A stretch of 41,920 nucleotides of DNA from Erysipelotrichaceae bacterium (GTDB lineage: Bacteria > Bacillota_I > Bacilli_A > Erysipelotrichales > Erysipelotrichaceae). The notes beneath the pieces are model-generated. The model was not told the origin of the DNA. It saw nothing but the letters and a program-made list of their open reading frames with translations, and made no database searches. How positions within the stretch are numbered: the first letter of the stretch is position 1; each line of letters starts with the position of its first letter. This document shows, piece by piece, positions 1 through 41,920 of this stretch. A program made the translations under genes and the position numbers. The DNA is taken from assembly GCA_017431405.1 (NCBI GenBank), contig JAFRLB010000066.1, forward strand, positions 1-41,920. The letters run 5' to 3'.

Positions 1-236
1 ACGAAGACAGAGAAGAAAACAGCGAAAGAAAGACATCAAAGTTATTCTCAATCATTCCAGCAGCAGTATCAGTAATTCTCTTCATCTTAACAGAAGACAT
101 GAGAAACCCTATGGTATTATTCGACAAGTGGACACTCCTGATGATGGTCATCATGATCGGAAATCTCGTAGTTGCCTACCTGACGAGAAATAAAAAGGAA
201 GACGAAGAAAAAGAAGAAAACGAAGCCGTTGCTTAA
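1..236 (+). CDS. C-terminal fragment of an unidentified membrane-anchored protein
   Basis: An open frame enters from the left edge (first full codon at base 3) and stops with TAA at 234-236, leaving 77 residues. It reads as a charged linker (about residues 1-12), a hydrophobic segment (LFSIIPAAVSVILFIL), a short loop with DMRNPMVLFDKW, a second hydrophobic segment (LLMMVIMIGNLVVAYL), and a highly acidic/basic tail rich in Lys, Asp and Glu. Two closely spaced membrane helices at the C-terminus suggest that the missing N-terminal part is exposed outside the cell, but this is inference. I cannot name the family from this fragment. A strong terminator follows 35 bases downstream. Confidence 0.7.
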   Translation, partial: EDREENSERKTSKLFSIIPAAVSVILFILTEDMRNPMVLFDKWTLLMMVIMIGNLVVAYLTRNKKEDEEKEENEAVA

Positions 237-270
237 TATCCTCCCGGGGGAGAGAGGCTATTAATTACCG

Positions 271-297
271 AAGCCCAGGTGCGTGCCTGGGCTTTTC
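271..297 (+). terminator. Intrinsic terminator of the leftmost gene
   Basis: A perfect 9-bp stem (AAGCCCAGG with CCTGGGCTT) encloses a 6-base loop and runs into TTTT. It ends the gene that enters at the left edge. On the minus strand there is no T-run, so it is probably not the terminator of the converging phosphatase gene. Confidence 0.85.
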
Positions 298-302
298 GAT
301 GT

Positions 303-929
303 TTATAATATTTTTTTAACTACCTGAGGTATTTCTGAGAAGGTTGATATTGAATATTCAGGATCAATGGCCTTACCAAAACCATAACTGGCGAAAATGA
401 ATGGGACATTCGCGTTAGCTGAATAAACCTGATCATCTCTGGTATCGCCAATGTAAACAGCCTTGTCGATGTTGTTTCTTTCTATCAGGATTCTGAGGTT
501 CTCAGTCTTGTTTTTAAGGGTATCGCCATAACAGATGTAATCTATGAACAGGTCTTCGGTATGGCTGGTATTCAGATATGATTCGATATATCCCTTACCG
601 GCGTTTGTCAGAATCATCAGCAAATAGTCTTCGTGAAGCTTTTTTAATGTTGTGACTTCATCCGGATATAGAGTGCCGCCTCTTGTTTTCAGATTTATGC
701 ATTGAACTCTATAACATTCATCAGTAAGAAAGTTCTTTATTTCTTCTCCAAGATAAGAGAAGAATATATCACCTATTTCAGGCAATGACTTTCCTAATAT
801 TGATTCAATGTCTTCATCGGTTAACAGTTTGTATCCTCTTTCTGACAATACCTCATTCCATGATTCTCTGATTGTTTTCTTGGCATCCCACAGTGTACCG
901 TCTATGTCAAATATTACTGCTTTTCTCAT
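303..929 (-). CDS. HAD-superfamily hydrolase, phosphoglycolate phosphatase-like
   Basis: 208 residues. The four HAD motifs are visible: motif I DIDGT (Asp8 nucleophile, Asp10), motif II ILTNAG (Thr108), a lysine near 141, and motif IV GDTRDD (161-166). The helical cap between residues 15 and 85 is of the small C1 type found in phosphoglycolate phosphatase/PpaX/Gph-like enzymes. It is cytosolic and presumably dephosphorylates a small phosphorylated metabolite; the substrate cannot be read from sequence. The start ATG at 929 is preceded by an AGAGGAA ribosome site and a TATAAT -10 box about 20 bases further upstream. It is divergent from the tagO-like gene and appears monocistronic. Confidence 0.85.
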   Translation of the reverse strand: MRKAVIFDIDGTLWDAKKTIRESWNEVLSERGYKLLTDEDIESILGKSLPEIGDIFFSYLGEEIKNFLTDECYRVQCINLKTRGGTLYPDEVTTLKKLHEDYLLMILTNAGKGYIESYLNTSHTEDLFIDYICYGDTLKNKTENLRILIERNNIDKAVYIGDTRDDQVYSANANVPFIFASYGFGKAIDPEYSISTFSEIPQVVKKIL

Positions 930-947
930 TTTTCATTCCTCTGTATC

Positions 948-953
948 ATTATA
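948..953 (-). promoter_or_regulatory. -10 box for the HAD hydrolase gene
   Basis: Read on the minus strand this is a perfect TATAAT, placing the start of transcription near 941 and giving a leader of about 12 bases that contains the AGAGGAA ribosome site. No good -35 element was found, so the assignment rests on the -10 box and position alone. Confidence 0.4.
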
Positions 954-1009
954 TATAAACTTAATGGCGAAAAACAGTGAATTAATGTATACTTAATTCT
1001 GGTGATTAG

Positions 1010-2077
1010 ATGGATATTATTTATTTTGTTGCACCATTAGTACTATCTGCCATACTTATCTGGCCGGTAAGAATGGTCGCAAAAAAACTTAATTTATATG
1101 CGAAGGAAAACAAGCGTACCATCCACCACGGTAAGATTCCGAGAATCGGCGGTGTCGCTATTTATCTTTCCTTCATGATTTTTTCAATGCTCTTCGTTAA
1201 GGAAAACAGAACATTTGACGGCCTTATTATTGGGGCTTCAATTGTGTTTATAGGTGGTCTGACTGATGACATTTTTGATATCAAGCCTATATTCAAACTT
1301 ATTTTCCAGTTTGCGGCAACTACAGCATTGGTTTTCATTGGCAATGTATATCTTAACGAAATCAATCTGCCATTTGGCATTGTTTTAAAAATGCCTCTGT
1401 TAGGCTACATAATTACTTATCTCTGGGTAATAGGCATAACCAATGCCTTAAATCTCATTGATGGTCTGGATGGTCTGGCAGGAGGCTTCAGCATCATCGT
1501 TTTAATGACAATTGCCATTTTGACTACTGTAATACATCAGCGTAATGTATTCATCCTTTGTCTGGTAATGGCCGGTGCCACAATGGGATTCCTGTTTTAT
1601 AACTTCCATCCCGCCAGCATATTCATGGGAGACTGCGGTTCTCAGTTATTAGGTTATTTCATTTCATCAATTGCCTTATACGGTTTCAAGAGTACAACAT
1701 TCATTACTCTTGGTGTACCGATCATTCTTCTGTTCATTCCGATTTTCGATACATTCTCGGCAATTATCAGAAGAAAACTTAAAGGTGAAAGTATTTCCAC
1801 TCCTGACAAGAGCCATTTCCATCATGTCTTAATGAATGGCATGGGCTTAGGTCAGGTAGGTGCAGTATTAACGATTTACATCGTTACCGCATTGTTTGGC
1901 TTAACAGCTTATCTGTATGTATATGATGAAAAGCTTGGTGTTACATTACTGGTAATGCTGATCATTCTCTTTGAAATATTCATTGAATATACCGGAATGA
2001 TTTCTCCGAAATACCGTCCGATCCTTTCATTAATGGACAGATTAACTGAACGGGGTAAGGAAAACAGGAATAATTAG
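1010..2077 (+). CDS. tagO: Undecaprenyl-phosphate GlcNAc-1-phosphate transferase (TagO/WecA family)
   Basis: 355 residues, polytopic with about 10-11 membrane helices. It belongs to the PNPT family, which transfers a sugar-1-phosphate from a UDP-sugar to undecaprenyl phosphate at the inner face of the membrane. Visible motifs: the DDIFD aspartates (86-90), NLIDGLDGLAGG (148-159), MGDCGS (206-211) and the histidine motif HFHH (269-272). The cytosolic HFHH loop and the NLIDGLDGLAGG form fit TagO/WecA rather than MraY. The expected role is the first step of wall teichoic acid or another wall glycopolymer; no other glycopolymer genes are adjacent. The ATG at 1010 follows a stop codon immediately and has only a short GGTGA ribosome site at 1001-1005. 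Alternative: another PNPT enzyme with a different sugar. Confidence 0.88.
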   Translation: MDIIYFVAPLVLSAILIWPVRMVAKKLNLYAKENKRTIHHGKIPRIGGVAIYLSFMIFSMLFVKENRTFDGLIIGASIVFIGGLTDDIFDIKPIFKLIFQFAATTALVFIGNVYLNEINLPFGIVLKMPLLGYIITYLWVIGITNALNLIDGLDGLAGGFSIIVLMTIAILTTVIHQRNVFILCLVMAGATMGFLFYNFHPASIFMGDCGSQLLGYFISSIALYGFKSTTFITLGVPIILLFIPIFDTFSAIIRRKLKGESISTPDKSHFHHVLMNGMGLGQVGAVLTIYIVTALFGLTAYLYVYDEKLGVTLLVMLIILFEIFIEYTGMISPKYRPILSLMDRLTERGKENRNN

Positions 2078-2089
2078 GTAAAAACATTT

Positions 2090-2120
2090 AACCCTCACTA
2101 ATGATAATTAGGAGGGTTTT
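2090..2120 (+). terminator. Hairpin with T-run after the tagO-like gene, overlapping the next ribosome site
   Basis: AACCCTC-A-CTAAT pairs with ATTAG-GAGGGTT across a 4-base loop (12 bp with a single bulged A), followed directly by TTTT. It has the form of an intrinsic terminator for the preceding gene. Its 3' arm also contains the GGAGGG ribosome site of the ATG at 2124, so any transcript that reads through would have that site buried in the stem. Confidence 0.65.
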
Positions 2121-2123
2121 ATT

Positions 2124-2693
2124 ATGGAACTGACAGATTTAAAAAGTATAGGAAAAAAGGCATATGATGATGAGGCCATTAAATATCCGGTTTTACGTGA
2201 AGCCATAGAAGACTACATTGTTAATGTAAAGAATGAGTACCGGGCAATGAATGCTAAGCAGGCCAGAGACAGTTTGCTGAGTGAATATAATTATCAGATG
2301 AGAGCCAAACTGAAATCAAGCAGAAGCTTTGGCTTGGACATAGCAGACGGGGACATCTGTTACATAGATTATGGTAAGGCTTATATTTCAGAAGTAGGTT
2401 ACCAACATTTCGGTCTTGTTTTAAAGGTGTATTGCGGCAAGGCCTTTGTCATTCCCATGACTTCAAATGCGGTAAACTATGAACTTGCCTATGATCCAAT
2501 CAGTAATCCAACAGGCTTAAGGCATTTGATGCGCTTGGGAAAGATGGATGGATTATACAAGTATTCAGTATTATTCCTGAATGATGGCAAGTTCATTAAT
2601 ACGGCCAGAATAATAGACATCAAGGCTCACCTTGATGTGGGCAGTGAATTATTCAAGCAGATCTTTGAAAGGTTCATTGACTGTCTCAGATAG
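2124..2693 (+). CDS. PemK/MazF-like fold protein with an N-terminal helical extension
   Basis: 189 residues. About residues 1-70 look helical and charged. Residues 75-189 resemble the PemK/MazF barrel: GDICYIDYG at the start of the domain, GLVLKV and VIPMTSN in the core strands, and a late ARIIDIKAHLDVGSELF segment resembling the RTIDK-RL-x-G region of MazF. The conserved Arg-Pro of active MazF (as in GGxRPVLVI) is replaced here by HFG, so ribonuclease activity is doubtful. No separate small antitoxin gene precedes it. The ribosome site GGAGGG (2111-2116) lies inside a terminator-like hairpin. It is 32 bases upstream of tilS and probably cotranscribed. The assignment comes from motif resemblance only. 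Confidence 0.55.
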   Translation: MELTDLKSIGKKAYDDEAIKYPVLREAIEDYIVNVKNEYRAMNAKQARDSLLSEYNYQMRAKLKSSRSFGLDIADGDICYIDYGKAYISEVGYQHFGLVLKVYCGKAFVIPMTSNAVNYELAYDPISNPTGLRHLMRLGKMDGLYKYSVLFLNDGKFINTARIIDIKAHLDVGSELFKQIFERFIDCLR

Positions 2694-2725
2694 AAATAAG
2701 GTAATAATAATGATAATATAAAAAT

Positions 2726-3943
2726 ATGAATATGAAGATTGATCTGCCGCAGGACAGAAAGTATTTATTAGGCATCTCAGGGGGCTGTGACTCAATGGCT
2801 CTTCTTTCTTTATGCTTAAGGGCAAAGCTTAATGTCGTTGTGTGTCATGTTAATTATAAGAAGAGAAAGACAGCTGATGATGAGGAAGTAATGGTCAGAG
2901 AGTATTGTGAAAAACACGGTATTCCTTGTCATGTACTGTATCCTCACAAAACTGATAACAGTAACTTTCAGATGTGGGCCAGAGAAGCCAGATATGAGTT
3001 TTATAAGGATGTTTACGAAAAGGAAAACTGTGATGCCCTGTTATTGGGACATCAGAAGGATGACCATCTGGAAAACTATCTGATGGCTTTAGAAAGAGGT
3101 TCTCATGGCTGGTACTATGGGATACAGAGGGAAACTCGACACCATGAGATGAACATCATCAGACCTTTATTGGATTACCGCAAGGCAGAAACAAGAAGCT
3201 ATTGCGAAGAGAACAATGTTCCATATCATGATGATGAATCCAACTTTACTGATGACTATCAGCGTAACAGGATCCGTCATTCCCTGGTTGAACCGGCTTC
3301 TGAAGAACAGATCAGTGAATGGATGAAGGAAATTGAAGAGTTTAATCAGAAACAGAAGAACAAGCTGTTACGCTTTGAAGAGACTTATGAAAGTAAGGAA
3401 TTAAAGATCAGTGATTTCCGTAATGAAGAAAACAAGGAAGATCTTCTCAGATGGTTCTTATGGAAACATGACAGTTCAATGAGTTTTTCTTCCCGACAGT
3501 TAACCACCATAACCAATAACATTCTTGATACTGATAAAAACGGATATGTGGAACTGGAAAATGACAATGTACTGGCTTTTGAGTATGGTATCATGTATGT
3601 CTACGACAGACAGGAAGATTATGAATATGTCATTAATGAACTGACCTGCTTCTCAACACCATACTTTACCCTGGCAGCTAACGGCAAAAAGATAGAACAG
3701 CTGACGGTAGATGCTGAAGACTTTCCATTAGTTATCAGAAACTGGAAACCTGATGATACCATAGAGCTGAGGTTCGGCCATAAGAAGGTTTCAAGATTCT
3801 TAATAGACCGTAAGATAAGACGTAAAGACAGGGAAACATGGCCGGTTGTGGTAAACGCCAAAGGCGAAGTAATCTTTGTCTGCGGACTGGGTTGTGATGT
3901 TCGACATTTCTCTATTAATGCAAATTTGTTTGTGATAAAATAA
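2726..3943 (+). CDS. tilS: tRNA(Ile)-lysidine synthetase
   Basis: 405 residues. The N-type ATP-pyrophosphatase signature SGGCDS lies at 18-23, followed by the conserved helix region with LLGHQKDDHLENYLMAL, and RNRIRH near residue 190. A C-terminal substrate-binding domain (about 300-405) includes the RKIRRKDRETWPVV segment typical of TilS. The enzyme adds lysine to C34 of the CAU-anticodon tRNA(Ile) so that it reads AUA. Its place directly before hpt and ftsH is the conserved Firmicute order. The start is uncertain between ATG 2726 and ATG 2732 (M-N-M), because no clear ribosome site precedes either; translational coupling to the upstream gene is possible. Confidence 0.92.
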   Translation: MNMKIDLPQDRKYLLGISGGCDSMALLSLCLRAKLNVVVCHVNYKKRKTADDEEVMVREYCEKHGIPCHVLYPHKTDNSNFQMWAREARYEFYKDVYEKENCDALLLGHQKDDHLENYLMALERGSHGWYYGIQRETRHHEMNIIRPLLDYRKAETRSYCEENNVPYHDDESNFTDDYQRNRIRHSLVEPASEEQISEWMKEIEEFNQKQKNKLLRFEETYESKELKISDFRNEENKEDLLRWFLWKHDSSMSFSSRQLTTITNNILDTDKNGYVELENDNVLAFEYGIMYVYDRQEDYEYVINELTCFSTPYFTLAANGKKIEQLTVDAEDFPLVIRNWKPDDTIELRFGHKKVSRFLIDRKIRRKDRETWPVVVNAKGEVIFVCGLGCDVRHFSINANLFVIK

Positions 3944-3967
3944 CTATATTGTCGAAAGGAAACAGTT

Positions 3968-4507
3968 ATGATTAAAGACGATTTAAAAAAGATTCTGGTA
4001 TCTGAAAAGGAAATAGTTGAAAGATGTGAGCAGTTAGGCAAACAGCTGGATAAGGATATTGCGACAATGAAAAGTCCTGTGCTTTTTGTTGGTATCTTAA
4101 AGGGAAGTGTTCCTTTCATGGCTGAACTCATTAAGCATATTGATTCAGATATTGAAATGGACTTCATGGCTGTATCCAGTTACAGTGGCACAGAGTCTGT
4201 AGGTGACATCAAGATCATTAAGGACCTTGACCATTCAATCAAGGGAAGAGACCTGGTGCTGGTAGAAGACATTGTAGATACAGGCACTACAATTAAAGAA
4301 TTGAAGAAATTATTATATAATAAAGGAGCACACGAAATAAAAGTAGTTACGTTATTGGACAAACCTTCAAGACGTAAAGTTGACATAGAAGCAGATTATA
4401 CAGGGTTTGAGGTTGAAAATGAATTCGTTGTTGGCTTTGGTCTGGACTATAACCAGAGGTACCGTAACTTACCATATATCGGGGTATTAAAAGAAGAATT
4501 ATACTGA
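3968..4507 (+). CDS. hpt: Hypoxanthine phosphoribosyltransferase
   Basis: 179 residues, the usual size. The PRPP-binding signature VLVEDIVDTGTT is at 97-108, the FVGILKGSVPF loop is at 40-50, and SSYSGT near 70-75 forms the flexible catalytic loop. It salvages hypoxanthine and guanine to IMP and GMP using PRPP. A good ribosome site (GAAAGGAA) sits 7 bases before the ATG. It lies 24 bases after tilS and 23 before ftsH, in the conserved tilS-hpt-ftsH order, so it is presumably part of the same operon. Confidence 0.95.
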   Translation: MIKDDLKKILVSEKEIVERCEQLGKQLDKDIATMKSPVLFVGILKGSVPFMAELIKHIDSDIEMDFMAVSSYSGTESVGDIKIIKDLDHSIKGRDLVLVEDIVDTGTTIKELKKLLYNKGAHEIKVVTLLDKPSRRKVDIEADYTGFEVENEFVVGFGLDYNQRYRNLPYIGVLKEELY

Positions 4508-4530
4508 TTCATCAAGGAGTGTGAAGTTAA

Positions 4531-6402
4531 TTGAAAAACAACAGATGGATGAATTTTCTGCCATATCTGATCATGATGTTACTGTTAGGTAGCATATTCA
4601 GTTATACCAGAGTTTCAACTACTGAAACATTGAAGTATGGAGAATTCTACGATCTCATTTCCAAAAAGGAAATTACAGAAGTAAGCCTTACTTATAACTC
4701 CACCGTCATTGACGTCAAGGGTGTTTATAAGGACAATGATCTTGATAGAAGATTCATAGCAGAGATTCCTAATACAGAAGATATCAGCAATGACCTGCTG
4801 GAAAAATTAAACAAGACAGTTAAGGATGGCAACATTACCATTGTCAATCCATATGCGACCAACTATCTGGTTGAAGTACTGGTACAGGTAGTGCCAATGG
4901 CATTACTGTTCGGTTTCGGTATCTTCATGATCACCAGAATGAACGGTTCATCCAATAACAAGGCCTTTGAATTCTCCAAGTCCAGAGCCCGCCTTGAAAG
5001 CAACATTAAGGTAAAATTTGATGATGTTGCGGGCTGTGATGAAGAAAAGGAAGAAATGGCCGAAATTATAGATTACTTAAAGAATCCTGACAAGTTTGCG
5101 GTCATGGGTGCCAGAATACCTAAGGGTATCTTAATGGTAGGTAACCCTGGTACCGGTAAGACATTACTGGCCAAGGCCGTAGCTGGCGAAGCTGACGTAC
5201 CGTTCTTCTCAATAAGCGGTGCAGACTTCGTTGAAATGTTCGTCGGTGTCGGTGCCAGCCGTGTCAGAGACATGTTTAAGAAAGCCAAGAGTACTGCTCC
5301 ATGCATGATCTTCATCGATGAAATCGATGCCGTAGGCAGACAGCGTGGTGCCGGCTTAGGCGGTGGTAACGATGAAAGAGAACAGACATTGAACCAGTTA
5401 CTGGTTGAAATGGATGGTATTGAAGAAAACAAGGGTATCGTAATTATTGCGGCTACCAACCGTCCTGACGTACTTGACCCTGCCTTATTAAGACCTGGCC
5501 GTTTCGACAGACAGATCACGGTATCATTACCTGACAGAAGAGGCAGAAAGGCCATTCTGGAAGTACATGCCAGAAATAAGAAGTTGGCTAAGGAAATCGA
5601 TCTTGATGCCTTAGCACAGAGAACCCCTGGTTTCTCAGGCGCAGATCTGGAAAACGTATTGAACGAAGCAGCCATTTTAGCTGTAAGAGCTCACCGTAAC
5701 GAAATAACCATGGCTGACCTGGACGAAGCAATTGACAGAACGATGGCCGGTCCAGCCAAGAAATCACGTAAGTATACCGATAAGGAAAAGAGACTTGTGG
5801 CTACTCATGAAGCAGGACATGCCGTTGTCGGAATGTTCTTGGAAGGCGCTGACATTGTTCAGAAGGTCACCATCATTCCTAGAGGTGTTGCCGGCGGTTA
5901 TAACTTGATGACACCGAAGGAAGACTCAATGTTCTTGCAGACCAAGAGTGAACTTATCGCTCAGATTACCGGCCTGTTGGGCGGACGTGTCGCTGAAGAG
6001 TTAGTATTTAATGAAATAAGCACCGGTGCTTCAAATGACCTTGAAAAGGTAACCAAGATTGCCAAGGCAATGGTCAACTCATTTGGCATGAGTGACAAAC
6101 TTGGACCTGTCCAGTATGCTTCAGATTCAGACAATGTATTCTTAGGCCGTGACTACACCAGCAATAAGGCTACCAGTGATACAGTTGCCTATGAAATCGA
6201 TCAGGAAGTCAGAAGCATTGTCAACAAGTGTTATGAAAATGCCAAGAAGATCATTAAGGATCATCGTGATGTCTTAGATAATATTGCCAGAGAACTGATT
6301 GCCAACGAAACATTAACCAAGGAAGACCTTGATAACATTAAGCAGTATGGCAAGAAGGATCCTGATACAGCAGTTGTTGCAGAAAAAGAAATTAAATATT
6401 AA
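4531..6402 (+). CDS. ftsH: ATP-dependent zinc metalloprotease FtsH (TTG start)
   Basis: 623 residues. Membrane helix at 9-25, external domain at 30-112, second helix at 113-135, then the AAA+ module: Walker A GNPGTGKT (204-211), Walker B FIDEID (261-266), second region of homology [19 protein letters not shown] (308-326). The peptidase has HEAGH (426-430) with the third zinc ligand Asp503 in SNDLEK. It is a membrane-bound hexamer degrading misfolded and regulatory proteins. The start is TTG at 4531, since the AAGGAG site at 4514-4519 lies upstream and no ATG is available before the first helix. The C-terminal tail (about 600-623) is short and charged. It lies between hpt and hslO, as in many Firmicutes. 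Confidence 0.97.
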
Positions 6403-6452
6403 TAAGCAGCACCTAGTATGCTGTTTGTTTTAGAAGAAGAAAAGGTGTGAAT

Positions 6453-7322
6453 ATGGATACATTAACAAGAGGAACAGCTCTGAATGATGAGGTTAGAGTA
6501 TACTGTTGCCGTACTACTGAGCTTGTAAGAGAAGCCAAGAATAGACATGACCTATGGCCGGCCGCTGCCGCAGCCTTAGGCAGAACTCTTTCCGTTGGTA
6601 CGGTCATGGGAACCATGTTAAAGGACAAGAAGGAAAAGATTGAGATCCAGATCAATGGCAAGGGACCTTTAGGCAGCATCGTCGTAGATGCCTATCATGA
6701 CGGCAGTGTCAGAGGCTACGTTGACAATCCTCATGTAAATAAGGAATTAAGTGAAACAAAACTTGATATTGGCGGATGTGTTGGTACTGATGGTGTTGTA
6801 AGAGTCATCAAGGACATGGGCATGAAACAGCCATTTGTCTCTGAAAGCGAAATACAGACCGGTGAGATCGGTGATGACTTTGCCTATTACTACGCAGTCA
6901 GTGAACAGACACCTTCAGCCGTCAGCGTCGGTGTGCTTATTGATACGGACTTAAGTGTTAAGTCAGCCGGGGCACTGGTCATTCAGTTATTACCAAACGC
7001 CACTGAAGAAACCATCAGGATCATTGAAGACATCGTACGTAACATTAAGCCGATTTCACAGCTGTTACTGGAATATGATGAACCGGTAGACATTTTAAAT
7101 GCCTTATTTGATGACTATAAGGAACTTGGAACTCAACAGCTGCGTTTCAAGTGCGAGTGCAGCAGAAACAAGTTCGCAACCATTTTAAAGAAGTTGCCGA
7201 CTAGTGACTTACAGACCATGATCGATGAAGATAACGGATGTGAAGTCGTATGTAAGTTCTGCGGCCGCAAGTATAAATACAGTGGCGAACTGTTACAGAG
7301 TTTCATAGATGCAAGGAAGTAG
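6453..7322 (+). CDS. hslO: Redox-regulated chaperone Hsp33
   Basis: 289 residues from the ATG at 6453, chosen because the AAGG site (6442-6445) lies 7 bases before it; a GTG six bases earlier would be too close. The C-terminal zinc/redox switch is intact: CEC (Cys234, Cys236) and CKFC (Cys267, Cys270). The N-terminal core contains DLWPAAAAALGR and the GKGPLGS and DNPHV segments typical of Hsp33. It is a cytosolic holdase activated when disulfides form under oxidative stress. Located 50 bases after ftsH and 9 before tex, so probably cotranscribed. Confidence 0.95.
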   Translation: MDTLTRGTALNDEVRVYCCRTTELVREAKNRHDLWPAAAAALGRTLSVGTVMGTMLKDKKEKIEIQINGKGPLGSIVVDAYHDGSVRGYVDNPHVNKELSETKLDIGGCVGTDGVVRVIKDMGMKQPFVSESEIQTGEIGDDFAYYYAVSEQTPSAVSVGVLIDTDLSVKSAGALVIQLLPNATEETIRIIEDIVRNIKPISQLLLEYDEPVDILNALFDDYKELGTQQLRFKCECSRNKFATILKKLPTSDLQTMIDEDNGCEVVCKFCGRKYKYSGELLQSFIDARK

Positions 7323-7331
7323 GAGATTTTT

Positions 7332-9629
7332 ATGAATAACGAAATTATTCAGGCAATTGCCAGAAAACTTAAGATAACAGTTGATCAGGTAAACAATACC
7401 TTATCACTTTTGGAAGAAGGTAATACCGTACCTTTCATCGCCAGATACCGTAAGGAAGCTACTCATAATCTTGATGAAGAGCAGATCCTTTACATTGAAA
7501 AGCAGTATACCTATGAGGTAAAGCTGGCTGAAAGAAAGGAAGCAGTTCTTAAGTCAATTGAACAGCAGGGCAAGCTGACTGATGAAATAAGAGCTTCCGT
7601 AATGGAATGTACAAAGCTTTCTCAGGTTGAAGACGTATACCGTCCATATGTACAGAAAAAGAAGACCAGAGCAGCTGTTGCCATTAAGAATGGCTTACAG
7701 CCACTGGCTGACTGGATGTTGTCATTACCTGAAAGCGGTGATGTGGAAAAGGAAGCTGAAAAGTACTTAAGTGAGGAAGTAAAGAGTACAGCTGATGCCA
7801 TTCAGGGTGCCAAGGACATCATTGCGGAATTTGTCAGTGACAATGCGCAGTTAAGATGGGAATATAAGGAATACATTGAAACAACCGGCATGCTGGTAAC
7901 GAAATTAAAGAAAGATGCGGTTGATGAAAAGCATGTATATGAAATGTATTATGACCGTAAGGAAAAGGTAAGTTCAATCGCTGACCACAGAGTCATGGCC
8001 ATTGACAGAGCCGAGAAGGAAAAGGTCATTAACGCAACATTTGAATATGATGTTGATTACCTTGTTGATAAGGAAGTAAAGAGATTACTTAAGGGAACAC
8101 AAACCATCTGTGCAAGCCAGATTACAGAAGCTGTAGATGACGGCTTAAAGAGACTGTTATTCCCTAGTGTTGAAAGAGAAATCAGATCTGACTTAAGTGA
8201 AAGAGCACAGAACAAGTCAATTGAGATCTTCTCCCTGAATTTGGAAAAGTTATTATTACAGGCTCCTTTAAAGGGCAGAGTAGTATTAGGTTTTGACCCG
8301 GCATTCAGAACAGGCTGTAAGTTAGCCGTTCTTGATGAAACAGGTAAGATGCTTAAGATCGATAAGATCTATCCTCATGAACCGCAGAATGACGTTGCCG
8401 GCTCCAGAAAGAAACTGTTGGATCTTATCAGTACATATAATGTTAAGATCATAGCCATTGGTAATGGTACGGCTTCAAGAGAAAGTGAAAAACTGGTCGC
8501 TGATCTGATCAGAGACTACAAGCTTGATGTAAGCTATGCCATCGTTTCTGAAGCAGGGGCTTCAGTCTATTCCGCAAGTGACATTGCCCGTGCAGAATTC
8601 CCTGACTTACACGTTGAGGAAAGAAGCGCTGTTTCAATCGGCCGTAGATTACTAGACCCATTGGCTGAATTGATCAAGATTGATCCAAAGAGCATTGGTG
8701 TTGGTCAGTACCAGCATGACTTACCGGAAAAGGCTCTGAATGAACGTCTTGATGAAGCAATCATGAAGGCAGTTAACAGAACCGGTGCAGACCTTAATAC
8801 AGCCTCTCCTGAATTACTTACTCACATTTCAGGCTTAAACAGTGCTACAGCTAAGGAAATCGTTAATTACCGTAATGAAAACGGCAGATTCACTAACCGT
8901 GAACAGTTAAAGAAGGTTAAGAAGCTTGGTGAAAAGACCTTCCAGCAGTGTGCCGGTTTCTTAAGAATCGTTGACGGTGATGAACCATTGGATCAGACTT
9001 CAATTCACCCTGAAAGCTATGAACTGACCAGAAAACTGATGAAGTTAAGTCATGTTGAAAAGCTTGGACAGGAAAACATTGAATTTGATGAAAAGGCCAT
9101 AAGTGAGCTGGGCATTGATGCATATACCTTAAAGGACATTGAAGATGCCATTAGACAGCCGTTACGTGATTACCGTGATCAGTTTGATGGGGCATTGTTG
9201 AAGAGTGATGTCTTGGACATCAGCAACCTGCATAAGGGTGACTCATTATCAGGAACGGTCAGAAACGTTGTTGACTTCGGCGCCTTTGTAGACATCGGTT
9301 TGCATGATGATGGCTTAATTCACGTTACAAGACTGTCAATGAACCCAATCTCTCATCCAAGTGATGTCGTTTCAGTTGGTGACATCGTTACAGTATATGT
9401 ATATGAAGTAGATGAAGCCAGAGGCAGAGTACAGCTTTCATTACTGCCGTTAGAACAGCTTGCTCAGAAGGAAGCCAGACAAAAGGAACAGAGAAACAGA
9501 TCATTCAAAAAGCCTGGCAATAAGAATAAAAACAATAATAAGAATAATGTTAAGAGTGAAAAGCCAAAGAAAGAATCTGTCAGCATGGAAGAGGCAACTC
9601 GCCGACTGATGGAAAGATTTGGGAAATAA
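7332..9629 (+). CDS. tex: Tex/YhgF-type RNA-binding transcription accessory protein
   Basis: 765 residues, the usual Tex length. Order of domains: N-terminal helical Tex domain (1-200), YqgF/RNase H-like fold starting near 315 (VVLGFDPAFRTGCKLAV), helix-hairpin-helix region about 485-560 (TASPELLTHISGLNSATA), and an S1 RNA-binding domain about 635-705 (SGTVRNVVDFGAFVDIG). The C-terminus is a low-complexity Lys/Asn linker followed by a short helix. Tex proteins bind nucleic acid and act in transcription or ribosome-associated processes; the exact role here is unknown. Good AGGAGA ribosome site and tight spacing after hslO. Confidence 0.95.
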   Translation: MNNEIIQAIARKLKITVDQVNNTLSLLEEGNTVPFIARYRKEATHNLDEEQILYIEKQYTYEVKLAERKEAVLKSIEQQGKLTDEIRASVMECTKLSQVEDVYRPYVQKKKTRAAVAIKNGLQPLADWMLSLPESGDVEKEAEKYLSEEVKSTADAIQGAKDIIAEFVSDNAQLRWEYKEYIETTGMLVTKLKKDAVDEKHVYEMYYDRKEKVSSIADHRVMAIDRAEKEKVINATFEYDVDYLVDKEVKRLLKGTQTICASQITEAVDDGLKRLLFPSVEREIRSDLSERAQNKSIEIFSLNLEKLLLQAPLKGRVVLGFDPAFRTGCKLAVLDETGKMLKIDKIYPHEPQNDVAGSRKKLLDLISTYNVKIIAIGNGTASRESEKLVADLIRDYKLDVSYAIVSEAGASVYSASDIARAEFPDLHVEERSAVSIGRRLLDPLAELIKIDPKSIGVGQYQHDLPEKALNERLDEAIMKAVNRTGADLNTASPELLTHISGLNSATAKEIVNYRNENGRFTNREQLKKVKKLGEKTFQQCAGFLRIVDGDEPLDQTSIHPESYELTRKLMKLSHVEKLGQENIEFDEKAISELGIDAYTLKDIEDAIRQPLRDYRDQFDGALLKSDVLDISNLHKGDSLSGTVRNVVDFGAFVDIGLHDDGLIHVTRLSMNPISHPSDVVSVGDIVTVYVYEVDEARGRVQLSLLPLEQLAQKEARQKEQRNRSFKKPGNKNKNNNKNNVKSEKPKKESVSMEEATRRLMERFGK

Positions 9630-9645
9630 TTAACCTGAAGAAAGT

Positions 9646-9858
9646 ATGGGCAGTAGTATTATGAGTGATAATGAGTTTGTGGTTAAATTGGTATTATTTA
9701 TTATCTCTATACCCGCACCAATCATATTTGCAACCAGCATGAAGAACTATATACAGAGTGACAGTAAAATAAAACTCTTCATGGCTGGACTCTCTCTGTG
9801 GTTAACTGTGTATTCTGTAGTTTTTGTTTTTTCATATATTGGAACAATGTTAAACTGA
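9646..9858 (+). CDS. Small two-helix membrane protein of unknown function
   Basis: 70 residues with two hydrophobic stretches (about 12-30 and 44-66) separated by a polar loop containing YIQSDSKIK. It resembles no family that I recognise. The start at 9646 has only a weak GAAGAAAG upstream site; an in-frame ATG at 9661 is an alternative. It follows tex by 16 bases, so it could be cotranscribed with the housekeeping cluster. The frame is clean and hydrophobic in a way that suggests a real small membrane protein, but there is no other support. Confidence 0.5.
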   Translation: MGSSIMSDNEFVVKLVLFIISIPAPIIFATSMKNYIQSDSKIKLFMAGLSLWLTVYSVVFVFSYIGTMLN

Positions 9859-10210
9859 GCAACTTCAATTGTATTAAAAATAACGGTTCACAAATGTGTT
9901 CTAATGTATTATCAATAAAAAACATTTCATTTTTTGAAGTGACTAAGTGGGTGGAACACTTGAAAAACATGATGTTAGGAATAATATATCTTTTATTAGG
10001 GCTATTTGTTACAGTAGTATTTTTAGGTTCAGAATATGTTAGCTTTAGTATTTTAAAAACCATAAAGATATAAGAATTTGATGGGCAATCCACGATAGTT
10101 CAGATTATTTAATGTCTCTGAAATATTTCAAAAATGAGACAAAAGTGGTTTAATAATAATGAATACTGATGGGGAGAGGTATTTGAACTTTTGTTGAAAG
10201 GAACCAGGTT
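9859..10210. other. Gene-poor 352-base stretch between a small membrane ORF and an ECF sigma gene
   Basis: AT-rich. It contains one possible 37-codon ORF (9960-10073), no terminator with a T-run, and a 12-base perfect palindrome TGAAATATTTCA (10119-10130) nested between GTCTC (10114-10118) and GAGAC (10136-10140). The palindrome could be an operator for the sigma gene at 10211. The region also holds a poor -10-like run near 10151-10160. I could not place a convincing promoter here. Confidence 0.4.
9960..10073 (+). CDS. Possible 37-codon hydrophobic small protein
   Basis: From TTG 9960 (or ATG 9969/9972) to TAA 10071-10073. A GGTGGA ribosome-like site (9950-9955) precedes the TTG. The product is almost entirely one membrane helix (MMLGIIYLLLGLFVTVVFLG) plus a short tail. 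Support is limited to the ribosome site and hydrophobicity; it could equally be chance in an AT-rich spacer. Confidence 0.25.
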   Translation: MKNMMLGIIYLLLGLFVTVVFLGSEYVSFSILKTIKI

Positions 10211-10762
10211 ATGCAAAATGACAGCGTTTTGTATAATGAATTTTTAGCTGGCAATACTTCCTCTTTTGACGAACTGATGATCAGATATGGTGACAATCTG
10301 ATGTATTATCTCTACGGTTATGTTCATAACCTTGAAGATGCTGAAGACCTGATGATCGAGGCATTTGCCAGAATCATGGCTAAGAAGCCTTCCATTAGTG
10401 AGGGAAGTTTTAAGGCGTACCTGTTCAGAACAGGCAGGAATCTTGCCGCCAGATTTCATCTCATTAAAAGCAGGATGAATGTTTTCAGCATGGACAGTCT
10501 GCCTGTAGAGTTATCTGATCATAAATCTGTTGAAACTGAACTGTTAAACGAAGAGAAAAAAAGAATACTGCATTTGTGCCTGGAAAGAATTGATCCGGAA
10601 GTAAGAGAAGCCATCTGGCTGGTATATTTTGAAGAAATGAGCTACGCTGCAGCAGGAGAAGTAATGGGTGTGAAAACAAAGAGAATTGACAAGCTATTAA
10701 CAAGAGGAAAGAAACTGCTCAGGGAAGAACTTCTTAAGGAGGGCATAACTGATGCTCACTGA
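10211..10762 (+). CDS. ECF-type sigma-70 family RNA polymerase sigma factor
   Basis: 183 residues, typical for group IV sigma factors. Region 2 is about 15-80 (FDELMIRYGDNLMYYLYGYVH, then DAEDLMIEAFARIM). Region 4 is about 120-175, with a helix-turn-helix (MSYAAAGEVMGVKTKRIDKLLTRGKKLL). A GAAAGGA ribosome site precedes the ATG. Its stop overlaps the start of the following small membrane protein by 11 bases, implying translational coupling, as is usual for an ECF sigma and its membrane anti-sigma. The gene upstream is unrelated. Target promoters are unknown, and no self-type GAAC/CGTC promoter was found in front of it, unlike the second sigma gene at 23999. Confidence 0.88.
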   Translation: MQNDSVLYNEFLAGNTSSFDELMIRYGDNLMYYLYGYVHNLEDAEDLMIEAFARIMAKKPSISEGSFKAYLFRTGRNLAARFHLIKSRMNVFSMDSLPVELSDHKSVETELLNEEKKRILHLCLERIDPEVREAIWLVYFEEMSYAAAGEVMGVKTKRIDKLLTRGKKLLREELLKEGITDAH

Positions 10763-11036
10763 TAAGCAGCGAATAAACCAGAAAAATGCTGAAGCGAGGT
10801 TACTTGGAATGCGAGTAACAGTTCTGACAGCCGGGTTATTATTTGTGATTATGGTTGGTTTGGGATTGCCTGCAGTCAGTGATGTTGACAGTTCAATAAC
10901 AGTGCAGGGCATGCTGGCAAGTATATTTGCTTATAATAAATACATGGGGTATGTTGTAGTAATTGTCATTGCCGCACTGGCTGGAATATGCGTCGGGGCA
11001 ATATGTTATTACGTTAAAAAGAAGAATAGTCTCTGA
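10752..11036 (+). CDS. Small two-helix membrane protein coupled to the ECF sigma gene (candidate anti-sigma)
   Basis: 94 residues: a charged N-terminal cytosolic segment (1-22), a membrane helix (about 23-41), an external loop (42-63), a second helix (about 65-87) and a KKKNS tail. The start overlaps the sigma gene by 11 bases. The position is that of an anti-sigma factor, but the cytosolic part is very short and contains no zinc-binding or ASD motif that I can see. It shares layout and the ending Y-V-(L/V)-V-x-V-I ... KKK with the next protein, suggesting a duplicated pair. Function is inferred from context only. Confidence 0.7.
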   Translation: MLTDKQRINQKNAEARLLGMRVTVLTAGLLFVIMVGLGLPAVSDVDSSITVQGMLASIFAYNKYMGYVVVIVIAALAGICVGAICYYVKKKNSL

Positions 11037-11086
11037 TGACAGGGGAATTACTCAGGAATCTGTATCTTAATAGGTAGAGAGGACTG

Positions 11087-11389
11087 ATGAGCATGAGAAC
11101 TACTGAAGAGAGAAAGATTTCTATGTATAGAAGAGCCAGAGAAATCAGCGAAAAGACATCAGCCAGAATCATTAATTTATCATTATTGAATCTGGTAGTT
11201 CTTTCCACAGCGCTCATACTGTTCATTGCTCATCTGGATAACGAGGTATTCGATCCCGGTGAAATACAGTTCAGAGGTTCGTTCATTCTGTCTGGTTCAT
11301 CCGGGGGATATGTACTGGTTGCCGTCATAAGTTTCATAATAGCGACGGTCCTAACCTACTATTTCATGAAAAAGAAGAAAATCAAGTAA
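11087..11389 (+). CDS. Second small two-helix membrane protein of the ECF locus
   Basis: 100 residues: charged N-terminus (1-27, rich in Arg/Glu), membrane helix (about 28-47), external loop (48-72), second helix (about 73-93), and a KKKKIK tail. The layout and the second helix (GYVLVAVISF) match the preceding 94-residue protein (GYVVVIVIAA), so the two are probably paralogues. An AGAGAGGA ribosome site allows either ATG 11087 or ATG 11093. It ends at a strong terminator, so the three-gene unit sigma-membrane-membrane closes here. No recognised family. Confidence 0.7.
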   Translation: MSMRTTEERKISMYRRAREISEKTSARIINLSLLNLVVLSTALILFIAHLDNEVFDPGEIQFRGSFILSGSSGGYVLVAVISFIIATVLTYYFMKKKKIK

Positions 11390-11409
11390 GCCAAGTGCTT
11401 ACTTTTTTT
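11384..11409 (+). terminator. Intrinsic terminator closing the ECF sigma unit
   Basis: An 8-bp perfect stem (AAGTAAGC with GCTTACTT) with a 5-base loop is followed by TTTTT. The stem begins inside the last codons of the preceding gene and includes its stop codon. Confidence 0.85.
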
Positions 11410-11483
11410 AACGCAACCTTAATGATTTCTTAATGGTATGGAAGCTAAGTTTAACTGATAATATAGATGATGAAATGGGAGGT

Positions 11484-11512
11484 CTGTAAAAAAGCATATA
11501 AACTGATATAAT
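11484..11512 (+). promoter_or_regulatory. Extended -10 promoter placing the transcript start at the dus start codon
   Basis: TGATATAAT (11504-11512) is a perfect extended -10; a partial -35 CTGTAA is at 11484-11489 with a 17-base spacer. The usual distance puts the first transcribed base at 11519, which is the A of the ATG of the next gene. Confidence 0.75.
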
Positions 11513-11518
11513 TATTGC

Positions 11519-12532
11519 ATGAGCACTGAATTTAAGATTGGAAATGTAAGTTTAAGTAACCATGTTCTGGTAGGCCCAATGGCCGGAATAAGTAATCTTG
11601 GCTTCAGAACGATGATAAAACAGTTTGAACCTGGAATGATTTATTCTGAAATGTTATCGGATAAGGCCATCAGTTATCACAGTAAGAAAACATTACTGAT
11701 GACTCAGATTGCTGAAGAGGAAAGACCTCTGGCTTTACAGTTATTTGGCCATGACATTGAGTCTATGGTAACAGCTGCCTGTTTTCTAGATAAGGAAACA
11801 AGCTGTGATGTCATTGACATAAACATGGGCTGTCCGGTACCAAAGGTTGTTAATAACCTGGCTGGCAGCGCCATGATGAAAGATCCTGAACATACTTATG
11901 AAGTAGTGAAGGCAATCACATCGGCAGTCAGTAAGCCTGTAACTGTAAAAATGAGAGCAGGCTGGGATGAAGAACACATCAATGTAGTAGAAATGGCTGA
12001 CAGGCTGCAACATTGCGGCATCAGCGCCATTGCGATTCATCCAAGAACCAGAACACAGTATTACAGCGGTCACTCAAACTGGGATCTGATCCGTCAGGTA
12101 AAGGAAAAGATCACAACCATTCCAGTCATTGGTAACGGTGACATCAAGTCAATTGATGACATGTTACAGATGAAGCAGCAGACAAACTGTGATGCCTTCA
12201 TGGTTGCCAGAGGTTGCCTGGGAAATCCATGGCTGATTCAACAGCTCGTGCATTATGAAAAATATCAGGAAAGGCTTGAGGATCCTGATTTCAGTGCTAA
12301 ACTTCAGCAGTGTCTGGCTCATGCCAGAAGCTTATGTGAACTGAAGGGTGAAAGAGTTGCCATTAAGGAAATGAGAGGTCATGCCTGCTGGTATATCAAT
12401 GGATTACCAAACAATAACAGAGTAAAGGCCATCATTAACAACATCACGACTTACAGTCAGCTTGAAGAGCTGCTTAACACATACAATGAAGCATTACTGA
12501 CTGAAGATTTCAGTTATTTCTATGGAGGTTAA
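11519..12532 (+). CDS. dusB: tRNA-dihydrouridine synthase, DusB-like
   Basis: 337 residues. FMN-barrel motifs: VGPMAGISNLGFR (about 18-30), YSEMLSDKAI, DINMGCPVPKVV with the catalytic Cys of the NMGCP motif (about 101-105), MRAGWD, HPRTRTQYYSG and GNGDI. The enzyme reduces uridine to dihydrouridine in the D loop of tRNA with NADPH/FMN. A stop codon at 11504-11506 lies in frame just upstream and no ribosome site precedes the ATG at 11519, so the start is fixed and the mRNA may be leaderless. It begins a run of genes (dus, repeat protein, ABC transporter) spaced by only a few bases. The class (DusB versus another Dus) is assigned by overall resemblance. Confidence 0.9.
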   Translation: MSTEFKIGNVSLSNHVLVGPMAGISNLGFRTMIKQFEPGMIYSEMLSDKAISYHSKKTLLMTQIAEEERPLALQLFGHDIESMVTAACFLDKETSCDVIDINMGCPVPKVVNNLAGSAMMKDPEHTYEVVKAITSAVSKPVTVKMRAGWDEEHINVVEMADRLQHCGISAIAIHPRTRTQYYSGHSNWDLIRQVKEKITTIPVIGNGDIKSIDDMLQMKQQTNCDAFMVARGCLGNPWLIQQLVHYEKYQERLEDPDFSAKLQQCLAHARSLCELKGERVAIKEMRGHACWYINGLPNNNRVKAIINNITTYSQLEELLNTYNEALLTEDFSYFYGG

Positions 12533-12537
12533 GGATA

Positions 12538-15500
12538 ATGAGAAAGAAAATTCTTATTACGATCCTGGGGGTATTACTTTCCATCCCGTTATTCTCTGTG
12601 AATACGGTATTTGCCATGGGCAAGAGCATCCAGGCAATTAACGACATGGGACAGATAAGTAATAATGGCCCAAGATTAGTAATTCCTTATGGCGAAGAGG
12701 AAGGCTACGTTTATTACGGAGCCAGTGGCATCAACATCATACATGGTGATGAGACGGCTCGCCTGGAAACATATTTTGAAGTATTAAAGCTGATCAGTGT
12801 TTCAGACATTAACAATGATGGCTACACTGATTTTTTAACGTACCAGAAAGCACCTGACTTTGCCGGTCAGTTACTGGTAATAGACGGTTTAAACGGCAAC
12901 GTTCTTTCAACACTGCAGTTTACCAGAGAAGGCTATGATGAAAACCTTGGTTTCATTAATACCAACAGCTACATCCAGCAGATGGTTGACTTAGGCAATG
13001 GTGAAGCCCTGATCGTTTATGACTATAACATAGCCAAGGTAAACCTTTTAAGCGGTGAGGTTTTATTTACTTTTACGGAAACAGATAATATCTGGGATGT
13101 TGTTGTAATAGATGACATTGATGGTGATGGTTTAAGTGAGATAGCTTACAGTGGCCAGCAGAATGTTGTCGGTGTCATTTCCGGTGCAGACGGTACTGCT
13201 TTGAAAACATACAATCCAACAACCAACAGAACAATAACCTTAACCTGGGATGACAGACAGTCTTTTGAAGCTGTAATGAACTGCTGGGATGTCGAATATA
13301 TTAACGGTAAGCTCTTTGCCACTACTGAGGATGGTTTACTTGTTTCATTTGATTTAATGACTGATGAAATGACTTCAGCTTCAATTTCCGTCATGGATGA
13401 AGAGATGTTCAATCAGACATTGCAGAGATGGCTCAACTGGATCGACGGTACAATTACCTACATGATAACAGGTGTAAACAGATGGCAGTACATGGGTTAT
13501 AAGATCGTAGATCATAATGAAAACTATCTTCTTATTGACGCCTTCCTGGGTGATTTGAATTCCGTTTCACAGTATCAGGACAGTACTTACCCGGCCAGAG
13601 TAATCGTTTATGATTTATCAACCAATGAAGTTGCTTCTAAGATATCACTGGATAACTTTGGCTGCATGTATGAAAAGACCTGTTTCGGCATCTTTGAAGA
13701 ACAGCCATGTGTAGCCACAGTTAACTATACCGAAAAGGGACTGGCCAAGATGGCTTTATACAGCTTAAGCGGTGAGTTACTGCTTCAGCATGACCTCAAA
13801 CTGGACATTGTTGATTTTGGTAAGAAAATTGAACTTTCATGGACCGGGGAAAATTACATATTGGAAGTATTAAACAGCGGAACAGTAAATGTATCAGCTG
13901 ACTTAAGCGAAACAAGTTACTGCTACGACAGTATTACTTCAAGCTTATTAAAGGTATACGGTGACAGAATGACTGTCCTGTACAGTACTAACGGTACAAA
14001 GGACAAGATCGTTCAGTATGATAAAGATTTAAGTACAGTCTTATGGGAATTCAATGTTGATAAGGACTTTAAGAACAAGGGGCTGGAATTCATCAGAACA
14101 GACATTGATTATGACAGAGATGGTGAAGAGGACATCTTGGCCATCGTGAACTGTTATGACAAGAATGATGCAGCTGTATACAGTAACTTCATCATTGTTT
14201 CTTCAAAGGGTGAAGTAATAAGAAATAAGAATGTCGTTACCAATTCATATTGGTATCAGGGCAGTAAGGTTTATGAATACCTTGTTTCAACAGAATTCGG
14301 TGTATTGAATGATACCAATGATGACGGCATCTACGAACTGTTATGCGGTGATACGATCATCACCAGTAAGAGCAATACCGTTATCGGTTCAACCAGTGCC
14401 TATCTTGATGCCAAGGGCAGTCAGTACAAGATCGGTGACATCAATGGCGATGGCGTATCAGACATTCTGTTAATGACGGAAACTGAAGGCAGGATCTACT
14501 TATCAAGAGTTGCCTACAGTTATGGCTACATTCAGACAGATTACCGTAAGACAAATACAACCATGAGCCTGGATAAGACTCTGGAACCTTTACTTACAAC
14601 AGTAATAATTGATGACATCAACAATGACGGTGTCAAGGAATTAGGCATGATCGACCGTAATGATAACGGCTTTGAGATATTCAAGATCGTTAACGGGGCA
14701 ACATTGGAGAAAATGTATGACCTGTGTCCTGATGGCATTAATGAAGATGGCGAGGCATTCAAGCCGTTAAGCTATGACATTAATGGCGATGGCTATAATG
14801 AACTCTATGGCCGTGATAACTGGCAATATGGCATTTATGACGGTAAGACCGGTGCCTTACTGGTTAATTACACTGAATGGGTAAATGAGGGTGAATACTA
14901 CAGTGATGAATATCATCCAACTTACAATGTTCCATTCTATGTAATGGATGAAGAGCCAAGATTCATTGTTACTGAAATTGATGGGGTTAAGACAGTAGCC
15001 TTTACCAGATCAAGATATGACAGAGAGGCCAGAGAAGACAAGACTTACATTTCCATGTGGAGTGGCGAGAACTTCGAAAATGAAGAAACAGTTCCGCTTG
15101 TAAGAAATAATGACGGCAGTCTTGGTACACTGCGTTCAATTGAAAACAGTAATGGTTATGCATTGCTTACCTTACAGGATTCAATATCAATAGTTGACTT
15201 AAAGAATAAGTCAATGCTGGCAAAGTATGCCGTTACAGCCAAGAGCGGTTATCAGTTTGATGAGAATACCATTCTGGTTGTAAATAATGAAGATGTTCTT
15301 TATAAACTTGATACTCAGAACAGTTTCACTGTTACTTCTGCTGTTCCAGAGACAACGGATAATTACATTTTGCATCTGTCCTGGGAAGACTCACAGGATT
15401 ACAGTGTCATGACGATTTATGATAATGACAGAGCTGTATACAGCGGTTCAGACAAAGAGGCAGACATTAAGCTGATTCAGGGTGATCACAGAATCATGTT

Positions 15501-15684
15501 ATCCATGAATGACGGTCAGGGTAAGAGTTATCAGGAAACCTATAATGTTACCGTTGCCCCACAGCCGGTAAATTACATCTGGATGATTGCGGTGGCTGTA
15601 GTATTAGTGATAATCGCCTTCATGTTAGGCAGGTATCAGAAGATTGCAATTAACCGTAAATACAGAAAGGAGGCTTCAAAATGA
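12538..15684 (+). CDS. Large secreted, membrane-tethered FG-GAP/VCBS-like repeat protein
   Basis: 1048 residues. Signal peptide at 1-26 (cleavage likely after VFA). The body is a beta-propeller-like repeat protein with seven DxDxDG-type calcium-binding loops starting near residues 91, 193, 522, 592, 634, 693 and 747 (for example DINGDGVSDILL and DINNDGVKELGM), interspersed with PQQ/propeller-like strands. A membrane helix at about 1018-1036 (YIWMIAVAVVLVIIAFMLG) and a basic tail anchor it. It starts 5 bases after dus and overlaps the ABC ATPase start by 4 bases (ATGA), so it is almost certainly made together with the transporter. It could act as an extracellular sensor or substrate-binding part of the transporter, which is inference. 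I know no named family for the full architecture. Confidence 0.8.
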   Translation: MRKKILITILGVLLSIPLFSVNTVFAMGKSIQAINDMGQISNNGPRLVIPYGEEEGYVYYGASGINIIHGDETARLETYFEVLKLISVSDINNDGYTDFLTYQKAPDFAGQLLVIDGLNGNVLSTLQFTREGYDENLGFINTNSYIQQMVDLGNGEALIVYDYNIAKVNLLSGEVLFTFTETDNIWDVVVIDDIDGDGLSEIAYSGQQNVVGVISGADGTALKTYNPTTNRTITLTWDDRQSFEAVMNCWDVEYINGKLFATTEDGLLVSFDLMTDEMTSASISVMDEEMFNQTLQRWLNWIDGTITYMITGVNRWQYMGYKIVDHNENYLLIDAFLGDLNSVSQYQDSTYPARVIVYDLSTNEVASKISLDNFGCMYEKTCFGIFEEQPCVATVNYTEKGLAKMALYSLSGELLLQHDLKLDIVDFGKKIELSWTGENYILEVLNSGTVNVSADLSETSYCYDSITSSLLKVYGDRMTVLYSTNGTKDKIVQYDKDLSTVLWEFNVDKDFKNKGLEFIRTDIDYDRDGEEDILAIVNCYDKNDAAVYSNFIIVSSKGEVIRNKNVVTNSYWYQGSKVYEYLVSTEFGVLNDTNDDGIYELLCGDTIITSKSNTVIGSTSAYLDAKGSQYKIGDINGDGVSDILLMTETEGRIYLSRVAYSYGYIQTDYRKTNTTMSLDKTLEPLLTTVIIDDINNDGVKELGMIDRNDNGFEIFKIVNGATLEKMYDLCPDGINEDGEAFKPLSYDINGDGYNELYGRDNWQYGIYDGKTGALLVNYTEWVNEGEYYSDEYHPTYNVPFYVMDEEPRFIVTEIDGVKTVAFTRSRYDREAREDKTYISMWSGENFENEETVPLVRNNDGSLGTLRSIENSNGYALLTLQDSISIVDLKNKSMLAKYAVTAKSGYQFDENTILVVNNEDVLYKLDTQNSFTVTSAVPETTDNYILHLSWEDSQDYSVMTIYDNDRAVYSGSDKEADIKLIQGDHRIMLSMNDGQGKSYQETYNVTVAPQPVNYIWMIAVAVVLVIIAFMLGRYQKIAINRKYRKEASK

Positions 15685-16628
15685 GTGAATATTGCATTGA
15701 ATTAAACAATGTTACCAAGACATTCGGTAAATTCACCGCTGTTGACAATGTCAACATCAAGCTGGAGCCTGGCAAGGTTTATGGTTTCGTTGGTCCTAAT
15801 GGTGCCGGTAAGAGTACCACGATGGCCATCATCATGGGAACCTTGTTCCCAACCAAGGGAAACGGAAAGGTATTCGGACATCCTTTAGCTTCACCAGAGG
15901 CTTTGAAGGTATTAGGTTATTCACCAGAATTTACAAGCTTCTATTCCGATATGAACTGTATCGAATACTTATATTACATGGCAACACTTGCCGGCTTAAG
16001 CAGTGATGAAGCCATTAAACGTACAAATGAATTACTGGATCAGTTTGACCTTAAGCAACATGCCAACAGAAGAGTTGCCAAATTCTCAACCGGTATGAAG
16101 AAGAAAGTCTCACTGGCGCAAGCCATGATCCACAGACCAAAGGTACTGTTATTGGATGAACCAACAGCTAACCTTGATCCAACCAGCCGTCAGGAAATAC
16201 TGGATACGGTAAGAAAGATGGTTGAAGAGGAACATCTGACTGTATTGATCAGTTCACATGTATTAACCGAACTGGAAACGATCATTAATCATGTCATCAT
16301 GATCGATCACGGTCACATCATTCTTGATGCCCCGATTCACGAGGCTCAGGAAAAGTTCAAGCAGGGCATCCTGATGGTAGATACAAGTAATAACGACCAG
16401 CTGTTAAGTGAATTAAACGGACGTTATGAATACACCCTGGAAGAGGGAAACATCAGATTCGCAACTGTTGAAATGGAACAACTGAAGAAAGATATCGTAT
16501 CAATAGTATTCAACAGTCAGCTGACACTTAACATGTTGAAGGAAGAAGTCCTGTCACTTGACTCACTGTATAAGCAGATAATGGAAGGAGAAAAGAGCGA
16601 TGAAGGTAATATTCAAAAGAACGCTTGA
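15681..16628 (+). CDS. ABC transporter ATP-binding protein (ABC-2 exporter type)
   Basis: 315 residues. Walker A GPNGAGKST (about 37-45), signature FSTGMKKKVSLAQ (about 135), Walker B VLLLDEPTANLDP (about 155-167), and the H-loop in LISSHVLTELE. A C-terminal extension of about 90 residues follows the nucleotide-binding domain, as in CcmA/NatA-like subunits. Start ATG 15681 overlaps the stop of the repeat protein by 4 bases, and its end overlaps the permease start by 29 bases, so the three are translationally coupled. The substrate is unknown; the gene set (ATPase, permease, propeller-type surface protein) recalls export or lipid-remodelling systems but does not fix the cargo. Confidence 0.93.
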   Translation: MSEYCIELNNVTKTFGKFTAVDNVNIKLEPGKVYGFVGPNGAGKSTTMAIIMGTLFPTKGNGKVFGHPLASPEALKVLGYSPEFTSFYSDMNCIEYLYYMATLAGLSSDEAIKRTNELLDQFDLKQHANRRVAKFSTGMKKKVSLAQAMIHRPKVLLLDEPTANLDPTSRQEILDTVRKMVEEEHLTVLISSHVLTELETIINHVIMIDHGHIILDAPIHEAQEKFKQGILMVDTSNNDQLLSELNGRYEYTLEEGNIRFATVEMEQLKKDIVSIVFNSQLTLNMLKEEVLSLDSLYKQIMEGEKSDEGNIQKNA

Positions 16629-17520
16629 AGAAACGCTTAAGATCTCTTCAATTATCATTGTCATAGCTGCCAGTGCATTAGGCGGATACATCTTAGCCCG
16701 TAACAGCGGATATTCAACCGTACCGGCCTTTCAGTATTACCTTAACGGCATTCTGATCCGCCAGCACGTTGTAGTATTCTTCTTAGTAAATGGAGCAGTG
16801 TTAATGACCATTGTCAGTTCCATATCTTCCGGTTTGATAGCTGGGGAGGTACATGACGGTACATTAAGAATACTGATCACCAAGCCTAATTCAAGAAGTA
16901 CCATCCTGATGGCTAAAATCTTAGGCATGATAACAGGCTGCAGCATCCTGATGTTCTTAGGACTGACAGTTCTCTACATATCTGAATTAGTGTTCGGCAA
17001 TTTTGACGGTAACATCGTAAAAGGTTTGTTACACTACCTGCCTGCTTACATCATCTATGGTTACATTGTCATGTTCTTCTTCAGCTCACTTGGCGTATTG
17101 TTAAGCTGTGTGGCCAAGAGAAAGGTAATTGCCTTATTACCGTTACTGGTAATCGTAATCATGATATTAGGCTTACCTATCATTGTCAGAATCACAATGG
17201 AACTGTCCGGCAATGGCGGCATGGCTTCAAAAGTCTATGCCGTAGACATGAACTATCACTTTGGTTCAATGTTCAGATGGTGCTGTGACTTATTTGGCGG
17301 CATACACGGTACTTCCAACCAGCTGGATATAACAAGCATCTTAATGAATGCATTCAGTACAATGACGATTGACATGGATCTTACCAGAAGTGATTCATCT
17401 TCATCACTTACGGTTGCGAATGATGTAATACCGGCAATATACATTCTGATCGTCTATCTGTTACTGATCTGCATTAACTATGTGAGCAGTTTCATCATAA
17501 TCAGAAAGAAAAATGTTTAA
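16600..17520 (+). CDS. ABC-2 family transporter permease
   Basis: 306 residues with six hydrophobic segments (about 12-30, 53-78, 102-128, 140-165, 170-192, 278-300) and a large external loop between segments five and six (about 195-277). The region SSGLIAGEVHDGTLRILITKPNSRS is typical of ABC-2 permeases between helices 2 and 3. GGAAGGAG lies just before the ATG at 16600, inside the ATPase gene. It pairs with the preceding ATPase; the operon ends at a UUCG-loop terminator 5 bases after the stop. Confidence 0.88.
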   Translation: MKVIFKRTLEETLKISSIIIVIAASALGGYILARNSGYSTVPAFQYYLNGILIRQHVVVFFLVNGAVLMTIVSSISSGLIAGEVHDGTLRILITKPNSRSTILMAKILGMITGCSILMFLGLTVLYISELVFGNFDGNIVKGLLHYLPAYIIYGYIVMFFFSSLGVLLSCVAKRKVIALLPLLVIVIMILGLPIIVRITMELSGNGGMASKVYAVDMNYHFGSMFRWCCDLFGGIHGTSNQLDITSILMNAFSTMTIDMDLTRSDSSSSLTVANDVIPAIYILIVYLLLICINYVSSFIIIRKKNV

Positions 17521-17524
17521 AGTC

Positions 17525-17546
17525 AACGCAGCTTCGGCTGCGTTTT
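17525..17546 (+). terminator. UUCG-tetraloop terminator of the dus-ABC operon
   Basis: AACGCAGC-TTCG-GCTGCGTT, a perfect 8-bp stem with a stable UUCG loop, followed by TT (TTTT counting the paired bases). It ends the operon that begins at 11519. Confidence 0.92.
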
Positions 17547-17560
17547 CTGGTGCATCACAG

Positions 17561-17589
17561 TTGTCAAATGACTGATATAGTTTTAATAT
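17561..17589 (+). promoter_or_regulatory. Sigma-A-type promoter of the MATE gene
   Basis: -35 TTGTCA (17561-17566), 17-base spacer, -10 TAATAT (17584-17589). It lies between the preceding terminator and the MATE start, with a GAGGG ribosome site downstream. Confidence 0.7.
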
Positions 17590-17614
17590 TCATATCAAAA
17601 AAGAGGGCTCTGTT

Positions 17615-18979
17615 ATGGACACAAAGTACATCGGCAATAAGAAGTTCTATGCGAACGTTTCCAGATTAGCCATTCCAAGCATGCTTCAGCAGCTGTTATC
17701 AAGTGCCATGGGCATGGTAGATACCATGATGGTATCAGCCATTGGCATGGTTACTCCTGTAGGCATTGCTTCAAAGATAGGCAATATCTGTAACTGCGTG
17801 TCCTTTGGCGTAATGGAAGGAACCGGCATTTACGCTTCCCAGTTCTTCGGTGCCGATGATAAGAAAAATCTGCAGAGAACCTTTGGCTTATCGATCATAT
17901 TAAACCTGGTTGTGGGAATGTTATTTTTTGCGGCCATCATGTTTTTTAATACAGCCATTATCCATTTCTATGTTTCAGACTCAGAGGCTATTGCCAATGC
18001 CAAAATCTATCTTGATCTGGTTAAGTGGTCATATCCGTTAACCACCTGTGCTTTAGCCTTTAACTATTTCTACAGATGCATACACAAGACATCCGTATCA
18101 ATGTGGATCGGCATCATTTCAATGTCAGTAAACTGTCTGGTAAACTACATTCTCATTTACGGTAAGCTTGGCTTTGCCCCAATGTCAGTTGCCGGTGCAG
18201 CCTGGGGCACGGTAATTGCTCAGATCGTTTCAATTACTCTCTACATGAGTTATTCTCTGATAACCAGACAGCCATTCTTAGGTAAGCTTTCCACAATGCT
18301 GGACATCAAACCATTCTTCTTTAAGAAGGTCATGATCAGAACCTATCCTACGATCATTAATGAAACACTGTTTGGCTTTGGAACATCTTTATATGTTAAG
18401 GCATATGCATTACTTGGTACAAAGGTTACCGATGCCTATTACGTTGCCAATACGATTACCAACATGTTCTTCTCAGTATGCAACGGCATGTCCGTTTCCG
18501 GCAGTATGATCTTAGGTGCCGAACTTGGTAAGGGTGATGTAGAAGAAGCCGTCAAGCAGAGCCGTTGGTTCCTCTATCTGGGGATTGCCTTATCAGGAGT
18601 ATTAGGCATAATCATCATTGGCGCATCAAATATATTAGTCAGTCTGTTTAATCTGAGTGACCCTTCAGTTGTTCAGTTATCAAGAGGCATTGTAAGGGTA
18701 TCAGCCGTAAGAGTTGCCCTAAGAATGATTGTCGTTGTCATATTCTCTTCCTTAAGAGCTGGCGGCGATTCAAAGTTCTTAATGTTACTGGATTGCGGCA
18801 TTGTCTGGTGTGTTGGCATCCCATTACTGTATGGACTGATTCTTGTCTTACAGTTACAGGACTTTGTATCTATTTACTTACTGGCTCAATTGGAACTGGT
18901 GGTAAGAATACTGATTGGCATGCGCCGGTTTACATCTAACCGCTGGGCAGTCAACCTTACAACGGAATTAAGCAATTAA
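17615..18979 (+). CDS. MATE-family multidrug/metabolite exporter
   Basis: 454 residues, about 12 membrane helices, with the internal two-fold layout of MATE proteins. Landmarks: LAIPSMLQQLLSSAMGMVDTMM near the start, GTGIYASQFFGADD (about 70-83), and YYVANTITNMFFSVCNGMSVSGSMILGAELGKG in the second half. MATE proteins export organic cations or drugs by Na+ or H+ antiport; the substrate cannot be told. It is monocistronic, bounded by its own promoter and terminator, with an AGAGGG ribosome site. Confidence 0.93.
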   Translation: MDTKYIGNKKFYANVSRLAIPSMLQQLLSSAMGMVDTMMVSAIGMVTPVGIASKIGNICNCVSFGVMEGTGIYASQFFGADDKKNLQRTFGLSIILNLVVGMLFFAAIMFFNTAIIHFYVSDSEAIANAKIYLDLVKWSYPLTTCALAFNYFYRCIHKTSVSMWIGIISMSVNCLVNYILIYGKLGFAPMSVAGAAWGTVIAQIVSITLYMSYSLITRQPFLGKLSTMLDIKPFFFKKVMIRTYPTIINETLFGFGTSLYVKAYALLGTKVTDAYYVANTITNMFFSVCNGMSVSGSMILGAELGKGDVEEAVKQSRWFLYLGIALSGVLGIIIIGASNILVSLFNLSDPSVVQLSRGIVRVSAVRVALRMIVVVIFSSLRAGGDSKFLMLLDCGIVWCVGIPLLYGLILVLQLQDFVSIYLLAQLELVVRILIGMRRFTSNRWAVNLTTELSN

Positions 18980-18980
18980 T

Positions 18981-19002
18981 GCGGGAAATTTCCCGCTTTT
19001 TT
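18981..19002 (+). terminator. Terminator of the MATE gene
   Basis: GCGGGA-AATT-TCCCGC (the whole 16 bases are palindromic), followed by TTTTTT. Confidence 0.92.
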
Positions 19003-19031
19003 CTTACAATGACCATATGGGCCGTATTTTT

Positions 19032-19040
19032 TGATACAAT
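19032..19040 (+). promoter_or_regulatory. Extended -10 promoter of the J-domain/TPR gene
   Basis: TGATACAAT matches the extended -10 pattern (TGN then TACAAT). No strong -35 is present, as is common for extended -10 promoters. Transcription would start near 19047, leaving a leader of about 20 bases with the AGAGG ribosome site. Confidence 0.6.
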
Positions 19041-19067
19041 GGTAATAGGTGAAAAGAGGCTGATAAT

Positions 19068-22000
19068 GTGTTTTGGAAAATTCTGGGTATAGAACCAACA
19101 ACTAATAAGAGAGAAATAGACAGGGCTTACCGTGAAAAACTGGTCAATACGAATCCTGAGGATAAGCCTGAAGAATTCATGGAACTTCGTAATGCGTACG
19201 AAGAAGCTTTAAGATACCTGGAAAGTCAGAAATCAGAATCCACTGAAGAGAAAACAGCCTTACAGTTATGGAGAGATAAGCTTTCAGACATCTATGCTGA
19301 TTTTAAGAAGAGAAATTCAGTTGATGAATGGAAGAAACTGATGAATGAAGACATCTGCCAGACCATAGATACAAGAATGATGGCGGAAGACGAACTGTTT
19401 AAGTTCCTGATGGACAATTACTTCATTACTCATGATGTCTGGGTCTATCTTGATGAAGAGTTTCATTTCGTTGAACGACAGGAAGAACTGTCAGAACGTT
19501 ATCCAAGAGACTTTGTTGAATATGTACTGGTAAACGGTGTTTCCTATGGTGATACCTTACCTATGAACATGTTCATTCCCGGGGTAGATGGAGAATGTTG
19601 TCAGAAGTATCTGGGAATTTATCTTAAGGCCCGTAAGGCTAACGGTGAAGAGGCTAAGAAGTCAATTGATGAAATGCTCAGCCTGCCTGAGCAGCACCCT
19701 TACGGTAACGCAATTGCCTTATCATATCAGATATTCTTTGAAGACAAAAACAAGATCAATGATCTGATCGAATTACAGAAGCAGTACAGTGATGACACCT
19801 TCATTGCCCTGGTTTTAATAAACGAACTGTTTCATTTGGGGAGATATGAAGAAGACATTCAGATCTGTGAACAGTTATTACAAACCCATCCTGACCACGG
19901 CCAGTTAAAGTGGCAGTATGCCATGGCTTTAGCTGAAACCGGTAAGAATGAAGAAGCCATAACCCAGTTAAATGATCTGTTAAGAAATGCCGGTGGCGAC
20001 CAGCAGAACATTTATGAAATAGACATGAAGAGAAGGGAACTGAGTCTGAAGGTAATAGAAGAGAAGAAGGCCAAGCTGGCTGAAAATCCTGATGACGATG
20101 AAGTAAAGATCGATCTTGCCTGGGCTTATCTGGAAAACTATCAGGATAAGGAAGCTGAGGAAGTAACCAGAACCTTGAGGAAGGAAAATGTTGACGCATT
20201 TAACTACTATAACTTAATGAGCAACATTGCCTTCAGTTTTGAAAGATATGATGAAGCACTGGAAGATCTTAATCAGTTAATAGAAACAATTAAGAATCTG
20301 CCGGAAGATGGCGATGCGGATACCAGAAAGAAAAAAGGCCGACTTGGGGAAATGTATGGCCGTCTTGGCTATTACTATTACGTATTAAAAGACAATGAGA
20401 AGTCCATGGAAGCCTATGAAATAGCCTTGAAGACAGCTAAGGACAAGGCGTCAATTATTACTCAGTTATGTCAGGGCGCATTAAAGGAGCGCAATTACAG
20501 TAAGCTTGTTGAGTACGCCAAAATGTTACTTAAGGAAAAGCCTGATGCCTATCATGCATATCTTTTCCTTGGTTACGGTTACTATTATCAGCGCTATGAC
20601 AATGAAGCGTTTGATGCGTTAAATCGCGGTCTGGATCTATGTAAGACAGATCTGGAACTCTACATCTTGAAGATCAGAGTCCTCATCAATAACAAGGCTT
20701 ATCCGGAAGCTAAGGAAATAATTGATTTCCTGCTTAACAATAAGCTTGAAGATGATCCATCCGTTCAGTTTGTTGAAGGCCTTTACCAGCAGTTTGCTGA
20801 AGGGAATGAAGATAAGGCCATTGAAATGTATGAGAAGGCCGATGAAACACTTGGAGAAAATGCTGTTAACTTTACCTTTACTGATGAAATGTATTACCGT
20901 TTACTGTGCTTGAAGGGTGATAAGTTAAATGCTGGTGAACAGGCCGACAGAGAACAGATGCTGAAGATAGCTGAAAAGGGTCTGGCGGTAAATCCGAATT
21001 ACTATGGCTTATTGGACTATAAGGCCTGGGTACTTACCAGAGGCAAGCAGTACGATGAAGCTCTGGAAATATACATGAAACTATTGGATAACCCAAGACA
21101 CGGTCCGGCAATTGAAGCCCAGATCGGTTACATATACTATCAGGATCTGAAACATAAGGCGGATCAGTCATTACAGTACTATCTGAAGTCACTTGAAAAT
21201 GGCGGTGATTATGCCGGTCATTTCTATGCGGGCATGTGTTACATGTACATGGGTGATCTTGATAATGCTGAGAAGCATTTCAACATCTTACAGGAAAACG
21301 AACCTAAGGAACTGGACAGCTATTACCGCATGAGTTTCATTAACGAAATGAGGTTCGATAATAAGGAAGCCTTAAGAAACATCAATAAGACAATTGGCAT
21401 CATAAACATGCGTGAAGGCAATCAGTCTTATTATTACTACCGTAAGGTTCAGATTCTAAGAAGAATGGGTAATGTTGAACAGGCTGTTGAAACAGTCAGA
21501 GAAATGCAGAACAGATACAATATCAGCTACGCTGATAAGCTTATCTGTGAAATATATTTCCAGTTCGGCATGTTTGAGGAAGCTCAGAAACATCTTAAGG
21601 CCTGGAAAAAGAGACGCAATGATGCGGAATCCAGATTCAATTGTGAAATAACTCTGGAGATGCTGAAGAATAACATGTTCATGGCTAAATTGTCCAAGGC
21701 TAATGTTGATAACCTCCTTAATGCCAACAGACGTGTGGAACTTGACTGTCTGTTTGCCCGTAATAACGGTAAGTTCAGCAGAGAAGTAAAGTTACTGGAA
21801 AACTGGTTGAAAGAAGAAGAGCAAAAAGAAAACGGTGACTTATCCAGAATATATGGAACTTTGTCTTATGCTTATTTCCATCTCGGTGATCATGATAAGC
21901 AGCTGTATTACGCCAATAAAGCTCTGGAAGTGTTGGATGAAAAATTAAATGAGTACGGTTTGTCTCAGCTCTTATACCTGACCAGAAAGGCCAGAGCACT

Positions 22001-22238
22001 GGCATTAGCTGACCGTAAGGAAGAAGCTTTGGAACTGGCTGAAAGATGCCGTAAGCATCCACTATGCGAAGACTGTCCATACCACAGCTGTAAGGACATG
22101 GATCTTTATGAAGCAGAGATGGAAGAAATATTCGGCAATGAGGCAAAGGCTCTTGAACTTATGGAAAAGGGAAATGAAAAATGGCCTGATGAAGAAGAAT
22201 TTGTCGTTGCCAAAAACTTTATGAAAAAGAAGGTATAG
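19068..22238 (+). CDS. Very large J-domain/TPR protein, partner of the adjacent Hsp70 (GTG start)
   Basis: 1056 residues. Residues 1-52 resemble a J domain (FWKILGIEPTTNKREIDRAY, then PEDKPEEF and LRNAYEEAL), but the HPD tripeptide is replaced by NPE, so stimulation of Hsp70 in the usual way is uncertain. Residues from about 200 to 1040 are made of many helix-turn-helix repeats of TPR type (for example AYEIALKTAKDKA, YLFLGYGYYYQRYDNEAFDALNRGL, AHFYAG-like turns), plus a late Cys-rich spot (CRKHPLCEDCPYHSC, about 1008-1022). No signal peptide: cytosolic. The GTG at 19068 has AGAGG 8 bases upstream. It ends 3 bases before hscC. Probably a client-binding scaffold for that Hsp70; the role is inferred. 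Confidence 0.85.
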   Translation: MFWKILGIEPTTNKREIDRAYREKLVNTNPEDKPEEFMELRNAYEEALRYLESQKSESTEEKTALQLWRDKLSDIYADFKKRNSVDEWKKLMNEDICQTIDTRMMAEDELFKFLMDNYFITHDVWVYLDEEFHFVERQEELSERYPRDFVEYVLVNGVSYGDTLPMNMFIPGVDGECCQKYLGIYLKARKANGEEAKKSIDEMLSLPEQHPYGNAIALSYQIFFEDKNKINDLIELQKQYSDDTFIALVLINELFHLGRYEEDIQICEQLLQTHPDHGQLKWQYAMALAETGKNEEAITQLNDLLRNAGGDQQNIYEIDMKRRELSLKVIEEKKAKLAENPDDDEVKIDLAWAYLENYQDKEAEEVTRTLRKENVDAFNYYNLMSNIAFSFERYDEALEDLNQLIETIKNLPEDGDADTRKKKGRLGEMYGRLGYYYYVLKDNEKSMEAYEIALKTAKDKASIITQLCQGALKERNYSKLVEYAKMLLKEKPDAYHAYLFLGYGYYYQRYDNEAFDALNRGLDLCKTDLELYILKIRVLINNKAYPEAKEIIDFLLNNKLEDDPSVQFVEGLYQQFAEGNEDKAIEMYEKADETLGENAVNFTFTDEMYYRLLCLKGDKLNAGEQADREQMLKIAEKGLAVNPNYYGLLDYKAWVLTRGKQYDEALEIYMKLLDNPRHGPAIEAQIGYIYYQDLKHKADQSLQYYLKSLENGGDYAGHFYAGMCYMYMGDLDNAEKHFNILQENEPKELDSYYRMSFINEMRFDNKEALRNINKTIGIINMREGNQSYYYYRKVQILRRMGNVEQAVETVREMQNRYNISYADKLICEIYFQFGMFEEAQKHLKAWKKRRNDAESRFNCEITLEMLKNNMFMAKLSKANVDNLLNANRRVELDCLFARNNGKFSREVKLLENWLKEEEQKENGDLSRIYGTLSYAYFHLGDHDKQLYYANKALEVLDEKLNEYGLSQLLYLTRKARALALADRKEEALELAERCRKHPLCEDCPYHSCKDMDLYEAEMEEIFGNEAKALELMEKGNEKWPDEEEFVVAKNFMKKKV

Positions 22239-22241
22239 AAA

Positions 22242-23948
22242 ATGCTTGTAGGAATAGATTTAGGAACAACTAACAGTCTGGTTGCCTGTTATAAAGACGG
22301 CAAGGTGGAAATAATACCAAACCGTCTGGAAAAGAAACTGACACCGTCTGTTGTGGCTGTTGATGATGATAATAACATTCTGGTAGGTGAAACTGCCAGA
22401 GAATACGGTTATCTGAACCCGGAAAGAAGTGCTAAGGTTTTCAAACGCTCAATGGGAACAGATAAGGTATATGAACTGGGAGACATGAAGTTTGATTCTG
22501 AAGAACTCTCAGGTTTTGTTCTGCGTTCCTTAAAGGAAGATGCTGAAGTATACATAGGTGAAAAGGTAGAAGAAGCCATCATATCAGTTCCGGCTTATTT
22601 TAATGATAATCAGCGGAAGGCTACTAAAAGAGCAGGGGAACTGGCTGGTTTAAATGTCACAAGAATCATTAATGAACCAACTGCCTCAGCGTTATCGTAT
22701 GGCGTTGGTGATTCCGGCAAGATGGAAAGATGCATGGTATTTGATTTAGGTGGCGGTACTTTTGATGTTACGATTCTTGAATACTATAAGAACATCATGG
22801 AGGTATATGCCATAGCCGGCGACAATTTCCTAGGCGGTGAAGACTTTACACATGTATTAATGGAGATGTTCTTAAGGAGAACCTATCTTCCAATCACCAT
22901 GCTGGATATAAAGAGCCTTAACAATGTCTATAAGGCAGCCGAGCATTGCAAGTGCAGTTTTTCGGAAAGTGATACAGCCAAGATGACTGTAAACATTGCC
23001 GGGCAGTATTTTGAAGAAACCTTTACCATTGAAGAATATGAAGAAGGCTGTAAGGAATTACTGGAGAAGCTAAGAAAGCCGATAGAAAAGAGTCTGCGTG
23101 ACGCCAAGATAACACTTGATGAGTTGGACCGAATCATTCTGGTTGGTGGGGCAACAAAGCTGTCAATTGTCAGAAACTATGTTCAGAAGATCACAGGCAT
23201 CGTACCTGAATTCTGCGTTGACCCTGATACCTCCGTAGTTGTCGGGGCAGCCTTACAGTGTGCCATGAAACAGCGTGACAAACAGATTGAAGAAGTTATA
23301 CTTACTGATGTATGCCCGTTTACTCTGGGAACTGAGGTAGTCAAGTTTAACGGTACATTTGAAGAATCAGGTCATTACCTGCCAATCATTGAAAGAAATA
23401 CCGTAATACCTGTAAGCAGAAAACAGACCGTTTATACTGCTTATGATAATCAGAAATATGTAACGGTAAAGGTATTGCAGGGTGAAAGCAGGCTTGCCGT
23501 AAATAATCTGTTATTAGGTGAACTGTCAATTGACGTACCTGCCGGACCTAAGGGCAGGGAAGCCATTGAAATAACCTATACATATGATGTCAACTCATTA
23601 CTGGAAGTTGAAGTACTGGTAGTTTCAACCGGTCTGAAGAAAAAGGTAATTATTCAGAATCAGGAAAACAAGATTTCTGAAGAAGAAGCCGAAAAGCGTT
23701 TTGAAAGATTACAGTATCTGAAGCAGAATCCAAGAGATGATGAGGAAAATACGCTGGCCTTGTTGAGGGCTAACAGAATGTTTGAGGAAACTCTTCGACC
23801 TGATCAGGAAAAGATCGGAGAAGCCATTGATGAGTTCAACAGAGCAATGAACACCGCAACCAGACTGGAAGTTGAAAATTTCAGAAGAAAGCTTCTGGAA
23901 CTCCTTGATGAAATAGAAAATAAGAATTTTACAGGTTTAATGGCATAA
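22242..23948 (+). CDS. hscC: HscC-type Hsp70 chaperone
   Basis: 568 residues, shorter than DnaK and close to E. coli HscC. ATPase domain 1-365: GIDLGTTNS (4-12), INEPTASALSYG (about 145-156), VFDLGGGTFDVT (about 166-177), and LVGGATKLS (about 301-309). The substrate-binding part begins with VILTDVCPFTLG and IIERNTVIPVSR, which match HscC closely; the helical lid is reduced (about 470-568). It sits 3 bases after the J-domain/TPR gene, so the two form a chaperone pair. E. coli HscC is reported to interact with sigma-70 and to work with membrane J proteins; here the next gene is a sigma factor. No grpE is adjacent. Confidence 0.92.
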   Translation: MLVGIDLGTTNSLVACYKDGKVEIIPNRLEKKLTPSVVAVDDDNNILVGETAREYGYLNPERSAKVFKRSMGTDKVYELGDMKFDSEELSGFVLRSLKEDAEVYIGEKVEEAIISVPAYFNDNQRKATKRAGELAGLNVTRIINEPTASALSYGVGDSGKMERCMVFDLGGGTFDVTILEYYKNIMEVYAIAGDNFLGGEDFTHVLMEMFLRRTYLPITMLDIKSLNNVYKAAEHCKCSFSESDTAKMTVNIAGQYFEETFTIEEYEEGCKELLEKLRKPIEKSLRDAKITLDELDRIILVGGATKLSIVRNYVQKITGIVPEFCVDPDTSVVVGAALQCAMKQRDKQIEEVILTDVCPFTLGTEVVKFNGTFEESGHYLPIIERNTVIPVSRKQTVYTAYDNQKYVTVKVLQGESRLAVNNLLLGELSIDVPAGPKGREAIEITYTYDVNSLLEVEVLVVSTGLKKKVIIQNQENKISEEEAEKRFERLQYLKQNPRDDEENTLALLRANRMFEETLRPDQEKIGEAIDEFNRAMNTATRLEVENFRRKLLELLDEIENKNFTGLMA

Positions 23949-23950
23949 AG

Positions 23951-23980
23951 TGAACCTTTTCAGCTTTTGATCCGTCTATA
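23951..23980 (+). promoter_or_regulatory. ECF-type promoter in front of the sigma-fusion gene
   Basis: TGAACCTTTT (23951-23960) and CGTCTATA (23973-23980), with 16 bases between TGAACC and CGTCTA, match the GAAC / CGTC pattern of promoters read by ECF sigma factors. They sit 18 bases before the ATG of an ECF-like sigma gene, the usual place for autoregulation. No terminator separates hscC from this gene, so read-through expression is also possible. Confidence 0.75.
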
Positions 23981-23998
23981 TAGGCGAAGGAATAAGTT

Positions 23999-25237
23999 AT
24001 GAAGAGTTTTGAGGCATTAATACAGGAAAACATAAAGAGCATTGAAACCTATGTAAGATACAGGGTAGAAGCTAAGGCTGATGGTGAAGACATACTGCAG
24101 GATGTCTTAATGCAGGCGTTTAGGAGTTTTGATGATCTGGAAAATGAGGAATCATTTAAGCCATGGCTCATCAGCATTGCCCGTAATAAGGTCAATGACT
24201 ACTACCGTAAGAAGGCAAGAATACTTGAATTGCCACTTGATGAAGATGTTCAGTATGTTTCTCTCAACCGTACCATTAATTACGCAGTTTATGAAACACT
24301 AAATAAACTTACTGACATTGACCAGAAGATCCTGTACATGTACTTCTGGCAGAACATGTCAGTTAATGAAATGGCAGAAAGACTCAACATTCCACCTGGA
24401 ACAGTAAAGTCACGGTTACATAATGCCCGTAAGCACTTCAAAGATAACTATCCTGAGGAGGAATTGAGAATGAGTAAAATGCCAGCAATAATGCCTGAAT
24501 ATGTCATCAGAAAAACAGATAAGGAACCGTTTGAAACAAAATGGGAAGAGTTAATGGGCTGGTTTCTGATACCTAAGGAAGGCAATAAGCTTAAATGGGG
24601 TATGTATGATTACCCGGAAAAAACACTCACTGAGCAGTTCGAAATGAGCTGTAAGGGACAGACGGAAATACATGGTATAAGAGGAGTAAAAGTCAGGGCA
24701 ATTGAGAAGGCTGGAAAAAATACTCTGGAAAGAAACTTCATTGCCCAGCTGACGGATACTCACTGCCGTTATCTTGCTGAGTCACATGAGGAAAATGGGG
24801 TTGAGAAAGTGTTTACTTTCCTTGATGGGGAAGCTTTCCTGAATAACTGGGGATTTGGACCTGAAAACATAGGGAATGAAACAAACCTTAAATGCAGGGG
24901 ATTAATTATCAGAGATAATGATAAGATAACTTGTGACAGTGGCAGGGAAGTAATGGATGTTGTCGGAAGATACGAAGTAACAATAAACAACAGAACTTAT
25001 GATACGGTATGTCTGATGGATATCGGCAGTTATGATGAAAACACCATTTCTGAACAGTATATTGATTCCAATGGCAGAACTGTTTTGTGGCGTCGCTTTA
25101 ATAAGAGCAACTGGCGCTGGAACTTTGATCATCATGAAGAAATTCTTGATGATAAATTAAAAGGTAATGAAACAATTACGGTTAACGGGGTAGTGTGTTA
25201 CCACTGGTATGATTGTATTACTGATTATGTTATTTAA
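23999..25237 (+). CDS. ECF-like sigma factor fused to a C-terminal domain of unknown function
   Basis: 412 residues. Region 2 is about 5-75 (DGEDILQDVLMQAFRSFDDLEN, then WLISIARNKVNDYYRKK). Region 4 is about 98-150 (DQKILYMYFWQNMSVNEMAERLNIPPGTVKSRLHNARK). Residues 158-412 form an extra domain, mostly beta-strand-like, with aromatic and acidic residues and many Asn/Gly turns; no known fold recognised, no membrane helix and no zinc motif. Fused ECF C-terminal domains often regulate the sigma in cis, so it may sense a ligand. An ideal ribosome site (GAGGAGGA, 24455-24462) 7 bases before the in-frame ATG at 24470 (Met158) could make the C-terminal domain as a separate protein. Preceded by an ECF-type promoter. 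Confidence 0.85.
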   Translation: MKSFEALIQENIKSIETYVRYRVEAKADGEDILQDVLMQAFRSFDDLENEESFKPWLISIARNKVNDYYRKKARILELPLDEDVQYVSLNRTINYAVYETLNKLTDIDQKILYMYFWQNMSVNEMAERLNIPPGTVKSRLHNARKHFKDNYPEEELRMSKMPAIMPEYVIRKTDKEPFETKWEELMGWFLIPKEGNKLKWGMYDYPEKTLTEQFEMSCKGQTEIHGIRGVKVRAIEKAGKNTLERNFIAQLTDTHCRYLAESHEENGVEKVFTFLDGEAFLNNWGFGPENIGNETNLKCRGLIIRDNDKITCDSGREVMDVVGRYEVTINNRTYDTVCLMDIGSYDENTISEQYIDSNGRTVLWRRFNKSNWRWNFDHHEEILDDKLKGNETITVNGVVCYHWYDCITDYVI

Positions 25238-25263
25238 TCAGATGGTAAATTGAAAGTTACAAG

Positions 25264-25291
25264 GCAAGCTTCTGAAAAGAGGCTTGCTTTT
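25264..25291 (+). terminator. Terminator of the sigma-fusion gene
   Basis: GCAAGCTTCT-GAAA-AGAGGCTTGC, a 10-bp stem with one G-U pair and a GAAA tetraloop, followed by TTTT. Confidence 0.88.
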
Positions 25292-25335
25292 GTTGTATCT
25301 ACCTGTTTGAAATATGATGATCGTTTCTATTAAAA

Positions 25336-25341
25336 TATAAT
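25336..25341 (+). promoter_or_regulatory. -10 box of the dienelactone-hydrolase/radical SAM pair
   Basis: Perfect TATAAT; start of transcription would be near 25348, leaving a very short leader that begins just before the GGTGGTG ribosome site. No acceptable -35 at the right distance (TTGAAA at 25307-25312 is too far). Confidence 0.4.
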
Positions 25342-25364
25342 TAATAAAGGTGGTGAAAATAATA

Positions 25365-26129
25365 ATGTGGAATAGTTTTAACACCGGTGATTACAGCGGT
25401 ATGATTGCTGAAACCATTTCTCTGAAAGGATTTAACGATGATGAAATCAGAGCATACTACTCCAGACCGATCGGCAAGGAAACATATGGTTCAATCTTAC
25501 TGATTCCTCACATGCCTGGCTGGGATGAGTTCTGCAGAGAAGCCGCAAGAAGATTTACCGAACATAATTATGCAGTTATAGTTCCTGACATTTACTGCCG
25601 CTATGGCACAGGTACACCTGTAGAAGTAAGTGGCAGAATGAGAGATGACGGCGGGGTAAGTGATGAATCAGTAATGGGTGATTCACAGGCCTGCATTGAT
25701 TTCCTCAGATCACAGCCTCAGTCAAATGGCAAGGTTGGAGTCATTGGCATGTGCTCCGGCGGAAGACATACCTTTTTGGCAGCCTGTTCATTAAGTGGCA
25801 TTGATGCCGCAGTAGACTGCTGGGGCGGCGGGGTAATCATGGCTGAAGAACAGCTGGATGAAAAGAGACCTGTTTCTCCGTTTGATCTGACTGAGAAACT
25901 TGACTGTCCATTATTGGGCATCTTTGGCAATGATGATAAGCATCCTTCACCTGAGGAAGTAGATAAGCTTGAAGCAGAATTAAAGAGACTGAATAAGAAT
26001 TATGAATTCCACCGTTATGATGGGGCAGGACATGGCATCTGGTACTATGATAAGCCGATGTACAGGCAACAGCAGGCCATGGAATCCTGGAACCTTACAT
26101 TGGAATTCTTTGATAAGTATTTAAAGTAG
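25365..26129 (+). CDS. Dienelactone hydrolase family alpha/beta hydrolase
   Basis: 254 residues from ATG 25365, chosen over GTG 25350 because GGTGGTG at 25349-25355 serves as its ribosome site. Dienelactone-hydrolase landmarks: nucleophile Cys130 in IGMCSGGRHT, acid Asp in FGNDDKHPS, and His in GAGHGIWYYD. The Cys nucleophile distinguishes this family from Ser hydrolases. Known members open cyclic esters such as dienelactone; many gut homologues have unknown substrates. It is cytosolic. Its stop codon directly abuts the start of the radical SAM gene, so the two probably act in one pathway or share regulation. Confidence 0.85.
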   Translation: MWNSFNTGDYSGMIAETISLKGFNDDEIRAYYSRPIGKETYGSILLIPHMPGWDEFCREAARRFTEHNYAVIVPDIYCRYGTGTPVEVSGRMRDDGGVSDESVMGDSQACIDFLRSQPQSNGKVGVIGMCSGGRHTFLAACSLSGIDAAVDCWGGGVIMAEEQLDEKRPVSPFDLTEKLDCPLLGIFGNDDKHPSPEEVDKLEAELKRLNKNYEFHRYDGAGHGIWYYDKPMYRQQQAMESWNLTLEFFDKYLK

Positions 26130-27347
26130 ATGAAATCAGAATACCCTTTTACATTGATGATCAAACCTGTTGGTTCAACATGTAACATGCAGTGCAGGTA
26201 CTGTTATTACATTGATAACGAAGCCAGCAGGCACGCTGTTATGGATGAAGAACTATTGGAAGAAGTAATCAGAAATTACTTTGCCAGTACTCCTGGACCA
26301 ATAGTTTCTTTCATATGGCATGGTGGAGAACCGATGTTAAGAGGGTTGTCTTTTTATAAGAAAGCTGTTGAATTACAGAAGAAGTATTTGCCTCAAGGCT
26401 GGCAATGCTGGAACAACCTGCAGACAAACGGTCTGTTAATGAATGAAGAGTGGTGCAGATTTTTAAAGGAAGAACATTTTGATGTCGGCATCAGTATTGA
26501 TGGTACCAGGTTTAATCATGATTATTATCGAATCGATAAACAGGAAAACCCGACATACGATAGAATAATAACTAATATTAAACTTCTTCAAAAATATGGC
26601 ATACAGCCTGATCTGCTCTGTACGGTAAATGATGAAACATCACAGAGTCCTTATGAAGTATATGAAAGCTTAAAGAAACTAAATACCGGATGGATGCAGT
26701 TCATACCGGTAGTAAATAAGGATGAAGAAGGGAATGTTGTTGGTCAGTCAGTAGATTCAAGGCAGTACGGTGAATTTCTTAAGACGATATTCAATCAGTG
26801 GCTTTTCAATGACCTGGGTAAGACGAATGTTCAGCTTTTTGCGGAAATGCTGAATGTCTATGCCGGAGGTTATCAGACGGTTTGCTGGTTATTGCCGGAA
26901 TGTGGCAAGGTGCTGGTTGTGGAAAGTGATGGGAAAGTATATTCCTGCGATCACTACGTAAATGAAAATCATTGCCTTGGCAGTATTAAAGAAATGACTT
27001 TTGGCGAAATGATGAACGGCAGCCAGCAGGTTTCCTTTGGCAAAGCCAAACGTAATCTTAATGATAAATGCTTGAATTGCCGTTATTTAAAGATCTGTAA
27101 CGGTGGCTGCCCGAAAGACAGAAATAAGGATAACTATAATTATCTTTGTGATGGCATGCTTGAACTTTTCAATTATGCGGACAGCTATTTAAATGAAACT
27201 GTCAGACAGTTGAAAAATGGCAAAACCCCTGATGCCATAATGAAATCACTCAAAAACATTAGACTGGAAAAATGGGGCAAAATTTCACCTAATAGCTTAT
27301 GTCCATGTGGCAGTGGGCGAAAATTTAAACATTGTTGCGGGAAATGA
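26130..27347 (+). CDS. Radical SAM/SPASM protein, anaerobic sulfatase-maturase-like, with SEC-C tail
   Basis: 405 residues. Radical SAM cluster motif CxxxCxxC at Cys18, Cys22 and Cys25. The auxiliary-cluster (SPASM) region about 250-350 contains CGKVLVVESDGKVYSCDHYV and the CxxCxxxxxCxxxC spacing in CLNCRYLKICNGGC. The last 20 residues form a SEC-C zinc motif (CPCGSGRKFKHCCG). Overall it resembles anSME, which converts a Cys or Ser of sulfatases into formylglycine under anaerobic conditions. No sulfatase gene lies in this window, so the substrate must be elsewhere or be different. It follows the hydrolase with no gap and no obvious ribosome site of its own, suggesting coupled translation. Confidence 0.9.
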   Translation: MKSEYPFTLMIKPVGSTCNMQCRYCYYIDNEASRHAVMDEELLEEVIRNYFASTPGPIVSFIWHGGEPMLRGLSFYKKAVELQKKYLPQGWQCWNNLQTNGLLMNEEWCRFLKEEHFDVGISIDGTRFNHDYYRIDKQENPTYDRIITNIKLLQKYGIQPDLLCTVNDETSQSPYEVYESLKKLNTGWMQFIPVVNKDEEGNVVGQSVDSRQYGEFLKTIFNQWLFNDLGKTNVQLFAEMLNVYAGGYQTVCWLLPECGKVLVVESDGKVYSCDHYVNENHCLGSIKEMTFGEMMNGSQQVSFGKAKRNLNDKCLNCRYLKICNGGCPKDRNKDNYNYLCDGMLELFNYADSYLNETVRQLKNGKTPDAIMKSLKNIRLEKWGKISPNSLCPCGSGRKFKHCCGK

Positions 27348-27376
27348 AGACTGATCAGTAACCTTGATCAGTCTTT
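27347..27376 (+). terminator. Terminator-like hairpin after the radical SAM gene
   Basis: Perfect 11-bp stem AAGACTGATCA / TGATCAGTCTT with a 7-base loop; the T-run is weak (TTTGTTGG). A second, weaker hairpin (TAAAAC-GCTTCG-GTTTTA, 27443-27460) with GTTTT follows in the spacer. Confidence 0.75.
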
Positions 27377-27502
27377 GTTGGTTAAGTTGATTAGACATCA
27401 AACTATCTTCCAGGATGATCCATTAAGTAGAATCTTCCTTTATAAAACGCTTCGGTTTTAGTTTTGTATAGCGCCATCTGCTTCCTTCATTGTTTTTTTT
27501 CT

Positions 27503-27530
27503 CTGATAAGGGTTAATAATATGCTAATAT
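27503..27530 (+). promoter_or_regulatory. Promoter of the MupG-like gene
   Basis: CTGATA (27503-27508), 16-base spacer, extended -10 TGCTAATAT (27522-27530). Start of transcription near 27537, about 22 bases before the ATG at 27559. Confidence 0.55.
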
Positions 27531-27558
27531 TTAGATAGTAGATAGTGTGGTGATAATA

Positions 27559-28569
27559 ATGTTTGGTAATTCAATATATGTCTCTGACATTGAAGATGAC
27601 ATTATATTAAATAAGGATAGTGACATTTATTTTACTTCTTTTCATATTGCCGAGGAATTTAATGATTCTTTTAAGGATAAGGCAATCAGATTATTAGAAG
27701 CACTCAAACGGAATAATAAGAAGGTAATAGCGGACTTGTCGCCAAGAGGATTAAAGTTTCTGGGTTATGACAGCCTGGAAAAGCTGGTTAAGGATTACTG
27801 CATTGATTACATAAGGTTTGATTTTGGCTTCAGTGAAGAAGAAATAATAGAAGCCAGTAATTATTGTGGAATCGTAGTTAATGCGTCCACAATAGAGCCT
27901 TCATTTGTCAAAAAGCTGAAAGGTGATGTCATAGCCATACATAATTATTATCCAAGAAAGGAAACCGGTCTTGACTGGGGTTATTTCAGAGAGAGAAACA
28001 AGGAACTGAAGGCACTGGGCATAAAGACAGGAGCTTTCATTGCGGGTGATGAAAAGAAAAGAGGACCTCTATTTGAAGGATTACCGACATTGGAAGAGCA
28101 CCGTTTATTAAAACCTTATGTGCAATACTGTCAGCTAAGAGACGAAGTAGATCTGATCTTAACCGGTGACAGTGGGCTATCAGAATATCAGCAGAAGCTC
28201 ATAACTGAAAGTGTAAAGAATGACGCAATAATGTTGCCTGTATATATAAATAAGGAATATGAGTATTTATATGGAAAGCTATTTACAAACAGACCAGATG
28301 CCCCATTCTGGCTGGTACGTGTCAAGGAATCAAGGGAGTATGCCTCAGCAGGTGAAAAAATACCTGCTAAGAGTTATGCCTTGCCTAGAAACAGAGGAAC
28401 AATAACAATTGATAATGAAAAGTACTTAAGATATTCCGGTGAGATCCAGATAATGAAGGAGAATTTTGAGGCTGATGAACGAGTTAATGTCATAGGGCAC
28501 ATTAACGAAGGATATGAAAGCATTTTAGAGTGCATCAGCAGGGGTAAAAAGTTTATTTTCACAAAATAA
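27559..28569 (+). CDS. mupG: MupG/DUF871-type 6-phospho-N-acetylmuramidase
   Basis: 336 residues from ATG 27559 (a GTG at 27547 in the same frame overlaps the GTGGTG ribosome-like site). Family landmarks of DUF871/MupG: HNYYPRKETGL near the middle, GAFIAGDEKKRGPLFEGLPTLEEHR, and a small C-terminal barrel domain. A related MupG from Staphylococcus cleaves MurNAc-6-phosphate-GlcNAc taken up during wall recycling. That the specificity is the same here is inference; the usual partners (murQ, PTS permease, murR) are not in this window, and the gene appears monocistronic between its own promoter and terminator. Confidence 0.85.
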   Translation: MFGNSIYVSDIEDDIILNKDSDIYFTSFHIAEEFNDSFKDKAIRLLEALKRNNKKVIADLSPRGLKFLGYDSLEKLVKDYCIDYIRFDFGFSEEEIIEASNYCGIVVNASTIEPSFVKKLKGDVIAIHNYYPRKETGLDWGYFRERNKELKALGIKTGAFIAGDEKKRGPLFEGLPTLEEHRLLKPYVQYCQLRDEVDLILTGDSGLSEYQQKLITESVKNDAIMLPVYINKEYEYLYGKLFTNRPDAPFWLVRVKESREYASAGEKIPAKSYALPRNRGTITIDNEKYLRYSGEIQIMKENFEADERVNVIGHINEGYESILECISRGKKFIFTK

Positions 28570-28601
28570 TGAAAATATTTTCAAAATTATCATATATAAA
28601 T

Positions 28602-28637
28602 AAATGGCCAAATTGTTGTAAAAATGGGCCATTTTTT
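28602..28637 (+). terminator. Terminator of the MupG-like gene
   Basis: AAATGGCC pairs with GGCCATTT (8 bp) across a 17-base loop, followed by TTTTTT (partly paired). Confidence 0.75.
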
Positions 28638-28677
28638 CACGTGTGACCTATAAAAAGCGTATAAAACGTTGTTTTCT

Positions 28678-28706
28678 TTGACATGAAAGCAATTATGGTG
28701 TAAATT
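28678..28706 (+). promoter_or_regulatory. Upstream promoter of the opp operon
   Basis: Perfect -35 TTGACA (28678-28683), 17-base spacer, -10 TAAATT (28701-28706). An AT-rich imperfect inverted repeat (28702-28730) overlaps the -10 and start region and could be an operator. Confidence 0.65.
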
Positions 28707-28752
28707 ATTTTCATATTAAATGAATAATTTACAAAATAAATGTAAAAAACTG

Positions 28753-28781
28753 TTGTGTTATTGCAGAAATGATAGTAAAAT
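28753..28781 (+). promoter_or_regulatory. Second candidate promoter of the opp operon
   Basis: TTGTGT (28753-28758), 17-base spacer, TAAAAT (28776-28781). Start would be near 28788, 36 bases before the oppB ATG, which has GAAAGGGG upstream. Confidence 0.5.
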
Positions 28782-28823
28782 CTCATTTATACAAAAAAAC
28801 AGTAAGCGAAAGGGGAAATATAA

Positions 28824-29747
28824 ATGTTCAAGTACATTTTAAAAAGACTGGGAATTGGTGCCCTTACTTTATTTATTCTAACAACGATTACTTTCTTTGG
28901 TGTCAGAGCTATGCCTGGTGATCCGTTTGAACAGGATAATAAAAGAATGACGCAGCAGCAATATGAATCCTTAAGAGCAAAATATGGCTTGGATAAGAGT
29001 TTGGGAGAACAGTACGTTATCTTCTTACAGAACGCTGTAAAGGGTGACTTCGGTGAATCAATCTCCAAAAAGAACAGACAGGTAAGTGACATTATCTGGC
29101 AGGAATTCCAGCCGACATTCAAACTTGGACTTGTTTCCTTCGTTGTTTCAATTGTTTTAGGGGTATCGCTTGGAATTGTAGGTGCCCTGACCAAAAAGAA
29201 ATGGGTGAACAGCTTGATAACTCTGGCGGCAACCTTCGGTGTCTCCATGCCGTCTTACATGTTCGCCATGGCGGCGATGGTGCTATTCTGTGTAAATCTG
29301 AAATGGCTCCCCGCTTCCGGATTGGACTCACCTAAGCACTTCATATTGCCGGTAGCGGCCCTGGCACTTTCATCACTCTCCATGGTTACCCGTTTAACCA
29401 GATCTTCTCTGAGAGATGAAATGAACAAGGACTACATCACACTGGCAAGATCAAAGGGCTTAAGTGAGAAGCTGGTCACAGTAAAGCATGGCTTAAAGAA
29501 TGCATTATTACCAATCATTACCTATGCCGGACCAATGCTGGCAAACTCAATTACCGGTTCAATGGTAATTGAAGCATTGTTCTCAATTCATGGTTTAGGT
29601 AAGGAATTCTCAACTTCCATTACCAACCGTGACTACACTCTGGTAATGGGTGTAACGATGTTCTTCGGAGCATTGATCATTGTAATGAATTTAGTTTCAG
29701 ATATTACGGCGGCCATTGTTGACCCACGTATTAAATTTGATAAATAG
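28824..29747 (+). CDS. oppB: Oligopeptide ABC transporter permease OppB
   Basis: 307 residues, six membrane helices. N-terminus (FKYILKRLGIGALTLFILTTITFFGVRAMPGDPF) and the EAA-type loop (LARSKGLSEKLVTVKHGLKNALLP) are typical of the OppB/DppB family. With OppC it forms the channel for imported oligopeptides. First gene of oppBCDF-oppA; GAAAGGGG ribosome site. Opp and Dpp (or nickel) permeases are hard to tell apart; five-gene layout and peptidase neighbours favour oligopeptides. Confidence 0.92.
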   Translation: MFKYILKRLGIGALTLFILTTITFFGVRAMPGDPFEQDNKRMTQQQYESLRAKYGLDKSLGEQYVIFLQNAVKGDFGESISKKNRQVSDIIWQEFQPTFKLGLVSFVVSIVLGVSLGIVGALTKKKWVNSLITLAATFGVSMPSYMFAMAAMVLFCVNLKWLPASGLDSPKHFILPVAALALSSLSMVTRLTRSSLRDEMNKDYITLARSKGLSEKLVTVKHGLKNALLPIITYAGPMLANSITGSMVIEALFSIHGLGKEFSTSITNRDYTLVMGVTMFFGALIIVMNLVSDITAAIVDPRIKFDK

Positions 29748-29761
29748 GAAGGGGCTATATC

Positions 29762-30688
29762 ATGAGTGAAAATCTAATTAACTATACAGATGACATGTTT
29801 GAAGCCCTGGATGAATCCGAAAAGAATTCCGAATTTATCGCCATGGAATCCAAGACATTCTTTCAGGATGCCTGGAGCAAATTCAGAAAGAATAAAATGG
29901 CAGTTGCCGGTTTGATATTCATCGTCATCATGATTATCGGTTCAATTCTGGTTCCAATGTTTTCACAGTTTGGCTATGAAGAACAGAACATTTCAGCCCG
30001 TAACTTATTGCCAAGCTTAGCTCATCCATTCGGAACAGATAAGTTAGGCAGAGACATCTTTACACGAATCTTCTATGGTGGACGTGTTTCATTATCAATC
30101 GGTTTCGCTACAGCCTTCATTAACCTGATCATCGGTATTATCTATGGCGGTATCTCAGGTTACATTGGCGGCAAGCTTGACATGTTCATGATGCGTATCG
30201 TAGACATCATCTATTCAGTTCCTACCTTATTATACGTAGTACTGATCTTAATGATCTTCGGCAATACCTTAGGTTCAATGATGTTCGCCATCTGTCTTAC
30301 TTCCTGGGTAGGCATGGCCAGACAGGTAAGAGCACAGATCATGTCATTAAAGGAAATGGAATTCTCTCTGGCTGCCAGAGTAATCGGTGCCAGTGACATG
30401 AGAATCCTGCTAAAACATCTGGTTATTAACGCAATCGGTCCAATCATCGTCAGCTTGACAATGATGGTACCAAGCGCAATCTTCATGGAGTCATCTCTGA
30501 GTTACGTTGGTATCGGTCTTGATCCAACCATCCCATCCTGGGGCAAACTCGCAAATGACTGCCGTTCATTAGTATTTACATATCCGGTTCAGATCATCTG
30601 GCCGATGCTGGCAATAAGCCTTACCTGTTTATCACTCAACTTCATAGGTGACGGTCTGGCTGATGCCTTCGACATTAACAGAAGATAA
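29762..30688 (+). CDS. oppC: Oligopeptide ABC transporter permease OppC
   Basis: 308 residues. The cytosolic N-terminal OppC segment (1-45) contains FFQDAWSKFRKNKMAVAGLIF, followed by six helices; LAHPFGTDKLGRDIFTRIFYGGRVSL is the family signature, and the EAA loop is AARVIGASDMRILLKHLV. Pairs with OppB. Starts 14 bases after it with GGAAGGGG as ribosome site. Confidence 0.93.
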   Translation: MSENLINYTDDMFEALDESEKNSEFIAMESKTFFQDAWSKFRKNKMAVAGLIFIVIMIIGSILVPMFSQFGYEEQNISARNLLPSLAHPFGTDKLGRDIFTRIFYGGRVSLSIGFATAFINLIIGIIYGGISGYIGGKLDMFMMRIVDIIYSVPTLLYVVLILMIFGNTLGSMMFAICLTSWVGMARQVRAQIMSLKEMEFSLAARVIGASDMRILLKHLVINAIGPIIVSLTMMVPSAIFMESSLSYVGIGLDPTIPSWGKLANDCRSLVFTYPVQIIWPMLAISLTCLSLNFIGDGLADAFDINRR

Positions 30689-30702
30689 CAGGAGGAAGAA
30701 CT

Positions 30703-31707
30703 ATGGCACTTTTAGAAGTTAAGAATCTTGTTACTAATTTCACTACAGATCAGGGCAATGTTGCTGCTGTACGTGATGTATCCTTCGAACTTGAACAGGG
30801 TGAGGTTCTGGGAATCGTTGGTGAATCAGGTTCCGGTAAATCACAGACAATGTATTCAATCATCGGTTTATTAGCCTCTAACGGTAAGATCGGTGAACAG
30901 TCAAACATCATCTTTGATGGTCAGGACATTTCGCCATCAAACTTCAGTTCTCAAAAGGAATACACCGCAATGATGAGAAAGATCCGCGGCAACAGCATGG
31001 GCATGATCTTCCAGGATCCTATGACATTCCTGAATCCGATTCTTAAAATTGAAGAACAGTTGGTAGAACCGATTCTGGAACATACGGATCTTACCAGAGC
31101 TCAGGCAAAGGAAAGAGCACTTGAACTCATGCGTTTAGTAGGTATCCCTTCACCTGAAAAACGTATAACTCAATATCCATTTGAATTCTCAGGCGGCATG
31201 AGACAGCGTATCGTAATTGCGATTGCCTTGGCATGCAGTCCTAAGCTTATCATCGCTGATGAACCAACAACAGCCCTGGACGTAACCATTCAGGCTCAGG
31301 TTCTGGAACTGATCGATAACTTAAGAAACACTTCTGATTCAGCAATCATCATGATCACTCACGACTTAGGCGTTGTTGCCAAACTGTGTGACAGAATCGC
31401 CATCATGTACGGTGGAAAGATCGTTGAAATCGGAACTGATAAGGAAATCTTCTACGATCCTAAGCATCCTTACACATTAGGCTTACTGAACTGTATCTCC
31501 AATCCGGAAGATGACAGCCGTAAACCATTGACACCAATTGCCGGTTCACCACCAGATCTGCTGAACCCGCCAAAGGGATGTCCATTCGTTGACCGCTGTG
31601 AAAAGGCAATGAAGATCTGTAAGGACAATGCTCCTGAAGAGAAGCAGTTCAGTCCAACACATAAATGCAGCTGCTGGTTGCATTATGAGAGAGGAGGTAA
31701 TAAGTAA
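30703..31707 (+). CDS. oppD: Oligopeptide ABC transporter ATPase OppD
   Basis: 334 residues. Walker A GESGSGKS (about 38-45), signature FSGGMRQRIVIA, Walker B LIIADEPTTALDV, and the C-terminal oligopeptide-transporter extension with cysteines (KGCPFVDRCEKAMKIC, and further CSCW), which in this family can carry an iron-sulfur cluster. Energises peptide import with OppF. Good AGGAGG ribosome site; the stop overlaps the start of oppF by one base (TAATG). Confidence 0.95.
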   Translation: MALLEVKNLVTNFTTDQGNVAAVRDVSFELEQGEVLGIVGESGSGKSQTMYSIIGLLASNGKIGEQSNIIFDGQDISPSNFSSQKEYTAMMRKIRGNSMGMIFQDPMTFLNPILKIEEQLVEPILEHTDLTRAQAKERALELMRLVGIPSPEKRITQYPFEFSGGMRQRIVIAIALACSPKLIIADEPTTALDVTIQAQVLELIDNLRNTSDSAIIMITHDLGVVAKLCDRIAIMYGGKIVEIGTDKEIFYDPKHPYTLGLLNCISNPEDDSRKPLTPIAGSPPDLLNPPKGCPFVDRCEKAMKICKDNAPEEKQFSPTHKCSCWLHYERGGNK

Positions 31708-32687
31708 TGAGTGAAGTACAGCCAATCTTAAAGGTTACTGACCTGAAAACTTACTTCGATGTTACCAAAGGCCTCTTTGCTCCAAAGCAGATCGTCAAGG
31801 CAGTTGACGGAATCAGCTTTGAAGTATATCCAAATGAAACATTCGGTCTTGTAGGGGAATCAGGATGCGGCAAGTCCACTCTTGGACGTACCATCGTAAA
31901 ACTGTATGAACCTGCAGGCGGTACAATTGAGTTTGACGGGAAAGACATTTCCAAGATCAAGGGAGCTGAATTAAAGGCTTTCCGTAAGGATGTACAGATG
32001 ATCTTCCAGGATCCATATGCATCCTTGAACCCAAGAATGACCGTTGGTGAAATCATTAAGGAACCAATGATCATCCACAACATTTACAACACTGACGAAG
32101 AAAGAGAAGCCAGAGTTGTAGAGTTACTGCAAATTGTAGGCTTGAAACCTGACCACATCCGCCGTTATCCGGCTGAGTTCTCTGGCGGACAGAGACAGCG
32201 TATCGGAATTGCCCGTGCATTAGCTGTTAATCCTAAGTTCATCGTCTGTGACGAACCTATCTCAGCTCTTGACGTATCAATTCAGGCTCAGGTAATCAAC
32301 CTCTTAAAGAAAATTCAGAATGAGATGGGATTTTCCTATCTGTTCATAGCTCATGACTTAAGCATGGTTAAGTACATTTCCGATAAGATCGGCGTCATGT
32401 ATCTTGGCCACATGATGGAAATGGGTCCATCAAACGATGTATATCATCGTCCATTACACCCATATACACAGGCTCTGTTATCGGCAATACCGATCCCTGA
32501 TCCTGATGTAGCAAAGAGCAAACAAAGAATTGTAGTTGAAGGAGAAATTCCTTCACCAATCAACCCGCCTAAGGGTTGCCCGTTCTCTACACGTTGCCAG
32601 AGAGCAACGGAACGCTGTAAAAACAACATGCCTGATCCGTGTAAAGTAGGTGACAGACTGGTATGGTGTTTCTTATATGAAAAGTAA
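31707..32687 (+). CDS. oppF: Oligopeptide ABC transporter ATPase OppF
   Basis: 326 residues. Walker A GESGCGKST, signature FSGGQRQRIGIARAL, Walker B FIVCDEPISALDVS, and the Cys-containing C-terminal extension (PPKGCPFSTRCQRATERC). Starts within the oppD stop codon, with GAGAGGAGG just upstream. Forms the heterodimer with OppD. Confidence 0.95.
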   Translation: MSEVQPILKVTDLKTYFDVTKGLFAPKQIVKAVDGISFEVYPNETFGLVGESGCGKSTLGRTIVKLYEPAGGTIEFDGKDISKIKGAELKAFRKDVQMIFQDPYASLNPRMTVGEIIKEPMIIHNIYNTDEEREARVVELLQIVGLKPDHIRRYPAEFSGGQRQRIGIARALAVNPKFIVCDEPISALDVSIQAQVINLLKKIQNEMGFSYLFIAHDLSMVKYISDKIGVMYLGHMMEMGPSNDVYHRPLHPYTQALLSAIPIPDPDVAKSKQRIVVEGEIPSPINPPKGCPFSTRCQRATERCKNNMPDPCKVGDRLVWCFLYEK

Positions 32688-32708
32688 TAACGAAAGGAGA
32701 AAGAAATT

Positions 32709-34361
32709 ATGAAAAAAATAAGAAAAGTTGTTACTTTGTTATTAGCTATCATGATGGTTTTATCTCTTGCCGCTTGTAACAATGGCGGTGGCGGCGGTGA
32801 AACTCCAGATCCATCACAGGGCGGTGGCATTAAGGACACATTCACTTACGCAATCGGCGGTGAACCAAGTTCAATGGACCCAGGTAACGCTGGTGACTCT
32901 GTTACTGCTTATGTTACTAACCAGGCATTCTTCGGTTTGTACCATATCGGACCAGATGGTTCAATGGTAGCTGACGCTGCAAAGGATTTGCAGATCTCTG
33001 ACGATGGCCTGACATACACATTCACACTTTTAGATACAAAGTGGAGTGACGGTCAGCCAGTTGTAGCAGGTGACTATGTTTATGGTGTTAAGCACTCTTT
33101 AAGCTTAGAGACAGCTGACTGTGGATATCAGTCATACATTTATGACTTTATTGTTGGCGCAGAACAGTATGCTCATAACGGCACAAAGGCTGCTGACATG
33201 ACAGATTTAGGTGTTGAAGCACCAGATGATCATACTCTGATCTATCATCTGACAAAACCATGTCCATATTTCACAAGCTTATTATCAATCAGCATTTACT
33301 ACCCAGTAAGAGCAGACTTCGCAGTTGACGGTGATACATCTTGGGCAAACAACCCAGCTGTTCCAACAAGTGGTGCTTACTACTTTACAGACATCGACAA
33401 GGCTGATCACATCTCATTGAAGAAGAACCCTTACTTCGTATATGCAGACAAGGTTGTTACAGAAAACTTAGAAGCTAAGGTTGTTGAAGACATGGATGCT
33501 CAGTTAATTCAGTTCAAGAGCGGCCAGATCGACTTCGCTTCAGCAGTAGATGCTACAGTTGTAACACACGACCCAGAAATCGCTGATTCAATTATCGTTA
33601 CCGGTGCTATCAACTACTACATGAACGTTAATGCATATGGTGGAAATGAAGCATTAGCAAACAGAGATGTTCGTAGAGCATTACAGTTAGGTATTGACCG
33701 TGAACTGTTAGCAACAGCTCTTGATGCTGAAGGCGTTTACTACCCATTATCTTCATTCTTACCAGATGGCATGCCAGGTATCAATGGTGACTGGAATGAT
33801 GAAGCTGGCACATTAGTCTACAACGATTATGAAGAAGCTAAGCAGTTACTGGCTAAGGCTGGTTACGATACACCAGATGCTGAAGGCTATGTATTAACAT
33901 TAAACTACAGCTACAATGCATCAACAATGCATTCAACAATCGCTGATGTTATCACTTCTGAATACAAGAAGATTGGCGTTAAGATCGTTCAGGAAACAGC
34001 TGAATTACGTACATTCTTCTCTAACAGATCTAATGGTGACTTCGAATTAGCAAGAAATGCATTCTCAGCTGACTACATGGACCCAACAACATTCTTGGAG
34101 TTAATGCTCTACAGAACAGCTACAACACATACCCAGGGCGATGAAGTTTATGATGCAATGTTAGATGAAGCTTCAAAGATGACCGGTGATGAAAGACTCC
34201 AGAAGTTACACGATGCTGAAAAGTACGCTATTGAAGAACAGTGCTTCAATATCCCATTATTAGGATATGGTACTGCTAACTTAGTAAAACCTACAACAAC
34301 AGGATATACAACATCTCCTCAGGCAAACGAATTCTTCTGGTACGTTAGCTGCGCAGAATAA
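32709..34361 (+). CDS. oppA: Oligopeptide-binding lipoprotein OppA
   Basis: 550 residues. Lipoprotein signal with lipobox L-A-A-C (Cys23), then a Gly/Pro-rich linker and an SBP_bac_5 fold (AIGGEPSSMDPGN, DGLTYTFTLLDTKWSDGQPV, RDVRRALQLGIDREL). It captures peptides outside the membrane and passes them to OppBC. It is last in the operon, 21 bases after oppF, with AAAGGAG. Codon use is noticeably more biased than in its neighbours (ACA, GCT, TTA, CCA), as expected for an abundantly made protein. Ends at a strong terminator. Related dipeptide or nickel binding proteins cannot be excluded by sequence. Confidence 0.94.
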   Translation: MKKIRKVVTLLLAIMMVLSLAACNNGGGGGETPDPSQGGGIKDTFTYAIGGEPSSMDPGNAGDSVTAYVTNQAFFGLYHIGPDGSMVADAAKDLQISDDGLTYTFTLLDTKWSDGQPVVAGDYVYGVKHSLSLETADCGYQSYIYDFIVGAEQYAHNGTKAADMTDLGVEAPDDHTLIYHLTKPCPYFTSLLSISIYYPVRADFAVDGDTSWANNPAVPTSGAYYFTDIDKADHISLKKNPYFVYADKVVTENLEAKVVEDMDAQLIQFKSGQIDFASAVDATVVTHDPEIADSIIVTGAINYYMNVNAYGGNEALANRDVRRALQLGIDRELLATALDAEGVYYPLSSFLPDGMPGINGDWNDEAGTLVYNDYEEAKQLLAKAGYDTPDAEGYVLTLNYSYNASTMHSTIADVITSEYKKIGVKIVQETAELRTFFSNRSNGDFELARNAFSADYMDPTTFLELMLYRTATTHTQGDEVYDAMLDEASKMTGDERLQKLHDAEKYAIEEQCFNIPLLGYGTANLVKPTTTGYTTSPQANEFFWYVSCAE

Positions 34362-34381
34362 TCAGTTTATAAGACAATGAG

Positions 34382-34414
34382 ACTTGGGGTCTTTACCAAG
34401 ACCCCAAGTTTTTT
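34382..34414 (+). terminator. Terminator of the opp operon
   Basis: Perfect 12-bp stem (ACTTGGGGTCTT with AAGACCCCAAGT) and 4-base loop followed by TTTTTT. Confidence 0.95.
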
Positions 34415-34450
34415 AAAACAAAAGGCTTCTGTTCAAAAATCAGGCATCCA

Positions 34451-34481
34451 TTGAAAGAAGCTGAATAGTTAAAAGTATAAT
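34451..34481 (+). promoter_or_regulatory. Promoter of the peptidase operon
   Basis: TTGAAA (34451-34456) and a perfect TATAAT (34476-34481), with a longish 19-base spacer. Start near 34488 gives a leader of about 190 bases before the S9 peptidase. Confidence 0.55.
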
Positions 34482-34523
34482 TAGTTTATGGAAAGAATTA
34501 ACAAATAATAGATGGAAAACAAT

Positions 34524-34627
34524 AAGAGGTGGTTATGGAAAAACTCTTCACTATCCAACAGCATGTCTGAATGTAACAGTAATGTTTTTAAGGTGCTATG
34601 AGTGGAAGAAGTAACAGCCTCTTTTTT
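34524..34627 (+). promoter_or_regulatory. Candidate attenuator-like structured leader before the S9 peptidase gene
   Basis: AAGAGGTGGTT (34524-34534) can pair with AACAGCCTCTT (34613-34623), with one G-U and one mismatch, directly followed by T-run 34622-34627. Inside it ACTCTTCACT (34543-34552) can pair with AGTGGAAGAAGT (34601-34612), with two bulged bases. The outer 5' arm is also the ribosome site of a short ORF, and that ORF covers the inner 5' arm, so translation of the ORF and formation of the hairpin would compete. Confidence 0.4.
34535..34570 (+). CDS. Possible 11-residue leader peptide
   Basis: ATG at 34535, stop at 34568-34570, product MEKLFTIQQHV. It has a strong ribosome site (AAGAGGTGG, two bases before the ATG) in an otherwise untranslated leader. 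Its coding region overlaps one arm of the hairpin described for 34524-34627. No run of a single regulatory amino acid is present, so the sensing logic is unclear; it could also be a fortuitous site. Confidence 0.3.
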   Translation: MEKLFTIQQHV

Positions 34628-34675
34628 ATAATAACGAATCAAACAAAACGCAAATACAGGATGAAAGGAAGAATT

Positions 34676-36631
34676 ATGAAAAAGATTACACAGGATTTAT
34701 TTCATGAGTTTAATTTTCTGAACAATCTGGCATACAGTTCAGATGGCAAGATTCTTTTTGTCAAAACCAAGCAGAATGTCGAAAAGAATAATTATGAAAG
34801 CCACATTTTCCAGCTTAAGGATGGTCAGATCAGACAGCTGACCAGTGGCAAGTCAGAAAGATACTTCATTTTAGAAGATGACGACAACATTCTTTTCATG
34901 GCTAACCGTGATGAAGAAGATAAGACTGTTCACAGCGAATTCTACCGCCTGAACCTGAAGGATGGCGGGGAAGCCAATCTAGCCTTCAAGCTGCCGTTGT
35001 CTGTAAATACAATTAAGGACATCGGGGACAAGTATCTGGTAAGTGCCAATACCGATCTTAACTGTCCTGACTATTATCTCTTATCCAATGAAGATCAGAT
35101 GAAATATGAAAAGGTAAAGGAAGAGAACCAGGATTATCAGGTCGTTGATGAATATCCGTTCTTCTTTAACGGTGCCGGATTTATTAATAAGAACAGAACA
35201 TCACTGTATCTGGTTGATAAGAAGAGCTGCGAAATCAAACGAATCGGACCTGCAACACTTGATGTTGAATCATTTGACTATAAGGATAACATCATTCTGA
35301 TTACTGGCATTGACTATGACGCAGTTAAGGCAAAATGGTCACAGGTATACCAGTATGACGTAGAAAAGGAAGAATTCAGTTGTCTGTATCCAAAGGATGA
35401 CATGTTGATTCATGGTGTTAAGCACTATGATGGCAAGATTCTGATCATGGGTACCTATGGTGAAGAATATGGCGTTAATGAAAGCGGCAAGCTGTTCTTG
35501 TTTGAAAACGGTGAAATGAACCTGTTCATCGATAAGGATACTTCACTCTGGAATTCCGTAGGTACGGATTCCAAGTGGGGAAGAGGTAAGGGCTTAAGCA
35601 ATGAAAAGGGAACGATTTATCTGGTTCCAACTCTTAAGTCAAACGCTCCGCTTGAAAAAATCGTCGGTAACGACTTTGAAAAGATCACCAATTTCAACGG
35701 TGTAGTATGTGACTACTGCGTTGGCGACAATGACATAATCGTCATTGCGATGGTTGATCAGAAACTGCAGGAAATATACAGAGTTAAGGAAGACGGTTCA
35801 CTTGAACAGTTATCTAAGATCAATGAACCGTTAATGGAAGAATACTATGTCGCCAAACCTGAAAAGGTAGTCGTCAAGAAGGATGGCTTCGAGGTTGAAG
35901 GCTGGGTATTAAAGCCATTTGATTATGATCAGGATAAGAAATATCCGGGCATTCTGGATATTCATGGCGGACCGCGTACAGCCTATGGTGAGATCTATTA
36001 CCATGAGATGCAATACTGGGCAAATCTGGGATTCATCGTATTCTACTGTAACCCACGTGGTTCAGACGGCTATGGTAACTGGTTCGCTGACATCCGTCAG
36101 GATAAGTATGGAACTATTGACTACGAAGACATCATGGATTTCACTGATGAAGTAATCAGACAATATCCAATTGATGAAAAGAGAGTTGCGGTAACCGGCG
36201 GCAGCTATGGTGGCTTCATGACCAACTGGATCATTGGCCATACTGACAGATTCTGCTGTGCAGCTACTCAGAGATCAATTTCCAACTGGATGAGCATGAT
36301 GCTGGCAAGTGACTACGGTCTGGATGTTCCATTTGAAATGGGTTTTGAAGACATTCATAACTGTACAAAGGAGATCTGGAGAGTTTCACCGTTGGCCTAC
36401 GCCAATAATGTAAAGACACCAACGTTATTCATTCACTCATTTGAAGACTACCGTTGTCCATATCCAGAGGGATTACAGTTATTTACAGCTATCAGAGCAT
36501 TGGGCGTAGAAGCCAGAATGTGTCTGTTCAAGGGTGAAAACCATGAACTGTCCAGAGGCGGCAAGCCAAAGCACAGATCCCGCCGTTTAAAGGAAATTAC
36601 TGAGTGGATCCAGAAATATACAAAGGAGTAA
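34676..36631 (+). CDS. S9-family prolyl oligopeptidase/acylaminoacyl-peptidase-like
   Basis: 651 residues from ATG 34676, which has AAAGGA 6 bases upstream; an in-frame ATG at 34598 would add 26 residues but its site is too close. N-terminal beta-propeller (about 1-390), then an alpha/beta hydrolase domain with HGGPRTAYG, nucleophile Ser510 in GGSYGGFMTNW, Asp in HSFEDYRCP and His in GENHELSRGG. No signal peptide, so it acts in the cytosol on short peptides. It is the first gene of a run of peptidase genes directly after opp. Whether it is a dipeptidyl-peptidase, acylaminoacyl-peptidase or oligopeptidase cannot be told. Confidence 0.92.
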   Translation: MKKITQDLFHEFNFLNNLAYSSDGKILFVKTKQNVEKNNYESHIFQLKDGQIRQLTSGKSERYFILEDDDNILFMANRDEEDKTVHSEFYRLNLKDGGEANLAFKLPLSVNTIKDIGDKYLVSANTDLNCPDYYLLSNEDQMKYEKVKEENQDYQVVDEYPFFFNGAGFINKNRTSLYLVDKKSCEIKRIGPATLDVESFDYKDNIILITGIDYDAVKAKWSQVYQYDVEKEEFSCLYPKDDMLIHGVKHYDGKILIMGTYGEEYGVNESGKLFLFENGEMNLFIDKDTSLWNSVGTDSKWGRGKGLSNEKGTIYLVPTLKSNAPLEKIVGNDFEKITNFNGVVCDYCVGDNDIIVIAMVDQKLQEIYRVKEDGSLEQLSKINEPLMEEYYVAKPEKVVVKKDGFEVEGWVLKPFDYDQDKKYPGILDIHGGPRTAYGEIYYHEMQYWANLGFIVFYCNPRGSDGYGNWFADIRQDKYGTIDYEDIMDFTDEVIRQYPIDEKRVAVTGGSYGGFMTNWIIGHTDRFCCAATQRSISNWMSMMLASDYGLDVPFEMGFEDIHNCTKEIWRVSPLAYANNVKTPTLFIHSFEDYRCPYPEGLQLFTAIRALGVEARMCLFKGENHELSRGGKPKHRSRRLKEITEWIQKYTKE

Positions 36632-36634
36632 GTT

Positions 36635-38074
36635 ATGAACTTTGATTTGAATAAAAGATACTGTTACTACTTTGATCAGATAACCAAGATTCCTCATCCT
36701 TCATTTCATGAGGAAAAGCTGAGTAACTGGATAGTAGAATGGGCTAAGGAGCATGACTTCAAATATAAGCAGGACGACATGTACAATGTCATAGTCTATA
36801 AACCGGCCAGCCCTGGTTATGAAAACAGTCCCGTCTTGGGCATTCAGGCTCACATTGACATGGTCGCTGAGAAAAACAGCGATGTCGACCATGACTTCCT
36901 GAATGACCCTTTGAAAACATATGTTGATGAAGAAGGCTGGCTTCATGCCACAGGCACGACATTAGGCGCTGATGATGGTGTAGGGGTCGCCTACATGCTG
37001 GCGGTATTGGAAGATGACAGCTTAAAGCATCCGCCACTGGAATGCATCTTCACAGTTCAGGAAGAAGTAGGTTTAATTGGTGCTTTGCATCTAAAGAAGG
37101 AAGACATTTCCGCTCACCGTGTCATTTCACTTGATGGCGGTGGCGAATATGTTACAGCCATTTCCGCAGCGGGCGGCTGCAGTGTCATTGTAAAGGCTGA
37201 GCCTGAATATGAAGCTAATGATAAGAAGACTTTCAAGTTAACCGTTACCGGTTTAACCGGCGGACATTCAGGCGGCATGATCCATTTGGAAAAAGGCAAC
37301 AGCATTAAATTATTAGGACGTATCTTAAAGGAAATGACATTTAATGGCGCTGACTATAACCTTGTCTGCATTAACGGCGGGGCAAAGATGAATGCGATCG
37401 CCAGAGAAGCAGTTGCCATTATCGCAACAGACATGAGCTGCGAAGACATTCAGAAGGCTTCTGCCAAGGCTGTTAAGGATATCAAGGCAGAACTGGAATT
37501 CTCTGATCCGGGATTTGAATTTGTCATTGAAGAAGCTGAAAACGCTGCTGAAAGAATGACAAAGGGCAGTACTTCTCAGATAGTTGATTTCATTTATCTG
37601 GTACCTAATGGCTTCAGACATAAGTCAATGGCCATTGAAAACCTGACTCTGACATCATTGAACTTCGGCATACTGGAAATGGAAGACAAGAATGTCAAGA
37701 TGACGATTTCCATCAGAAGTGCACTTGAAAGCGGTGTTTCTCACCTGGTAGAAACCATTAAGGTCTTAGGTGGCTATCTGAAGGTTAATGTTGATACTGA
37801 AGGATATTATCCTGGCTGGAGCTATAAGGAAAAATCAGCCATGAGAGACATCATGAACCAGGCTGTTAAGGAACAGTATGGCAGAGAAATAAAGACGGTT
37901 GCCGGTCATGGCGGCTGTGAATGCGGCGTATTCTGCGCAATGTATGAAGACATGGATATTCTGTCAGTAGGAGCTAATTCTTCAGGAATTCATACACCGG
38001 AAGAAAAGCTGGATCTGGAATCATTTGACAGAGCATATAAATTATTGGTTCGCATGATCGAACTGTGTAGATAG
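36635..38074 (+). CDS. pepD: Aminoacyl-histidine dipeptidase PepD (M20 family)
   Basis: 479 residues, the normal size. Metal ligands and motifs of M20C: QAHIDMVAEKN (His/Asp), GADDGVGVAYMLAVLED, catalytic EE in TVQEEVGLIGA, GGHSGGMIHLEKGN, and GHGGCECGVF near the C-terminus. Hydrolyses dipeptides with broad specificity in the cytosol. Starts 3 bases after the S9 peptidase with AAGGAG upstream. Confidence 0.95.
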   Translation: MNFDLNKRYCYYFDQITKIPHPSFHEEKLSNWIVEWAKEHDFKYKQDDMYNVIVYKPASPGYENSPVLGIQAHIDMVAEKNSDVDHDFLNDPLKTYVDEEGWLHATGTTLGADDGVGVAYMLAVLEDDSLKHPPLECIFTVQEEVGLIGALHLKKEDISAHRVISLDGGGEYVTAISAAGGCSVIVKAEPEYEANDKKTFKLTVTGLTGGHSGGMIHLEKGNSIKLLGRILKEMTFNGADYNLVCINGGAKMNAIAREAVAIIATDMSCEDIQKASAKAVKDIKAELEFSDPGFEFVIEEAENAAERMTKGSTSQIVDFIYLVPNGFRHKSMAIENLTLTSLNFGILEMEDKNVKMTISIRSALESGVSHLVETIKVLGGYLKVNVDTEGYYPGWSYKEKSAMRDIMNQAVKEQYGREIKTVAGHGGCECGVFCAMYEDMDILSVGANSSGIHTPEEKLDLESFDRAYKLLVRMIELCR

Positions 38075-38086
38075 GGGTGTGTAACA

Positions 38087-38665
38087 ATGAGTAAAGGTGT
38101 AGTAATTATTTTAACTGGTGCTTCATCAGTAGGTAAGGGTAAGATCAGAGATCTTCTGCTTGAAGATAAGGATCTGAATCTGATGTTCTCAATTTCCATG
38201 ACGACCCGTCCGCCAAAGGCCGGGGAAGTTGATGGCAAGGATTATTACTTTGTCAGTTTTAAGAGCTTTGCGGAAGCCATTAAGAACCGTGAATTACTGG
38301 AATACACGGAATTCAACGGATACTATTACGGCACTCCGAAGAATCAGATCGAATTTCTGATTGAACATGAAAAGAATGTGTTGATTGAAGTTGAAGCACA
38401 GGGTGTTGGGCCATTAAAACTCAACATGCCTGATTCAATTGCCTTCTTCGTAAAGCCTGTTTCACCTGATGAATTAATTGAACAGATCAATAAGGTATAT
38501 GGCGATGGTACGGCTTCAGCTGAAAACCGTATTAATAAGGCAAAAATGGATCTGGAACTTGAGCCGTTATTCAACAACGTCGTTACAAATGATGATCCTG
38601 AGGCAGCCGCTGCCAGAATCAAGGAAGTTGTAATGGCTGAGGTTAACAGGAGAAAAGAACAATGA
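38087..38665 (+). CDS. Guanylate-kinase-like protein
   Basis: 192 residues. Guanylate kinase landmarks: P-loop GASSVGKGK (residues 11-19) and TTRPPKAGEVDGKDYYFVS (GMP-binding region), NGYYYGTP (the conserved YYGT), and a final helix RIKEVVMAEVNRR. Two differences from typical Gmk: the P-loop lacks the usual PSG/APSG sequence, and PR after TTR is PK. It may phosphorylate GMP or be a divergent paralogue. Between pepD and an M29 aminopeptidase, 12 bases after one and overlapping the other by 4 bases (ATGA), an unusual place for gmk. Whether a canonical gmk exists elsewhere is unknown. Confidence 0.8.
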   Translation: MSKGVVIILTGASSVGKGKIRDLLLEDKDLNLMFSISMTTRPPKAGEVDGKDYYFVSFKSFAEAIKNRELLEYTEFNGYYYGTPKNQIEFLIEHEKNVLIEVEAQGVGPLKLNMPDSIAFFVKPVSPDELIEQINKVYGDGTASAENRINKAKMDLELEPLFNNVVTNDDPEAAAARIKEVVMAEVNRRKEQ

Positions 38666-39900
38666 AAAAGGAATACATAGATAAAACCGCTAAGGTTCTG
38701 GTAAGAGTTGGCGTAAATCTTCATGAGGGACAGACATTGGTATTACAGTCTGACCCTGATGCCATTGAACTTGCCAGAGCAGTCACAAAGGAAGCCTTTG
38801 AAGCTGGCGCAAAGGATGTTGTTGTAATACTCAATGACTCTGAAATCGATCATATCAGAGCCAAGTACGCCAGTAAGGAAACCTTAAGAAACGTTCCTGA
38901 CTATAAGAAGGAACAGATCGATTACTATTTGCGTGATGGCTCAGGAACTCAGATGGGTTTAATGGGAACACACCCAACCTTAATGTCAGATGTTCCTGAA
39001 GAAAATGCCATTGCTCTGGCATCAGCCGGCAATGATGTCCGTAACGTAGTCAGAAAGTACATTCATGCCGGTACCTTACAGTGGACCGGTACGGTATATC
39101 CAAACAAGGAATGGGCTGTAAAGGTTTATCCTGAATTAGATGAAGATGCTGCATTGGAAAGACTGGAAGAAGACATTGCCATCATGATGCGCATCGATCA
39201 GGATGATCCTGTCGCAGCCTGGCAGAAACATTGCGAACGTCTTTCAACATTTGGTGCCAAGTTAAATAAACTTAACTTCAAGTCATTGCACATTACAACT
39301 GGCTTAGGTACTGATATCTGCATGGACCTTGTAGAAGGTCATATTTGGACTTCTGCAGGTACAATGGGCGAAGGCCTGACAAAGTATCCATACGTTGCCA
39401 ACATGCCGACTGAGGAGATCTTTACCGACCCTAACCGCTTTACGGTAAACGGCATTGCCTATGCTTCAAGACCGCTGCTTATTTCAGGTAAGATGGTAAA
39501 GGATTTCTGGATCAGATTTGAAAATGGTCTGGCAGTTGATTGCGGTGCTTCTGAAGGCGAAGGTGTATTAAGAGCTCAGTTATTCAGAGATGAAAATACC
39601 CGCCGTCTTGGTGAAGTTGCCTTAGTATCAAAACAAAGTGCAATTACAAAGTTAAACAGAGTTTACTATAACGGCTTAATTGATGAAAATGCAGCAAGCC
39701 ATCTGGCATTCGGCACAAGCTTCCCTTCAAATATCAAGGGCGGTACTTCAATGAGCCAGGAAGAATTAATGGCAAAGGGCGTTAACGTAGCCGCAACACA
39801 TAATGACTTCATGATCGGTACGCTTGACATGAAAGTCGTAGGAACAACCTATGACGGTCAGGAAATCGTCATCATGGAGGATGGAGACTTCATTGTCTAG
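38662..39900 (+). CDS. M29-family aminopeptidase (AmpS/PepS-like)
   Basis: 412 residues, usual length for M29. The metal-binding part is visible in order: GEGLTKYPYVANMPTEEIFT (Glu), CGASEGEGVL (Glu), RRLGEVALV (Glu), NAASHLAFG (His) and HNDFMIGT (His, Asp). It removes N-terminal residues from peptides, cytosolic. Starts inside the end of the guanylate-kinase-like gene (ATGA), so translation is coupled. Confidence 0.93.
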   Translation: MKKEYIDKTAKVLVRVGVNLHEGQTLVLQSDPDAIELARAVTKEAFEAGAKDVVVILNDSEIDHIRAKYASKETLRNVPDYKKEQIDYYLRDGSGTQMGLMGTHPTLMSDVPEENAIALASAGNDVRNVVRKYIHAGTLQWTGTVYPNKEWAVKVYPELDEDAALERLEEDIAIMMRIDQDDPVAAWQKHCERLSTFGAKLNKLNFKSLHITTGLGTDICMDLVEGHIWTSAGTMGEGLTKYPYVANMPTEEIFTDPNRFTVNGIAYASRPLLISGKMVKDFWIRFENGLAVDCGASEGEGVLRAQLFRDENTRRLGEVALVSKQSAITKLNRVYYNGLIDENAASHLAFGTSFPSNIKGGTSMSQEELMAKGVNVAATHNDFMIGTLDMKVVGTTYDGQEIVIMEDGDFIV

Positions 39901-39910
39901 GAGGTAAAAC

Positions 39911-41197
39911 ATGGCTATATCAAATCAGGAAAAACTGGTAAGTGAGATTCCTTCAGTTGACAGCTTAAAATCAAAGATCCTGAATTACCGTCAGCGTGAA
40001 AAGTTTCTGGATAAGTGGTTAAACATCCGCATGTCTACCATTTTACCGGCCTTAATGAAGAGAACTGAAATAGATTGCTGGATCATCTGTAATGAAGAAT
40101 ACAATGAAGATCCTGTTTACTGGACCCTGACACCGTTTTCATGGATCACAGCCAGAAGACTTACGATCATGATCTATTATCTGAACGAGGAAGGTAACGT
40201 CGAAAAATACAGCATTACCCGTTATCCAATCGAAGGTTACCAGCAGAAATGGACCAATACAGACATTTCTCAGATGGACACATTGGCTGCCTTCCTTAAG
40301 GAATTGAATCCTGAAAAGATCGGCTTCAACATGTCAAAGGACTTTGCCTACGCTGATGGCTTATCTCATACCCTTTATCAGGCAATGTATGATGCCTTTG
40401 ACGATGAATTAAGAGGCAAGATCGTTTCTGCAGAAAAACTGGCAGTAGGCTGGCTGGAGACCAGAAGCGAAGAAGAAATGGCTGCCTACAATGACATTGT
40501 TCAGATCGCTCATACAATGATTGCAGAAGCTTATTCAAATAAGGTAATTCATCCTGGTGTAACAACAGCTGACGATGTTAAGTACTGGATGATGCAGAAA
40601 ACAGTTGACCTGGGCTTAGAACCTTGGTTTGACTATGAGGTATCAATAACGAGATTCGGTGGTAAACACTATGAAGGTGATGAGATAATCATGCCTGGTG
40701 ACATGCTGCATTGTGATATTGGCTTCAGATATCTGAACCTATGTACTGATACTCAGGAATTATGTTATATCCTGAAAATGGATGAGGATGATGTGCCTGA
40801 AGATCTGAAGAAGGCCATGGCTGTAACAAACAGACTGCAGGATATCACCAAGGGCGAATTCATTACCGGCAGAACTGGTAATGAGATCTTACGCAATTCC
40901 TTACAGAAGGCTAAGAGCGAAGGAATCAATGCCACTATATATACTCATCCGCTCGGCTTCCATGGACACGCTGCCGGACCTACCATTGGCTTGTGGGACA
41001 AGCAGGGTGGCGTAGAAGGAAGCGGTGATTATCCGTTATATGATAATACAGCTTATTCACTGGAATTAAATGCCAAAGTATATGTTGAGTCAATGGGTGG
41101 GGAAATCCCAATTGCCATGGAAACAGACATTTTATATAAAGGTGGAAAGGTATATTACCTGGCTGGCAGGCAAACTGAGTTCCATAAGGTAAAATAA
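39911..41197 (+). CDS. M24-family metallopeptidase (Xaa-Pro type)
   Basis: 428 residues. N-terminal creatinase-like domain (about 1-190) and pita-bread domain (about 195-428). Metal ligands: Asp in LHCDIG, Asp in LCTDTQ, His in PLGFHGHAAGP, Glu in YSLELN and Glu in AMETDI. Likely removes an N-terminal residue before proline; it resembles PepP/PepQ-like proteins with an atypical N-terminus. Last gene of the peptidase operon, 10 bases after the M29 gene with AGGAGG, before a strong terminator. Confidence 0.9.
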   Translation: MAISNQEKLVSEIPSVDSLKSKILNYRQREKFLDKWLNIRMSTILPALMKRTEIDCWIICNEEYNEDPVYWTLTPFSWITARRLTIMIYYLNEEGNVEKYSITRYPIEGYQQKWTNTDISQMDTLAAFLKELNPEKIGFNMSKDFAYADGLSHTLYQAMYDAFDDELRGKIVSAEKLAVGWLETRSEEEMAAYNDIVQIAHTMIAEAYSNKVIHPGVTTADDVKYWMMQKTVDLGLEPWFDYEVSITRFGGKHYEGDEIIMPGDMLHCDIGFRYLNLCTDTQELCYILKMDEDDVPEDLKKAMAVTNRLQDITKGEFITGRTGNEILRNSLQKAKSEGINATIYTHPLGFHGHAAGPTIGLWDKQGGVEGSGDYPLYDNTAYSLELNAKVYVESMGGEIPIAMETDILYKGGKVYYLAGRQTEFHKVK

Positions 41198-41204
41198 CAA
41201 TTAA

Positions 41205-41236
41205 GCCATCGTACACCTGTGTGTATGATGGCATTT
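41205..41236 (+). terminator. Terminator of the peptidase operon
   Basis: GCCATCGTACAC-CTGT-GTGTATGATGGC, a 12-bp stem with one G-U pair and 4-base loop; a short ATTTG tail follows. Confidence 0.85.
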
Positions 41237-41300
41237 GTATGTTTGTTATATAGTGGTGTTCAGATTAGAACTTATTTCTTTTTCTATAATACTTTTTTTG

Positions 41301-41417
41301 ATGAATACCGGAGTTATTAAACTGGAAGATATTTTTAAATCCTTCTAAACAATTTATTCTAAAACTAAAGATATCAATATATCATATTATGAAATTGTAG
41401 TTTCTCTGGGTGTTTGA
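41301..41417 (+). pseudogene. Apparent remnant of an ABC-transporter ATPase N-terminus
   Basis: ATG 41301 opens a frame reading MNTGVIKLEDIFKSF, then TAA, then TIYSKTKDINISYYEIVVSLG and V, then TGA. IKLEDIFKSF and the later DINISYYEIVVSLG correspond in order and spacing to the first two strands of an ABC ATPase (compare IELNNVTKTF ... VNIKLEPGKVYGFVG at 15681). Two stop codons interrupt it and no Walker A follows. It is too short to be sure, and the resemblance could be coincidental. Confidence 0.35.
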
Positions 41418-41476
41418 TATTGTGAAATCTTGATGTTATAGTTTAGTTAGAAAAATAGATAGTGGATATATAAAAA

Positions 41477-41920
41477 ATGTTTTCCAAGGTTAAATTACAC
41501 AGAGGTTATATTATAGTTTTTGCTATTGCTTTAATGTTCTTTTTAGTATGGTGCATAGAAAAAAAAGCAGTAGTTATGACATATACCACATATGATAATC
41601 AAATAATCACTTATTCGTTAACTCAACAAGAATCTGAGATGTTTATCCAATATTATAATGATGTTCAAAAGCAATATTTCGATGAGGATACTAATGATAT
41701 TTTTGCTAAAGGGAGAAATGAAAGGGGTACATACTCCTTTACAATAAAAGATGGATTTAGAATTGAGAGAATTGGCGGTTTACTGGTAGATAAAATATTT
41801 TGGACTGGAGATAAATTTTGGTATCCTAGTTTTTTTGATAATTTTGTTTTATATACTTTAAACTTGGAAGAGAAATATTTTGGATACGTGAAACAATCTT
41901 TTAACTCTTTAAGTAGTAAT
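41477..41920 (+). CDS. Start of an unidentified membrane-anchored protein, truncated by the window edge
   Basis: 148 codons, open to the right edge, no stop. ATG 41477 with AGTGGA about 10 bases upstream. Residues 1-10 are basic, about 11-26 form one membrane helix (IIVFAIALMFFLVWC; a Cys ends it but there is no lipobox), and the rest (27-148) is polar with aromatic-rich segments (QYYNDVQKQYF, FWTGDKFWYPSFFDNF), so probably external. Codon use differs from most of the window (TAT, TTT, ATT and AAT dominate), suggesting a more recent or foreign origin. No known family recognised. Confidence 0.7.
   Translation, partial: MFSKVKLHRGYIIVFAIALMFFLVWCIEKKAVVMTYTTYDNQIITYSLTQQESEMFIQYYNDVQKQYFDEDTNDIFAKGRNERGTYSFTIKDGFRIERIGGLLVDKIFWTGDKFWYPSFFDNFVLYTLNLEEKYFGYVKQSFNSLSSN

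Follow-up and report, generated by a model that had tools for sequence, protein, structure and literature searches.

The locus studied here raises the question of why a giant repeat protein with DxDxDG loops should be encoded in overlap with an ABC transporter, and what such a combination does in the cell envelope. It lies in the window, i.e., the whole stretch of 41,920 nucleotides analysed, from an Erysipelotrichaceae bacterium, and comprises three genes on the plus strand. These probably encode one NosDFY-like envelope ABC machine with an integrin-like double propeller, and not a beta-helix, as the partner outside the cell. We base this reading on the gene order, co-occurrence, co-divergence and predicted folds of the trio; co-conservation suggests that the three proteins form a physical complex, which would act outward. 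The features are listed below.

11519..12532, + strand: dusB, 5 bp before the trio (ORF, HMM)
12538..15684, + strand: double beta-propeller protein, predicted to be exported and C-terminally anchored, 1048 aa (ORF, FG-GAP Pfam matches, model, homologues)
12538..12618, + strand: N-terminal signal-peptide-like segment without cysteine, residues 1-27 (hydropathy and sequence)
12652..13911, + strand: propeller 1, residues ~39-458, like the 8-bladed propellers BamB and Tako8 (VIA-align Z ~21-24)
12805..14793, + strand: span of the seven DxDxDG/DxNxDG loops (motif search with shuffle control)
13975..15357, + strand: propeller 2, residues ~480-940, FG-GAP/integrin-like, boundaries approximate (model, integrin alpha-V profile match)
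15367..15555, + strand: membrane-proximal beta-sandwich, possibly Ig-like, residues ~944-1006 (strand pattern in model, conserved G982)
15574..15630, + strand: predicted C-terminal transmembrane helix, residues 1013-1031, followed by a basic cytoplasmic tail (hydropathy, model)
15681..16628, + strand: ABC ATPase, 315 aa, DrrA/ABCA-like (ORF, Pfam, intact Walker A/B, signature and H motifs)
16600..17520, + strand: ABC-2 permease, 306 aa, PF12679, NosY-like fold (ORF, Pfam, fold and sequence comparison)
17209..17433, + strand: 75-aa loop between the last two permease membrane helices, residues 204-278, outside by inferred topology

A sequence-only reading had already described a 1048-residue protein with seven DxDxDG loops, overlapping the ATPase gene by 4 bp, with a 29-bp overlap between ATPase and permease; ORF coordinates and motif count confirm all of these. 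GGAGG or AAGGAG is found ~7-10 bp 5' of each of the three starts. dusB is a probable operon neighbour, and within the order it precedes the trio only in two genera (g1, g26). A terminator-like site is located upstream of dusB at 11384-11404, and a promoter scan returned 17 sites vs 19.9 expected.

The seven DxDxDG/DxNxDG loops of the propeller protein lie at residues 90, 193, 524, 592, 634, 693 and 747, as opposed to a maximum of 2 and a mean of 0.09 in 2000 composition shuffles, and may bind calcium. Deep conservation is limited to some of the loops, the most conserved being in propeller 2: among 17 divergent members aligned, the invariant columns include D592, D596, D634, D693, D747 and D751, all of which belong to that propeller. 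FG-GAP_3 and FG-GAP score above the Pfam gathering threshold, and propeller 2 matches the integrin alpha-V profile with an E value of 4.7e-9. With FG-GAP blades carrying DxDxDG loops, the protein thus groups with the FG-GAP/integrin-type beta-propellers; only FG-GAP families exceed their cut-offs in Pfam and NCBIfam, and no YVTN/PQQ propeller model matches at E<=1. The "giant external propeller" of the sequence-only reading needs one refinement: the structural model (pLDDT 80.7) contains two propellers and a membrane-proximal beta-sandwich, which may be Ig-like, rather than one propeller. This external part is very large, and by model and fold comparison its fold is other than that of a substrate-binding protein. 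EMC1 tops the Foldseek list for the whole model, with whole-model TM-scores of ~0.2. Propeller 2 resembles integrin alpha-V by sequence profile and propeller 1 resembles BamB by fold; the resemblance of the protein to integrin alpha-V, BamB and EMC1 is one of fold only. Because the N-terminal hydrophobic segment lacks a cysteine and the hydrophobic residues 1013-1031 are followed by a basic tail, the sequence fits an exported protein anchored at its C-terminus, in keeping with the signal peptide and anchor proposed earlier.

The ATPase matches ABC_tran (99.8 bits vs a gathering score of 25) and the permease ABC2_membrane_2 (PF12679; 60.8 bits vs 27.2), and the Walker A, signature, Walker B and H-loop motifs are conserved across the 11 ATPases compared. 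By these sequence criteria, the two proteins are classed as an ABC-2 type transporter. In sequence, the ATPase matches ABCA lipid transporters (5e-81) better than NosF (3e-45) and is therefore no pointer to copper or to NosDFY chemistry. For the permease model, the top 11 rows of a Foldseek search against the PDB are all NosY entries. Alignment to NosY (7znq_Y) gives a VIA Z of 22.0 with an rmsd of 3.5 over 257 aligned residues, the next family reaching 17.7, and a search of PDB sequences with the permease profile matches NosY alone at E<=1, although weakly (E 0.0016). A type VII (FtsX/MacB) permease was rejected, as the fold search ranks NosY first and ABCG-type exporters next. The loop at residues 204-278 has conserved D216, D258 and D260, and we propose it as a candidate docking site for the propeller protein.

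The propeller protein occurs patchily, in 25/315 genomes of the order. Wherever the contig reaches far enough (23/23 genomes), the order propeller > ATPase > permease is retained, and so is the overlap; a search prompted by the sequence-only reading thus found the arrangement in all informative genomes of the order and in nine further complete trios, all from one other family of the same class. Strong permease-profile matches are confined to 23 genomes of the order (E<=1.4e-79, followed by a gap to 1e-8), a set identical to that of the propeller genomes with enough contig to judge, and none of the 18 genomes with weak permease matches (E 1e-8 to 9e-4) has a propeller match. A repeat protein standing alone, or ABC genes with a different partner, had been named as observations that would count against a single unit. 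The repeat protein was never seen without adjoining ABC genes where the contig allowed, and within the order every genome with the permease subfamily also had the repeat protein. Comparative genomics thus strongly supports the earlier suggestion that the trio is one functional unit.

Flanking genes vary by clade (dusB, ligA-like or other housekeeping genes), and therefore the trio itself is the unit. Propeller protein identity across trios falls to ~17-25%. Distance matrices of 29 trios correlate at r 0.925 (propeller-permease), 0.898 (propeller-ATPase) and 0.937 (ATPase-permease), uncorrected for shared ancestry, and such high values are expected from common descent alone. Between two close species, dN/dS values of 0.064, 0.027 and 0.065 for propeller, ATPase and permease indicate purifying selection. 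In G075, a broken propeller ORF adjoins an intact ATPase and permease, which could reflect either a dispensable propeller or an assembly fault. Among the carriers are two named gut species, Thomasclavelia cocleata and T. saccharogumia. A plasmid-borne element was rejected, since a tblastn search of 72,556 plasmid records with the propeller protein gave no match at E<=1e-3. Marginal matches were left out: G269 (E 8e-4, positions 20-117 only, in a 2313-aa frame), G172, G383, G676 and G679 (E 9e-5 to 7e-4, short matches) and G479 (E 4.6e-4), in which the ORF and its neighbours, judged by eye, resemble purine biosynthesis. The neighbourhoods of G383, G676 and G679 contained no ATPase or permease profile matches.

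In one genome of the second family, a single ATPase gene is accompanied by four genes each for propeller and permease, arranged as three propeller-permease pairs followed by propeller-ATPase-permease. The array separates murD from ftsW; mraY lies upstream of it, and murG and murB lie downstream. Because it keeps propeller-permease pairs without an ATPase, the propeller appears to be coupled to the permease rather than to the ATPase. The position in the division cluster offers a concrete hypothesis on wall assembly.

In the proposed machine, permease and ATPase would constitute an ABC-2 (NosFY-like) motor. Its dedicated partner outside the cell would combine two beta-propellers bearing calcium-type loops with a beta-sandwich and a single membrane anchor. 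The propeller protein would contact the permease from outside, probably at the conserved extracellular loop of 75 residues that comes last in the permease chain. Driven by ATP, the permease would open and close and may in this way hand a substrate over to the propeller protein on the outside; alternatively, these movements may change the state of the propellers, a step modelled on NosFY acting on NosD, and thereby produce an action on a cell-surface target. A bolder extension, which we regard as rather unlikely, is a previously undescribed envelope machine: the integrin-like double propeller, dependent on calcium and displayed on the cell surface, would be driven by the ABC-2 motor to act in division or in processes of the cell wall. 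One lineage would have expanded it into propeller-permease pairs sharing one ATPase in the division cluster, which would make it a modular ABC system whose external heads can be exchanged.

Some of the same observations fit mechanotransmission without transport, in which ATP hydrolysis would move the propeller protein and so activate an envelope enzyme (a wall hydrolase or synthase, for instance) on the FtsEX model. The array within the murD-ftsW division/wall cluster and the sheer size of an external part unlike a substrate-binding protein favour this, but only one of the genomes read has the division-cluster site, the other trios lying by dusB, ligA-like or other housekeeping genes, and the permease is of the ABC-2/NosY-like type and not type VII; we give this possibility a modest chance. 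That the propeller protein instead works by itself, as an adhesin or scaffold, and is merely co-transcribed with the transporter, seems very unlikely to us. FG-GAP/integrin-like blades do occur in adhesion proteins, but against separate functions stand the 23/23 conservation plus nine further trios, the strict co-occurrence of the permease subfamily and the propeller-permease pairing kept in the array.

We likewise strongly doubt a defence or detoxification pump whose propeller senses or sequesters an antimicrobial. The patchy distribution within the order would suit such a role, as would the MATE exporter gene 94 bp downstream of the trio in the window, another in G254, and the ECF sigma factor gene further upstream in the window. 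However, neither is a constant neighbour among the loci read: sigma genes were recorded before dusB in both the window and G007, and upstream of trios L122 and L145 (the loci scanned for them), and MATE was rejected as a constant partner, being present by the trio only in the window, G007 and G254. A known anti-phage defence system was also rejected, as no PADLOC family matches the propeller protein or the permease at E<=0.01, and the PADLOC matches of the ATPase are to generic ATPase models. We also consider it very unlikely that the trio imports a metal or a chelated compound for which the propeller is the receptor, as has been suggested for PedA1A2BC, whose operon contains propeller, ATPase and permease (PMC6839425). 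The trio in the window lacks an adjoining substrate-binding protein gene (its flanks are dusB and MATE), and its ATPase scores 165.9 bits against TIGR03864 (PQQ-associated ABC system), under the cut-off of 302.25, with a propeller protein that matches no PQQ propeller family.

Returning to the NosDFY-like reading, several known systems can be compared with the trio. FtsEX and other type VII systems share with it an ABC motor coupled to extracytoplasmic action, and one trio array lies in a division/wall cluster; they differ in that the trio permease is ABC-2 (PF12679), with NosY and ABCG rather than FtsX/MacB as its nearest folds. The gliding transporter GldA/GldF is matched below threshold by ATPase (202 of 402.6 bits) and permease (37.6 of 288.5 bits), but no GldG accompanies the trio and the phylum is different. 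In Pseudomonas, the PedA1A2BC genes for a propeller protein, an ATPase and a permease share one operon (PMC6839425). Its propeller is of the YVTN type, its substrate-binding protein is separate, and import of lanthanides has been proposed for it. The trio shares the operon of propeller, ATPase and permease but has two propellers with FG-GAP/integrin-type blades and DxDxDG loops. As PedA1A2BC is a published precedent for a propeller with an ABC transporter, the trio is a variant of a known arrangement. The system had been called unfamiliar beforehand, which applies to the trio family but not to the general arrangement, for which NosDFY and PedA1A2BC are precedents. A search by title and abstract found no literature describing the trio, although most subscription papers were outside the search, so that this is no proof of absence.

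NosDFY, which delivers copper to nitrous oxide reductase, is arguably the best-studied ABC-2 motor acting through an external repeat protein; its third subunit NosD is large and external, and NosFY is proposed to change the state of NosD. The trio likewise has a separate ATPase, a large repeat protein, predicted to be external, as third subunit, and a permease with a NosY-like fold, NosY being its nearest PDB relative by both fold and sequence. NosD, however, is a beta-helix, whereas the trio has two propellers with a membrane anchor, and NosF is less close to the trio ATPase than are ABCA proteins. No NosD family matches the external partner at E<=1 (Pfam, NCBIfam), and none of the neighbouring genes that HMM searches could assign in the window relates to copper, nitrous oxide reductase or denitrification. 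If the trio works like NosDFY, the principle would be more general, with a constant motor and a varying tool on the outside.

The sequence-only reading had set out three tightly packed genes, and ORF reading of the window bears out the ORF set, the lengths and the overlaps of 4 bp and 29 bp:

12538..15684, + strand, propeller gene (1048-aa protein)
15681..16628, + strand, ABC ATPase gene
16600..17520, + strand, ABC-2 permease gene

A Shine-Dalgarno-like site precedes all three starts. Since only 5 bp separate the end of dusB (11519..12532, + strand) from the propeller gene start and a terminator-like site (11384-11404) lies upstream of dusB, the sequence suggests that dusB and the trio are probably a single transcript in this genome. 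Farther upstream, at 10211-11389, an ECF sigma factor (183 aa) precedes a pair of small hydrophobic proteins (94 aa and 100 aa), possibly a sigma/anti-sigma set; sigma-like genes also lie upstream of trios at L122 (genome G514) and L145 (G658). A MATE exporter (17615-18979) begins 94 bp 3' of the trio, and a distant MATE also follows it at L079 (G254), while most relatives have none there. Other genes of the window include a 1056-aa DnaJ-domain and TPR protein and, 3 bp on, a 568-aa Hsp70-like protein (19068-23948), possibly a dedicated chaperone pair; a 412-aa protein (23999-25237) whose initial ~150 residues hold sigma-70 regions 2 and 4 and whose long C-terminal part has no assignment; a radical SAM protein carrying a SPASM domain and, at its C-terminus, a SEC-C motif (26130-27347); and a MupG-type 6-phospho-N-acetylmuramidase of wall-sugar recycling (27547-28569).

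The three-gene order recurs in other genomes. The propeller profile matched 26 of 315 Erysipelotrichales genomes, 25 of which were accepted, and all 25 neighborhoods (24 relatives and the window) were read. Propeller, ATPase and permease follow in this order in 23, and the contig ends in the other two (G002, after the ATPase start; G064, within the propeller gene), so the repeat protein does not stand alone in most relatives. The propeller gene is incomplete in two of the 23, being split across contigs in G249 and broken into three ORF pieces in G075. In the latter (L074), the ATPase and permease are intact and near relatives have intact propeller copies; the break could be decay or an assembly error. 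The permease profile matched 41 of the same 315 genomes. In 23 of them E is 1.4e-79 or lower, and in the remaining 18 it is 1e-8 or higher; the 23 strong genomes are identical to those with the full gene order, which speaks against the ABC genes having another partner. Named carriers are Erysipelotrichaceae MAGs (mostly ruminant), Thomasclavelia cocleata and T. saccharogumia.

In a class-wide sample of 395 genomes, 15 were matched by the propeller profile and 11 accepted, eight of them outside the order: seven in family f19 (7 of the 8 f19 genomes searched) and one in another family, f11. Nine complete trios lie outside the order (one each in G445, G514 and G661; two each in G637, G658 and G659), giving 32 in total. 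The f11 genome, G771, has propeller then ATPase before the contig ends, and all that G455 carries is a fragment of the propeller gene at the end of a contig. In G676 (L149) and G679 (L150), propeller-like ORFs of ~1010-1030 aa match weakly over a short stretch, and neither has an ABC profile match nearby; they are probably an unrelated propeller family.

Genome G659 holds an expanded array, located by profile search:

L147:4066-14913 and L148:102-7734, four propeller, four permease and one ATPase genes

The order is propeller-permease-propeller-permease-propeller-permease-propeller-ATPase-permease, and searching all six frames with the profiles, which had been built without the array's own sequences, revealed no second ATPase in the stretch. 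Most simply, each propeller protein would pair with one permease and the permeases would share one ATPase. The array sits between murD and ftsW; by NCBIfam match, mraY is found upstream and both murG and murB downstream, and farther genes resemble ftsA and ftsZ by eye. This location is a single hint of wall or division work; elsewhere trios adjoin dusB, ligA-like or other housekeeping genes (names other than dusB by eye).

The large protein has a hydrophobic N-terminal leader, a single C-terminal membrane helix and a basic tail, in keeping with the exported, anchored protein that had been claimed. The seven claimed loops hold as well: seven DxDxDG/DxNxDG motifs versus a maximum of two in 2000 composition shuffles. 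FG-GAP Pfam families match above gathering score, and judging from the motifs the loops may bind calcium. The claim of a giant external propeller stands as to the fold, but model and profile point to two propellers (~39-458 and ~480-940) rather than one. In an AlphaFold2 model (12-row family alignment; mean pLDDT 80.7, pTM 0.67), beta strands run through the whole protein, the membrane-proximal domain (944-1006) consists of strands only, and the last element is a helix (1013-1039). Modeled residues 39-458 superpose on 8-bladed propellers (BamB, Tako8 and others) with Z about 21-24. Positions 648-828 of a profile built from 17 divergent members matched the propeller of integrin alpha-V (E 4.7e-9), which leads us to read the second half as a putative FG-GAP/integrin-type propeller. 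Acidic loop positions 592, 596, 634, 693, 747 and 751, all in propeller 2, are invariant in these members, as is an N-x-W motif of propeller 1 (residues 184 and 186); of the two propellers, propeller 1 has the less conserved loops.

The ATPase keeps the standard motifs in 11 relatives; the solved structures nearest its profile are ABCA lipid transporters (E 5e-81), with NosF more distant (E 3e-45). The permease belongs to PF12679, and its sequence matched a sole PDB entry at E<=1, NosY (E 0.0016). With a model built on 21 sequences (pLDDT 80.4, pTM 0.81), the top eleven Foldseek rows were all NosY, and VIA-align gave NosY Z 22.0 (rmsd 3.5, 257 aligned) versus 17.7 for the next family, ABCG25. 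The longest non-membrane stretch, residues 204-278, would be on the outer side, assuming an inside location for the EHxGT coupling helix. Among its residues are D216, D258 and D260, the last two invariant and the first nearly so in 12 divergent permeases, and we propose it as a docking site for the propeller protein.

All three genes are under purifying selection, as dN/dS between the window and G007 is low (propeller 0.064, ATPase 0.027, permease 0.065). Across 29 of the 32 complete trios (G006, G075 and G249, with the propeller gene shortened, broken or split, were left out), the propeller proteins differ pairwise by a mean of 0.755, the permeases by 0.702 and the ATPases by 0.516. The propeller protein and permease, the would-be facing parts outside the membrane, thus change rapidly in parallel, in contrast to the conserved ATPase. 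Much of the correlation follows from shared ancestry, and the pattern is therefore no more than compatible with contact.

The favored reading is that these genes encode a NosDFY-like machine, in which an ABC-2 motor and a dedicated external partner would act outward; the trio would then form a complex, with the propeller protein docked on the permease. The main rival is FtsEX-like mechanotransmission, for which the division and wall genes around the G659 array are of interest, set beside the trios next to housekeeping genes. Import, as in PedA1A2BC, is a lesser rival. Wehrmann et al. (PMC6839425) describe the latter as an operon that encodes a YVTN propeller protein and a substrate-binding protein along with the permease and ATPase, and that is required for lanthanide-dependent growth.

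That operon shows that a propeller protein coupled to ABC genes has precedent, so the system is less unfamiliar than the sequence-only reading held, and such earlier precedents reduce how new the trio is. The reading keeps its force in that the trio falls outside both the PedA1A2BC group and NosDFY proper by their defining tests, and for this reason we file it as a variant within ABC transporters with an external repeat-protein partner.
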